Source: Chlorops oryzae (Eukaryota > Arthropoda > Insecta > Diptera > Chloropidae). From it: 64,000 bases of DNA. The stretch's first letter is position 1, and every line of letters starts with the position of its first letter. Below the pieces are notes generated by a model. The model was not told the DNA's origin, did not search any database, and saw only the letters and a program-made list of their open reading frames with translations. Positions 1-64,000 of the stretch are shown piece by piece. The stretch covers positions 79,765,779 through 79,829,778 of the forward strand of contig CM035808.1 in the NCBI GenBank assembly GCA_020466095.1, read 5' to 3'. The position numbers and the translations under genes were made by a program.

Positions 1-555
1 TTGTGCAAAGATGAACTTTAGCTGATTTCCGAACGTGGACTTTTTGATGGAGCTTCAGAAAGTAAGTGAGGAAATAAGCTCGAACGGAAGCCGAGCTTAC
101 TCCTCGTAACGAAACAAAGTGTTATTTTTCGCCCGGTATAAGGCTAGTGTTATAGTGTACTAAAATTAGGCATTAGGAGCCTTCTCTTTCTAAGGGTTTC
201 GATCTTTGTTTTGATCTTACTGTTCCGACCTGAACAGTCAGATTAACAATACGCCTCCGTGTAATTGTCTGATTATCATTCAGGGCGACTAAGGCACCTA
301 GTTGATCCCTCTGCATAAAAATCTGACGCGCTCGAGTATCTCAAGGTAACCGTTTTTTTGTTTTACATTTTCAAAAATCATTCCTGAGCTTTGGCCACAT
401 CCAAAACGTCAGTCAGTGAAATAAAACACTTTTAGAAGTCCACTTAACATTCACTGTGAATATCTGATACAATCGAGTAACTGTTTTTTTCTCTTTTTTT
501 CTACCTTTATTTATGGCCAACCACCTTCAATTAAACGTCAGATTAATATATATTA
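1..555. other. No recognisable gene; AT-rich flank
   Basis: I see no open reading frame with a recognisable protein here. A short motif, gacgcgctcgagta, at about 325-340 recurs at about 1735-1750, beyond the hAT-like element that follows, so the two flanks may share a short repeat. Nothing else stands out. Confidence 0.4.
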
Positions 556-563
556 GTTACCAG

Positions 564-1694
564 TAGAGCTTGTCAAAATTGTTAAATGAAAACCTGAAAA
601 TTGTTGTTAAAATGTTAAGAAAAAATGACGAAATATGTTGGCAAAATTGTTAAATCAAAATTTAAGGCGAAACTCCATTAACGACGGCAAGGACGGTTGT
701 TGCGGTATACGTAGCAAAGGTGAAAATATTTGTGCGGCTTCCATTGAATCAATGTATTGAAATGTATTTAAATCGAAGCAGCTACATTTCTTTCGCCTAA
801 AACGTCGTGTATGGAGTTAAGCCTTTATTCTTCTAACAATATGAACAGTGCCTAGATAGTTTGCTCCTACAAATTGTATATAGAATATATTTTCAAACAG
901 AACAATTTAACAGCTACTCACTAAAAATTATCTCTTTAAAATAGACTAGTATTAATTCAAATATTTTAAAATACTCCTTGGCATTAATAATTAAATACAT
1001 TAAAACAAAAAAGTTAGTGCTGTATTTATGTTTCTGCTATCAATCCTTAATAAGAGATATATAACTTATTTTTCTTGTATTTAATAAAATATCACCCCTG
1101 TGTGGAAGAGGAAAATGTCATTAAAGGCATACCAAGTAAGAATTGGCGATCAACTCTTTCGAGTAAGTGCAAAAGCGAATGCAACTTCAAAAGGGAATAT
1201 CGATAGGAATTGACGGTCAACAATTGACTAGTGTTAAAGGCCTCAATGCGAAACTAATCGTTCAGATGAAGTCATTCGTGTTTCGTTTTCTTCCTCATTT
1301 TCTTCTTCTTTTTTTTAACCTGCCTACTTTGAAAATGGAATAGAAGTGTGAGTAAATGTGAGAATATGAATGCATTTAGATCGCATGTATAGAAATTTTT
1401 CTTTTGCTCTTTACTTCTTTTCCCGATAACCATCGAAAAAATTAGAGGTGATAGCAATTTTGTTTTGTTTCGCTTATGGCGAATCCAGTGTTTCGAGCTG
1501 AAACACGTTCCGTCTGAAATTTCGACACAATATATTGGGAACAGAAATGGCATGAAATTAAAAAAAAAAAACTTAGAACTAACATGAGGAAAAATTTTAA
1601 AAATTCAAAAATCGCTAAAATTGTTATTTCAAAAATCTACCAAAAATTGTTAAAAATTGTTCTTTTAACATTTTAACATTTTTGACAAGCTCTA
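564..1694. mobile_element. hAT-like non-autonomous DNA transposon
   Basis: The ends form an inverted repeat: TAGAGCTTGTCAAAA at 564 and its reverse complement ending at 1694. It is flanked by imperfect 8-bp direct repeats, gttaccag (556-563) and gttatcat (1695-1702), matching at 6 of 8 bases. An 8-bp duplication and TAGAG-type ends fit the hAT superfamily. No transposase is visible inside. An unrelated MITE (666-823) is nested in it. Confidence 0.65.
666..823 (+). mobile_element. MITE family A, copy 1 (nested in hAT-like element)
   Basis: A short element starts GGCGAAACTCCATTAACGAC and ends in the imperfect reverse complement (atggagttaagcc). A second copy of the same sequence lies in the opposite orientation at 5583-5754. 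No coding capacity. The superfamily is unclear because no convincing target duplication could be read. Confidence 0.65.
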
Positions 1695-1848
1695 GTTATC
1701 ATGAACATAAAGCGCGTTTACTGTATCAATGTGTGACGCGCTCGAGTAATGCAATGTGTCCATTTTTTTTACATTTTTGACCATTCTTACACGCTTTCAT
1801 CCCCATTAAAATGGAAAACTTTACATAGATTTTTTTTTTGTTTAAGAA

Positions 1849-2137
1849 TGTCGCGGAAGCATGCAACACCGGCTGCGCGCATGAAGAATTTCAGATCCAG
1901 GCAACAAATCGATCAATCCTAACTTGCCCGATATGAAAGTAGCAGGCCTAGCCTGGCCTTAACAGCGCTAGAGGAAAACGAATATAAAAGCAAGAGCAGA
2001 AATTCGGCGCTCACTGCCATTTTTGTATTTAACGGAGTGAGGGCAAAAAACCGCGTAAAAATTTTCATCTTTTTTTTCGTCTAATTATTACTTTTCTGTT
2101 CGTACATATAATATAAATAGCTTGTCCGTCATTTACA
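1849..2137 (+). repeat. 5' LTR of the BEL/Pao element
   Basis: Begins tgtcgcgg and ends gtcatttaca (TG...CA). It matches the 3' LTR closely but lacks about 80 bp near its 3' end, between ctgttcgtac and the shared tail. It contains the sequence aatataaaagc, a possible TATA box. Confidence 0.88.
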
Positions 2138-2253
2138 TCGTTTTTACGCGCATTTACTTGACTTAAGAAGCGGCAATTTCGTGCCAAGAGTCGTGCCATT
2201 GACTTTGCATCATTCGCCTGTGCAGACAAGCCTGCGCCTCAACCAGGAGAACT

Positions 2254-3593
2254 GTGCCGAAAGCCGTACAAAGTGACGACTGCGCCAGGCACGCCACGAA
2301 GCCTGATGGAATTGCTTCTTTATCGTTGTCTGCGAGTAAAAGCCCAACGGATTCTTTAAGTATCGAACCGACAGGAGCTGAGGTAGCTTCTGGTGGCCAA
2401 ACTAATGTAAGCCTGGAGGATTTGGTACGAAAGATCAACACATTGGAGCGCCAGTTGAAAGAGACCGATAAGGCGAACGAGTCGTTGAAATTAGCTCTTT
2501 CCAACCTCTCCACGCGGCCGCCGCCATTGCAGAACAGGAGCCTGAAGTGAGTCCACTGCCATTTTCTTAAACGTCACAAGCACTTCGGGCGCAAATACAT
2601 GGAAATGAGTTGATCGTGCCAGCACACTCACACACAGGAACGCCGCCGACGCTGATCGATGAAGGCGAAAATGTGACAAATGGGTTTAACGGGACTACCG
2701 TTACGAACGCTTTTCTGCCACCAGCCAGAAGGGAGCCTCGGGTAAACGACATTTTGCCGTCGTCCGTTATGCCGATTTGCAGTTCAGCCACACACTCACC
2801 GTTCTGGGGTACAGTTACGCCATCTCATGAGCCGAGAATTGGCGGTAATTTTTTACATCCAGTGACAACAACAACAATAGCCGCGCCGCCCGCTGATCAC
2901 GCCACGTCGTCATGTTTCCCGCCAAATTTATATGCGTATACGAATCAAACTGTGGGGACTTCTCAAAGCCAACCAAATTTAAATATGCCACCTTTACGCT
3001 CAGCATTAACACCAGTAGCGGTGAGAAAGATTCCGGATCTTCCAGAGTTCACAGGGGCCGCCGAAGAATGGCCAATATTTGCCACCGCTTTCAACGAAAC
3101 AACAAACGCCTATAATTGCACGGATCTGGAGAACAATCAACGGCTGTTAAAGGCATTAAAGGGTGATGCCAAGGAAACTTTGAGGTGGCTCCTTATCCAT
3201 CCTAGCAGCGTCAACGAGGTAATGAAGAAGCTGAGTTTCCGTTAGGGCCGTCCCGACCAACTCATACGCAGCCAAATGCAGCAAATAAGAAGTGTAGCCG
3301 CCATAAACGAAAGGGAGATAGGTTATATCATTCCATTCCTCGCCACAAAAGTGAAAAATCTGGCTGTATTTTTGCAGTCGGTGAATGGCCACCATCATTT
3401 GGCGAATCCAATGCTGCTAGACGAGCTTGTGGCGAAACTTCCAGTAAACCGACGCGTGGACTGGGCTAGAGTAGCGATGAAGGTCTTGCCATATCCAACT
3501 ATCGTGCACTTCAGCGACTGGGCTTCCGAGCTAACCAGCATCTGCACCGAGCATAGCGGGGAGCACAAAGAGTCAGGACGTCGTCCCGTTTTC
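2254..3593 (+). pseudogene. BEL/Pao gag remnant (DUF1759-like)
   Basis: The first open segment (2254-2550) has a heptad-like helix (LVRKINTLERQLKETDKANE), typical of the N-terminal coiled coil of BEL gag. A shifted frame (2610-3245) continues with a proline/threonine-rich linker and then the conserved gag core around IPDLPEFTGAAEEWPIFATAF, ending at an in-frame TAG. The same frame resumes to 3593 with GRPDQLI and LLDELVAKLP, which are also gag-like. The zinc knuckles and protease expected next are absent, and the sequence jumps to reverse transcriptase. Gag of this family packages element RNA. This copy has at least one frameshift and one stop. Confidence 0.8.
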
Positions 3594-3664
3594 TGAAAGC
3601 TACAACCAAGAGAGTGGGTGAAAGATTCTAAACAGGTCTCCTATGGAAAAGTGACAAAATTAAT

Positions 3665-5078
3665 ATGCCTTATAACTACGAAATGGCTCTAAATAGACTT
3701 CGGACTATCGATAAAAAGATGTCTCGGGACAAAGATTATGCAAACGCCTACTGTTACGCCATCAAAGACTATGTGAACAAGGGTTACGCCCGGAAGCTTG
3801 CACCTGCGGACATTGTAGCCGTCAAGGATAAAAGGCAATTGTTTCTTCCACACTTTGCCGTGTTCAATCCAAACAAGCCGTCGAAATTCAGACTCGTATT
3901 TGATGCTGCCGCACAAATGTATGGTGTGCCGTTTAACTCCAGCCTGCTTAAAGGACCACAACGTTTCAAACAGCTGCCGCCTGTGCTGTTTCAATTAAGA
4001 GAAAATGCCATCGCCGTTTGTGGGGACATAAAAGAGATGTACCTCCAAATCCGTGTGCAGCCTGAAGATCGTTGTGCGCAGCGGTTCCTGTGGCGATGGA
4101 AGCCGGGATCCCGAAATCTACGAAATGCAAGTGATGACTTTTGGCGCAACCTGCTCGCCATGTGCCGCCGATTACGTCCAAATCCTTAATGCCCGGCAGC
4201 ATACTCGCAACAGCCCCCGCGCTATCGACACAATTGTCGACCATCACTACATAGATGACTTTGTTGATAGTTTTACATCCGTCGCGGAAGCTATTAAGAT
4301 AACCAAAGAGGTCCAGGAAATTCACGCTGACGCTGGTTTCAATCTTTGCCAATACAAATCCAGTTCGCCAGAAGTCCTAAAAGCCTTAGGAGTCGATCTT
4401 CAAGCTGAAGGCGTTGATTGGAATGAATGCGAAGAGAAAATCCTTGGACTAAGTTAGAGCCCAAGTTCCGACGAATTTAAGTTCAACCTACGATTACATC
4501 GTGTTCCTGAAGGTATCCTTAATGGTAAACGCATTCCAACCAAGCGTGAGTTTCTCAGCATTATAATGTCATTCTACGATCCAATGGGGTTCCTCAGCTG
4601 CTTCGCAGCGATCGCTAAGCTGATAATGCGAGAAATATGGAGAAAGCACATACTCTGGGGTGAAACATTGCCGCCAAACTTGACAGATGCCTGGGAAACC
4701 TGGAGAAGCCAACTTAAAGGTATTAAGTCTTTTCGTGTACCCCACCAATACTTTTCCTATGGGAAGCCAGAGAATGTCGAACTTCACATCTTTGTTGATG
4801 CGAGCGAGGATATGTTCGCAGCCGCCACGTACTTTCAATACGTCATAAAAGAGAAAGTGGGAGTTGCATTTGTTTCCCAGCCGATGCAGCCGAACGACTT
4901 GGTTGATATCTGTGATCCGAAGGTACCGAGAACTGAAATGCAGAAAGGCATCATCGAGGAGATCTTTCCAAGTTTGGACGGAACCGTCAGGCGCGCCAGT
5001 GTACGCATCTACCATGGACAACGTTGCAAAACGATAATGCGTCCCGCTTCGAAGCTAGCTGTGCTAGACATTGATTGA
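3665..5078 (+). pseudogene. BEL/Pao pol remnant (RT, A17-like region, DUF5641 tail)
   Basis: Reverse transcriptase blocks are clear: KPSKFRLVFDAAAQMYGVPFN, then a frameshift near 4100, then YEMQVMTFGATCSPCAADY and the catalytic HYIDDFVDS (about 4244-4272). A third frame (4566-5078) carries MSFYDPMGFLSCFAAIAKL and HIFVDASEDMFAAATY, the Pao peptidase A17/RNase H entry. At KVPRTEMQ the protein passes directly into a short DGTVRRASVRI...RPASKLAVLDI segment, which looks like the extreme C-terminus of the DUF5641 domain. The deletion thus removed RNase H, integrase and most of DUF5641 in one step. Non-functional. Confidence 0.85.
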
Positions 5079-5103
5079 AGAGGTTTCTTCACGGAGGCGG
5101 GGA

Positions 5104-5452
5104 TGTCGCGGACGCATTCGACACCGGCTGCGCGCATGAAGAATTGCAGATCTAGGCAAATCGATCAATCCTAACTTGCCCGATATGAAAGTAGCAGGCC
5201 TAGCCTGGCCTTAACAGCGCTAGAGGAAAACGAATATAAAAGCAAGAGCAGAAGTTCGGCGCTCACTGCCATTTTTGTATTTGACGGAGTGAGGGCCCGC
5301 GTAAAAATTCTTCATCTTCTTTTTCGTCTTATTATTACTTTTCTGTTCGTACAGTTTTCACTTCTAATTCTGATTTTCGTTGATTCTAATGCTTGCTCAG
5401 TTTAAGTCAATAAAGATTTGTAAGAATTAAAATCGCTAGTCCGTCATTTACA
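5104..5452 (+). repeat. 3' LTR of the BEL/Pao element
   Basis: Full-length LTR (349 bp) from tgtcgcgg to gtcatttaca, preceded by the purine-rich cggaggcgggga as a candidate polypurine tract. It carries aataaag near 5411 as a likely polyadenylation signal. The perfect aagaa duplication follows immediately. Confidence 0.9.
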
Positions 5453-5582
5453 AAGAACGTAAACTTCACAATCCAATAAGTTTCGATGACGCTTTAGTAA
5501 CTGCGAATTTAGCATATCGGGCTCCCCTACTAAAAAAGTGGTTCGTAAATTATGTGTTGCACTGTGTAATTAATAGAATAAA

Positions 5583-5754
5583 GGCGAAGCTCAATAAACG
5601 ACGGATAATTTCAGGCGTTTTAGGCGGAAGAAATGTAGCTGATTCCTTTTAAATTCATTTTAATATATTGATTTAATGGAAGCAGCACAAATATTTTCAC
5701 CTTTGGCGCGTATGCCGCAACAACCGTCATTTCCGTCGTATATGGAGTTTCGCC
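5583..5754 (-). mobile_element. MITE family A, copy 2
   Basis: Read on the minus strand this matches the element at 666-823 along its whole length, including GGCGAAACTCCAT at the start and the shared blocks ggttgttgcgg, aaaggtgaaaatattt and agctacatttctt. Both termini are inverted repeats. No coding potential. The 370 bp between the BEL element and the Jockey tail hold nothing else. Confidence 0.68.
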
Positions 5755-6154
5755 ATATATTTTAATTATATTCATCACAATTGTCAATAACGACCTCCCT
5801 TGAACATGAAGATTAAGAGGACGAGGCTGCCGATCAAGTTTTTTTTTTTTTTTTTTTTTTTAAACGTTTATTTATTTATTGTATCACTCCTGTAAAGTAG
5901 GAGTCTAGCAATAAGTTTCAAAATCTTACACCTAGTTTAACAAAACTACAGATCACAAAGCATTTCCTTAATTTCGAAAAGTTTATGAGTCGCAAGTTTT
6001 TATCAATAGCGGGCCTCAGGTAACGTTAACTAGGCTTAACTGATGTGTGAAGGAGCACGCGAAATATTTCCGGTGTTTTCCTCTAGGGTAAACTATTTAA
6101 GCAGCTAGGAGAGCTGATTTGTTACAACCGCATTTATGCATACAGGAAGCGCGT

Positions 6155-6390
6155 AGCTGTTTTGACGTTGATTGCATGGAAAAAATGCATTGGGTGCTAG
6201 GAGCACCCGCCGAGATACCGATAAGCTAAAAGAGCTGTTTTGACGTTGGATTGCATGGAGAAATGCATTGGGTACTAGGAGCACCCACCGAGATACCGAT
6301 AAGCTAAAAGAGCTGTTTTGACGTTGGATTGCATGGAGAAATGCATTGGGTACTAGGAGCACCCACCGAGATACCGATCAGCTGTTTTGA
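6155..6390 (-). repeat. 78-bp tandem repeat in the Jockey 3' UTR
   Basis: The block agctgttttgacgttg begins at 6155, 6233, 6311 and again at 6380 (last unit shortened), giving a 78-bp period. Units include tgcattgggtactaggagca. The array lies just downstream of the ORF2 stop, inside the LINE 3' UTR. Tandem 3' UTR repeats occur in several Jockey-type elements. Confidence 0.85.
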
Positions 6391-8819
6391 CGGACGTGCA
6401 TGGAATGCACCAAGAAACGCGTGTCGATCTGCTAGGGAAGCAGAGTTGATGGATGTGCATGGAAAGCTCCTGCTGTAGAAGAATGATTTGAAATCGCTGG
6501 TCGATCATTCCTTTTTAATCTCGAAGAGTTCGATATGTTCGACAGTCCACGCGCAAGTGGATTTGCATGAGTTCGCAATTTATTAAAATACTTTTCTTTG
6601 ATTTTGGTGAACTCAGCTTTGACCAGTTCAACGTTTAACTCTCTATGAATCCGTTCATTTGAGATAAACCAAGGAGCTCCCGTTATAGTCCTTAGTATTT
6701 TGGACTGCGCTCTTTGCAGGATTTCTATATTCGAAGCGCTTGCATTCCCGTGCAATTGTAACCCGTACATCCATATTGGTTTTATAGCTTGATTGTACAG
6801 GAGGATCTTATACTCAAGTTTTAGAGGAGAACGGCTATTTATTAACCAGTGCAGGCTTATGGCTTTAAGTTTCATTTGGGTTCTCTTGGCTTCAATATGC
6901 TTACGCCATGTCAATCTTTTGTCCAAATGAATACCGAGATATGTGATATCTTCGCATTGTGGGATGCGTACGTTATTGAGAAAAATGTCCGGAGAAGCTT
7001 TTCTATTGAGCGTGAAGGTAATATGTTGGCATTTGATCTCATTTATTTTGATACGCCATTTAGAAAGCCAATTTTGTATTTTGTTGAGATGATCTTGCAG
7101 TGTAGAAGTTGCAACACTAAAGTCCTTGTGCCGACTAAGGACCGCTGTGTCATCAGCAAATGTTGAAATCACGATTCGATCGTTATAAGGAATATCTGCT
7201 GTGTATACTAGATAAAGAAAAGGCCCAACAACACTCCCTTGGGGTACTCCTGCATTGATTTCAAAACTTTTTGTAATGTACGAGTTATGTTTTACTTGGA
7301 ACGTTCTATGTTTTAAATATGACTCAAAGATCGCGTGAAAATTAACGGGAAGTAGTTTTCTGATTTTGTACAACAATCCATCGTGCCAGACTTTGTCGAA
7401 TGCTTGCTGCACATCTATGAATACTGCAGAGCAATACTCCCGATTTTCATAGGCAATCCTGATTTCGTTGGTAATTCGATTTACCTGTTCGATAGTACCG
7501 TGTTGTTTCCTAAACCCGAATTGATGTTTTGGAATTATATTCTGCTCTTGCAAATAAGGTGTTAATTTAGCTAAAAGAACCTTTTCGAATAGTTTTGAGA
7601 GGCAAGGGAGAAGGCTAATTGGTCTATAAGAGGATGTTTGGGTAGGGTCCTTTCCTGGCTTAGGCACCATTTTAATGACCGATCGTTTCCAATCTTTTGG
7701 AAAGTAACTGAATTTAATTATTGCATTGAACAAGACTGTTAAAAACTGTACTGCTACAGATGGGATATTTTTTAACATTTTTGGAGTGACAAGATCATGT
7801 CCCGGGGCTTTTTTTGTCACAAGTTCATTTTTTATGATACCCGAAATTTCACTTGAACTAATTTGGACGGAAATTCTGCGTGTATTTTCGGATTCGTTCG
7901 GAAGAGTATACTCAGAATTACTCGGATTTGGTTGGAATACTTTATTAAGGTGCAAAGCAAAAGCTGTAGCCTTCTCTTCGTCTGAGCGCGCCCAACCACT
8001 GTTGGGACACCGAACAGGTGTTTCACTCTGCACAGGAGTCTTAAGAAAACGGCTTGCCAACCACAAGGAGCTACGATTTGAGCCTACAGGCGTAAGATTT
8101 TCGACAAAGTTGTGAGCTTTAGATTTTTTTTCCCTATTTAGAGCTATTCTAAGCTTTTTTTCTACTTCTTTTAGTTTGTTTTTGGCCAACGGAGACCGGG
8201 ACCGTTGCCATTCGCGTCTGAGCCTTCGTTTTTCTGCGACGAGTTTTTCGATTTCCCTATTTGAGAAAGTCCTATTTGAGCTATATTCAAAACGAGGAGT
8301 CGCATTTTGCGCTGCTGATCCTAGATACGAATTAAACACAGTTACGGCGTCGTCAATATGCTCATGGCATTCAATTTTATAATTCGTATGAATATGCGCA
8401 CTTATGTATTTTTTGTATTTTAGCCAATTTGTACTTGGATTTGTTAAGCTGAGTGGACGTTCAACTTCAACCGGATATTTATTTAAAGCAAATAAAACCG
8501 GGGAATGATCCGAGGAGAGGTCGGTAGTTGTTTTTGCAGAAATTAGCTCTCTTGCAATACCTTTAGTTATACCGAAATCTAAGAGGTCTGGAATTTTTTG
8601 GAGATCTGTTGGCCAATAAGTTGGCTGTCTGGGAGATACAAAGTCAAGAGAATTATTTTTATTGAGCCCCAGAAAGTGTGCTTCGCATTATAGTCTCCTG
8701 CTGCTAGAAACTTATCACCCAAAGTCTTAAAGAAGTCTAAGAACAGCGTTTCCGTAACACAAAAGCGCGGCGGGCAGTAGATTGCCGAAAGTACGATATT
8801 TTTCCCTTGCAATACGACG

Positions 8820-8847
8820 CACAGTGTCGCGAGCGCGGCCAAAAATG
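8820..8847 (+). other. Left Transib end: heptamer, 12-bp spacer, nonamer-like block
   Basis: Heptamer CACAGTG (8820-8826) equals the vertebrate recombination-signal consensus. After exactly 12 bp (8827-8838) comes CCAAAAATG (8839-8847), which matches the canonical nonamer ACAAAAACC at 6 of 9 positions. The spacing is counted directly. Functional equivalence is inference. Confidence 0.7.
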
Positions 8848-9435
8848 CCAAAAATGAAGATTGGAAATGCTTAAAAATTTTTACTGTTATGAGTAGTCAA
8901 TATTTATACTAAGAGTAATCAAAAAAAATTTTCTTAATATGTTAAGCCGTTTAAGCGCAGCACGCTTTTAAAGTTACACTAAGCGAAATTTGTTCGATTC
9001 TGTTAGCAAAACTTTTAAAAATAGCTAATATTTGGAGTGCTATAATTTTGTTGAAAGTAGTCTCGCCTTAATTATTTATATGCCAAATTATAACATAAGC
9101 TTTATGCTTTAAGTGACATTTAATTTATTGTTTATATTTGTAACATATGTTATTTTCCGTTACATTAAAATAAGGAATTTATAAAAAGAAGCGATAAAAA
9201 GCAAAATAAATTTTTAAAATTAAAAATAAAAAAAACGACCCCTCAAACCGCAAAGTGTTTTTTTGTTTTATATACCTCGAAGTGATATAAGCATAAGTAT
9301 GTAATATGATCGGCTTTTTCCTGCGGGTTTTTTTGTTATGTCGATTTTATTATAGTGATCTCCGTTGCTAGAAGGGAACTCTATAGTGTGTGACTCTCTT
9401 CTAAAGACAGAAAATGGGGAGCAAACCAAAACGAT

Positions 9436-9738
9436 ATGATAAGTTTTGTTAAACAAACTTATTTTGCTGATTTAGATGAAGAAGATTTGAAAACAAAATT
9501 AAGCTGGTTTGGATCCAAAATTCAAAAAAAGTGGCATCAAAGCGGTAGGAGGAAAACTGCATTCGAAGAAACCAATGCGAATTGGTTAAATTCCTCCATC
9601 GATTTTAAAATTAGTGAGGCAGTAAGTACAGGAGTTTTTAATATTAGCTTTAAAATTAATCTCATCAAAAAAAATGTCCATGCCAAATTTCAAGAAGAAT
9701 TAACACTCAAACATTTAATAATTTTGGAACAGCAGTGA
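9436..9738 (+). CDS. Hypothetical 100-codon ORF inside the Transib-like element
   Basis: I do not recognise this protein. It starts MISFVKQTYFADLDEEDLKTK and is rich in charged residues. A KKWHQSGRRKTAFEE stretch is followed by a hydrophobic/polar C-terminal half. There are no cysteine clusters or DDE-type motifs. Base composition is less biased than the surrounding AT-rich DNA, which suggests real coding history. It may be the start of a larger deleted transposase or a captured host exon. The ATG at 9436 is the first in frame. Confidence 0.35.
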   Translation: MISFVKQTYFADLDEEDLKTKLSWFGSKIQKKWHQSGRRKTAFEETNANWLNSSIDFKISEAVSTGVFNISFKINLIKKNVHAKFQEELTLKHLIILEQQ

Positions 9739-10208
9739 TTATTGAATGAGCGTACGGGCGAAAGCGGTACAATTGTTTCGTTGAATTTTCATGCATTTTC
9801 ACTGCATTGCAATTATCGTAAGTCGTCGTGTAGACCTAAAATTTTTTTGAACTGTGATAAATATATATTTTAAGTGTTGAAATCCATAAAAAGTTTCTTT
9901 ATTTTTTAATTAGCTACAAAAAATTCTATATAAACAAGTGCACCATAAAAGTGCGCACTTTGAAGGGGCGTAGTTTCTTAAGGGGGCGTGGCACCAAAAA
10001 AAATATTTTGGGGTCTACATTTTTTTCCTGTACATAATCTGTGTACTAAGTTTAAGCTTTCTAACTTTAAAACTGTGGAAATTAGAAAATCACTTTATAT
10101 GGGAGGTGGGCGTGGCAGTTGGCGAAATTCTATGATTTTCTCAAAATTTCTTAATTTAGGCTATAGTAATACTCCAACCAAATTTCATTGCTCTACGACC
10201 ACGCCTTC

Positions 10209-10247
10209 TATTTTTGGCCAAGAAATGTATGGAGTCGCGACACTGTG
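10209..10247 (-). other. Right Transib end: heptamer, 23-bp spacer, nonamer-like block
   Basis: Read inward from 10247 on the minus strand: CACAGTG (10247-10241), 23 bp (10240-10218), then CCAAAAATA (10217-10209). Both ends share GGCCAAAAAT, placed 11 bp (about one helical turn) further in here than at the left end. The pair therefore has the 12/23 arrangement known from V(D)J signals. Confidence 0.7.
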
Positions 10248-10541
10248 CGACGCAGATTGACGTTGCCTGAATAAATTCATAACTATAAGAATCCATAGAG
10301 AAATGCTGTATTCTTCTACGAATGAGTATACCCGTGCCTCCATGCGCCTTACCATCTGGGTGGTTGGTTTGATAAAATTTATACCCGGTGATTGAAAAGA
10401 AATTTTTATTTCTTAAATGAGTTTCAGAGAGAAGCATGACGTCAACTTCCTCTTGATTTAAAAAATTCTGAATCTCTAGTTTATGTTTTGTTAACCCGTT
10501 CGCATTCCAGGCACAAATTTTTAGAACACTCATATCTTAGC

Positions 10542-12128
10542 TTAAAGTGCGGTCATTAATTGTGTTTGCATTTGCACAATTCTATCGAGCGAGCTTTGCA
10601 TTGCTTGCATAAATTGTGATAAACTTTGAGTTAGAGTCGATATCATAATCTCAAGATTATTATTCGCGTTAGAGGGAGAACTATTATTCATTGCAGATTT
10701 TAGAACATTTGCATACGAAATACCTGAAGTTGCAGGGTTGTTATTAAGGTTTGGATTGGATAACGGTACAGAGACAGTAATGTTTTTTGAAGGATTGCGA
10801 GCTGATTCTTTCTTGATATTAATTCGCTTTTTCAGGTCTTGATAAACTAGGCAACCTCTGAAGTTTGCAGTATGGTTTCCTTGGCAGTTACTACATTTAA
10901 TTAATCTGCGATCATTTTGAGCTTTTTTGTTACAGACCGAACTATGGTGAAGTTCGCCGCATATTACGCAAACGGGGCGCAGGGTGCAATATGACTTTGT
11001 GTGACCAAATTTCTGACAGTTGGCACATTGGATAGGACCATTTCTCTTGTGTGGCTCTTCGACCGTTATTTTACGATGCAAAAGGAATTGCAAGTTATAT
11101 ATTGGAGGCGTTTCGTTTTTCTTAAGTTTTAAGTTGTCAGGCAAAAGATCAACTTTAAACATGGGCTGAGGGATTTTCGCTTTATTAAATATATTTATGA
11201 CCGATCTTGCATGGAAGCCCTTTTCTCCTAGCGCACTTTTTATATCATTTGTGTCAACTTCGGCTTCGATGCCTTTGATCACAACTGTTATACCTTTGCT
11301 ACTCTTAAGCTGGTATGTATAAAAATTTTTATTTGCCCCTTCAAACTCTTTAACAACCCTGCGGAAACTGTCCTCAGTGGTAGTTTGGATTTTGGTTTCA
11401 TGTATATTACCCTTTGTTAAGGGAACTACATGGAAATCGATATTTCCTAATAATGTAGCCAATTTGGCAACAAGCGCGTTTGAGCTCCTCTCACGCAAAT
11501 AGATTGGAGGCGGTTTAAGCTCTTTTTTTGGCTGCTTTTCGGTTGAATTCTCGTTTGAGATTTCAGCCAATGGGGCGAAACGATTTCCCGTTAATGTTTT
11601 TTGGGAAGCGGGGACTTCCGTTTTGTTAAGCTTGGCCCTAGAGTCATTTTTCCCGGAAGGGCTTCTTTTTCTTTTCGTTATATTAATATAACGGTGCATA
11701 CCGATAAGCACCGCCTGCTGGTCATTTTGTTTTTGAATAGTTTGGTTTGGTTTTTTTTCAGAAACAACTGCATTTTTGCTCTGATTGGGCGAAGCAAGTT
11801 TGGGAGTAGCGCTAGAAGTACTGGCTACAGGAGATTTTAAGGCTTTACCCGAGGAAGTGTTGTTGCAGCTATTTTCCTTCATTACACATGAATTCATTAC
11901 ACTAACCGAATGCGACCTTTTCCTTTCGAAATGGCTTTTTAAGCTTGAAAATTGATTTGTACCTGGTTGAAGACTGTCAGACTGGTCCAGGTTGTCACCA
12001 CTTTCGTTTATTTCCCTACTAGGAAGTTGTGGAACATTATTTATGTTTCCATATATTTCATGGTTGTTGTCCACGCTTAGCTTTGGAGGCGATCTATTAA
12101 CTGGCATTGAAACCAGTATTTCCACCAC
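10542..12128 (-). CDS. Jockey ORF1 (gag-like nucleic-acid-binding protein)
   Basis: An uninterrupted 528-codon frame. The N-terminal half is low-complexity, rich in Ser, Asn and Lys, and contains a basic KRKRSPSGK stretch. The centre (residues about 205-350) resembles the RRM-like/PRE domain of Jockey ORF1 (STEDSFRRVV-like block, KGIEAEVDTNDIKSALGEKG). Three zinc knuckles follow: CANCQKFGHTKSYC, CVICGELHHSSVC and CSNCQGNHTANFRGC. The tail ends in a glutamine- and methionine-rich helix. ORF1 proteins bind element RNA and direct it to chromatin. The stop lies 8 nt upstream of the ORF2 ATG. The reading frame looks intact, unlike ORF2. Confidence 0.92.
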   Translation of the reverse strand: MVEILVSMPVNRSPPKLSVDNNHEIYGNINNVPQLPSREINESGDNLDQSDSLQPGTNQFSSLKSHFERKRSHSVSVMNSCVMKENSCNNTSSGKALKSPVASTSSATPKLASPNQSKNAVVSEKKPNQTIQKQNDQQAVLIGMHRYINITKRKRSPSGKNDSRAKLNKTEVPASQKTLTGNRFAPLAEISNENSTEKQPKKELKPPPIYLRERSSNALVAKLATLLGNIDFHVVPLTKGNIHETKIQTTTEDSFRRVVKEFEGANKNFYTYQLKSSKGITVVIKGIEAEVDTNDIKSALGEKGFHARSVINIFNKAKIPQPMFKVDLLPDNLKLKKNETPPIYNLQFLLHRKITVEEPHKRNGPIQCANCQKFGHTKSYCTLRPVCVICGELHHSSVCNKKAQNDRRLIKCSNCQGNHTANFRGCLVYQDLKKRINIKKESARNPSKNITVSVPLSNPNLNNNPATSGISYANVLKSAMNNSSPSNANNNLEIMISTLTQSLSQFMQAMQSSLDRIVQMQTQLMTAL

Positions 12129-12388
12129 CAGTTTGGAACACCTGTCAGCTGTAAACAGCTGCAGAGACCAGTTGTCTTTGTCTAGTGTGTGTCTTTACTA
12201 TTTGGATGGAACGGCACCGAATTCACGACGAAACCTTGTATCCCGCTTTCCTTTGGGCTTCTGCCTAATTTTTACTTTAGTTTCACTAAATACGAACTTT
12301 AATTACTATTATTTCGATTTTTTACTGGAGCGCGAACTTTATTCGACTTTACTTGACCAGGGTTGCCCTTTTTTTTTTGTCGATCAAG

Positions 12389-12947
12389 TGGATCGAATTT
12401 ATTAATGAAAAACGACATAAAAACGTTTACACACGTACACGAATATATCGTATTAATCGAATTAGTCTTATTCACGACTTATCACTCAAATTTACTAAAA
12501 AATTATTATTAAAAAAGGTACGTATTGAAGGAAAACTTATTATATAAAAAAGACTTATTGTAGCGAAATCGACCTAAATTAAACGCCTCTTTTCGCTTTT
12601 AATAATAAATATGGTACGAGGATGTTTATTTCTCTAAAAAAGTTAATAAAACATTAAAGATCGCGTGTACAAATTAAGATAAAAATTACGACTTACTTCA
12701 TCGACTTACTCCCATGACAGACGGCAACAGAAAGAACGATTCGAGACGAAAGCGCTCAAATCTGACATGGTTGCCATATCACAATATCACAATTCCAAGA
12801 AGACTTAAATCCAAGTTATAAGAAAACATAAATTCACAATTATAATCTAGCTAAATAAGTGCTGCCATCGCTGTCGCCAACTCTTATAAAACGACTTATT
12901 AAATTTCGCGGTCTTTCGCCTCCGTGTTCTTCGTCTTTACAGTGCGG
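12389..12947. other. No gene seen; AT-rich spacer
   Basis: Between the Jockey duplication and the next TIR element I see no recognisable protein or repeat. Confidence 0.5.
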
Positions 12948-13348
12948 CTCGACGTGCGATGGTTCATCGCATACCATCTGTCAAATTTTATGGTATGCGA
13001 TGGCAGCAGGTAGAGAGATTTTTTGGACTGGACAAATTCCGGTATGTGATGAGCATTTTAAGATGGCATTCAGCGAGAAATTTCGCTACATTGAAGCGGT
13101 AAAACATTGAAAGGAATGCAAGATTTGTTAAATTAAGAGCAAAAAATAAAAAAACCCGACATTCTGGGTTAATCCGTTCTTGCAGAAAAGAGAACAACAT
13201 AAAAAACTCAAAAGTGACTGCCCATCGCAAGCGATAGATGGCATGCGATGTCGCAAGCTATATCCCGCATGCCAACAGCTATGAGCGGTCTCCATTTGCG
13301 ATATATCGCATACTTTCGATCGAATGCTATGAACCATCGCACGTCGAG
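12948..13348. mobile_element. MITE with 20-bp terminal inverted repeats
   Basis: CTCGACGTGCGATGGTTCAT at 12948-12967 is the reverse complement of 13329-13348. Further GCGATGG/TCGCAT words recur internally, for instance an inner palindrome at about 12967-13005. No transposase and no clear target duplication, so the superfamily is open. Confidence 0.65.
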
Positions 13349-14818
13349 ACCTTAAGTTCTTTTGCCAATGTGCTTTTTCTATGTGGCGATGTTAGGGTTG
13401 AATCGGAAAATGCATCGTTTATTGCTGCAGGTCGTACATGCGAAAGAGTGATCGGGCTCTCTCCGCGATAATATTTTTCTTGATTTCTTATAATATAAAA
13501 ATTAGTTTTCAATGTATAGTTTTCAGTCCATTCAAGAATGCAAGATCCTAAAATATGGATCAAGAAAAATATTTAATAACATATTATATAATACCATGCG
13601 ATGCTGTCTCGATAAGCGAAAGAGAGCATAGACGGCTATATATTGAAAATAATAGCACTGACAGACATAGGTATTTTACACCATGATGGTGTGAAGTCTA
13701 GGTGACACACATAGGTATTTCTCAAAAGTCTACCTTAGCCAACATAGACTTTTTATAGACTTCACACTGCATTGAAGGGAGGATTTATTGTGGACTTCTT
13801 AGATTGATATGGCAACGTTGCACAAAATTAAACGAAATATCGATTTTTTTATCGGAAAACAGATGTTTAAATTTTTAGTCAAAGAGTATAGATATAGAAG
13901 AGGCGGCATTTCGCGTTACGCGCTCTACGCTTTTCACTCATTCGTTTTTCACGCATATCGAAAGAATATGAACTTTTTTCGCAACAGAACATAAACAAAA
14001 CAAAGATGAGAAAGGAAAGAGAATATGCGAAAAATAGCTTTGCAACCAAAACCAGTTCTGGCTTTCCTTTCTCTTTCACTCATTAGCATTTCGCGAGTTG
14101 CCGTCGCTCACGTTGTGTGTTCATTTTTTTGTCGTTTCGATTGAACGGAATATGAGAACGGGAGAGTGTGCGTTCACGTACACTTTACGTTCGCTTACAC
14201 TTAGCCTACGTTTGTACTTGGACGTTGTGTGCTTCGAACATTTTTGGCTTCTTGAAAATGAAAAAATCATTTTTCGAGTCTGCTGCTTATGTTGTTTATC
14301 TGTTGCTACCCGTGCAACGCAGCGAAGCCGCCGTTCGGTTTTGTAGAGTGCCTTCCATCAAGCGATTTACGGAAAAGTGGAGGTCTTGTCGGCTGTAAGA
14401 TGCTTGTTTGAAAATATATGTTCTTTTGAAAGTTGTTATAAAAGTAATTGGTTAGCTCTGAATTTTATTTTTCACGTGTAGGGCCGTTAAAAAACGTAGT
14501 TAAAACAATATTTTTACGCGTTTTTGCCATCAGTCTTTACATTCCCTAGAAAATAATAATATTTTCTGTAATGAAACTTAACCATTATCCATAATTCTCA
14601 CATGTAAAAACGTAGAGGGCTAACCTTTTTTTTAACCCTTTTCTGCCGAACGGCAGAAAAAATACATTTTATAAAAACAAATTTTTAGAAACATAAATAA
14701 ATAAATTAATTCGGAAACATAAATATATAAATTCCCTCGGCGAACTAGCAAAGAGAATTTACTTTTTACTTCTCTCCTACGTTCTCCCCCGTTATTATCA
14801 TTAAGCAACATATAAGTA

Positions 14819-14954
14819 GGGTTCTTCATTAAAAGGCAAAACACGACTCACTGGAATTAAACACATGAGAGTGGTAGAGACGGATGACATTACATCTCCG
14901 TCCCTCTTATGAGTTTCTTTCAGTGAGACGTGTTTTGCCTCTTAATGTAGAACC
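14819..14954. repeat. Compact hairpin repeat (about 136 bp)
   Basis: Nearly its whole length folds back. ggttctt...ggcaaaacacg (from 14819) pairs with cgtgttttgcc...gtagaacc (to 14954), and the middle blocks actcactg/cagtgag and gagacggatg/tctccgtc also pair. The loop is about 10 bp. It could be a short MITE. No duplication was identified. Confidence 0.7.
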
Positions 14955-15807
14955 GCACTTAGCAACAACAACTTTCTACCTTTCACAGTGATCAAAATTC
15001 AAAATTTTACTCGTAAGTTTTGGAGAAAAGTATTTTCAAGTCTTACAGGCTTTACGCTCAAATAACTAATAAAATCCCATGTCCAATTTTACTTCAAACA
15101 TAAATTCAAATATATTTCTGTGTGAATTTTAATTGAACATCTTGGAAAATTTGTAAAGTGTAAAAAAAATTATTTTGCCCAAAAAATTATCTGTACGAAT
15201 TCATATTTTACACATTGTCCTTCACATGCATGACAACGAAAATCCTTCTAACACACACGCACACATATGAAAAGTTGTTATTCTGATTTGTGTCCAAAGG
15301 CATGCGAAAGTAATTCGCCAACGCAGGCGTGCATAAAGTCAGCAATAGCGCAGCCGAAGGGGAGCCCCTGAAATAAACATAAGCCTCTCTAAAAAGTTTT
15401 TATATAGGAATATGTTTTGAAAAATTTAACTTTTATTGAATAAATAAACAAGGCTACCTCATATTTGATATTGAAATCAAACTCAAGTAAATATGTATTA
15501 TATGACTTTCATATGAACTTTTTACGCAGACCCTTGAAAAAAAATTTTAACTCCGCGCCTGAAAGACATTGGTTGTTTACGATTTCATTTGCCTTCTGTA
15601 TTTCTTTCCATTTCTTTGTTTTGGTTATTTTCTACTATCGCACGTGGTATATTCTCTTATGATATGCATGAAACTCAGAAAGAGGGAAGTGAGAAAATTG
15701 CGAAATGCCGCCTCTTCTATATCTATACTCTTTGTTTTAGTTTCAAGTATTTTATGCGGAATGCATGAAATTAATTCCATCGTATGGATTTATATAACAA
15801 ACAAACG

Positions 15808-16042
15808 TCTACAATTCATAAGAACTTTATTATATTAATATTAATAGTACAAGGATGATTACAAATAAAGCAGCTAAGGTCAAGACTCCTCGTTGCTGTC
15901 GGTCACCAGAGAGAGAGCTTTACCCAAAATCTCTCCCCGGATGTCGTCGTGATTATCAGCTGTTGTTGACATCAACCTTTCTAGTTGTCTTGCTTCGGCG
16001 CTGCCACGTTACTCTTTTAAGTGGTAGGATTTTATTCCTACA
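15808..16042 (-). repeat. 3' LTR of the Gypsy element
   Basis: On the minus strand it begins tgtaggaataaaatccta at 16042 and ends at about 15808. It contains an agagagagag tract and a ctttatt/aataaag signal. It is almost identical to the LTR at 20830-21067. Confidence 0.92.
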
Positions 16043-16064
16043 TTCCCCTCGTCCTAATTTGATG

Positions 16065-19000
16065 CTATTTGAAATCGTTCAACTCGTTTTCTTGAACGGG
16101 TGGAACGTCGGAGTGAAGGTGTCGTAGGTTCAACCGAACTAAAGTCTTCCGCAAGGGCTGAGGACTTTGGACCGGTGGGCTTTGGGATGGTGTTGCCTCT
16201 TCCATTGTATTTCGGTAAGGACTTTGTGTTTCTATCTCTACCTCTAAATGGTCTGGGCCTGTGGATGTAGTGGATGCAGGGCTTGGCGGTGCTTCACGGA
16301 TCTGGTTCTGATGTCTCCTGATGGGATTACCTTTGGTAGCTATTTCGTACATCATGGTTCCGATTGGCTGAATAATATTTCCACGGATCCACCGATCAAC
16401 TCCTGAAAAATTTTTGGCGAAAACGGCTTGTCCTTCTTTGAATTTAGGGTTCTGCCCGATTTGGTTACTCTTTAGAGGTAGCAATGCTGCCAATAAATTT
16501 CGTGGTTGTCGTCCATGCAACAGTTCAGCCGGAGACTTCCCTGTTATGGGATTAGGAGTGGATCTGTAAGAAATAACCAATTTATGTAAAGCACGATCTT
16601 TATCGGAATGGTCACGCATATTTTTTTCGAACGCTTCTTTAAAAGTTCGAACAAGTATCGTGTTGGAAGCACAAAATGACTGAAAAAGTTCTGATGTAAA
16701 TTGTGGCCCGTTGTCAGTGACCAGGGTTTCCGGTAATCCTTCAATGGCGAAGACTCGTTGTAGTGCAGTAAGCGTAGCGGTCGATGTAGCGGATTTCATC
16801 TCAATAATATAAGGAAATTTTGAAAATGAGTCTGCGAGTATCAACCACTTACTGCCGAAGAAGGGTCCCGCAAAGTCAAGGTGGATCCTTTGCCACGGTG
16901 TTTTCGCAGGGGGCCATGGCAAAAATTTTTGCTTCGGAGAGGGTGCCATTTCGTTGCATGGAATACATTCCTTTGACAGTTTCTCTATAGCCGTGTCTAT
17001 TTGCGGAAACCATACATAGTAACGAGCCATCTGTATCATCCTAATTTTTCCCCAATGTCCTTCATGTATCATTTCCAAGACGCGTTTACGTAGGCTGGTA
17101 GGGATAACTACGCGAGGATGTTCTGTTTGGTACACCAATACATTCTGTTGGCACGACAGCGCAAAACGTCTATCAAAATAGGGTTTCAGATGCCGTTGTT
17201 GGGTTGGAAGTTGATTGGGCCATCCTTCTACAATCCAACGCCGAATAACACTAAGGTCCGTGTCGTTTACCGTGTGTTCAGCAATCTCGGTTGATTTTAC
17301 AGGAAAAGACTCTAAAACTAGCTGAAAAGCCTCGTAGCCACTGAATAAATTCTTCTCTAAGTCATCAAACTGCAGATCTTCTCCTGCGGGCAGTCGTGAT
17401 AACGCGTCAGCATTATGATGTTGCGATGTTGGTTTATAGCGAATAGTGTATGTGTAGTTTTGCAATAGAATTGCCCATCGCTGCAATCGGTGTAATGTCA
17501 TGGTTGGGAGTTTCTTCTGTGGATGGAAAATGGTTGTTAATGCTTGGTGGTCTGTGCAAAGCTCAAATTTTCTTCCATATAAATATTGATGAAACTGGGT
17601 TACCCCAAAAATAATAGATAAAGCCTCTTTTTCAATTTGGGAATAATTAAGCTGTGACGTATTTAATGTCTTAGAGGCGAAGGCAATTGGCTTTTCTGTT
17701 CCATCTGCATACTTATGGGATATCACTGCTCCGATGCCGTATTTGGAAGCGTCTGTGGCAAGCACTATGGGAAGACTATTGTCGAAGTGTACCAGTTGGA
17801 CAGCTTTCACTAACTCCTTTTTTAAAAGGTTGAAGGCGGCCTCTTGAGCTTGGCCCCAAAAAAAATCAGTAGTTTGTCTACGCAGTAAGTTGAGAGCAGA
17901 AGCTTTAGACGAAAAGTTTGGAATGAATTTATTATAATAATTAATCTTCCCAATAAAGGCTTCCACTTCCCGTACGTTGCGAGGTCTAGGCATCATTCTG
18001 ATCGCATCCACTCGTTTTGTTGTTGGTCTTATCCCCTTAGAACAGTGATGTGCATAACTAACACATACAAAATTAAGCATTTTTTACTATGTATGAAGCA
18101 TTTCGTTTTATTCGCTTTCAAAATAAATCGTCTGTTGCAAGGTTGAAATTTTAATTTTTTCAAAAACTCCGAAATAGACTAAATAATATACATTTTTCAT
18201 ACATTTTGGCCGTACTTTTTTTTTCATAAAAGTTTTATAATAAAAAATTGGTTTCGATAATAGATATATAGAAATTATTTGTTTTAACTTCAAAAACATT
18301 ACGTTCTTCATTAAAACGAACCCAAAAAGTTAAGAAAAGTCAATAGTCTCCGTCATGAAAATCTGTTGATAACAACGATAATTGAATGGAAAATGTGTAC
18401 TTGAAAAAAGGAAAGAAAGTACCTAAAATATCAATCATGGGGTGTTTCTAGGGGCAACGTGAATTTGTATCGTACACTATTCGTGTGACACTAACACAAA
18501 TGCCAAAAAATCCCTAGCTTATGAGAGATCATAGGGCCTGCACATCACGGCCTTAGAATCAATGATGTGACCAACGTACTCAATCGCGCTATTAGCAAAT
18601 AAGCATTTTTCTTTGCGGCAACGTAAGCCATATCGCGCCAAGCGTTCGAACAAGGTACGGACATTAGAAATGTGTTCTTCATCTGTCTGGCCGGTTACAA
18701 GTACATCGTCTAAGTAGACAGCACAGCCAGGAATTCCTGCTACTAACTCTTCCATTAATCGTTGGAAAATTCCTGGGGCGCTGGCAATACCAAATGGCAG
18801 CCTTTGGAACTGGTATAGACCAAAGGGGGTGTTTATGACTACATATTTCTTCGCTTGTTCGGTGAGCTCAATTTGTAAATAGGCTTCGCTCAAATCCAAT
18901 TTTGTAAAAAATTGGCCACCTCTAAGTTTAAGGAATAGTTCTTCTACTCGCGGAATTGGGTACCGGTCTACCTCTATCTGTGGATTCAGCCCGACCTTGA

Positions 19001-20711
19001 AGTCACCACATACTCTCAGCGACCCATTCGGTTTACGAACGACGACCATGGGTGCTGCCCACTCGCTTGCGTTGATAGCTTTTAATACCTTTCTAGATAC
19101 TAGTCTGTTTATTTCGTTACGTACCTCATCGTGTTGGGCAAAGGGTATGTTGTATGGCTTACAATACTTTGGAACGGCATTTGGCTTCAAACTTATGTTG
19201 GCTTGGAGCAATGTGCATAATCCAAGCTCTTTTTCGAATATCTTTTCGCTTTCTCTGGTCAAATTCTGTAAGGCGTTGAGTAGTGATTCTGAAGGTGTTA
19301 TCTCTGTCTGTGCGAGTGATGCGACAATCGCGGTTGATGATGCCCGACCTGTGGGTGAAAAAAGGACATTAACGCACGGTATTTTATTCGGAATATCAAT
19401 ATAAAAATTTAATTCTCTGAACCAGTCCAGTCCTAGGATGTTCGGAGCGCCCTCGCTAAGAGCGACTACCAGGGGTAAGGTTAGGTTGTAACCATTTCCT
19501 ACGTTTGCCTTTAGAATCCCTTTTACGGGAACGCGCGCGCCACCGTATGCTGATAAAATTTCCTCCGCAGTGATGCAGGGGGGCTGGCCCAGTTTTCGAT
19601 ATCCAGTTGGACCCAGAATAGAGCATGTGGCACCCGTATCTACTTGAAATATAAGGGTGGTCTCGTTTATCTGAAGTTCCACTTCGATTTTGTCGTTATT
19701 TCGATGAATCATATGTACGGTCTGAAGGTCCACTGATTCCAATGCCAGCGAATTGATCGTTTCTACGTTGTTGACTTTGCTAGCATTTGGATTGATAGAC
19801 TCATTTCGGAGGCATACTGAGGATATGTGTCCGGGTTTTGAACACGTATTACATCGCGTTTGGTTCTTAAAATGGTAGCACTCGCTTCTAACATGGGACA
19901 CTCCACATTTTTGGCAGGATTTTAAGGGTGTCGTTGACTTCTTCTTTCGGTTCGGCTTTGATGTCGTTAATGAGGATGCTGCTGATTTGGTGACAGCCTG
20001 AACTACAGGCGACTCTTTCGTTTCCGACTCCTTCATTTCTGAGCACATTTTGGCTGTTGCCTCGTACACGGTGGCAATTTGTAGGACTTCTTCGAGTGTG
20101 GGGTTGGGTTTTTGCAATGCGGCCGTTCGTACCTTTTCATGAATTGTATGTATGACGACCATGTCCCGGATTTTGTTATCCACATACGATTCATTGCATT
20201 CTGTTTTAGAACAGTTAAACAAACAATCCTTAGCAATACCCCGCAGCTCCGCCACCCAATCGTTGTAACTTTGACCAGGCTTCATTGTGTTACGATAAAA
20301 CTTAAAGCGGGCACTCAATACGTGCTGTCGTTCCACAAAGTGTTCGTTGAGCGCTGTGACTACTTCCTTAAACGTCCTATCCTTTACCTTTCCGTCGAAC
20401 AGTTTTTGTAGGAGCTCTAAGTTGTCCGCTCCGATCCAGCTCAAAAGGCAAGCGCGCTTTGTTGTTTCCTCTGCCACTCTATTTGCCACAAAATGTTGCT
20501 CCAATTGTAGTAAATACGTACTCCATTTGTCACTTAGTTTGTTGAATGCGCGGAAGTTTGGTATAGCCACTGCTTGTTGTTCGCCGGACGTTCTATCGCG
20601 TGAGATCACACTCTCGATGAGCTGTCTATTCGACTGCATTATGTTTTCCAGCAATCTCTGATTTGCTTCCTGCATTCGCTGGATCACTTTCTCGAATGCT
20701 GCAGTCTCCAT
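16065..20711 (-). pseudogene. Gypsy gag-pol polyprotein, split by a hAT insertion
   Basis: Gag begins at 20711 (METAAFEKV) and has a retrotransposon gag core (FKFYRNTMKPGQSYNDWVAE) and zinc-binding CQKCGVSHVRSEC and CNTCSKPGHISSVC. The aspartic protease carries DTGATCS. Reverse transcriptase shows RKPNGSLRVCGDFK, LPFGIASAPGIFQRLM and the catalytic VYLDDVLVTG. The frame is interrupted at 18551/18035 by a 508-bp hAT element. Because 516 bp (element plus duplication) is a multiple of three, the frame is the same on both sides. RNase H (ATDASKYGIGAV, CTDHQAL), the integrase zinc finger and core (HEGHWG, CIPC, LDFAGPF, VTDNGPQF) and a C-terminal proline-rich tail follow, to 16065. Gag, protease, RT, RNase H and integrase sit in one frame of about 1376 codons, and the type resembles K02A2.6-like Gypsy. 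No env-like ORF was found. Confidence 0.93.
18043..18550. mobile_element. hAT non-autonomous element inside Gypsy pol
   Basis: Ends CAGTGATGTGCA (18043) and the reverse complement of CCGTGATGTGCA (to 18550), with an exact 8-bp duplication ccttagaa (18035-18042 and 18551-18558). It is 508 bp, AT-rich and non-coding. It must be younger than the Gypsy copy it disrupts. Confidence 0.9.
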
Positions 20712-20829
20712 GTCGAAAATGTGTGGTTATGCACGGCTTGGCAATAATGTGATTTCCTTTTATTAAGCTTTTATCAACTTAACTCCACAAACTCGTCGCC
20801 ACTGTTAGATTTTCTAGTCCGGCGGAACG

Positions 20830-21067
20830 TCTACAATTCATAAGAACTTTATTATATTATATATTAATAGTACAAGGATGATTACAAATAAAGCAGCTAA
20901 GGTCAAGACTCCTCGTTGCTGTCGGTCACCAGAGAGAGAGAGCTTTACCCAAAATCTCTCCCCGGATGTCGTCGTGATTATCAGCTGTTGTTGACATCAA
21001 CCTTTCTAGTTGTCTTGCTTCGGCGTTGCCACGTTACTCTTTTAAGTGGTAGGATTTTATTCCTACA
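20830..21067 (-). repeat. 5' LTR of the Gypsy element
   Basis: Same sequence as 15808-16042 with small simple-repeat length differences. The internal side (20790-20829, minus strand) reads tctaacagtggcgacgag, a possible tRNA primer-binding site about 20 nt from the LTR edge. It is not proven. Confidence 0.92.
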
Positions 21068-21253
21068 CAAACGATATTTCCATAGACTCTTTTGAGATAA
21101 AATCGAGGCTAAATGCTACCAAAATGTTTTTATTTTTTTTGTTGTTGTTTTAATTTTCAATTATCAGCTGTTTTACAGAAGTCCACAATAGAAATCCACA
21201 ATCAATTATAGTGTGTTACCCCAACATAGACTTCTTTCATTGTAGTATGAAGT

Positions 21254-22083
21254 GGCGACATGACATAAGGCACAAATGACATAAGTCACACAAAAAAATG
21301 ACACAAGGCCCAAAATATTAAATTCGAGTTTTTGTGTAACTTTGACCGCCGATATTTCGCAAATGCGGTCTTTCCGCAATTTTGCGTCTAAATTTCCTGG
21401 TGACGCTAATCTTTTCTATATAAATTTAATATGGTCTATCTCAATTGGTACTTGACGACGTCTGTCGGGTATAAAATAGAAAATACTCAAAAACTTTACA
21501 AATTTTAATGTAGGACACAGACTTAATGTTTTACGCTATTGAGATGAGGGGGCTTCGCCCCCTGCTCGCTCGCTTCGCACCCCCGCTTTCTGCACGCGTT
21601 TTTTTTTTTATTCGAGTTTTTGTGTAACTTTGACCGCCGATTGACCGATTGATTGACTTTTACAGCTTTTCGTGCATAAGGATTAAGTTTTCCCCCAACT
21701 TTTGCCCTGACCAAGGGTTTCAACCCCTTTTTTCCGCGTGGTCCGTGTGCCCATCTCCAATCCAAACTAATAAAATCAATGAACCCACACTGCCTCTTAA
21801 AACTAAAATTTCCAAAAATGACATAAGGCCCAAAAATTTGGGTTTTATGTCATATGACATAAGGCACAATTTCGTCATTTATTATATTGGGCCTTGTGTC
21901 ATTTTTCTTTTTTGGGCCTTATGGCATAATGACATAAGACCCAAATAATTTTATGACATAAAACCCAAATTTTTGGGCCTTATGTCATATGCCATAAAAC
22001 CCAATTTTGTATGGAATTTTTTTGGGCCTAAGGTCATTTTTGTTTTGTGACTTATGTCATTTGTGCCTTATGTCATGTCCCCG
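21254..22083. mobile_element. hAT-like MITE rich in gacataaggcccaaa words
   Basis: Terminal inverted repeats start near gacatgacataaggcacaa at both ends. An exact 8-bp duplication, tatgaagt, lies at 21246-21253 and 22084-22091. The words gacataaggcccaaa/tttgggccttatgtc recur many times inside. There is no transposase. It interrupts the right arm of the 13645-22129 element. Confidence 0.78.
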
Positions 22084-22205
22084 TATGAAGTCTATAGACT
22101 TTACACCATATGTCTGTCAATGCTATAAGAATTGATGGTCAACAATTGGCAAGTGTAAAAGACCTCATACGCACAAAATGAATCGATATTATGCGATGTG
22201 CCGCG

Positions 22206-22213
22206 TATCGATA
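22206..22213 (+). promoter_or_regulatory. DRE box in the Saf-B promoter
   Basis: TATCGATA at 22206-22213 is the insect DNA-replication-related element bound by DREF, common in housekeeping promoters. A second overlapping half (aatcgatatt) lies at about 22182. It is about 140 bp upstream of the Saf-B start codon. The transcription start was not identified. Confidence 0.6.
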
Positions 22214-22350
22214 TATATCGGATATTATCGAACTATTTTCCCAGCTCTAAACTCTAGTTCAACACTTGGTCGCCATTTTATGAGCTTCGATTGTATGGTA
22301 GAAATAGGAAAAGAAAATATATCTGCAATTAATATTTTGAATTGATTGAA

Positions 22351-22470
22351 ATGGCAGATAATGGGAGAAAGCTAAACGAGTTGAGGGTATGCGACTTGAA
22401 AGCTGAACTTGATAAACGTAAACTTGAAATTGTTGGTACAAAAGCGACGCTTCTGGAACGTTTAGAGAAG
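22351..22470 (+). CDS. Saf-B: Saf-B-like gene, coding exon 1 (SAP domain)
   Basis: Forty codons from the ATG at 22351 to a clean gtaaga donor at 22471. They encode most of a SAP DNA-binding motif (KLNELRVCDLKAELDKRKLE, GTKATLLERLEK), which continues into the next exon. SAP motifs bind AT-rich scaffold-attachment DNA. A SAP domain at the very N-terminus followed by a long acidic region is the layout of the SAFB/SLTM family of nuclear RNA-processing and transcription cofactors. A DRE box lies upstream. The gene symbol is an inference from the SAP domain and the INLTIGEEEQKLL-type motif in exon 2, since no RRM exon is in view. Confidence 0.78.
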
Positions 22471-22530
22471 GTAAGAAAATCAATAATAAAACTATCCCGA
22501 GGTTTAGAACTAATGAAAATATTTCACTAG

Positions 22531-22935
22531 GCCCTGAAAGATGAAGGGTTGGAACCAACAAAGCACATATTTGAAACGAATTGTGATCGAAGAAGGTCAT
22601 ATGACACAACAATAAAAAATAATCAGGGGCAAGTATGTGATGTAGCTATAAAAGAAGAACCAATGGACACAGTAGAAGACGACAATGAGGCAAGCCATGA
22701 TGGAAATGGTGATTATGAGATTGATCAGGTTGGCGATGTTGACGATGAATGCTATATAATCGAAAATCAAATAAATGTCGAAGATGCGGTTAAAAGTGGT
22801 GAAGAAAACACTAGTGATGGCGATCCACTGAAACATACAAATAATGATGTTGACACCGATGCCAACAATCAGGAAAATGAAGAGTCTATCAATTTGACTA
22901 TTGGCGAAGAAGAACAGAAACTTTTGCATGATGAG
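22531..22935 (+). CDS. Saf-B: Saf-B-like gene, coding exon 2 (acidic region)
   Basis: Follows a 60-bp GT-AG intron (22471-22530, atttcactag acceptor) in phase 0. It completes the SAP motif with ALKDEGLEP, then gives an acidic Asp/Glu/Asn-rich region with a VAIKEEPMD block, a SUMOylation-type consensus (psi-K-x-E) as found in SAFB proteins. It ends with SINLTIGEEEQKLLHDE at the gtaaga donor at 22936. The open frame runs a few codons into the intron, but the donor is strong and exon 3 is in phase. Confidence 0.78.
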
Positions 22936-23160
22936 GTAAGATTTTTTGAAGTCAGCAATAATTATTTCACCGTGCAATTTTGAGTACATAATTAACATTC
23001 ATTGTCCAAATGCTACTTTGATGTGAAAATGATGCTTTATATGGTATAAAATATTGTAAATATTCAAATTTGACATTTAACGGTATGGTAGTGTCTTAAA
23101 ACCGAAACAAGACGTGTTTTCATGATTTCATTTGATTAATTAAATCGTAGTCGCGTTCTA
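22936..23160. other. Start of the giant Saf-B intron 2
   Basis: Intron 2 runs from 22936 to 54531 (about 31.6 kb) by splice-site reading. This first stretch is AT-rich and shows no feature. The rest is mobile elements, described separately. Confidence 0.6.
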
Positions 23161-23164
23161 GCTG

Positions 23165-24689
23165 AGCTTAAAAGATGCAGGGCCAAAAAATTTGTAAATG
23201 GAAAATTTTTCGATTCCATGGTGATCCCCAAGCTGGCCAAAGGCCAGCGGTTCGTCTTTCTTTTGGAACTGTAGCAAGTCACCATTTTGTCAACTGTATC
23301 CACGCCGCCTTTAGTATAAAAATTAAAAAACTGAAAATCACAGATATCAAGAAAAGAAGTATGAAAACAAACCTTTGGTTTTATTATAATATTTAATTAT
23401 TATCGGCAGATTTTTTCCAAAAGAGTCTACATCATTAGAATGATGCATTGTGCTTTGCAGTATTACGCAATTGTCCTTTCTACCAATGTATGATACGAGT
23501 GTAGTATTTTCGGTGAATGCAAATGTTGATTGGAACAGCGGAACTCGTTTGCATTTTAAAAGTTTTGGTGGGATACTTCTTTTGTTCTTGCGCATTGTTC
23601 CAACCATTGTTAGCCCTCGGAACAACAACTTTTGGCCAAGTTCGTATGATGAGAAGAAGTTGTCCATTGTTATATTATGGCCTTTTAAGCCATGAACCAA
23701 ATCCAAGACTACTCGCTCTCCTTGATTTTTTTCAGCTATGCCACCAACTGGCTTACCTAAATACGGCTGGATCTTCCAAACGTAGCAAGTTTCAGAGCAA
23801 ACTAATAGCGAAAATTTAATTCCGTATCGTGCAGGCTTAGACGGCATATATTGTCTGAACTTGCACCTACCACGAAATGCAAGCAATTGTTCGTCAACAG
23901 TAAGACATTCAGATGGGTTGAAATAATCATCCAGTAGCTCAGACCATTTGTCAAATACTTCACGAATCGGTGAAAATTTATCGTTAGAAATTCTCAATCG
24001 TCTGCTCATAACGTCATCGAAACGAATAACGCGATTCATGTATTGAAATGTTTTCTTTGGCATTATCGCTCTAAATATAGGACGTCCATATTCACCATCG
24101 AACAGATCCAACATTGTTTCATTCCTGGATCTTAATTATGGCTATTATAACTAAGACTCATTTCAAACACAAAAAATATACCTGTAAACTCCAGCCAAAA
24201 TGAGAACACCGATATATGCACGTAACAAGCTCGAGTCGATTTCAATATAGTTGTCGCCGCATTTGGCCTTCGCATATGCGTTTGACCATTTGAGAATGGT
24301 ATTCTCAACAGGTGGTGGAAAAAATAGCATAAAGGCATCTTTAGTATCATCGATACGCGCTCTTGCATATCTTGTTGTGCCTGGACGCAAATTGATGACA
24401 TTTTCACTTCGTAATCTTCCAGTACGATCTTGGATTGGTTGAGAGCTCCATACCGTATTGTCTTTTGAGACAAACAATGGATCAACAGATTATCTACGGA
24501 TGAGATTCCGATTGCAGCGACATCTTCACTTTCTTCCATACTATTACACTCAGAATTTGCTTCGCTTTCTTCAGAATCATAATTTTTTTCTGGCACGTAA
24601 TCTTCATCGCTGTCAGAAAAGTCTTCGTCATCAGAAGCATTCAAAAGATATTCCAGTTCTTCGCTGGATAGATATTTTGGTCTAGTCAT
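23165..24689 (-). pseudogene. piggyBac-like transposase pseudogene with two introns
   Basis: It starts at 24689 with an acidic N-terminus (SDDEDFSDSDEDY). After a one-base frameshift near 24480 the core follows: FVSKDNTVWSSQPI, TRYARARIDDTKDAF, YIGVLILAGVYR. A 51-bp GT-AG intron (24131-24181) joins GVYR to SRNE in frame. Exon 2 gives the DDE_Tnp_1_7 region: YGRPIFRAIMPKKTFQYMNR, SECLTVDEQLLAFRGRCKFR, ITMDNFFSSYEL, VGTMRKNKRSIPP and YNKTK. A second 64-bp GT-AG intron (23309-23372) leads to GGVDTVDKMVTCYSSKRKTN, after which the C-terminus degrades. piggyBac transposases cut and paste at TTAA. The frameshift and truncated tail make this copy dead. No TTAA-flanked TIRs were found. Confidence 0.85.
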
Positions 24690-25033
24690 TTTAACGCAAC
24701 CAACGACAAATAAAAACTTTGAAGTAAAATTTTTTTTTCTGAATTACTTATCCATAAAGCGGCCCGCACATAGCACATCATGCAGCGCTACAAGCCCGTG
24801 TACGTGTGCAGCGCTTTGCCCGCACACGGCGCGCTGCTATTTCATTTTTCGTTTGCCCGTTTTGAGTGCGGACGACAATTCCAAATGCGGATGAAATTTT
24901 CTTTAGCAGCGGTTGTAGTTTCTGATAAGAAGCTAAAGTGCCGAAAAGGAGGAATGTGAATGAAAAAATAATTCTGGAAAAGGAATGCATTAACACATCG
25001 AAATTTGTTATATGATGCATATATATTATATAT

Positions 25034-26361
25034 CAGAGCTGTAAATGAGTGACTCATTTTTGTTTTTTAAATCAAATGATTTTTAGAATTTTGAGTTAAC
25101 TCTTTTCAACACCAGATGCGAGTTGAGTTAAAATTTGATTGCATTCTTTTGAATGAAAAAATTTGAATGAATTCAATTCGAGAAAAAAAATTTAAAGACT
25201 TCAAATTTGAGTTCACTCCCTGACGAATTTAAAAATTTGAATGCACTCCTTTCTAAAAAAAATTTGAATGAATTAAAATTTGAGTTCACTCATCAATGAA
25301 TTTAAAAAAGAATTTGAACTAATTTTTCCCATTCACTACTTGCTAGATTTATCAACTAGTAGGCTAAAACTCGTCTTCAAATATAATATATTATATAGAA
25401 AAGAAATAGAAATAGCGAAAGATGCTGTGGTTACAATGGCTTGGATGAATATCAACTTACTTCAATTTCTCTCTAACTGGTAGGGGTTTTAGTATTTTGT
25501 TCAAAAATTAGATGCTATAGATTTTCCTCAAATATTTTTTTAGAAACTTGTGAAGAAAAAATACCTGGATCAGTATCTGATGGTGAATTTTTGGCTTATT
25601 TAGCAGATAAGTCGAAATCCTTATCTATGCTGGAAAAATATCCACTTGTAAAAAAGCTTTCCTTAAATACAATGCCCCACTAACGTCGTCAACTGCCGTG
25701 GAAAGGCTTTTTTCATACGTATCAATGCTCTATGCACCAAAGCAAGGACTTCTCTTGATCATTGGCAAGTTCGTCCGAATTGAGCATATATCTCTTAATT
25801 TTTTTTGAATTAAACGGCCCATCCTCATTATTGTATTCTAATACATCTGCGGAAAGCTCCCTTGCAGATTCCAGCAAGGAATTTTGGCTTGATCCGCAGA
25901 TTTCCTTTCCATTAAATAAATTCGGCGATCGAGACGTATTTCGTTTCATTGAAAAGAAAATTGAATTTCTTATTGAATTTCTTTTCTATATAATATATTA
26001 TATTTGAAGACGAGTTTTAGCCTACTAGTTGATAAATCTAGCAAGTAGTGAATGGGAAAAATTAGTTCAAATTCTTTTTTAAATTCATTGATGAGTGAAC
26101 TCAAATTTTAATTCATTCAAATTTTTTTTAGAAAGGAGTGCATTCAAATTTTTAAATTCGTCAGGGAGTGAACTCAAATTTGAAGTCTTTAAATTTTTTT
26201 TATCGAGTTGAATTCATTCAAATTTTTTCATTCAAAAGAATGCAATCAAATTTTAACTCAACTCGAATCTTGTGTTGAAATAAATTCATTCATTTATCCC
26301 CACTCATTATGTGAATGATTTACTGATTCAATCAAAAATGAGTCACTCGTTTACAGCTCTG
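25034..26361. mobile_element. Palindromic hAT element with long inverted arms
   Basis: CAGAGCTGTAAATGAGTGAC at 25034 is inverted at the right end (26361), and the exact 8-bp duplication ttatatat flanks it (25026-25033, 26362-26369). The inverted arms extend about 375 bp (25034-25410 and 25985-26361), full of aaatttgaatgaatt words. The 570-bp centre holds a hAT transposase relic. One arm of the same family occurs alone at 59609-59990. Confidence 0.88.
25549..25735 (+). pseudogene. hAT transposase C-terminal (dimerisation) relic
   Basis: In the centre of the palindromic element the plus strand reads EFLAYLADKSKSLSMLEKYP, then VKKLSL. After a small shift it continues with NAPLTSSTAVERLFSY, the hallmark of the hAT C-terminal dimerisation region (the xxSxxxERLFS block). 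It is about 60 codons, with a frameshift and no catalytic core. It supports the superfamily call made from the duplication length. Confidence 0.75.
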
Positions 26362-27089
26362 TTATATATATATATATTTTTTTTTTTTAATATGACTAAA
26401 AACTGCATAAGACTAGATAATTCATCTTATCATATGATTGGACCTTATATATTTATTTACTAATTATTTACTATTTATTTAACTCATATTTGCTAAAGAA
26501 ATTTATTAGTCCCTTGAACGGGTACAGGTAGTACTTGCGTTTTAATACCTGAACCATTTTTTGCTAAGAAAGGCATGAAATAATTTTCCATATTTATCGG
26601 TTTTTAATGAGCGAATGCAAGGAAATATTAATAGAGAAGGAAGCTATTTCGTGTCGCTTGAAAACTGCGTATGCAAAAAAATCGACTCAATTTGCAAAAT
26701 ACATACGGGAAGAATATATGCAATTTTTAAAAATATAAAAAATATCCCACAACGCCAGTAAATTATGGTAAAATTCAATTAATTCGATAATAAACACTTG
26801 TTCTTCTCTCTCCGCCATGACGACCGGCCGCTTTGAAATTCTGTTTAAAATGAATGCAGCGCTATTTTGCGCGCAAACGTGCAGCGCTGACTAGAATTTG
26901 CAGCGCTGAAACGACGAAATATCTAATCCATTTGGAAATTAGCGCTGCATCGTAGGTGTGACACATACCCTTCCATATCACTCATACACCCTTACGTGTA
27001 GCGCTGCATGATGCGTTATGTGCGGGCCGCATTACTTTCGAAGCAAACATCTCACACTAATTAGCTTCTTCGTCAATAACTCCAAAGGA

Positions 27090-27300
27090 ACCTCGCTGTC
27101 GATCGACTTGCAAGGCGTGAATGGACATGCCCGATTTTAGGACGCATTTCTCAGTGGTTTGACTTGCAAGGCATGAATGGACTTGTCCGATTTTAGGACG
27201 CATTTCTCTGTCGATCGACTTGCAAGGCATGAATGGACATGCCCGATCTTAGGGCGAATTTCTCTGTGGTTCGACTTGCAAAGTATGAATGTACATGTGC
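27090..27300. repeat. 56-bp tandem repeat, four units
   Basis: The word gacttgcaag begins at 27105, 27161, 27217 and 27273, an exact 56-bp period. The units share catgaatggacatgcccgat and ttaggacgcatttctc. The last unit is the most diverged. It is non-coding and lies in the giant intron. Confidence 0.9.
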
Positions 27301-27544
27301 GCATGTGTTTTTTTTAAGTATCCACTAACTTACATACAAAATATTGATAACTCGAGACATAAGGTATGCTTTAGAATTCAAAATGCATAGATATTACATA
27401 TGTGTGAAAAATCACACACGAGGGAAATAAGCGTAACTTTTTAAATATCTCGTTGCCAAAAATTATTTCCGAATCAATTAATGCATTTTCTACGCCAAAT
27501 TAATGATTGATAAAAAGTCATGAAATTTCTTTACGATAGCTTTT

Positions 27545-28369
27545 TTAGATTTTTTTTTTATAGGCAAAAAATGTTTCAATTTGCGTTGTTTTCCACACAA
27601 GGGTGATTTGAAGGTTAAGGAAATTATCAAAATTCGTGGAAAATGATGTTATCATCTTTGCACTGCTTTCCAAAATAAATGCGAAATTGGCATGGTACTT
27701 ACAAACGCACATATTGTGTGGTGTCTTGCATGATAGTTGCACGTATTTTGGTCTCAATTCATAAAATGCGGACTTACTGACGTAGTCCATATTTCTCTCC
27801 CTTTTGTATAACTCATACGACTCAGAAACGGTAAGCAACATAAAGCGCTTGGACATTACTTTCTCATCGACGATTAGTGTATCCTTCCGACCTGCCGCTT
27901 GGATACTAATATCATTTTGCAAGTAGAACTCCTTAACAATTTGCCTTTTTTGATCCATTGCTGAGTCAGACTGTTGTTGCGAAGATGCTGGACCATATGT
28001 GCCATATTTTTCATGGAGGATGTCAATGATGTGTGTTTTTTTTTCTGGGTCGACCGGCAAAGCTTTTTCGACCTTTTTCAATGCCTTTTCTAATGTTTGC
28101 TTGCACTTGTAAGGCTGATTGACTGGCGGATTGTTTTTTTTTTCACCTTCACTCTTCTTTTTCATACGAAATTGTTTTTGCCTTTTACGGTTTTGTTCTT
28201 TAACTTTCTCAATGTCTTTCGATTTCAACAACTTGCGTCTATATTTCGCAGCTCGTTCTCTTGCCCTTTCACGGCTTATTTCCAACCTAAGTGAATCCGA
28301 TTTCAATTTTTCCCTGTAGCGCTTCGAGTAATTCTTCCTTTCAGTCAAAGATTCCATCTGCATATACAT
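27545..28369 (-). pseudogene. N-terminal fragment of an unclassified transposase-like protein
   Basis: An open 274-codon frame. Residues 1-80 are highly basic and helical (RERARERAAKYRRKLLKSKD). Then come YKCKQTLEKALKKVEKALP, an IQAAGRKDTLIVDEKVMSKR block and KTPHNMCVCKYHANFAFIL. The same order of blocks occurs in the protein at 41627-43275 (KFKQTRGKAIKKAERALP, VQSAAKKDTLNVDG, KIPHNMCVCIHHANLNFWL), so the two are homologues at moderate divergence. The fragment stops before the DFAENY region seen in the other copy. The flanks 27300-27545 and 28370-28750 are AT-rich with nothing recognised. Confidence 0.6.
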
Positions 28370-28752
28370 ATTAAGCCATATTTAAAGGTAACATTTAAAT
28401 GTACAAAATCACGTGAAAAGAAATTACTCACAATCTAGCGTGACGTTACGCAATTTCAAAGTTGAATATAAAATTAACTATTCGTTAATCAGCCGAGTTT
28501 TTTTAGGTTATTGGTTGACTTTATTGTCCTTTCTTAAAATTCAAATTTTGACGCATTTCTGATTGCCACCGTAGAAATTACGAGAATAAAGAGTATTTTT
28601 TATGGCGTGACGTTATCTTACAATGCCATGACAATTAACTCAAAATTTTACCGTTAATTGATTTTTTTTTTGCTCTTTTGAATTTACTTTACGGTTAGCT
28701 GATACAATAGCAAACGTTTTGCTATAAGAGGAAAACTGCACAATTATTCTTA

Positions 28753-30045
28753 ACAGGTTGGCTGATAAGTCCCCGGTCTGACACATAGATGGCGTCGCTA
28801 GTATTAAATGCATATTATTTTTATATAGTGGCAAACTTCAAATGATTCGTGTCAAAATTTGACGTCTGTAAGTCAATTAGTTTGTGAGATAGAGCGTCTT
28901 TTGTGAAGCAACTTTTGTTATTGTGAAAAAATGGAAAAAAAAGGAATTTCGTGTTTTGATAAAATACTGTTTTCTGAAGGGAAAAAATACAGTGGAAGCA
29001 AAAACTTGGCTTGATAATGAGTTTCCGGACTCTGCCCCAGCAAAATCAACAATAATTGATTGGTATGCAAAATTCAAGCGTGGTGAAATGAGCACGGAGG
29101 ACGGTGAACGCAGTGGACGCCCGAAAGAGGTGGTTACCGACGAAAACATCAAAAAAATTCACAAAATGATTTTGAATGACCGTAAAATGAAGTATATCGA
29201 GATAGCAGAGGCCTTAAAGATATCAAAGGAACGTGTTGGTCATATCATTCATCAATATTTGGATATGAAACAGCTCTGTGCAAAATGGGTGCCGCGCGAG
29301 CTCACATTTGACCAAAAACAACAACGTGTTGATGATTCTGAGCGGTGTTTGCAGCTGTTAACTCGCAATACACCCGAGTTTTTGCGTCGATATGTGACAA
29401 TGGATGAAACATGGCTCTATCACTACACTCCTGAGTCCAATCGACAGTCGGCTGAGTGGACAGCGATCGGTGAACCGTCTCCGAAGCGTGGAAAGACTCA
29501 AAAGTCCGCTGGCAAAGTAATGGCCTCTGTTTTTTGGGATGGGCATGGAATAATTTTTATCGATTATCTTGAGAAGGGAAAAACCATCAACAGTGACTAT
29601 TATATGTCGTTATTGGAGCGTTTGAAGGTCGAAATCGCGGCAAAACGGCCCCATATGAAGAAGAAAAAAGTGTTGTTCCACCAAGACAACGCACCGTGCC
29701 ACAAGTCATTGAGAACGATGGCAAAAATTCATGAATTAGGCTTCGAATTGCTTCCCCACCCACCGTATTCTCCAGATCTGGCCCCCAGCGACTTTTTCTT
29801 GTTCTCAGACCTCAAAAGGATGCTCGCAGGGAAAAAAATTGGCTGCAATGAAGAGGTGATCGCCGAAACTGAGGCCTATTTTGAGGCAAAACCGAAGGAG
29901 TACTACCAAAATGGTATCAAAAAATTGGAAGGTCGTTATAATCGTTGTATCGCTCTTGAAGGGAACTATGTTGAATAATAAAAACGAATTTTGACAAAAA
30001 AATGTGTTTTTCTTTGTTAGACCGGGGACTTATCAGCCAACCTGT
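28753..30045 (+). mobile_element. mariner element, irritans subfamily (Himar1-like)
   Basis: Terminal inverted repeats start ACAGGTTGGCTGATAAGTCC at both ends, the sequence known from Himar1 and irritans-type mariners. They are flanked by TA duplications (28751-28752, 30046-30047). Total length is 1293 bp, typical for the family. Both ends are almost perfect. Confidence 0.96.
28931..29978 (+). pseudogene. mariner transposase with a +1 shift right after the start codon
   Basis: From codon 3 to the stop the frame is uninterrupted and complete. It has the helix-turn-helix DNA-binding half (KSTIIDWYAKFKRGEM, SGRPKEVVTDENIKK), the mariner WVPRELT and VTMDETWLYHYTPESNRQS blocks with the first catalytic Asp, the second Asp in VLFHQDNAPCHKS, and HPPYSPDLAPSDFFLF with the third, giving the D,D34D triad. 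The natural ATG at 28931 is followed by a run of eight A. Family members need seven there (MEKKEF), so the ATG is out of frame with the body and only a GTG at 28923 is in frame. The copy is young but probably not translatable as full-length transposase. Confidence 0.93.
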
Positions 30046-30047
30046 TA

Positions 30048-31602
30048 CAAGTATAAATTGAAAAGAAAAAATGCCTTATAAATAAACGAAATTGACTATA
30101 ACGTGAACTCGAACTTTGCAGCCCGATATCTCCCCATCGCAAATAAGAAATGCTTCCAACTCTTCAATTTAATTAATTTTAAATATTACTCTTAAGTAAT
30201 TCAACCAAGAAAAATCCATTGGGTAACTTTTTATTTTTCAGTCGGGGTGGACTTTTCTGTGGAAATGCCCATATACAAAAGAAAAGTTTTGTTTAAAAAA
30301 TTGGTTCAGAACAAGTATTTTAATTCAGTTAATAGCCGCGCTTTTAGCTTTCGATGTTTAGTGACTTCGAAAATTTTAGCTGCCATCGAATTTTTTTTTT
30401 TTTTTTGCTTTAAATCTGTTATTGTGTAATTTTATTCGTGGCATAAGAAAGCCAACAAAGCCAAATACAATAAAAAAGGGCCACAGTGCCAAGCGAAAAA
30501 TAAAGAGCCAGTTTTGGCACCAAAACACCAACTGTGGCAACCGTGGCAAGAGTACATAAACACGGACACGCGTGACTGATCAGTCAGACTGAATGTTAAT
30601 GGGGCGCATTAATGAGCGACCATGAAACAAATTAAAGGGTCTTGCGGACTGCAGCCCAATGAAAGGGATTTTGAGGTTTTGTTGATTTTTGAATAGATAC
30701 TACCTTAACACACTGTAGGAACCGATTTTTAGGTTTCTATTTCCCAGTATATCCTTACAAAACCCTTTTTATTAAGCCCTTTTTCAAAAATTTATATCTC
30801 AAAAACGAATTAAGATAAAAAGATGAAACAAATGGCCGCTGATACCTTATAAAACGGAATTTAAAAAAACTTTTTTTTTAACTTCACACTGAGAAAAAAA
30901 CGTTCACAAAATAAAAATTAAAAAAAATATTTCAGTGTAATACCGTTTTCGCGCCACTTTCTCGCTACTTCTAAAAAATACCTCTGAGTTTGACGTTTTA
31001 CTAATGTTGCGATGTTGCGATTTCTTGCCACAGCAATAAAGTTTGACTACTTCAATTAACTTAGAACTTAAATTCCCAGGAGAATATTTAACGCTGGAGT
31101 GAAAATGCTAGTCATTTCGATTAACACTGTTCGAAAAAACCGCTGACCGAAAAAAAAATAAAGTTGAATATAAAAATAAGTCGAAGTCAAATACATTGTT
31201 TTTTTTTTTTTTCTTCAATTTAAATAAAGAAAATTAGAATATTGATTTTCACTCAATTCAATCAGAAAAATCTCAATTTTACTTTAGAAACTGGAAGTCA
31301 AATCAAGGTAGTCGAAAAGCCTAACATTGGCGAAAACGTGCACTCAATACGATTGGCATTCCAGGGTTAAAAAGTTTAAATTTGCAAACACGCCTGTCCC
31401 ATGCGTTTATAAGTAACACTATTCTGGAGGTTTGTGTGATGCGGAATGGGAAGCCATTGCAAAAGATTTCGCTCTCAAGTGGCAATTTCCAAATTTGGAG
31501 CCCTAGACAGAAAACACATATATTTCCGGTCATTAAAAGACGACGGCGCATTTTACCATAATTACAAGGACACCAACTGCAATATATAGTTTGCCCTGGT
31601 AT
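30048..31602. other. Intronic stretch with one dispersed repeat
   Basis: No protein was recognised. A block at about 30545-30635 (tgactgatcagtcagactga, cattaatgagcgac) recurs inverted at about 37165-37240 inside the hAT at 36970, so it is probably a fragment of that family. The rest is AT-rich, with several long T runs. Confidence 0.5.
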
Positions 31603-32765
31603 TGTTGGGATATAGGGAACTAGCGCTCAGACAAAGTCGAGCGTATATTCGTTCCTGTAGTCCTCTTTCAATAAAAGAGTGAAGCTAAGACTTTATTTTA
31701 TCTCTTCTTTTATTAATTGATCCTTATGTCTAAGGCAGGCTTTATTTCACTATGCACTATCGTATGTACGCACATCAAAAGCAGAGACTTCCGAAAACCA
31801 GTCTGAGCTTCCCATGTTCGAAGCTCCCATTTTAGAGCTCAATATTGCTGATATTGCAATATTGGATATCGCTGTAGATTCTTTCAGAGCCTCTTGCATA
31901 AGTTTTACTTTAGCATTCACTTGCAAGTGTATCTTCATGGCTGATTACTTGATGACTCATCAACTCGTGCCCTCCCGTTTTTTCCCTTGCCCGCCAGTGC
32001 AAGTTGTGTTGCTGCGCTGTGATAGTTACTTCAATTTTCGTTTTCCAAAATCCAGGTTTTTGATGTTGTTTTGACAGTGCTTCAATGCTGTTTATAGGGA
32101 AAAATTTGTTTCGCGTGCAGAAACTGTTAATGCTGCAAGTATGATTTGGCCTTGACAATGGGTTAGCCTTGAAGATACAGTTGATATGATAATGCTGCAA
32201 GTATGAACTGGCCTTGGCAATGGGTTAGCCTTGAAGATACAGTTGATATGGTAGAACGCTGTATTGTGATATTTGAATGGTTGGTACAACAATTTTTTCG
32301 TTCGGGAGTCAATGCTGGCTCCCCACTCTTCCTCTCTTATAGAAGCCGCGAAACTGGATATATAGACTTCGGCTAGTATAGATCGTTGAATTCTGTTGAT
32401 GATTAGTTGAAGAACGAAGAATTGATGAAGATAATTTAGATGTTTGCGATTTTCTGACTTTTAGTTTCGGTGTTGTTGAATACTTCCGACGTTTGTGGTT
32501 TGATACTTATTTTTAGGTGCTTAAATATTTATGACATTCTCTGTTTTCTTTTATTTTCAACATTATTTTCTTATTTCTTTGTATATTTGTTATCTCTTAA
32601 TATCTACCTTTTCCATTATTTAATTAAAATTTGTATAATTAATTGAAAATTCGATTTTAAAAACTGTTCTTCGCACCTTTTTTTTTCTATTGTATATAAA
32701 TTTTCTTCTTTTTTATTAAGTTTTTATTACGTATTTGATTAAATTCTTCAATTTTGTTTTTCTTA
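31603..32765 (+). repeat. Outer left arm of the inverted-repeat complex
   Basis: Pairs with about 49562-50954. It includes an LTR-like start (TGTTGG..., aataaaag at about 31670) and a 62-bp tandem duplication (atgctgcaagtatga...gttgatatg at about 32130 and 32192) that is present in both arms. Degraded outward-reading protein similarity shared by the arms (MKIHLQVN.KVKLMQEAL, KQHQKPGFWKTKIEVTITAQ) lies at 31750-32250 on the minus strand. I do not recognise the protein. Confidence 0.65.
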
Positions 32766-32773
32766 GGTGCTGA

Positions 32774-33232
32774 TTATGTATGGCTACTTTTTTTTAGTTT
32801 GTAAGCCTTTCGCGCAAGACTTATTGCGTATGGCAATTAGAACATGCAGCTGATTTTTTAGTTGCCTCACAAATTTTGGAGCGATTACGGATGGCAACGC
32901 TTTTTCGGTTCGGTTGCCTTAACAGACAAAACAAGGCAACTGCTAAATAGCAGTTCCATAGCAACTCCATATATTTCTTTTTGTCGCGTAATTTGTGAAC
33001 CTAATGCATAAACTTTTCAAAAAAAACTGTTGCAAATCAACTAATTTCAAAAAATATTGATGCTCTCCTGAAACATATGTTTTTAGTTGCCGAAAATGCC
33101 AGATTTTCAGTTGGCAACGCGACGCAATAGTCAACCAAAATAAGTTGCCATCCGTAATCGCAATTTCTAGTTCAGTTGCCTTAATAGTTTGGTTGCCTCT
33201 GAGGCAACTCAACTTTTTTTGGTTGCCATACA
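32774..33232. mobile_element. MITE with TGTATGGC...GCCATACA ends
   Basis: Left tatgtatggctac(t)n and right ggttgccatacata are inverted. The adjacent AGTTGCCT/AGGCAACT blocks and several further GTTGCC/GGCAAC words are also inverted. It sits inside the tip of the long-TIR element, separating GTGCTGATTA from acactag. A TA-type duplication is possible. Confidence 0.6.
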
Positions 33233-34398
33233 TAACACTAGTTTACAAAAAATATGGGTAGCGCTAAAACAAATTTTTTCTAACTAATTAAAGGTCTCTG
33301 ATCTCGAAAATGGCATCCATATGTATTTCCAAAGAACAGTTTCTGAGATATATGCAAAAAATGAGTTTTTTCGTTAATTTTTGATTTCTTACTAAATAAG
33401 TCAACAACTGTTGATTTTAAAAAAACTTTTATATATATAATTTAAAAGAAAAAAAATTACCCATTAAATTGGTATATCACACGATTTAATTGATGGCTTA
33501 GTTTTTGAAATATGGACAAAAAAGTTAGAAAAAATGGAATTTTTTACGATTTTTTCCCATTTGACAAAGTTCAACTTTGATTTTCGACTGGAAATATTTT
33601 TTTTTTACATTTTTTACATTTTTTTTTTGATAACTTACGATAAAAAACTGCTATTTTAGCTATACAAAAAATGTTATTTAATCCAAATCGGTTGAGAAAC
33701 TATGAAGCTATGGTGTATAATGCTAATGAACTCAAACTCAGAAACGTTTCATTTCCCCAAATTTCAAATTCTGATTTGACACTATATGTATGAACAACTT
33801 CAGAATTTTATGTATATTAATTTTTTTGGAATCTTGTAACAACTATACTAAAGTTCAAGTAGTAATGTATGTTGAGTGATGGGGATAATGCTAAGTGAAA
33901 ATGAGTGTTATCAACCTACTGTCTTCTTTCTAATGTGCACAAAAGCACTTAGAAGTATGGTACGAGTATTTGCAAAATTATATGAATATGTCACTTTTAA
34001 TCCTGGGCATTTCACAGTTGGGCTGGATCGACCTTAGCTTTCTTACTTTCCCCTCTCGGACGAAAGTAACTTTTTCCACTTTTTGTTTTCCTTTTATGGT
34101 TTGTAACATCTTCACGAAGTTGCATCCAACAAAAATTGCTCATCATGCCCTGGTCCCAAAGTCCTTCATATCGTTTCTCCATTATTGCTATATTCTCATG
34201 GAACCTTTCTCATTGCTCGTCGCTCTCTGCTCCTAGGTTTAGAGGAAATTTATCCAAATGACTGTGGAGAAAATGCATTTTAAGAGACATGCGGGCCCCT
34301 GCAGTCAATAAAGTTCATGAATTTAAAGAAACAAGATTTCAAAGGTCGTAGCATTACATACCGATTGCATGAAAGCTTTCAAACATGTGTTGTATTTT

Positions 34399-35565
34399 TA
34401 TACCCAGCGTAAGCGGGGTATATTAGTTTTGTGCGAATCTTGTAACAGGGAGAACTAAGCTCCGGAGATATAGACATATATATATAGAAATGATCAGGAT
34501 CAAAAACTGAATCGATTTAGACATGTCCGTCTGTCCGTTCATCCGTCCGTCTGTCCGTCCGTCCGTGGTCGGATCTCCTCCGAAACGGCTGGACCAATCA
34601 AGTCGAAATTTGGCACACAGGTATATCGGGATCCGAGTATGATCCTAAGTAAAAATGGGAGACATCCGCCCACTGCCACGCCCACAAATGAATATAATGT
34701 GTTTTCAGTAAAATGCTTGTAACTTGCGAACCACTCAACACATTCCATTGATATTTGGTGTACTGGTAAACTACGAAAAGGGACATATCCTGGCAAAAAA
34801 TGGACGCCGCCCTCCGTGAGCCACGCCCACAAATAAGCCCACAAATCAGGGCTTATCGTAACCTGTGAAGTAAAAGGCGTAGAAGGTTCAAATTCGCAGC
34901 ATAGGTTGACCAAGGCGAATGAAAGGTATAGGAAAAAAATTTATATGGCCCGCCCACTTCCACGCCCACAAATGGAGATTTTTCGTAACTTCCGAAGTAA
35001 AAGGCGTAGAAGCTTCAAATTCGCAACATAGGTTCACCAAGGCAAACGAAAGGTGTAGGGAAAAAATTTAACTGGCCCGCCCGCTGCCACGCCCACAAAT
35101 GAAGATTTTTCGTAACTTCCGAAGTAAAAGGCGTAGAAGCTTCAAATTCGCAACATAGGTTCACCAAGGCAAACGAAAGGTGTAGGGAAAAAATTTAACT
35201 GGCCCGCCCGCTGCCACGCCCACAAATGAAGATTTTTCGTAACTTCCGAAGTAAAAGGCGTAGAAGCTTCAAATTCGCAACATAGGTTCACCAAGGCAAA
35301 CGAAAGGTGTAGGGAAAAAATTTAACTGGCCCTCCCGCTGCCACGCCCACAAATGAAGATTTTTCGTAACTTCCGAAGTAAAAGGCGTAGAAGCTTCAAA
35401 TTCGCAACATAGGTTCACCAAGGCGAATGAAGGGTGTAAGGAAATAATTTATGTGGCCCTCCCACTGCCACGCCCACAAATAGAGAAGAAAAACATAGTG
35501 CACTCATAATGTCGGGACGCTGGGTATTTCAAAGTCGGGCTTGACCGACTTTAGCTTTCTTATTT
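34399..35565 (+). mobile_element. DINE-1/Helentron-like repeat, copy 1
   Basis: Starts tatacccagcgtaagcgggg and ends gggtatt plus a hairpin (gtcgggcttgaccgac) and ttctTatttgttt. A (C)CGTCTGTCCGT microsatellite lies at 34526-34570. This order (subterminal inverted TATACCC/GGGTAT, internal CCGTCTGTCC, terminal hairpin) is that of fly DINE-1-type Helentron-associated repeats. It contains a 127-bp minisatellite and is inserted in a transposase gene. Confidence 0.6.
34850..35480 (+). repeat. 127-bp minisatellite within the DINE-1-like repeat
   Basis: The word gatttttcgtaacttccgaa begins at 34977, 35104, 35231 and 35358, and a diverged fifth unit starts near 34850, giving a period of 127 bp. Units share gtaaaaggcgtagaagcttc and ctgccacgcccacaaatg. 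The middle units are almost identical, so the expansion is recent. Confidence 0.93.
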
Positions 35566-37587
35566 GTTTCATTATTAATTTGGTTCCGTTTGTTTCCTAA
35601 AAATGCTTGAATTACTTGATGAAAGGAATATCAAGCTGTTGCCTCATTTTCTGGCCCGTCAAATAAACCAGCTTTAATTTTTTCACACGATATTTTTTGA
35701 AACTTCGACCTTAGGTATTTAAGCGCTCTATTTTCTGGGTTTTTATCTAATGCCCTTACAAAGTATAATAACGTTTTCCTTCTCAACGAGAGCTTCTTCG
35801 GATACGTTGCTCCTTCCCAGTACATGGTGGTCGCGCTTTGGCCACTGACTTTGAATGAAGTGTTCTTCATCTGCTCTGCTGTCCCACAAACATAAAAAGC
35901 AGCAATGTTTGGTGTAGCCACCTTGCAGGCCAGTGAGAATGGCTACGACTTTCAGGTCACAGCATATCTTCCACTTAAACAATTCATAATTAAGCAATTT
36001 GAGAAGCTCTTTCATTTGCGCGTAGGTTTCTTTTCTATTTGTGGAGTGGCCAACCAGAACCGATGGTTTTTTATTTCCCTTATGGAGTAGGGCAGCCTTT
36101 ATACTGTTTTTGTTGCTGTCAATGAAAAGGCGCCACTGACTGGTATCGTGGAATTCTCCAAAGCGTGCGATTAAACCTTGAATGTCATTGCAGTAGCAAA
36201 AATTACCCATTACCGAAAAAAAACTGTTCTAAATTTCTGTTTCGTTTTCTGTAATATGTTATACGAGTTTGGGGCTCCAAAAATCCACGTTCTTTTAATT
36301 GAGATGCAAGCATCTCCGCATTTTCCTTAGACAAGTTAAGGTCGCGACAAAGATCACTTAAAGATGCTTGATTGAAAGGGCTCACTTTTGGGCGTTCTTC
36401 TTCGGATTCACTGGACGCACTCCAATTGGAACATTGTGGGCCTTTTACGCCACTCATTCTCGGCTTCGGATCTGGTGGCTCTACTTTCAAGCTTCGAAGA
36501 GAACGAAGTACGGGTTTTATTGTTGATTGCACTATCAGATATACTACTTTTCGAAATTTTTCTCCATGAATGCGGGTCAGGCAGAAGTAGCAGTCAGTTA
36601 CGTGGTCGATCGGTTTTCTCCACTCCATGGCCGTATCAAAATTTAAGCCTCTTTTCATTCTACTTCTAATATCTTGTGGCCGATTAGAACACGACTTACA
36701 TACAGATTGTGGAGTCCATTGCTTGTCAACATTAAGGGCGCGATACCCAAAATAAAGCTCATAAGCTGCTAAAATGGTTTTCCACAGTTTTATTTGTCTA
36801 TTTTTATTAAAAATGTACTCGCCGCAAACGAAACAAAACTTTTCAAGTGAGTGCTTGCACATTTTCAAAAATAATTATTTTGTTTTTATATTTTATAAGA
36901 ATATAAATGCAACAGTGTAAGAAAGCTACGGTCGATCCAGCCCAACTGTGGAATACCCAGGATTAAAAGCAGGGCGTGCAACCGGAACAGAAACCGTAAC
37001 CGTTACCGATTTTAACCGATTTATTTTCCTAATCGAAATAAAACCGATACTTTGTTTTTTTTTGGAAACCGGTTCCCGAATCAAAACCAAAACACCGAAA
37101 CCGGTTCGAAACGGTTTCTGAAACAATTTCCAAATCTTCCCCAAAATTTCAATTTTTTTCATGTTCGCTCATTAATACGCCACGTAAACATTCAGTCTGG
37201 CTGATCAGTCACCCGTGTGCGCGTTTATGTACTCTTGCCTATACATTTCCCTTCATATGTCGGTGTGCCGCACACGTGTCTTTTTCACTAAAACAAATAA
37301 CTGACTCATTCAGTCAATGTGACTCTTAATCAATTACATTCTATGTTATGTTTACATGAGCACTTGATATGTATTTACTCGACACGTTTAAGACTATCTG
37401 TCTTTTTTTGCCACCAGTAAAAATCGTGTGTACTACTCGCTCGTAATTTCCCCGCCAATGCATTGAACTGTAAACTTTTACTCTGAGGTGCCATTCGAAA
37501 ATCGACAGTCGCGTTTGAACTAGTGCCGAAGTAGAGGCAAAAGGGTCAATTCAGTAAATTTGCTATACTACGATGATAGATGGGGGA

Positions 37588-37670
37588 CCGGCCCGCGCTG
37601 TCGTAGCTAACAGCGTAGCGCGTGCGCCCCGCGATCCGAAGGACTCAGGTTCAAATCCCGGGCCAAGCGA
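37588..37670 (+). ncRNA. tRNA-like (SINE head) segment
   Basis: Contains a B-box-like ggttcaaatcc (37648-37658) followed by cgggcc and a T run (37678-37692), with a GC-rich 5' half containing tagctaacagcgtag as a weak A box. The T run could act as a Pol III terminator. I cannot fold it into a credible functional tRNA, so I call it a tRNA-derived SINE relic. Confidence 0.45.
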
Positions 37671-37879
37671 ACGCCGATTTTTTTTTTTTTTTAACTATTA
37701 GTAAAAATTGGGGTTTTAAGTGGAATAAAAAGCAAATATAGAAAAAAGAAAGGTTTCAAATTGGCCGAAAATGTTGAGCGAATTTGTGCGCAAAGTTGTC
37801 AGACAGCATTGGTGAAGACTTGTTTTTCAATCCAATTATTTGAGTTTTTCGAAACATGTCATTCTTCCAAATTTTTTCG

Positions 37880-37960
37880 CCTGCGACAGGAATCGAACTC
37901 GAGCCCTTCATATTGCCAAGCGAATACGCTTTCACTACGCCACTGACCTATCTGACTCAC
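37880..37960 (-). ncRNA. tRNA-like segment, opposite strand
   Basis: The minus strand reads cagtggcgtagtgaaagcg (A-box-like), then about 35 nt later gagttcgattcctgtcgca (B box GTTCGATTCC). Spacing fits an internal Pol III promoter. It is probably a second tRNA-derived relic carried in the hAT element. No anticodon arm was confirmed. Confidence 0.45.
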
Positions 37961-39395
37961 GCACAGAAAATATATTAGATTAATGTGTGGGCAAATTTGA
38001 ACTGTTGAATATGCCACTAGTTAGGTTCTACTGTTCGTGTCTCTACTCGCGTACTAGTTCTTTTTCCTATACTCGAGAACTACTCGCTAGGGCACAATTG
38101 ACCCCACTCTTCCTACAGGGTACTTAATTTTCTCAAAACATTTGCTCGTGAGTCTGACTCTAGAATATTGAAATTTCTTAACGTGTACATGTGTATTGAC
38201 AACGCCTTTAATTTTGTGCTGTGAATATCAATGGTCTATAAAGCGAACCCGACACGGTACTGAATTGCTTACTGAATCCTGAAAGGTTAAGGTGCGTTTG
38301 ATGTCTATATTTCGAAGTAAAGATTTTATTTGTACTGCAACGACAGTTGGACATATTGTTATAGAGTTTGCTTTGCAAGAGATTAATCTTGATTTTTTTC
38401 CGCGGTTCTTAAAATCTTTGAAAAACCGTAACCGGAACGAAACCATACCAAAACCAAAATAGTTTTTTTCAGAACGAAACCGTAATCGAAACCATAATCA
38501 TTTCATAACCAAAACCATAACCCGAACGTTATTTGTTTCGTTTGCACGCCCTGATTAAAAGTGACGTATTTATATAATTTTGCAAATACTCGTACCATAC
38601 TTCTAAGTGCTTTTGTGCACATTAGAAAGAAGACAGCAGGTTGATAACACTCATTTTCACTATTATCCCCATCATTATCCCCATCACTCAACATACATTA
38701 CTACTTGAACTTTAGTATAGTTGTTACAAGATTCCTAAAAAAAAAATAAAATACATAGAATTCTGAAGTTGTTCATACAAATAGTGTCAAATCAGAATTT
38801 GAAATTTGGGGAAATGAAACGTTTCTGAGTTTGAGTTCATTAGCATTATACACCATAGCTTCATAGTTTCTCAACCGATTTTGATGAAATAACATTTTTT
38901 GTATAGCTAAAATAGCAGTTTTTTATCGTAAGTTATCAAAAAAAAATGTAAAAAATGTTAAAAAAAAATTTTCCAGTCGAAAATCAAAGTTGAACTTTGT
39001 CAAATGAGAAAAAATCGTTAAAAACAATCAATTTTTTCTAACTTTTTTTGTCCATATTTCAAAAACTAAGCCATCAATTAAATCGTGTGATATACCAAAT
39101 TAAAGGTAACTTTTTGTCTTTTAAATTATATATATAAAAGTTTTTTAAAATCAACAGTTGTTGACTTATTTAGCAAGAAATCAAAAATTAACGAAAAAAC
39201 TCATTTTTTGCATATATCTCAGAAACTATTCTTTGGAAATACATATGGATGCCATTTTCGTGACCAGAGACCTTTAATTAGTTAGAAAAGAGGTGTTTTT
39301 GCGCTAACCAAGCAAAAATCCCAAAAATTGTAAAGTAGTGTAATCAGCACCTTAGTTTCTACCCTTCATCATGAATGTGCTCTATATAAATAATT

Positions 39396-40209
39396 ATACC
39401 CGACACACTCCGTGTCGAAGGTATATTGCGTTTGTGTGGTTGTGTGTAACACCCAGATCCAGTCGAGATAGACCATACAAAATGAATATAGAAATGATCA
39501 GCGTCACCAGGATATTCGATTTAGCCATGTCCGCCTGTCTGTCCGTCTGTTTGTATACAGTTTTCTTATCGAAGGAGTTGAGATATCTCAAAATTTGGTA
39601 TACGTACTCACAGGTACATGAGTAAGAACAAGTTCGAGAATGAACCCGATCGGACCATTTTTAAAGGTAGCTCTAGTACTAGGGTCTGTTATGAAAATCA
39701 AAAAAACTGCTCCAAAACCGGATTTTTACAAGATATTTTGATGAATTTTGATAGTTGAACATATTTGAAGTCAAGTTATTCAATGTCAAAAAATTGGCAA
39801 AGTTGGCGTGGCCGAAGGGCGTTTTCCGAAAATGGCTTCCTTCACCCGAAATTCAAATGTGTGTTGAACGAAATTTGGAAGTTATGCTTTCTTTGTAGCC
39901 ATAAACATCCTCTCCAAAATTTTTTTTGATAGGTGCATTATTAAGGGTACCTCCAGTACTAGCGTCTGTCACAAAAATCTCAAACCTGCCCCAAAATGGG
40001 ATTTTTTGGAAATATTCCACTGAAACATAGAATTTGAGCGCGTATTAAGGCCTCCGACTATAATTCAAAAAAATTGGAATAGTGGGCGTGTCAAAAGGGC
40101 GGTGTTCATAAAGAAATTTAACAAAAGTCGGTATATGGGGCGCCTCATGGCCTTAAACACCTCTTGATATTAAAAATTATTTGAATATGTGTGTCTGTGT
40201 CGTCTCCCC
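39396..40209 (+). mobile_element. DINE-1-like repeat, copy 2 (3'-truncated)
   Basis: Starts tatacccgacacactccgtg and runs through the ccgcctgtctgtccgtctg microsatellite to gtgtgtctgtgtcg, lacking the terminal hairpin present in copy 3 (57251-58105). The matching position in the right arm (about 49740) has no insertion, which delimits it. Confidence 0.65.
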
Positions 40210-40710
40210 GTTAAAAAATTTTCTTTTTCAATTGTCAGGATGGTTCGATTCCTTATTGAAAATATTTGAATATAATCAATAATTATAGGCTTTAATTAGT
40301 GTCTTTTTTATTTTTCCATAGTTTTATAAAATTTTTGTCTTATTTTTTTTAACATTTCAATATTTTCTTGTACATAAAATCTTTAACTAATTTTATTTTT
40401 TTTTTTTAAGTGTTACCATATTTCTGTTTTCTTCAGGGAACGTAACAGTTATTACTTATATAATAAAAGTTTAACAAAACAATACATTTTCTTACTTATA
40501 TTTTATTTTAAAAAATTGTACTGTTAAATATTGATGTTTCTAGTCAAACGATAACTTTTAAACTGAGACAAATATTTTTTGGTGAAAAATAATAATAAAA
40601 TAAGTACCTACATATTACCATTTTGGTGTTTTTTACGAATTTTAGTATAATCTGTTTTTTTAATATATGGGTCAAATGTTCCCAACTGGGCCACTGTAAA
40701 ATCGATAGTC

Positions 40711-41061
40711 TCAGATTTGAGTGATACGGCATTCGATATCCTGAGTCCCTCCTGATTGTTTCAAAGTCGTGGCGCTCTTTACCCATTTATGGACAATTAC
40801 GTCGCCAAAGCTCACCTTTGGTTTCATCATTTTGCTTTTTAATAAAAATTCCTTTCCACTATCTATGTTTTTCAGCTTAAAGCTTTTAGAATATTCTTCT
40901 ACATCTTCTAAGAGTATATTTGAAATTTCTAGCTCCTCTAACTTATTTTCTTCCTTGTTATCTACGAATTTTACTTTCTTTTTATTTGAGGAGACTGGAT
41001 TAGGTCTACAAATTTTGACATTTAATTTGGTGTTCCGGTATATTGACCTTGACCGGGCCGC
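40711..41061 (-). CDS. Unrecognised coding remnant shared by both arms (left copy)
   Basis: About 115 codons open on the minus strand. Blocks include RSIYRNTKLNVKICRPNPVS, KFVDNKEENKLEELEISNIL, MMKPKVSFGDVIVHKWVKSA and TQDIECRI before a TGA. The right arm (48300-48630, plus strand) encodes nearly the same protein, including the stop position, although with one internal stop. Conservation of the frame between arms suggests a real C-terminal coding exon of the element that makes up the palindrome. The start is not visible and I do not recognise the family. Confidence 0.45.
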   Translation of the reverse strand, partial: AARSRSIYRNTKLNVKICRPNPVSSNKKKVKFVDNKEENKLEELEISNILLEDVEEYSKSFKLKNIDSGKEFLLKSKMMKPKVSFGDVIVHKWVKSATTLKQSGGTQDIECRITQI

Positions 41062-41626
41062 TGGGAGTTTGGCAATTATTTATCATTTGTTGCTCGTTAC
41101 AATATGTATATGGGCACTTCCGCAGGCCCTGAACGTACGTTCGTACGCTTTTGATGTTAAAAAAAAAACATAGAAAACCAACATTCTCCGAACATTTCTT
41201 TCTGCAATTAGATAAAGTTTTGGTAGCTCTTTATATTGTGCAAAAGACAGGCTACATCGGGTTTTAGTTCTTATAATAATTCCAAAAAACATGCGGACCC
41301 GAACGTACGAAAAATATAAGTCGAATTTTGCTGAGTCTATTTAAATGTAAAACTCTGCGATGTGGAACGGAATTTTGGAAAGCAGTTAATTTATTTTGAA
41401 AAATATTAGATGTAGCTTGCTTTTGGGTATTTTCACAACAAAATATCTCTATTGGTTTATTTACAATTAGCTTAAGAACCGGTCGCGAACGTACGGTCGC
41501 AAAGTACGTTTTTTCCATGTATTTTTTTTTCAGATTATCACCTTATATTGTATCTTTATAAGCGTGAAGAATGTTTATAACACTAAATTTTGTGAAGAAA
41601 CAAGAGTAAATTTAAAAAATTGCGTT

Positions 41627-43275
41627 TTAATATGTTTTATTTAATAATGTATAATAATAATGAGATATTAAAGTTTTTTTTTTAATGAATAAGGCCGTTC
41701 GTCCTGTGCTGAGCTCAAAATTCTCATCGCACAAAATTGAATGTATCATTCGGATACCAGGAACATTCGGAACATTACTCCATTTGTTCATTAAATTCGC
41801 GGATATCTGAGCAATTTTGTCGATTCCAACGTAAAAAAACCTTAATTCCACTAATGTGACAGTGGGCACAGTTATAAAATGAAAGTGCATCATTTAAAAC
41901 AATATTGCTTGTCTTCGTTAGCTGAAAAACTTTTCTTTTTACAGCCGCTCCAACACCATCGACAGCCCCTTTACCATGCGATGTGGCAAAAACATTCCAC
42001 TCAAGCACTTCACATTTGAATTCCGCCATTAAATCGGGCAAGCTCCAAAACATGAATTTGTTTTTGAATTGGCAACTGCTTCCGTCCGAAAAAAAGCAAA
42101 ATTTTATGAAAGTTTCCATGTTTTTGTTTAACATCTTCGACAATCATAGTTAGAAAGACGTAGACATCGGCTTTGCTATGACTTAAGCTATCGCTTATAA
42201 CGGCAACTGATATAGATTTTTGGTGCATCCATACAACGCAAGTAAAAATTGAAGCTTGGTTATAGCTAAAATGTACGCTTTGCACTTCGTTTTGGCAAAC
42301 CAGCCTATAATTTTCGGCGAAGTCATTTTGAAGGACAAGTTCTCCGGGCTTGATATTTTTCCTCATATCGGCAAAATAATTTTGCTGGTGCCGCTTTACA
42401 AAGAAGTGTGTCTTAAAAGTTGGTAGTTGAACTTCCAAATCATACAGTATGTCTGAAAACGGTGCTACGGAATTATTTAAAGTTATTCTATCATTGACCT
42501 TCCTCCAGTGTTGCCATTGCACAATTTCATCCATTTTCGACAGAAATTTAATTGATACAATTGATTCAATACCTTTTGTGCAGTTTTCGCAATCGTTGGT
42601 CATACAGCTTTCATTCTTAACATCACAGCAAGTTAATTTCAAAAAGCATTCAAAGGTATTGGGAAAAGATTTGATAATTGTTGCGCAACCTTTTAACCAA
42701 AAATTTAAATTGGCGTGATGAATACACACACACATGTTATGCGGTATTTTGGACGAAAGCTCAACGTATTTGTGTCGACATTCAAGAAATTTTGCCTTGC
42801 CTACGAACTCTTCAACTAATTCGCTTTTGTAAAGTTCATAAGCTTTCGATACGGTTATTAACATAAATCGTTTAGCAACGATGTTCCCATCAACATTGAG
42901 GGTATCCTTTTTGGCCGCCGACTGAACGCTTGTATCTTCCCGCAAGTAAAAATCTTTGGCCAGCTGCAACTTGCCCTCTGATCCTGAGTCAACTGTTGCA
43001 CAATTCGCGTTTTTGTCAATTGTTGGTTCAACATACTTTTGAAATAGTGCCGTAATAACCTCGATTTTTTTATTCAAATCGTTCGGCAATGCCCTTTCGG
43101 CCTTTTTAATAGCTTTTCCACGAGTTTGTTTAAATTTATACGCTTTATGACTTTCTTTTTGTACAGCTTCAATTTTCTTCCTTTCTCGGTATTCCCTCAA
43201 ACGTACCTGTTCTTTTTCTTGAATGTTTTTAAGCATCGTTTTATTTGTTGCTAGTGCTGACCGTCGTTTTCTCAT
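41627..43275 (-). pseudogene. Unclassified DDE-type transposase-like pseudogene (DFAENY / FATSHGKG family)
   Basis: The main frame (43275-42010) has a basic N-terminus, KFKQTRGKAIKKAERALP, KIPHNMCVCIHHANLNFWL, a cysteine cluster (CCDVKNESCMTNDCENC), VLQNDFAENYRLVCQNEVQS and ISDSLSHSKADVYVFL. A T-run frameshift near 42095 moves to a second frame with FFSDGSSCQFKNKFMFWSLP, FATSHGKGAVDGVGAAVKRK and a C-terminal HCHISGIKVF block. A stop and another shift precede the final VPGIRMIHSILCDENFELS. Three conserved acidic sites (DFAEN, SDSLSH, SDGSSCQFK) look like DDE-type catalytic positions. The family is recurrent in insects and cnidarians. I would compare it with Sola but cannot assign it. A diverged N-terminal homologue lies at 27545-28369. 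Confidence 0.65.
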
Positions 43276-43639
43276 TCTTTCAGCAGCTTTTTACGCAATT
43301 GTTTCAATTTTAGGGGATCGCTTTTTATTTTGTTTTTGTAACGCTTACGTTTTTCGTCTTGTGATTTATCCTAACCCATCTATGATAATGTATATCTAGG
43401 ATAAAAATTTATGCATTGAAATAAAACAAAAATATTACTTACGGTCGCGAACGTACGGAACTTTGACGGCAAAATACGAAAGACTGGGTGGTTGTATCCG
43501 CAGGAAAATTTTGATTTACGATTAGCGACGCCGACCTTGTTTAATTTACTTTGTTTCCAACACGTACTTTCCCTTACTATGAAGATACAGTGAAAAGAAG
43601 TTATTTATGGTCGCGAACGTATGGTTTGAACATAGATAG

Positions 43640-43935
43640 GAATCAAACTCTAAAATAACAGCAGTTGGAACTTCTTCTTGCCCCTTTGCATTTTTTTCTT
43701 TAAAATTGACTTAAGGAGAGAAACTTTGCAGAAAAAATGCGACCAAAACACATGTTGAAAAATTAAATACAAATATGTCTTACAACATAGCTCAAAATGA
43801 AAAATGTATATTTTTCACTTTGCAGATCAATTTACACATCAAAACGACTAAAATGTGTTAAAGCGCCATTGAATTATAAACATTTGAATATTTTTTTATG
43901 GTTATTCACAATCAAATTCTAAAATTATCAAACTT
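43640..43935. other. No feature seen
   Basis: AT-rich sequence between the transposase-like locus and the gag remnant. No repeat or ORF was recognised. Confidence 0.5.
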
Positions 43936-44425
43936 TTATTTTTCGGTTCTGGTTGACCGGCTGGCGGAAATGCCCATATGTTTGTTTATGAAATAATTCC
44001 TTCTACCATTTTTATCATGAAGGTTTTCTGATTCTTCCGCTAATTTTATTAAGTCTGCAATCGTTTTATCGTTTGAGCTTTCAAGTCTACTTTGCATATA
44101 AGGGTCTCTTACTCGAAAGATGAATTTGTTGGAAGCCAGTTTTCTATATTCACTAAGTGCTGATTTTGCCTCTATTTCCGTCCATGTCTTTTTAATAAAA
44201 AATTCTGCTTCATTTAACAAGAATTCTAGTCTACCACCGAATGTTGATACTCCCTCGTCCTCCTGTTGCTCTGCGCTTGCTATTTCTGACTAAATAGTTT
44301 CCAGGCTTCGCTTCTTTAAGAATTCTCTATTTATTAAATCGCAAAGTTCTATTATATTGAAACTGTCAACTACACTCTTTAATAATTCAACCCCTGTGAC
44401 AAACCCATCAACCTCTAAGCTTAAT
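43936..44425 (-). pseudogene. LTR-retrotransposon gag remnant
   Basis: One frame with a single internal stop reads VVDSFNIIELCDLINREFL, stop, SEIASAEQQEDEGVSTFGGR, LNEAEFFIKKTWTEIEAKSA, SNKFIFRVRDPYMQSRLESS and TIADLIKLAEESENLHDKNG. The helix-rich pattern ending in a basic tail is that of Gypsy/Copia-type gag capsid domains. It stops before any zinc knuckle. There are no LTRs nearby, so it is an isolated fragment in the loop of the palindrome. Confidence 0.55.
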
Positions 44426-44429
44426 TATC

Positions 44430-46119
44430 GATTGTTCGACCATGAGAAGTATGGTTTTTTCGATTTTTATAGGTGCTCACGTCCAAGATTGTTCCTTTTG
44501 GTGTAATACTGAAATGCCCAAAATTTAAACCCAATACAATAATTCCTTGCCGTGCCTAGAGGGGCCCAAAGTTGAGAAATTTTGGGTTTTTCTTCGAAAT
44601 TTTGCATAATGTACCCCCTAGGGGGTATATCATGTACCATAACAACAAAAAAGTTTCTTTTCTAACTCGACCATTTTATTACCTTTGTAAAAAGTTCAAA
44701 ATTTCAAAAATCGGTGGAAAAACAACAAAGATTTTGGGGTCGGCCTGAAAAAGCTTTAACTATAAAGGAGGTTTGGGTTTTTTCACTTTTTTTAAAACTT
44801 TCAATTTTCTTTACTTCATTGTTGTTTTTGTGATATATAATGTTCGGCATTATCTATTGCAATAAAATTATCTTTCGATTGGATCTAACAAGATGCAAAT
44901 CGCGTTATACATAATACAGTTATGGTGAAAAAACTTCGAGTTGTTGCGTTTTTTTTCGTAGATCTGAGGTAATAGGTCTCAAACAACAACAACAAAAAAC
45001 GTAAGATATGGAAACTGTCAACAAATCATAAGAATACATCTCTTTCTATCATTAAATCCTTCATTGAACAGAATCAATTCATATTTATGGATGGTATGAC
45101 AATTTTGGTAACATGTATTTTTTATATTTTTGTCGGTCTTGGCTTTTTTTGTTAACAGTGTTTTCTGGAAAAAAAGTCCAAAAAAGCTAAAAATTATTTC
45201 CCGCAATCTGAAAGATGATAAAATAAGGCTTCTAAAATAGTAAATAGTATTGTAATCGGTTAACGGGGAAGAAAGTTGCAACGTTTTGAAATTGGAGAAA
45301 AAATAAGACAGATATGGTTAATTTTTTTTGTTTTTTTTTTTTCGAAAACAAATTCGCTTGTCGTCTTGGGAAACTACAAAATGCAATGAATTTTTACCAC
45401 CCGGCTTCCTTTTCTCGTTGACAAAAATTGAATTAGAGTAAGAAGAAACTATAATATCGTCTTCTTTCACCTTATAAGCACAGCTCAAGCTATATGAGCA
45501 AATATTTCAATATAGCGGTACACGAAATGGCGTCATCTTATCCTTTTTTATCATGTACTGTACGAAATGTCAATATATGTATGTTCGATTTATCGATGTT
45601 GTTGAAATTTCAAATTTCCATTTTTTTCTCATTTTTCGTTTGATGAACCATAAAAGAAAGCGTTCGTTTGATGAACGATCAAGTGTTCGTTTTGCAATGT
45701 AGCAGGTCATACTTGGGATATCTGTTCACAAAGAAAGAATACCCCTTTTTGCGCCAGTTGTGCTCAATATGGGCACCAATATAGCGAAAAATGCAACATA
45801 AAAAATATTAAAACCAGGAACTTAAACGAACAGAGGTCACTTAGAGACCAATTGTTTCAATGAGATGAACACATTATTTTATTAAATTTGGCTATTTAAT
45901 GGTCATTCGAGAACCCCGTTTTGTAAGCAACGACAAGAAAAAATAATATGCAGAGAAATCAACAACAAAATATCGAACCATTTGGGCGAGTCCAGAATCA
46001 ACACAGAGGGAAAAATTTAGTCGAATTAGAGCAGAAAATTTTAACGCGGGGGAAATGAAAGAAACTAAACTTCGAATAAAAAAAATATTCCATGTTTCAA
46101 ATGCTCACAGTTTGGGCGT
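44430..46119. other. Loop sequence without recognised genes
   Basis: AT-rich, with long T runs. No ORF resembles a known protein and I find no TIR pairs within it. It forms part of the loop between the arms of the inverted-repeat complex. Confidence 0.5.
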
Positions 46120-46178
46120 ATACCCAAATTTTGTAACGAGCAACAAATGATAAATAATTGCCAGAGAAACTCCCAGCG

Positions 46179-48277
46179 CACTCTATTTTGGAAAAAAATA
46201 GAAGGGGTGGTCGTAGAGCATTGAAATTTTGCAGAAACACTTATGGGGGCTAAATTAAGATATTTTGAGAAAATCTTGGAAATCCGCCCACTGCCACGCC
46301 CGCCTCCCATATAAGTGCACAAGTCAAATTTTTTTTTTTTGAGCTAGGGACTTGAAATTCGGGACACTTCTTAATTGAGCTCTCCTAAAAAAAAAAGCTA
46401 AAATTATTGGGGATGCAACGTCTACTTTGGGTGTAACGCCCATCGAAAGTTGGATATTTTACATGTTTTTATTTTCTATCTAGCATTATATCGAATTTTC
46501 ACATAAATTAAAGAATTTTAATTTTTTCCAAAAGCTTAAACAGTGCTTGTCTCCATTCAAAAAAGATAATACCGTCAACAGACTACCGCGAACGATATTA
46601 GCCTTAAAAATCACCGAAAATATCTCACAAATGCATTCCGCTTTTCTAGTAAAGCATGCCAAGTTAAAGTGTGTCATAGAAAGAAAGTGATGTTAAATAC
46701 ATCTATGAAACCTTTTTAATGCCAAATAATTATGTTTTTAATTTGTAATATTATTCAAGCACCATACCTTCAACAACGGGATCTAAATCTAAGGAAATTT
46801 TGTTCGAATGACACACTCCGCGATCTTCACATTCCTAAAAATCTTTTGTTTTTCTACTCTTCGTTCTATTTGCTGATGAGGAACTGCATGGCAATGCTAC
46901 CTCAAATGTATCTAAAAAATAAGTAAAAGCTAATAACATCGTTTACAATTGCTGCCCGAAAACTCACTTGTTAGCCAAACTGAATTCATTAGTGGTCCTC
47001 ATGCAGTTTCGCAAATTTTACGAAGTGGGAAACTTTGCGAAATGGGAAATGAACTGTCAAAATTCGTATGGAAGAAATTTTACTAAGCGTGACAAACTTT
47101 CCCATTGGTTTTTGCTTCGCAAATCGTCGTTAGCTAGTGCGCATAGTAAGTTGGGGTGGTCATACACAGCCAATCGCGTTTGACAAGCCTATGACTTATA
47201 GTACAAATGGTTTTAAACGTCAATTTGAAAAAGAAAGAAGCAGTGGGAAGATAGATAAGCTTTAATTAATTATATTCGAAGGGTCGCTCATAGAGCGTCG
47301 GAAAATTTGCGATCGCAAAATTTACGAAGGCTATTTGCGAACCTCCATGAGGACCACTATTGAAAAAAAGGGCAATACTTAGACCTGCGGCAAACCACTT
47401 TTTATTAAATAAAGGTAAAAAGCGCTGCGATATATTTCTTCTTACTGTGAGAATCTTACATATGCAACTTCTTCATCAGTTACACCTGCATTTCTCGATA
47501 CACTCAATGAAACTGCATTGCGATCGGTGTTAATTAGCTCCTCGGTTAATTCTTTATACGAAACTGAAAAAGTACTTATGTCATATGAACTATATATGCT
47601 TTTAACTAATAAAATCTCTCATCCGCGAAAACTATATGCTTTTGTTTATATTGAAATGTCATTAAATTTCGTTTCGTTTCATAAATAAATCGTTCCATGT
47701 TTTAATTACTTATGCCCTAAAAGTATGCCCCATTTCTTGTCTTATTGAGCATTTGTATGAAATATTGCAAGTGACTTTGAAATTCAAATCGATGTTATTT
47801 ACAGAAAAGGTATTAGGAGGTGATTTTTTTTTGTTTAAATTGAAAGCATTTTATATAGTAAGATGGCTAAGCAAGGCAAAGCACATAAAGTTTTTTTCAA
47901 CAAAAAATGAGAAGTTGATATTTTTTACTCTATTTTCTGGCGAATTATAATAGTTATTCTACTTTTCCAATTTTAATAATTTTTTTACATGAAAGAGTAA
48001 TTAATATATTTCCACCAAAAAATAAAACAAAGGCAATAGCTTTGAATTTTCACATAAAAAATGTTCTCTATTTGGACTACAATTTTAATCTGAAATTTAT
48101 TGAATAACATTCCTTTGACTTTTGTTAGTTTTATTTTTTTTAATAAAAAAATTCAATTTTCACAAAAAAGAATGTCGAATTCCTCATATCCAAATATTTC
48201 TTTACAAAAGTGAATCATTAAAATTTTGAAATGCAAAAGTTGATAAATCCTATTTTTTCCACCGATTCCCCACTGTG
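46179..48277. mobile_element. Second Transib-like element (2.1 kb, diverged)
   Basis: Flanked by the 5-bp duplication cagcg (46174-46178 and 48278-48282). The right end, read inward, is CACAGTG, 12 bp (48270-48259), then AAAAAATAG. The left end starts CACTCTA and within 30 bp joins aatagaagg.gtggtcgtag, the subterminal block also found at the right end of the element at 8820. The right arm of the palindrome is interrupted at this point and its sequence is continuous once the element is subtracted. A MITE is nested at about 46991-47363. No RAG1-like transposase is visible. Confidence 0.7.
46991..47363. mobile_element. MITE with TAGTGGTCCTCATG ends
   Basis: tagtggtcctcatgcag at the left is inverted at the right (ctccatgaggaccacta), followed on each side by the shared ttcgcaaat/atttgcgaa and ttacgaag/cttcgtaaa blocks. 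It is nested in the second Transib-like element. The duplication is unclear (TA possible). Confidence 0.7.
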
Positions 48278-48299
48278 CAGCGACCCGGTCAAGGCCAAT

Positions 48300-48630
48300 A
48301 TACCGGAACGCCAAATTAAATGTCGAAATTTATAGGCCTAATCTAGTCTCCTCAAACAAAAAGATAGTAAAATTCGTAGATAACAAGGAAGAAAATTAAT
48401 TAGAGAAGCTAGAAGTCTCAAAAATACTCTTAGAAGATGTAGAAGAATATTCTAAAAGCTTTAACCTGAAAAACATAGATAGTGGAAAGGAATTATTATT
48501 TGAATGCAAAATGATGAAACCAAAGGTGAGCTTTGGCGATGTAATTGTCCATAAATGGGTAAAGAGCGCCACGACTTTGAAACATCCAGGAGAGACTCAG
48601 GATATCGAATGCCGTATCACTGAAATCTGA
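48300..48630 (+). pseudogene. Unrecognised coding remnant shared by both arms (right copy)
   Basis: Plus-strand counterpart of 40711-41061: KLNVEIYRPNLVSSNKKIVK, one in-frame stop, LEKLEVSKILLEDVEEYSKS and PKVSFGDVIVHKWVKSATTL, ending CRITEI and TGA. It reads outward from the palindrome centre, as does the left copy. Confidence 0.45.
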
Positions 48631-48934
48631 GACTATCGATTTTACAGTGGCCCAATTGAGAACATTTGACCCATATATTAAAAAAAAAAAGATTATACTA
48701 AAATTCTTAAAAAACACAAATATGGTTATACTTATTTTATTACTATTTTTCACAAAAAAATATTTGTCTCAGTTTAAAAGTTGTCGTTTGACTAGAAACA
48801 TAAAAGTCAATATTTAACAGTAAAATTCTTTTTAAATAAAATAAGTATAAGTCAAAAATTGTCTGTTTTTGTAAAACTTTTATTATTAATGTTTTAACTG
48901 TTACGGTCCCTGAAAAAACACAAATATGGTAATA

Positions 48935-49559
48935 CAGTAGAATCTGGGTGGTGTTAATCCCGGTTAGAGTGAACACCTCGGTCGACTGAACACACAAATT
49001 TTTCCATTGAGTACCCTGTAGTGTGTAGTGTGAACAAAATTTTAATACCGAAAAACAAAAAACGAAGAACACAATAAACACAATGAAAGCAAAAACAAGA
49101 AAATTAACAGTTAATCTGATATCAATTCCTTTGGTTTGGTTGTCATGACGATTTTTTCTCTCTTTCTAACGTATAATATATACATGCTCGTGAAAGCGTT
49201 AAGCTGCAATCAGTGATGGCATAGCATAACAGAATATAGCATAAGAAAATATTCTAATCCTTGTAAATTTGTGCGTTGTTTACGTTTGCGTTTTGCGGAG
49301 TTTAGATCAATGTGATCAAAAATCATTTATCGGTTGAGTATAAAATTGTTAAAAGTTACAGAAAATATTGAATTTTTTTTTTTTGAAAAAATTGAATTAA
49401 AAAAAGATTTAAGCTCGCATATGTAACATGTAATTTTGTGTACATATCTTTATTAAATAAAACAAATTTAACAGAAAAAGTTGTATCCTGATGGTCTGAA
49501 CATCTGGATAGTATGAGCAGGCCTTGGAAAAATTAGTTCACACCACCCAGATTCCACTG
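48935..49559. mobile_element. pogo/Tigger-like MITE
   Basis: Ends CAGTAGAATCTGGGTGGTGT (48935) and, inverted, CAGTGGAATCTGGGTGGTGT (49559), flanked by TA (48933-48934 and 49560-49561). CAGTRGAA ends and TA duplications are typical of pogo-type Tc1/mariner elements. It is 625 bp with no transposase. The left arm of the palindrome lacks it. Confidence 0.85.
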
Positions 49560-49561
49560 TA

Positions 49562-50954
49562 CTTAAAAAAAATAAAATTAGTTAAAGATTTTATGTACAA
49601 GAAAATATTCAAACTAATTAAAGCCAACAACTATTGATTATAATCAAATATTTACAATAAGAAATCGAACCATCCTGACAATTGAAAAAGAAAATTTTTT
49701 AAAGGAAACGAGGAGACGTATAGAACAAAAAAAAAAATATATATATAGAGCACATTCATGATGAAGGGTAGAAACTAAGAAAAATAAAATTGCAGAATTT
49801 AATCAAATACGTTATAAAAACTTAATAAAAAAGAAGAAAATTTATATACAATAGAAAAAAAAGATGCGAAGAACAGTTTTTTAAATCGAATTTTCAATTA
49901 ATTATACAAATTTTGATTAAATAATGGAAAAAGGTAGATACAGTGGAAATCGTTTATAGCAGGTCCGGCTATAACAGACTATCGTATACAACAGACAAAA
50001 CCTCTGGTCCCTCCAAGTGTAATGGGAATAATACATAGGAATTCGTATATAACGGACGTCGCTTGTAGTAGACATATCGCTTATAAAATACACGTTCACA
50101 ATACAGCGTTCTACCATATCAACTGTATCTTCAAGGCTAACCCATTGCCAAGGCCAATTCATACTTGCAGCATTATCATATCAACTGTATCTTCAAGGCT
50201 AACCCATTGTCAAGGCCAAATCATACTTGCAGCATTAACAGTTTCTGCACGCGAAACAAATTTTTCCCTATAAACAGCATTGAAGCACTGTTAAAACAAC
50301 ATCAAAAACCTGGATTTTGGAAAACGAAAATTGAAGTAACTATCACAGCGCAGCAACACAACTTGCACTGGCGGGCAAGGGAAAAAACGGGAGGGCACGA
50401 GTTGATGAGTCATCAAGTAACTGCATAAGTTCTGCGCAAGGTTCAACGCCGCCAAACACCGACCTACGACAACAAAACCAAACAGTATGACAATATCAGC
50501 CATGAAGATACACTTGCAAGTGAATTCTAAAGTAAAACTTATGCAAGAGGCTCTGGAAGAATATACAGCGATATTCAATATTGCAATATCAGCAATATTG
50601 ACCTCTAAAAAGGGAGCTTCGAACATGGGAAGCTCAGACTGGTTTTCGGAAGTCTCCGCTTTTGACGTGCGTACATAAGAGCCACGGCGTTGGAAGTGTT
50701 ATTAACGACAGGGCATTTGTAAAGCATTGTTAGGAGTTAGATTGTAAAGCAAATCCTGTCTTAGACATAAGGATCATTAAATAAAAGAAATGATAAAATC
50801 TAAACATCAATATTTTATTGAAAGGGAATATATGTAGGGACGATTATACGCTCGACACTGTCGGAGCGCTTGGTACCCTATATCTCAGCATAGGAATAAT
50901 AGAACATTTAGACGCTCGACACCGTCTGAGCGATTTGCATCCTATATTCCAACA
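49562..50954 (-). repeat. Outer right arm of the inverted-repeat complex
   Basis: Pairs with 31603-32765 and 39352-39395. At about 49944-50095 it carries a private insertion starting cagtggaaatcgtttatag, another pogo-like end, which replaces left-arm sequence. It ends with a partial duplication of the TGTTGG-starting terminal block. Confidence 0.6.
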
Positions 50955-52300
50955 CTGCCTTAAAGTTCATCAAGTAGGAGCAGGATAATTTTAGCTCGCT
51001 GCAGGCTGGATGTCATCTGTATTTATTGGTTTTCGGACAGGATTTCAGTTTTGCATCATATCTGTGTGGCAGGACAGCAGGATCTGGGTACGTGACGTTC
51101 CTTCGGCTTAGTTTTTCGATTTCATTGTTAGAGTGGCTAGGATCGCCATGTATTATTTTATTCTTGTGAATTAACTTTCACCAGGAAAAAGACTAAGATG
51201 GTTTAGTTTGCTTCAGAAAAGAGGACCGGTATAAGGCGTTAGCTAGTATCCGTCATCCAACTTCTTTTTTTTATTGAAGTGTAATCTTAGCCTATATTCT
51301 TAGTACAAAATGTTCTATCTTATATACTAGTTTTGAGAGAGTGAAAGTGATAAGACAACATATTGGGTCTTTTGTTTTGTTTTGGGTTTGTCGTCATAAA
51401 AAACGAAGGGCAAGAGCGGACCATTGGCCGGCGCGTGAATATTTCTTCTTGAGCGTTTTTGAGTGTAAACAATTGTTCGAGGTATTTATGACCGAGACAA
51501 TTGTTTCTTAGTGCATTGACCGAAAATCTGCATTGCATGTATTGGATATTTGGCAAAAGAAAAACGTAAAAGAAAAGAGTAAAAGAAATTGAATGTATTG
51601 CCCGTAACTGTTAGGTTAAAATGTTGTGCAGGGTAAAATAATGTTATACCATATATTGTCTTTCAACACTTAACTTTGGATACTGTTTATACTTACACTC
51701 ACGAGCTTCGGGGCTGAAAGTGTTTCTCAGTTCGAATCTATGTCCGTGTTTAGATTTGGAGATTTTAGTCGAGGCAACTCATACTTTGGGAGTTATAAAC
51801 TTACGGGAAAATGAGGAGTTTATTCGCATTCTCTCTCCATTTTCTATTCCTCCAAATTTTATGTTTATAGCGTCTCTGCGTCAGACTTATAGTTTATTTG
51901 TTCTGTTGTTATGTTTATAAAATGGAGAATCCCCAACCCAGCGGTAAAAATCTGAATTTTTCTACAAGAAATTCATGCGCGCCACCCCTTATGTAAGGCC
52001 TTATTTTTAACACAGCGATGTCATTGGAAATTCAGGCATTACCGATTTCGCTTACCACGTAAGGCAGAAATTCAGTTTTCAGATAATTTATCTACAGCCG
52101 AACTTTTACCATACGGCGTAAGCAAAAGCGTAAGGCTTACTTTATGCCATGGATTATTTTAAGGCGGCCGCTCTGGCCGCTCTAGCCACTCTTAATGTAA
52201 AATTGGCCACTCTAAATCACAGAATTGGACGCTCTTAAAATATAATTTCGTAATGAAAACTCGTCGGAAATATGACATAATACTTAGAATTGTACACTTA
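50955..52300. other. No gene recognised; short ggccgctct repeats
   Basis: Intronic sequence without recognisable ORFs. A short cluster of ggccgctct/ggccactct/ggacgctct units lies at 52163-52240. Nothing else was identified. Confidence 0.5.
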
Positions 52301-52307
52301 TTATATA

Positions 52308-53596
52308 ACACATCGTTCAATAATGTGTGTGACTAACTAATTAAACCACATTTTTTTGCCAAAATTCGTTTTTATTCACCAACATAGTCCCCTTTTAGGG
52401 AGATAGAATCATTCCAACGCTTTTCCAATCTTTCAATACCGCCTTTGTAGAACGATTTTTCTTTGCCTTCAAAATAGGCTTCAGTTTCAGCGATGACTTC
52501 CGCATTTGAGCCAAATCTCTTACCACGGAGCATCCTTTTGAGATCTGCGAAGAGCCAGTAGTCGCTGGGAGCCAGATCTGGAGAATACGGTGGATGTGGC
52601 AGCAATTCGTAGCCCAATTCATGCAATTTTGCCATCGTTTTCATCGACTTGTGACACGGTGCATTGTCTTGGTGAAACAAGATTTTTTTCTTCGCCAAAT
52701 GCGGTATTTTTTTTTGGCAATTTCGGCCTTCAAACGCTCCAATTACTTTATATAATAGTCGCTGTTGATGGTCTGACCCTTTTCGAGGTAATCAACGAAT
52801 ATTATACCGTGAGAATCCCAAAAAAAAGAGGCCATAACCTTGCCAGCCGATGTTTGTGCCTTTGGACGCTTTGGGCGGCTTTCACCGCTTGCACGCCACT
52901 CAGCAGACTGCCGATTGGACTCCGGAGTGTAATAGTGGATCCATGTTTCATCCATTGTCACATATCGGCGCAAAAATTCGGTTTTATTACGGTTGAACAG
53001 CTGTAAACAGGCCTTAGAATCATCAATTCGTTGTTGTTTTTGCTCCGGTGTGAGCAAACGCGGCACCCATTTGGAAAACACCTTTTCCATACCCAAATGT
53101 TCGTGTATTATGGTGTGTACACTGCCTGCTGATATGTTTAGGATGTCAGCTATCTTGAGCAACTTCACTTTGCGATCGCTCATAATAATTTTCAGTGTTT
53201 TTTCAACGTTTTCCGGAATAACAGCGTCATTTGGCCGTCCAGAAGATGGAATGTCATCGGTGTCTGTACGCCCACGTTTGAATTCGGCATACCAATAACA
53301 AATGGTTCTTTTTGATGGAGCAGAGTCCAAATAATGTTTTTCAAGCCATTCCTGGCATTGAACAGTATTTTTTTTCATTAAAAAGCAATGATAAACACTC
53401 GAAATTGCTTTGAATTCATTTTTTTTTTAACTCAAAAGTAGCGTCACTTAAAGAACTGTAACTTGTAAACTAATGTTCGGATTGACATATAATTTTGACA
53501 ATAAGCCTAACAGGGTTCACACTTTCGAAAAAAATATCGATTATTTATTATTGGAGCGATTTATGTGTCAGTCACACACATTATTGAACGATGTAA
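52308..53596 (-). mobile_element. Second mariner element, degraded
   Basis: Inverted ends acatcgttcaataatgtgtg occur at both sides (about 52309 and 53596), around a minus-strand mariner transposase. Its TIRs are unlike those of the first mariner, so it belongs to a different lineage. It is about 1.29 kb, and the exact TA duplication is ambiguous in the AT-rich flanks. Confidence 0.85.
52372..53378 (-). pseudogene. mariner transposase pseudogene
   Basis: The first frame (53378-52743) carries the DNA-binding half (TICYWYAEFKRGRTDTDD, SSGRPNDAVIPENVEK), WVPRLLTPEQKQQR, VTMDETWIHYYTPESNRQS with the first catalytic Asp, and GQTINSDYYIK, ending at a TAA. The second frame (52698-52372) carries LFHQDNAPCHKSMKT, HPPYSPDLAPSDYWLFADLK and the C-terminus to DYVGE. 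A stop and a frameshift around 52700-52743 separate the catalytic residues, so it is inactive. Close to irritans-type proteins but clearly distinct from the copy at 28931. Confidence 0.9.
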
Positions 53597-53599
53597 TAT

Positions 53600-54531
53600 A
53601 TATATTTTCATCGAAATCGCACGTCATAAATTTGTTGGAATTTTTTGGTTTTTGGTCCATAACTCGAAAAATTTTCAAAAAACCCCCCCAAATATTTTTT
53701 GGATACTGTCTCAAAATTGATTAATCTACCACTCTTGCGAATATCAGAACTACCAGAGCATTATTTCTCTGGCTGCATCCCTGATTCAAGTTATGAAACG
53801 AAAAGACTGCAAAATGTACACATATTAGCGATCGAGACATTTGCTGTTGATGTACATTAGTTCTAAGTAATAACACTTTTTAAAACAGAATGTTTTGTTT
53901 ATGATTCTTTTTCTTTTTAGTCAACGACACATTTATGTTCCTTATTTTTATTAAAATAAAATACCGTTTAAGTATGTACAAAATTTATGAAAAAAAAAAA
54001 GCATTAAAACCTATATTAAAAAAGGTCCGCTCTTAATTTTTCTTAAAATAATCTATGCTTTATGCATTGATATGTAAGCAAATCTTTCTAGACAAAAACA
54101 CTTTGACAGCCTGAATTTTTTGCTTATAAGGTAATGGAAATGTTAAGCATTACCTATTGCAACAAACCTTCCACTACTTTATCATGCAAGAAATCATTCG
54201 TTCAATATTCCATGACGAAATGCTGAAAGAAAAATTTCAGCGCTTACCGTTTTTCCCGCTGGGAACATTAATAGTTTTTATGACCGAAACATTCTGTGTC
54301 GAGGTGGTATTGTGCTTATGCGATTGTGTGCCAACTTTTTCCATCGCTACTTCCATGTCAGTCAAAAACTGTGCCGGATGACATACGGCGTATTATATGT
54401 GCCCCACCTATTGTCTTGAAAATCTCAAGCATACTCGGTATTAATGAGAGTTTTAATCCTTATTGATTTTCTTTATAATTGCTTAAATAGCAGCTACTAA
54501 TTTGTTTTCACTTTTTAAATTTCTTTTCTAG
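53600..54531. other. End of Saf-B intron 2
   Basis: No element was recognised. The intron ends with a good branch-point-like tactaat (54495-54501) and a pyrimidine-rich ttcttttctag acceptor at 54531. Confidence 0.55.
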
Positions 54532-54556
54532 GCTCCTGATGATAAAGAAAAGTCTG
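54532..54556 (+). CDS. Saf-B: Saf-B-like gene, micro-exon 3 (25 nt)
   Basis: A 25-nt exon between a strong acceptor (tttcttttctag) and a consensus gtaagt donor at 54557. It encodes APDDKEKS plus one base, entering in phase 0, the phase in which exon 2 ends 31.6 kb upstream. A 47-base A run starts 25 nt into the following intron. The charged composition fits the SAFB linker. Exon assignment rests on splice sites and phase, not on a transcript. Confidence 0.65.
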
Positions 54557-54577
54557 GTAAGTTCTCCAAGGTGCAAC

Positions 54578-54581
<4 letters not shown>

Positions 54582-54628
<47 letters not shown>
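54582..54628 (+). repeat. Pure A47 run in Saf-B intron 3
   Basis: Forty-seven consecutive A immediately inside the intron. It could be the tail of a fully truncated retroposon insertion or a mononucleotide expansion. Its exact length in an assembly is unreliable. Confidence 0.9.
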
Positions 54629-54629
<1 letters not shown>

Positions 54630-54841
54630 ATGCGTTCCTTAAATTTAAGAATATTTTTTGGGGGTGTTCGTGTTATATATACGTGTTGAAAAGATATATA
54701 AACATTTTTAATGAAGGAATAACTACAACGTTATAAAATTGTATTCTATTAGTCAATATTTTAACGTTTACCAACTCTTTTCGTCTTAATTTGGATAATT
54801 AACTGATATATTCCAAATTTTGACGCTATTGTATTTTGAAG

Positions 54842-55061
54842 CTGAAGGAAATGTTGATCTAATAAAGCCGCTCATTATTGCTTCGAAGGAAAAAGATAAG
54901 CCCGAAAGGTCCCGTAGTTCCAAAAAGGATGAAAAGCAAAGCAGCGTTGGTGCGAAACCTGGGAGCAATTCAAAAATTATCGAGAAAGGCAAAGACGTTT
55001 TATTTGGCAGTAGAATAAAAGACAAAGCTGAAAAAGCTTCAAAGGAAACTAACGAAGCAAG
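54842..55061 (+). CDS. Saf-B: Saf-B-like gene, coding exon 4
   Basis: Enters one base into a codon (attttgaag acceptor), so that K-S-A-E-G-N-V-D reads through the junction. It encodes EGNVDLIKPLIIASKEKDKP, then a Lys/Ser/Glu-rich low-complexity stretch (RSSKKDEKQSS, KIIEKGKDVLFGS, KDKAEKASKETNE). The proposed donor gtttgt at 55062 is weak. If not used, the frame continues to a stop at 55131, giving a possible shorter isoform. The charged linker fits SAFB proteins between the acidic region and the RRM. Confidence 0.65.
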
Positions 55062-55606
55062 GTTTGTTAATCGTAGCATGGAAAGAACAACTGCAATTAT
55101 ATCCAGTTTGCTTCGAAGCTCAAAGCGTTAAGTAATTGTTAAAATGTGTTTTATGCACCAAGTATTTTAGTAAATTAAAACTCAACGGAAAGTTTTTACC
55201 AAAAATTTCATAAAACTAACATTTAAAGCAGTTTTTTTCGAGTTTGACTACCAAAACAATATATGTCAACTCCGTCACCAAAACTACAAGGCGAACAGAA
55301 CTACTGATTGCAGAAATGGACGATGGAACAAGAAAAAAAAATCTAAGGATGCAAAAACAAATAACCTACAATTATATTCAAATATTACAGCGTGGGTGCT
55401 AGCAGTTTATACTTCATGATTACCATTTTACTTTGTGACTTGCATTTTTCATGATTACTTAACGCTCTTGATCAGTGCCGAAGACCAAGTTCTTAAATGA
55501 AAACACAGGGCAGCAACCATCAGACTAATAATGCGTTTCTTCTTTTGTTTACACTAAATAATTATTATGCAACGGAATCAATCGAATGCTGCTTCAATGA
55601 AATCAG

Positions 55607-55653
55607 TGAAGTAAAACTACCTTCAACTAAAACTGCTCAAAAGGATGGCAAAG
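55607..55653 (+). CDS. Saf-B: Saf-B-like gene, probable coding exon 5
   Basis: A 47-nt segment between aaatcag and a gtaatt donor. With the two bases left from exon 4 it reads SEVKLPSTKTAQKDGK in frame and leaves one base for the next exon. Composition continues the Lys-rich linker. The acceptor has a poor pyrimidine tract, so confidence is limited. Confidence 0.45.
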
Positions 55654-56360
55654 GTAATTTCTACCATACACTAATAGAGTCACAACATTCCACAGATTCT
55701 GCTTATGAAACATTGGTCGTTACCTCTTTTTTTAAACCTTAAACTTTCAATTTTTTAAGTGTGAAATGACTATACCATTCTTTGCTTCCAAATTGAGGCA
55801 TGATTTCCTCCATGACACAACACTCTATTAATGTGGACATTTCGTGTCTCTCTGCAAAAACGCTAGAAAATAAGTTTGTTTGTATGCATATGCATACAGA
55901 GAGTTGTTTTTGCAATTTTAACTATGAAAGTATATGAGCTAAACTTCTCTTTCTTTGATAGCGAATCAACTGATTCCTATTTTTTGTTGCATTTTTGGTC
56001 CCTTTTTCGGTGACACTTTTCTGTAACGAAAGTTTTTATTCTAGAAGAAAAATAATCAATTTATTATTGTGAAAATGTATTTCAAGCGATGCTTGAGAAA
56101 ATCCTCCATAAGCGACTGTTTGCTGACGTACGTTTTTAAACTTTATTGAAGGCGAAGTTTTCGAGTAACTGAATCGAGATTGTGAATATAAAAAAATCAC
56201 GATATATGCCTCGTTAAAAGGCTTGTTACATGGTAAAACCTCGCAAAACCGGATGCTTCAACAAATACCTCTAACTAACTACGTGTATTTAAAATCACAA
56301 TGCAGGATAGACAAGAAGTAATTAAAGGGTTGGAAAGCTTTCTATATATTATATATATAC
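55654..56360. other. Intronic stretch, no feature seen
   Basis: No TIR pairs, protein similarity or exon candidates with both splice sites were recognised. Confidence 0.45.
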
Positions 56361-56955
56361 AGGCTGTTCCGTACTAAAGTGCTTTTCTTTATAGGGTTGG
56401 TAAAGTGGGTCATTGTTACAAAGGAAAGAAAGATATTTGCAGTTGTTTCAAAAATTCGTATAATATCTTATAAAATTTCCTTTTACTTACATATTTGGAA
56501 GTGGCGCTGGGATAACGTAGGGGATGTGTGCTATGCTCTTGATCCCAGGGTCCGAGGTTCGATTCCCGGCACAGGCGAAACGGAGTTTAATGTTCCAAGC
56601 CTAGCACTGGTTTTTCAAAAATCGCATGTTAGGGGCACACTACATAAAAAAGACACACACTCACACAAACACAAGAAATCCTCCTTGGTATCACAATGGG
56701 CCGATTAACGGCCTAAGTGGCAGTCACTTCAACCTACCTACCTACATATTATATTTGGAAATTCAAAGGGTTTTTCTGTCAAAGTCCAAATTTTAAAATG
56801 TTCATATTTGGGTTTTGGAAGCAATTTTGGCATGAATAAGGACTTATTAAAACGTTTAGGCGTAAAAACTGGAAAAACTGCAACATTTTAGATCCCTCGA
56901 TTTTTGTTCACATTGAACCCCTATAAAGAAAAACCCTTTAGTACGGAAGACCTTG
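56361..56955. mobile_element. Tc1/mariner-like MITE containing a SINE
   Basis: The left end caggctgttccgtactaaag (56361) pairs with the right end ctttagtacggaagaccttg (to 56955), and the adjoining ttctttatagggt/accctataaagaa also pairs. The flanks are TA on both sides. It is about 345 bp without the SINE. No transposase. Confidence 0.8.
56501..56750 (+). mobile_element. tRNA-derived SINE with a 10-bp target duplication
   Basis: Exact duplication atatttggaa at 56491-56500 and 56751-56760. The head gtggcgctgggataacgtag...gtccgaggttcgattcccgg resembles a tRNA with a weak A box and a perfect B box (ggttcgattcc, 56555-56565). The body is about 170 bp and the tail is an acctacctacctac repeat. It has the structure of an active-type SINE mobilised by a LINE. 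Confidence 0.85.
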
Positions 56956-57250
56956 TATATGCATATAAATATAAATCATATATTTGTGGACATTGAGGAC
57001 TTGCGACCCACATACAGCACTGGAGCGCCTCAAGTCAGGGTGTTTTTGTGAAATAAATGTGGAAGTGTTTCACTTAAGTTGCTGAACTTATTTAGGAGAT
57101 ATGGGGAAAATACAGGTTTTCGACTTTGACCTTGCCAGTAAAGTTGCTGCAACTTCGTGGTTTATTTTCGGATTAAGAAAAGTTAACCGCTGTCTTGAAA
57201 AGTCTGACCTTCTTGAAAATTTGCCTATCAAAAACTGAAACTTATTTTTT

Positions 57251-58105
57251 TATACCCGACACACTCTGTGTCGAGGGTATATTCCGTTTGTGTGGCTGTG
57301 TGTAATACCCAGAACCAGTCGAGATAGACCATACAAAATATATATAAGATGATCAGCGTCACCAGGAGATTCGATTTAGCCATGTCCGTCTGTCTGTCCG
57401 TCTGTTTGTGTACAGTTTTCTTATCGAAGAAGTTGAGATATCTCGACAAAATTTGGTATGCGTACTCATAGGTACATGAGTAAGAACAAGTTCGAGAATG
57501 GACCTGATCGGACCATTTTTAGGGGTACCTCCAGTACTAGCGTCTGTTACGAAAATCACAAAAACTGCTCTAAAATCGAAGTTTTTCAAGATATTTTGAT
57601 GAATTTTGATATTTGATCATATTTAAAGGAGAGTAATATTATTTCCAAAAATTGTAAATGTGGACGTGGCAGAAGGGCGGTTTTCGAAAATTGTCTCCTT
57701 CACCCTAAATTCAAATGGGACTTGAACGAAATTTGGCACTTGTGCTTCCTTTGAAGTCTTAAACATCCTTCTAAAAAATTTCTTTGATCGGTCCATTTTT
57801 AAGGGTACCTCCAGTACTAGGGTCTGTCACAAACATCACAAAACTGCCTTAAAATCGGACTTTTTCGAAATATTTTAATGAAACTGAAAATTTGAGCGTA
57901 TATTTAAGCCTCCGATTATAGTTCAACAAAAATTGGAACAGTGGGCGTGGCAAAGGGGCATTTTTCATAAAGAAATCTATCAAAAGTCGGTATATGGGGC
58001 CCCTTATGGTCTTAAACACCTCTTGATGTTAAAAATGATTTGAACATGTGTGTCTGTGTCGGGTATTCTATTGTCAGGCTCGCCTGACTATAACACCCTT
58101 ACTTG
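57251..58105 (+). mobile_element. DINE-1-like repeat, copy 3 (most complete ends)
   Basis: Starts tatacccgacacactctgtg, which folds into a hairpin with tgtcgagggtata. Includes ccgtctgtctgtccgtctg (57385-57405) and ends tgtgtcgggtattctattgt plus a caggctcgcctg hairpin and cccttacttgttttt. The subterminal TATACCCGACAC/GTGTCGGGTAT inverted repeat and terminal hairpin match the Helentron-associated DINE-1 layout. It contains several tgggcgtggc-type blocks. Non-coding. Confidence 0.65.
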
Positions 58106-58482
58106 TTTTTTTTTAAATTTACTACCTTTGAAGCAAAATCAATTACATTTAGTTTATACCAAGATTGATAGAATATAAGATTACGACATGGGCAGAATTA
58201 CTTTTATCCGAACTTGAATCGTTTTTATTGGTGCTGTGCGTGAAAATTTTCCAATTTTATTATTAGTTCAAGTTATTAAATTTTTTTTTTTTTTTGTGTA
58301 ATTTTACAAGAATTTCTTGTTTTAAGGACGATGTGAGTATTTACAAACAAGGTTTTGTGAAAGTTTCAAATTATTAGTATGTTTTTCGATCGTCAGTGGC
58401 AACGCTGTAAACACATTAATTCTTTAATAAAAATTTTTTGTTAAGAAAAATTCATCTGTCAAAAATTTTCAATAATTTCAAG
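58106..58482. other. No feature seen
   Basis: AT-rich intronic or intergenic sequence without a recognisable repeat or gene. Confidence 0.45.
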
Positions 58483-58712
58483 CAAGGCGTATTTAACAAG
58501 GTGGTGGCAGTAGTACAACAACAATGTAAAAAAACTCGGAAATGTCAAAATCAGTTCACGCTTGTTTAAATTTTGTTCCAATATAAACATTTTTAATTTC
58601 GTTGAAAAATGTAAGCGTACGAAATTCAATACAAAATTTTGACAGTTCCGAGTTGAAAAAAGGGAAGAAGAAGAGCAGTTCCTACTGCCACCACCTTGTT
58701 AAATACGCCTTG
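58483..58712. mobile_element. hAT MITE with perfect 31-bp TIRs
   Basis: CAAGGCGTATTTAACAAGGT... at 58483 is exactly inverted at the right end (58682-58712), 31 of 31 bases. An exact 8-bp duplication, atttcaag, lies at 58475-58482 and 58713-58720. It is 230 bp long. Perfect ends and duplication indicate a very recent insertion. Confidence 0.95.
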
Positions 58713-58720
58713 ATTTCAAG

Positions 58721-59608
58721 CAATCAAAATACTTTTAACGCTACGTTACAAGTGCACATGCGCAGAAAAATCAAATTTTGAATTCTGATTGTCGTAGCTT
58801 TATAATCTATCATCTATCATTGCCAATGGTCTGCCGATTCTCCCCTTCAACACACAATTAAAAAATTTTATAAGTGAAAATCGAGTGCTCGATAAAAAAT
58901 ACCAACGCATCACTAGTTAAAGATATTTCATATGTCACAAACAGGACTTTCCGCCAACTTTTCGGGTCAAATACCCCATAGTGCACCACCTTCTCATTCA
59001 TGGTATTCGCCTTTGAAATAATTTAACTCCCCGAATTCGATATATTGATAACCTCTTTCGACTTAGAAAACACCTCCACACTTTTTCCTTTTAAGAAGTT
59101 GTATAATAGGGTATTTTACACCATTAAAGTATTGTAATTAGTCGTAGTTATTCTATTAGAATTAATGGTAAAACTGCACTTTTTGAATAATTTCAAAGAA
59201 TTATATATTTAATTTTTTTAGAAAACATATATAAAATGCTGTTTTTTTGTTATTGGGTTGCAATCAGTTTAAAACGTTCTATAACACTACACAATAAAAT
59301 AAAACTTTTTGTGTGCCTTTTAAGGATGTGCTATATTTTTATATATTTTATATATTTCCATCCAATGTAGAAACAAATTTTTTTTAGCTCTTAGTAATGG
59401 TCTTTTAAATTTTTGTGTAACGCGAGCTAACTTTCAAATTTAAGGCATATATTTAGATTCAGCGAAACGAATACTACAAATTAAAAGTGGTTTCAAGTCA
59501 AAGGCAAAATTGCTGTTGAGTAGTGTAATTTATTGAAATTAATGACGTCAAAAGCAAGTAAAAAGTTAATCAATTTACCTGTGTTTTGCTTTAAATGTTC
59601 TTATAATA
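58721..59608. other. No gene recognised
   Basis: AT-rich sequence. I checked for RRM-encoding Saf-B exons and saw none. Confidence 0.4.
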
Positions 59609-59990
59609 TAGAGCTGTAAATGAGTGACTCATTTTTGTTTTTTAATTCAAATGATTTTTAGAATTTTGAGTTAACTCTTTTCAACACAAGATTCGAGTTG
59701 AGTTAAAATTTGATTGCATTCTTTTGAATGAAAAAATTTGAATGAATTCAATTCGAGAAAAAAAAAAAATTGAAAGAATTCAAATTTGAGTTCACTCCCT
59801 GATGAATTAAAAATTTTTAATGCACTCCTATCTAAAAAAAAATTTGAATGAATTAAAATTTGAGTTCACTCATCAATGAATTTAAAAAAGAATTTGAACT
59901 AATTTTTCCCATTCACTACTTGCTAGATTTATCAACTAGTAGGCTAAAACTCGGCTTCAAATATAATATATTATATAGAAAATAAATTCA
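59609..59990 (+). mobile_element. Single arm of the palindromic hAT family
   Basis: Matches the left arm of the element at 25034 almost base for base, from gagctgtaaatgagtgactc to ataatatattatatagaaaa, with only small indels. The central transposase relic and the second arm are absent, and the sequence runs into a 5'-truncated LINE at about 60010. Confidence 0.88.
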
Positions 59991-60009
59991 ATAAGAAATT
60001 CAATAATTC

Positions 60010-61703
60010 CAATAAGACTGATTCCCTCACACAGACTTCGGTCTACCCTAGCTCTTTCTTGGGCAATCCGTTTGTTTTATTCGATACGTCAAATTGTGAA
60101 GCTCTCAAAAACAAGAGGGATCGCAATGGTCTCTATCTGAAAAGGTTGCTTAACGAGTGCAAGGTCAGTAAAATCACTACTGTTCACTCGGTTGGTAAAT
60201 TTTTATTCAAAATTTTCTTTGACAATGTTAGGGATGCGATCGCATGTGTTTCCAATCCTGCCTTTAAAACTATTGGTTTACGGGCGTTTATTCCATCTCA
60301 TGCTTATGTGTCATATGGAGTTGCACGCTGCATTCCATTGGAGTACACCGAAGCTGAAATTATTAGGGATGCCAAAACGGATATTAAAATCCTGTCGGTT
60401 CAACGCATTAAGAGGAGAATAAATGACTCCAACAATTTTCTGCCTACTGGCACGATTAAAATTGGCTTTCTTGGAAGCTGCATCCCCAGGTCAATTATAA
60501 TTGACAACACTTTTGTTCATATTGATATTTATATCCCAACCCTAAAGCAATGCCATAAGTGTGGCCGCATTGGTCACTCCACTAACACGTGCAAATCCGC
60601 AAAACGGTGCTTATTATGTGGCAATTCGGATTGCACCCCCCATGTGAAAAGAAATGTCTTGTGCGATGATAAAAATCACGTGGCGACTGATAAGGAGAAG
60701 TGTCCTGCTTGGAGGAGAGAGCATGACATTTTAACGGTCAAAACTATTAAAAAAGTACCTAGAAAGGAGGCCATCAATATCCTTGTCTGGAAATTCAAGC
60801 TCGAATAGGTTCAACCTACTCAAGACTGATGAGGAGGATTTCCCCAGTCTTCCCAAAAATGATGACTCCTACAATTGTGATAACATGGTCGCGCTAAGAC
60901 CAAGCGTCCTTATAGTCAGGTTGCTCGCATGCATGTGCTTTCTAGTAAATTAAACAACAATTCTTTAAATTCCAGCTCGCAGGCTAAGGAGCCTCTATTC
61001 AACTCCGAGGCAAATTTTAATTCTGTTTCAGGTTTATAGTATCCTAGTGGGGCACGTTCGCAACGTAGTGTGGCCTTTCCACGACATTTCTCCTCTGAAC
61101 CTAACGACTTCGAATCATTATTCTCCTTTATTTCTAAGATTCTTCAGTCAATCTGCAAGAAACTAAATGATGAAGCCCTTATTAAGGAGGTTATGGGCAT
61201 AGAGAATCTTCTCAAGCTTGCTGCCATCAACAATGATCACAGAGTGATCACACATGCTTCTAATCCTTTTGTCTATGAAGATCATTCAGTATAATTGCCA
61301 ATCGTTATCTGCAAATATCGACAATCTTGACTTTTTTCTAAATAACATTGACGTGCACATCTGTGCTCTTAGCGAGACTTTCTCACTAGGAGCTTCCTGT
61401 CATCGCAACCTTTGCAACTTCAGATGCATTGAAAAACCTCGTGGGGACGGCTATGGTGGTGTGGCCATTCTTTTCAAGGACAATATCAAATTTAGGAAAT
61501 TATGTTACATCTCACAGTGTGATGTTATTATTGCTCAAACAACCAACCTCTGTCCAAACATTACGATCTGTAGTGCTTACTTTGAGCCGAGCCTCCCTCT
61601 TGCGACGTTCGAAGCTGAAATTTATAAACTTCTTTTCTTCTTAAACAACCAACCCAATGTCCTTGTGCTTGGTGACTTCAATGCCAGATCTATGCATATC
61701 AAA
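60010..61703 (+). mobile_element. Non-LTR retrotransposon (I/Jockey type), truncated at both ends
   Basis: Carries the C-terminal two thirds of an ORF1 with zinc knuckles and the start of ORF2 (endonuclease) overlapping the ORF1 end. The endonuclease breaks off after GDFNAR, where a second LINE in the opposite orientation begins. There is no A-tail and no target duplication. Confidence 0.85.
60014..61294 (+). pseudogene. LINE ORF1 remnant (CCHC zinc knuckles)
   Basis: The frame from 60014 reads YLKRLLNECKVSKITTVHSV, the RRM/PRE-like FLFKIFFDNVRDAIACVSNP, EYTEAEIIRDAKTDIKILSV, then CHKCGRIGHSTNTC and CLLCGNSDCTPH knuckles and an R/K-rich segment to 60808. A shift near 60790 leads to SNRFNLLKTDEEDFPSLP, and later SEPNDFESLFSFISKILQSI runs to the stop at 61294. 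The order (RRM-like, CCHC, acidic FPSLP segment) matches ORF1 of I/Jockey-type elements. The N-terminus is missing. Confidence 0.8.
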
Positions 61704-61705
61704 TG
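61275..61705 (+). pseudogene. LINE ORF2: APE endonuclease N-terminus only
   Basis: The ATG at 61275 overlaps the last codons of ORF1. The frame encodes MKIIQYNCQSLSANIDNLDF, ICALSETFS, GYGGVAILFKDNI and VLVLGDFNARS, the conserved blocks of an APE-type endonuclease up to the catalytic Asp/Asn motif. It ends at the junction with the next LINE. The remaining endonuclease and all of the reverse transcriptase are missing. Confidence 0.85.
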
Positions 61706-63613
61706 AGATCATGAGGAACGCGATCAAATGCCTTTTCTAAATAAAGGAAGGCCATATGAAGTGGTACTTGTTTTTCCCTGTGTTTTCCCATTAAAAGTCG
61801 AACGGCATGAATTGCATCGGTGGTGCCACAGTTTTTAACGAACCCAGCTTGGTTTATCTTTAACCTGACTATTTCACGAATTCGTTTATCTAGTACCCTT
61901 TCAAACACTAAGTGTGTGGGATAAGAGCCGAATCGGCCTATAATTTGAATAATCTGCTGGGCTACCTTTCTTTTTCCATATGGGTACGGTTGTGCTCATT
62001 AGCCAGTCTGAGGGAACTCTCTTTTCCGTTACTATTCGGTTAAATAATTCCAGTAACCAAGAGTTGAAGTCACCTGATTTCCAAATCTCAGCTGGTATAT
62101 CATCTATAACAGTAGCCTTACCAGTTTTCATTTTACTTATGGCCTCATCAACTTCGTCTAAAGTGATTTTTTGAATGGGACCAGATATCGCTTCTATAGT
62201 TGGTATAGGTGGGTGTGGGAATTCTTCTGTGGATATTTTTTTTCAAAATAGTTTGGCCAGCGTTCACGACAATCCTTGCGATCTAAAATTAGATGGCCAT
62301 TTTCATCATTGACTCCGTAAAACTTTTCAATGTCCTCAGTAGGTCGTTGACGGGATTTAGCAAGACGATAGATAATTTTTTCCCCATCACGAGTACTAAG
62401 GCGATCATAGAGCTCTTCAAAGTGTGCAGCTCTGGTGCATGCCACTGCTCTTTTACATGCCTTTCTTGCATCGACGTACTTTTGCCAGTTTTCGGATGTT
62501 CTATTTCGTATAAACAGATGATAGAGTTTCTTTTTTTCATCGACTTTCGATCGGACTTCATCACTCCAAAGCCAGGTCTCCTTATCTATCTGTTTTCTGT
62601 CTGGTTTTGTTTTTCCCAATACAGTACGTCCAACGCTTTGGATGTGTTTTATACCTATATTCCAAGATTCCTCAACAGATGTGATGGGAGGTAGAGAAAT
62701 CTTTGATCTAATTTCATCTTGCCATTCTCCCAAATTTTCACCATTTGATTCTCTCAGGACCATTTTCAAGATGTCTATTTTTTCTTGGTAAATCAACAGG
62801 AATGTCACATACAACAGGGCGGTGTTGTGAAGCAATAGTCTCAGATGGTACTGCTTTTATGTCAAGTAGTGTGCTTAGATCTTGACGGCGAATAAGCATG
62901 AAATCTATCTGAGACTTTGTGGTGCCACTGTAGTACGTTAAAATATGTGAAACGCGTTTCTTACGCCAAGTATTGCAGACAACAAGATTATGGGTGTCAG
63001 CGAATGCAAGGATTCGATCGCCATCATTGTTCTTAGTTCCGCAGCCCTGTCTTTCATGGTAAGAGTGACCCTCTGAGGTGCTTCCGACATGGCCATTAAG
63101 ATCACCATCAATAATCAAGAAATCCTCTTGTGGGATATCAAGGATAACTTCATCAAGGAGCTTCCAAAAAGAATCCTTATGTTGTTCCGGACAACCAGGT
63201 TGTGGAGCGTAAGCACTGCAAAAGTGAATTTTCCTTCCGTTCGAAATAAGTAGAATTTTTATTAGGTGATCATCTAGTCTTTTAACTTCAACTACCGTAT
63301 CGCGAAATCTCTCAGAGATTACAATACCGTAACGAGTTTTCGTGACACCATAATAAAATAACTTATAACCTTAACCAATGTTACGTGCTTGTGCTCCACT
63401 CCATCGGGTCTCCTGAAGTGCACAGATGTCGATTTTTATTTTTCTTAAACACAGCGCGAGTTCACTTGATCTACCGGTTAAGGAGCCAATATTCAGGCTC
63501 GCTACTCGAATTTTGTTAGAACAACAAGGAGGGGTCGATTGAGTTGTGATGGTTTGTGGTATTACAGTCGGCCTGTCACTTGGTCTGTCACTGTTCGTTA
63601 AGTTAGTGTTCAT
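61704..63613 (-). pseudogene. RTE-like ORF: endonuclease plus start of RT
   Basis: Starts at 63613 (MNTNLTNSDRPSDRPT). The endonuclease N-terminus IRVASLNIGSLTGRSSELAL and DICALQETRWSGAQARNIG ends in a stop/shift near 63371. The middle frame has IIDGDLNGHVGSTSEGHSYH, ILTYYSGTTKSQIDFMLIRR and SQHRPVVCDI. A linker (SRQRPTEDIEKFYGVNDENG) and the RT start (MKTGKATVIDDIPAEIWKSG, YRPIRLLSHT, NQAGFVKNCGTTDAIHAVRL, YLEKAFDRVPHDLI) follow in several frames. It carries at least three frameshifts. Truncation falls just after the first catalytic Asp region of the RT (the YLEKAFDRVPHDL block, where the family has Asp-Leu and this copy has Tyr-Leu). Confidence 0.8.
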
Positions 63614-63814
63614 TATGTATTTAATTGGGTCCCAACTCGAAGCCGCTATCTCTGTTCGAGTGTGTAGTCACCCTTAAAACGATCCTATGGTTATCTATGC
63701 AAATGCAGGGAGGCCATACGAGGGTTGGCACATACCCTTATGGGGAAATGTGCTCAGAGCCAGATCGGGTGCTAATAAGGACGAAGTCAACTTTACCTAC
63801 ACCACCAACTTAAT
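61704..63814 (-). mobile_element. RTE-like LINE on the minus strand, 3'-truncated
   Basis: The 5' region (63614-63814, non-coding) and ORF2 from endonuclease to the first reverse-transcriptase blocks are present. The element stops within the RT at the junction at 61704. The protein resembles the RTE/BovB-type sequences often annotated as craniofacial development protein 2-like. Confidence 0.75.
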
Positions 63815-64000
63815 GGCGACGAATTTTGAATGTACTTCGAGATTTGCCGAGTTTTAACAGGACGGACATGAGCACAATATTAACCCAAGAGCCGTTTCTG
63901 TAAGATATCACTCTTCCATAATAAGGTCTTGGAATACTGTTCCCACGAGCCCATAATCAACCAAAACAGATTCAGAAAGCAGTGTCAGTATGCCGTTAAT
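63815..64000. other. Window end; possible LINE tail fragment
   Basis: A short open stretch (about 63867-63952, plus strand) reads INPRAVSVRYHSSIIRSWNT, loosely like the RSWNSLP motif at the C-terminus of several LINE reverse transcriptases. It is too short to assign. Confidence 0.25.

Follow-up and report, generated by a model that had tools for sequence, protein, structure and literature searches.

An internally deleted Transib element with 12-bp and 23-bp end spacers, and its lineage, in Chlorops oryzae

Transib relatives are the transposons thought to have founded vertebrate antibody-gene recombination. The signals of that system (12RSS and 23RSS) consist of a CACAGTG heptamer, a spacer of 12 or 23 bp and an A-rich second element, the nonamer ACAAAAACC, and they flank gene segments. 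According to PMC8355894, citing Kapitonov and Jurka 2005, 12/23 ends have already been reported in Transib5 of Drosophila melanogaster and in Transib2, N1, N2 and N3 of Anopheles gambiae, all of which carry a heptamer and a nonamer-like block with spacers of 12 and 23 (±1) bp; the idea of a 12/23 Transib in an insect is therefore not new. One proposal described in the same paper derives the 12/23 asymmetry of antibody genes from a Transib with such ends, and in its account 12/23 discrimination is reported only for RAG1 complexed with RAG2. The majority of Transib families are described as symmetric in PMC8289069, among them HzTransib of Helicoverpa zea (6pqn and other structures), which is credited there with little or no nonamer likeness. 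The published duplication of HzTransib is GCTCG (PMC1852546), and PMC4735498 gives CGNCG as a Transib target. ProtoRAG and RAG-like transposons likewise have bipartite ends and 5-bp duplications, and some are asymmetric (27/31 in ProtoRAG and 4/13 in AanRAGL), but their spacings and heptamers are different and they possess a RAG2-like gene of their own.

The element analyzed here lies in a 64,000-nucleotide stretch of the C. oryzae genome (GCA_020466095.1, contig CM035808.1, positions 79,765,779 to 79,829,778; hereafter the window). It spans positions 8820-10247 (1428 bp) and has perfect 13-bp inverted ends, CACAGTGTCGCGA. Its left end reads CGACG followed by CACAGTG-TCGCGAGCGCGG-CCAAAAATG, with a spacer of 12 bp, and its right end, reverse complemented, reads CGTCG followed by CACAGTG-TCGCGACTCCATACATTTCTTGG-CCAAAAATA, with a spacer of 23 bp. 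The original prediction of a heptamer at both ends, spacers of 12 and 23 bp and a CGACG duplication thus agrees with the sequence. Its description of the ends was correct in the 12/23 spacing and incomplete on the left, where it overlooked a second, tandem A-rich block (CCAAAAATGCCAAAAATG) that places the left blocks at both 12 and 21 bp from the heptamer. The features of the window are as follows.

6435..10533, minus strand: insertion host, ORF2 of a non-LTR retrotransposon, interrupted by the window element and by other frame breaks
8815..8819, no strand: CGACG, the 5-bp target-site duplication on the left side
8820..8832, plus strand: left 13-bp terminal inverted repeat (TIR), with the heptamer CACAGTG at 8820-8826
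8827..8838, plus strand: left 12-bp spacer
8839..8847, plus strand: left A-rich block 1, spacer 12
8848..8856, plus strand: left A-rich block 2, a tandem CCAAAAATG, spacer 21; the pair at 12 and 21 is seen again in other copies
9436..9735, plus strand: 100-aa coding remnant, read as the probable N-terminal part of a Transib transposase
9656..9659, no strand: internal deletion junction, where locus L063 carries 780 bp more
10093..10247, minus strand: right subterminal region, about 72-84% identical in many fetched loci
10209..10217, minus strand: right A-rich block CCAAAAATA, spacer 23
10218..10240, minus strand: right 23-bp spacer, largely conserved across 27 right ends
10235..10247, minus strand: right 13-bp TIR, with the heptamer CACAGTG at 10241-10247
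10248..10252, no strand: CGACG, the 5-bp target-site duplication on the right side
46188..46314, plus strand: probable remnant of the right subterminal region of a related element, with 82% identity across 130 bp and an unrecognizable heptamer

When the flanks are joined with a single CGACG, the ORF2 frame of the non-LTR retrotransposon is continuous through the insertion site, which independently supports the boundaries of the element. The endonuclease part of this host ORF (10250-10533) matches Pfam Exo_endo_phos at 1.1e-9 and the reverse transcriptase (6435-8339) matches RVT_1 at 4.7e-39. Relative to the vertebrate signals, the heptamer and both spacer lengths are the same, and the signals here are the ends of a whole transposon. 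The second element (CCAAAAATG/A) agrees with the vertebrate nonamer at 6/9 positions; CCAAAAATG and CCAAAAATA each reach 6/9, retaining the A run and not the nonamer itself. Positions 46188-46314 were also considered as an unrelated dispersed repeat containing the right block, a reading dropped in favor of a relic because, in many loci, the right subterminal region is found next to a 23-type end.

We estimated within the window how readily such ends might arise by chance. Of 56,690 CAC/GTG pairs lying 100-8000 bp apart, four combine identical 5-bp flanks with a TIR match of at least 9/13, and the window element matches at 13/13 while the other three match at 10. CACAGTG itself is only mildly over-represented (eight matches, a number reached in 5 of 100 shuffles). 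Both ends of the element share a 10-bp block, GGCCAAAAAT; a shared 10-mer occurs in 94 of 20,000 random pairs of 47-mers and in 344 of 18,619 interior pairs of the element, and of 6009 cases in which random ends have an 8-mer in common, 13 place it at exactly 12/23. On the window alone the spacing is weak evidence, and the genomic copies settle the matter.

A genome search with the end pattern returned 1364 matches, compared with four for the reversed control pattern. Among the first 100 of these 1364 places, all on one contig (C1), spacer lengths peak at 12 (29 places) and 23 (28 places). From 29 of 60 fetched loci we obtained 29 complete elements, which with the window copy make a sample of 30, the partner ends having been picked without use of spacing. 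Second views of the same locus were dropped (among others L005/L020, L014/L045, L019/L065, L022/L067, L023/L066, L025/L063 and L026/L064). Left out were L028, L033 and L039 (two heptamer mismatches in the best partner), L068 (a partner dissimilar to lineage ends), L010 (12/23 ends with unequal flanks, CTCCG and CGTCG) and anchored ends that yielded no partner.

Spacing in the 30 complete elements is 12/23 in 22, 11/23 in five, 12/22 in one and 22/22 in two. The 12/23 count includes L056, in which 23 is assigned by homology and the score ties 22 and 23, and the 12/22 element is L044, in which the score ties 21 and 22. The five 11/23 elements form one subfamily whose block fits the consensus at just 7/10, and the two 22/22 elements belong to other families of the same genome. 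In all 28 complete lineage elements, window copy included, a short end (11-12) is therefore paired with a long one (22-23); apart from the window copy, 22 of them have a short spacer of 12 bp and five have one of 11 bp. Equal spacing at the two ends, which had been named as a check on the original prediction, is not seen in the sampled lineage. Elements of the 12/12 or 23/23 type are absent from the 30 complete sampled elements, an absence that inheritance of both ends would also explain. Target-site duplications are perfect in 24 of the 30 elements and conform to CGNCG in 15 of those 24. One equal-length copy, L009, is 98.8% identical to the window element over 1428 bp and sits at a different site with its own duplication, CGCCG.

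Conservation of the A-rich block, a further check, was also borne out: CAAAAA is unchanged in all 23 twelve-type ends and nearly so in 27 right ends, some of these ends having been selected with a pattern that includes CAAAAA. The heptamer shows the same conservation in both sets of ends, partly because it was used to select them. The constancy of the 23-bp length partly reflects shared descent, because the sequence of that spacer is itself conserved. Across the 28 elements, gap openings per substitution in the heptamer-spacer-block stretch were compared, in pairs that are non-independent, with those in the adjoining stretch (left, 0.133 vs 0.191; right, 0.060 vs 0.125), and the same ratios in a reduced set were 0.087 vs 0.214 on the left and 0.070 vs 0.106 on the right.

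The assignment to Transib is upheld by coding relatives matching the HzTransib transposase, by 5-bp CGNCG-like duplications, a length shared with HzTransib, and by TIRs that start with CAC. One piece of locus L049 matches 6pqn at E=1e-33 and a further piece at 3.5e-19, which rules out superfamilies other than Transib, a partner from a different superfamily being the third check named with the original prediction. L049 bears a 23-type end and, across about 575 bp, shares 95% identity with L041, an 11/23 element, on its 23-side. On alignments in which L049 is frame-broken, chain positions 109, 208 and 419 of 6pqn align with D, D and E in L049; with a constant offset of 17 these positions would correspond to D126, D225 and E436 as numbered in PMC6941560. 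L063 matches positions 1-840 of the window element at 98.3% and 837-1077 at 97.5%, and its intervening 780 bp include transposase coding sequence. L012 is a single complete 12/23 element with CGCCG duplications and transposase remnants between its ends. L025/L063 and L012 tie the Transib transposase to the left end of the window element itself.

The 100-aa remnant aligns with the N-terminal L049 piece at 29% identity over 58 aa (E 9e-7 in a single-sequence comparison; 29.6 bits), matches at 81-99% in L025/L063, L012 and L009, and lies directly upstream of a GRP segment in L012 and L063; its length is within the chance range, being reached in 5.5% of simulations. It matched no Pfam family, its best hit among PDB sequences was to unrelated proteins (E 0.25), and a protein search yielded 263 candidates with none at E up to 10. 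The transposase pieces matched no Pfam family. The TIR pattern had no match in viral or prokaryotic contigs, the window element had none in phage records, and the 13-bp TIR string occurred on neither strand in the papers searched. The sampled loci yielded no autonomous copy that is intact, has its two ends and encodes a full transposase: no left end was found in the approximately 7 kb read upstream of the right end of L049, and no right end was found for L063.

Very probably, then, the window element is a Transib that is non-autonomous through internal deletion, with a 12/23 architecture that belongs to its lineage rather than to this copy. The original prediction had allowed that the 11-bp offset might be a chance indel in one copy. 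The mostly symmetric description of Transib families (PMC8289069) and a shared block only modestly beyond chance on the window alone would fit such an indel in a Transib with truly symmetric ends, but the tally of 28/28 short-plus-long elements with several distinct spacer sequences refutes it and leaves it with a negligible probability. It might instead be that the ends function near-symmetrically, through left block 2 at 21 bp and the right block at 23 bp, with block 1 an unimportant tandem duplicate. Many left ends do have blocks at 12 and 21, in some of them block 1 has decayed and block 2 is intact, and two other families of the genome are symmetric at 22/22. However, complete elements with perfect duplications such as L011, L032, L044 and L057 lack a second block matching at 8/10 or better, and CAAAAA of block 1 is retained in all 23 twelve-type ends (some of them picked with it), and we regard this reading as improbable.

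A real possibility, if somewhat short of an even chance, is that the asymmetry is genuine and the spacing irrelevant. The transposase would then read the terminal 13-17 bp, and any A-rich block would be a subterminal leftover or a host-factor site. PMC7204232 argues that invertebrate RAG-like transposases depend chiefly on the terminal 15-17 bp and are fairly insensitive to asymmetry, and 11/23 and 12/22 elements have transposed as well. Against this stand the conservation of the A-rich block across the sampled elements and the lower rate of gap openings per substitution within the heptamer-spacer-block stretch than just beyond it, the pairs being non-independent.

On this reading the window element was mobilized, presumably by cut-and-paste, with transposase from other copies, and insertion at a CGACG target produced the 5-bp duplication. 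In the sampled lineage, CACAGTG is separated from the A-rich block by 12 bp at one end, where a second block often follows at 21 bp, and by 23 bp at the opposite end; the second block at 21 bp may be a point of difference from the Transib5 and Transib2 families, likened here by published description rather than by end sequences. The heptamer and TIR may be acted on by the transposase core, and an N-terminal GRP(RK) segment may touch the A-rich block, as does the AT-hook-like motif in the nonamer-binding domain of RAG1, whose GGRPR contacts the nonamer according to PMC6941560. Because 11 bp is close to one helical turn, the difference in spacing could keep the block on the same DNA face at both ends. 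That a RAG2-free Transib transposase enforces or strongly prefers a pair made up of one 12-end and one 23-end, its GRP-bearing segment reading an A-rich block that lies one helical turn deeper at one of them, is a tentative and rather doubtful proposal. The GRP motif is present in L025, L012 and L049; the nonamer-binding reading rests on this motif, because the L025 ORF matches 6pqn weakly (E=0.063) and its GRP-bearing piece has no match among PDB sequences at E up to 10.

Should the Transib enzyme alone enforce such pairing, the 12/23 rule would predate the role of RAG2, and the 22/22 families of the same genome would serve as a control lineage. The value of the lineage lies in its many duplication-verified 12/23 copies, which together with the 11/23 subfamily and the 22/22 families provide, in one genome, matched natural substrates for tests of whether spacing is read.

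A 14-bp-spacer class, accounting for 18 of the 100 listed places, was rejected as part of the lineage. In the five loci read (L003, L004, L006, L007 and L008, two of which were viewed a second time as L027 and L028), a near-identical 12-bp flank precedes the heptamer, which indicates that the heptamer of this class sits within a longer repeat.

The Transib element in the window was inserted with a 5-bp duplication and carries no usable transposase of its own. It is given here with other coding features of the stretch.

8820-10247: Transib element of 1428 bp, flanked by CGACG duplications, its inverted repeats perfect over 13 bp (CACAGTGTCGCGA)
27548-28369: long ORF, no Pfam family above cut-off
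28923-29978: uninterrupted mariner-type transposase ORF of 351 aa (Pfam Transposase_1 and HTH_48)
42013-43275: long ORF, alike by eye to that at 27548-28369, no Pfam family above cut-off
52333-53571: inverted copy of the mariner-type ORF, 73% identical and ~22 kb from it

The element interrupts a non-LTR retrotransposon within its ORF2 (Pfam matches to endonuclease and reverse transcriptase). When its flanks are joined with a single CGACG, the frame reads on across the insertion site, in support of the boundaries as placed. The window holds 56,690 CAC/GTG pairs; after the element, whose match is a perfect 13, the best of those with equal 5-bp flanks match at 10/13 positions. With the spacer counted to CCAAAAAT, 12 bp separate the A-rich block GGCCAAAAAT from the heptamer (CACAGTG) at the left end and 23 bp at the right, as the original prediction of 12/23 ends had it; what that prediction overlooked is that the left block occurs in tandem, giving spacers of both 12 and 21. 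Taken alone, the spacing in this copy is not decisive. A 10-mer was shared by random pairs in 94 of 20,000 trials and by pairs from the element's AT-rich interior in 344 of 18,619, and 34% of the window's places show a nonamer likeness of 6/9 or better somewhere within spacers 5-31.

We searched the 442-Mb genome for the heptamer followed after 10-25 bp by CCAAAAAT, with the reversed pattern as a control, and obtained 1364 matches versus 4. All 100 matches listed lie on contig C1, within its first 37 Mb, and represent 95 distinct ends; their spacers were 12 (29 matches), 23 (28), 14 (18), 21 (11) and 22 bp (7), with seven single others. The 14-bp class was rejected as transposon ends at the five loci read, where the heptamer sits within another repeat. 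In this repeat (L003, L004, L006, L007 and L008) the 14-bp-spaced end is mimicked by internal CACAGTGGTCGCTCCCATAGGCCAAAAAT or close variants, preceded by CCTGCAACCATG (in one copy CGTGCAACCATG).

Sixty loci, some overlapping, were fetched around part of the listed ends, and partner ends were sought by heptamer, likeness of the terminal inverted repeats and 5-bp duplication, with spacing left out of the criteria. The resulting tally comprises 30 complete elements, 223 to 2475 bp long: the window copy and 29 from the sampled part of contig C1. Twenty-two are 12/23 (counting L056, a 22/23 tie by score but 23 by homology), five are 11/23 with near-identical ends that mark one subfamily (L021, L041, L047, L048 and L059), and L044 is 12/22 (a 21/22 tie by score). 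The original prediction had called for tabulating the spacing across genomic copies, and in 28 of the 30 a short end (11-12) is indeed paired with a long one (22-23); none of the 30 has two 12/11-type or two 23-type ends. The other two are symmetric (22/22) and come from two other families. These, L061:201-996 and L062 (reverse strand, 862 bp), have the same heptamer, a GGCCAAAAAT-like block and perfect CGCCG duplications. The 5-bp duplications are perfect in 24 of the 30 elements, exactly CGNCG in 15 of those 24, and their per-position consensus, CGNCG, is the same as the Transib target given in a passage of PMC4735498. One locus (L009) holds an end-to-end copy of the window element, 98.8% identical, inserted at a different site and flanked by its own CGCCG duplication, so the window element itself has moved. 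At L024, two identical 12-type ends (L024:1001 and L024:2322) lie 1321 bp apart in direct orientation, each flanked by AGACG, the flank also found in L026, possibly reflecting tandem or segmental duplication.

The heptamer and the CAAAAA within the block are invariant in 23 twelve-type ends, an invariance partly built in because ends were partly picked by heptamer and block, and spacer positions 8-19 vary to differing degrees. Across 27 right ends much of the 23-bp spacer is also conserved; CATACA at positions 17-22, for instance, has one other base in one copy. Gap openings per substitution, from non-independent pairs, were lower within heptamer, spacer and block than beyond them, both in all 28 elements with unequal ends (left 0.133 versus 0.191; right 0.060 versus 0.125) and in a reduced set of 22 (left 0.087 versus 0.214; right 0.070 versus 0.106). 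These rates favour a constraint on spacer length without proving it, since shared descent likewise keeps lengths equal.

The original prediction also assigned the ends to Transib and proposed looking in the same genome for an autonomous relative with a RAG1-like transposase; coding relatives were found. L049, a locus with a 23-type end flanked by CGTCG, encodes in broken frames a protein matching the HzTransib transposase structure of Helicoverpa zea (6pqn), with E values of 1e-33 for residues 9-236 of the first piece and 3.5e-19 for a C-terminal piece. Counted on the alignments, the catalytic positions D126, D225 and E436 (as numbered in a passage of PMC6941560) are D, D and E in L049. Over roughly the last 575 bp leading up to its end, L049 is 95% identical to the 23-side of L041, one of the 11/23 elements, which indicates that the coding copy and these small elements are of one family. 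A related C-terminal piece is present in L058, also a 23-type locus. At its start L063 (the same locus as L025) has the left end of the window element, and it matches the element's positions 1-840 at 98.3% and 837-1077 at 97.5%, with 780 bp extra between the two. These hold most of an ORF that is 50% identical to the L049 protein over 134 aa and matches 6pqn directly at E=0.063 only. L012 is complete and bounded by CGCCG duplications; transposase remnants lie between its left end, of the 12+21 kind, and its right end with spacer 23. The window element retains a 100-aa remnant resembling the L049 N-terminal piece (29% over 58 aa, 29.6 bits, E 9e-7 against that single sequence), whose counterpart lies directly upstream of a GRP-bearing segment in L012 and L063. 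The loci fetched, all from the sampled 37-Mb part of contig C1, yielded no intact autonomous copy. Together with the shared ends, the transposase coding in L049, L063 and L012 places the 12/23 ends within Transib, and the most plausible reading of the window copy is that it derives from such an element by deletion.

Transposase for the window element would be supplied by another copy. According to a passage of PMC6941560, HzTransib cleavage resembles that by RAG: the flank ends in a hairpin and the transposon end is left blunt. The A-rich block may be read by the N-terminal segment with the GRP motif (KGRPRK in L025 and L012, KGRPS in L049), which we liken to the AT-hook-like GGRPR that the RAG1 nonamer-binding domain places in the nonamer minor groove (described in part of PMC6941560); an equivalent domain with GRP is reported in Transibs in a passage of PMC9435367. 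This role rests on the motif, since a sequence search of the GRP-bearing piece against PDB sequences gave no match. The 11-bp spacer difference between the ends corresponds to about one helical turn.

The Drosophila genome may well also contain both asymmetric and symmetric Transibs, so their coexistence in one genome is not claimed here as new. A passage of PMC8355894, citing Kapitonov and Jurka (2005), states 12/23 ends for Transib5 of Drosophila melanogaster and Transib2, N1, N2 and N3 of Anopheles gambiae, and gives the remaining Transibs symmetric spacers of 20-22 bp, a class that the L061 and L062 families fit; Subgroup II Transibs have both asymmetric and symmetric ends, as part of PMC9435367 describes. 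Neither passage mentions a block doubled at 12 and 21. The window element joins the insect Transibs with 12/23 ends already in print.

Elsewhere in the window, 31603-50890 forms a large nested inverted structure containing further inverted pairs. The arms, located near 31945-32269 and 50096-50420, show 99% complementarity, with a pair of 62-bp tandem repeats in each.
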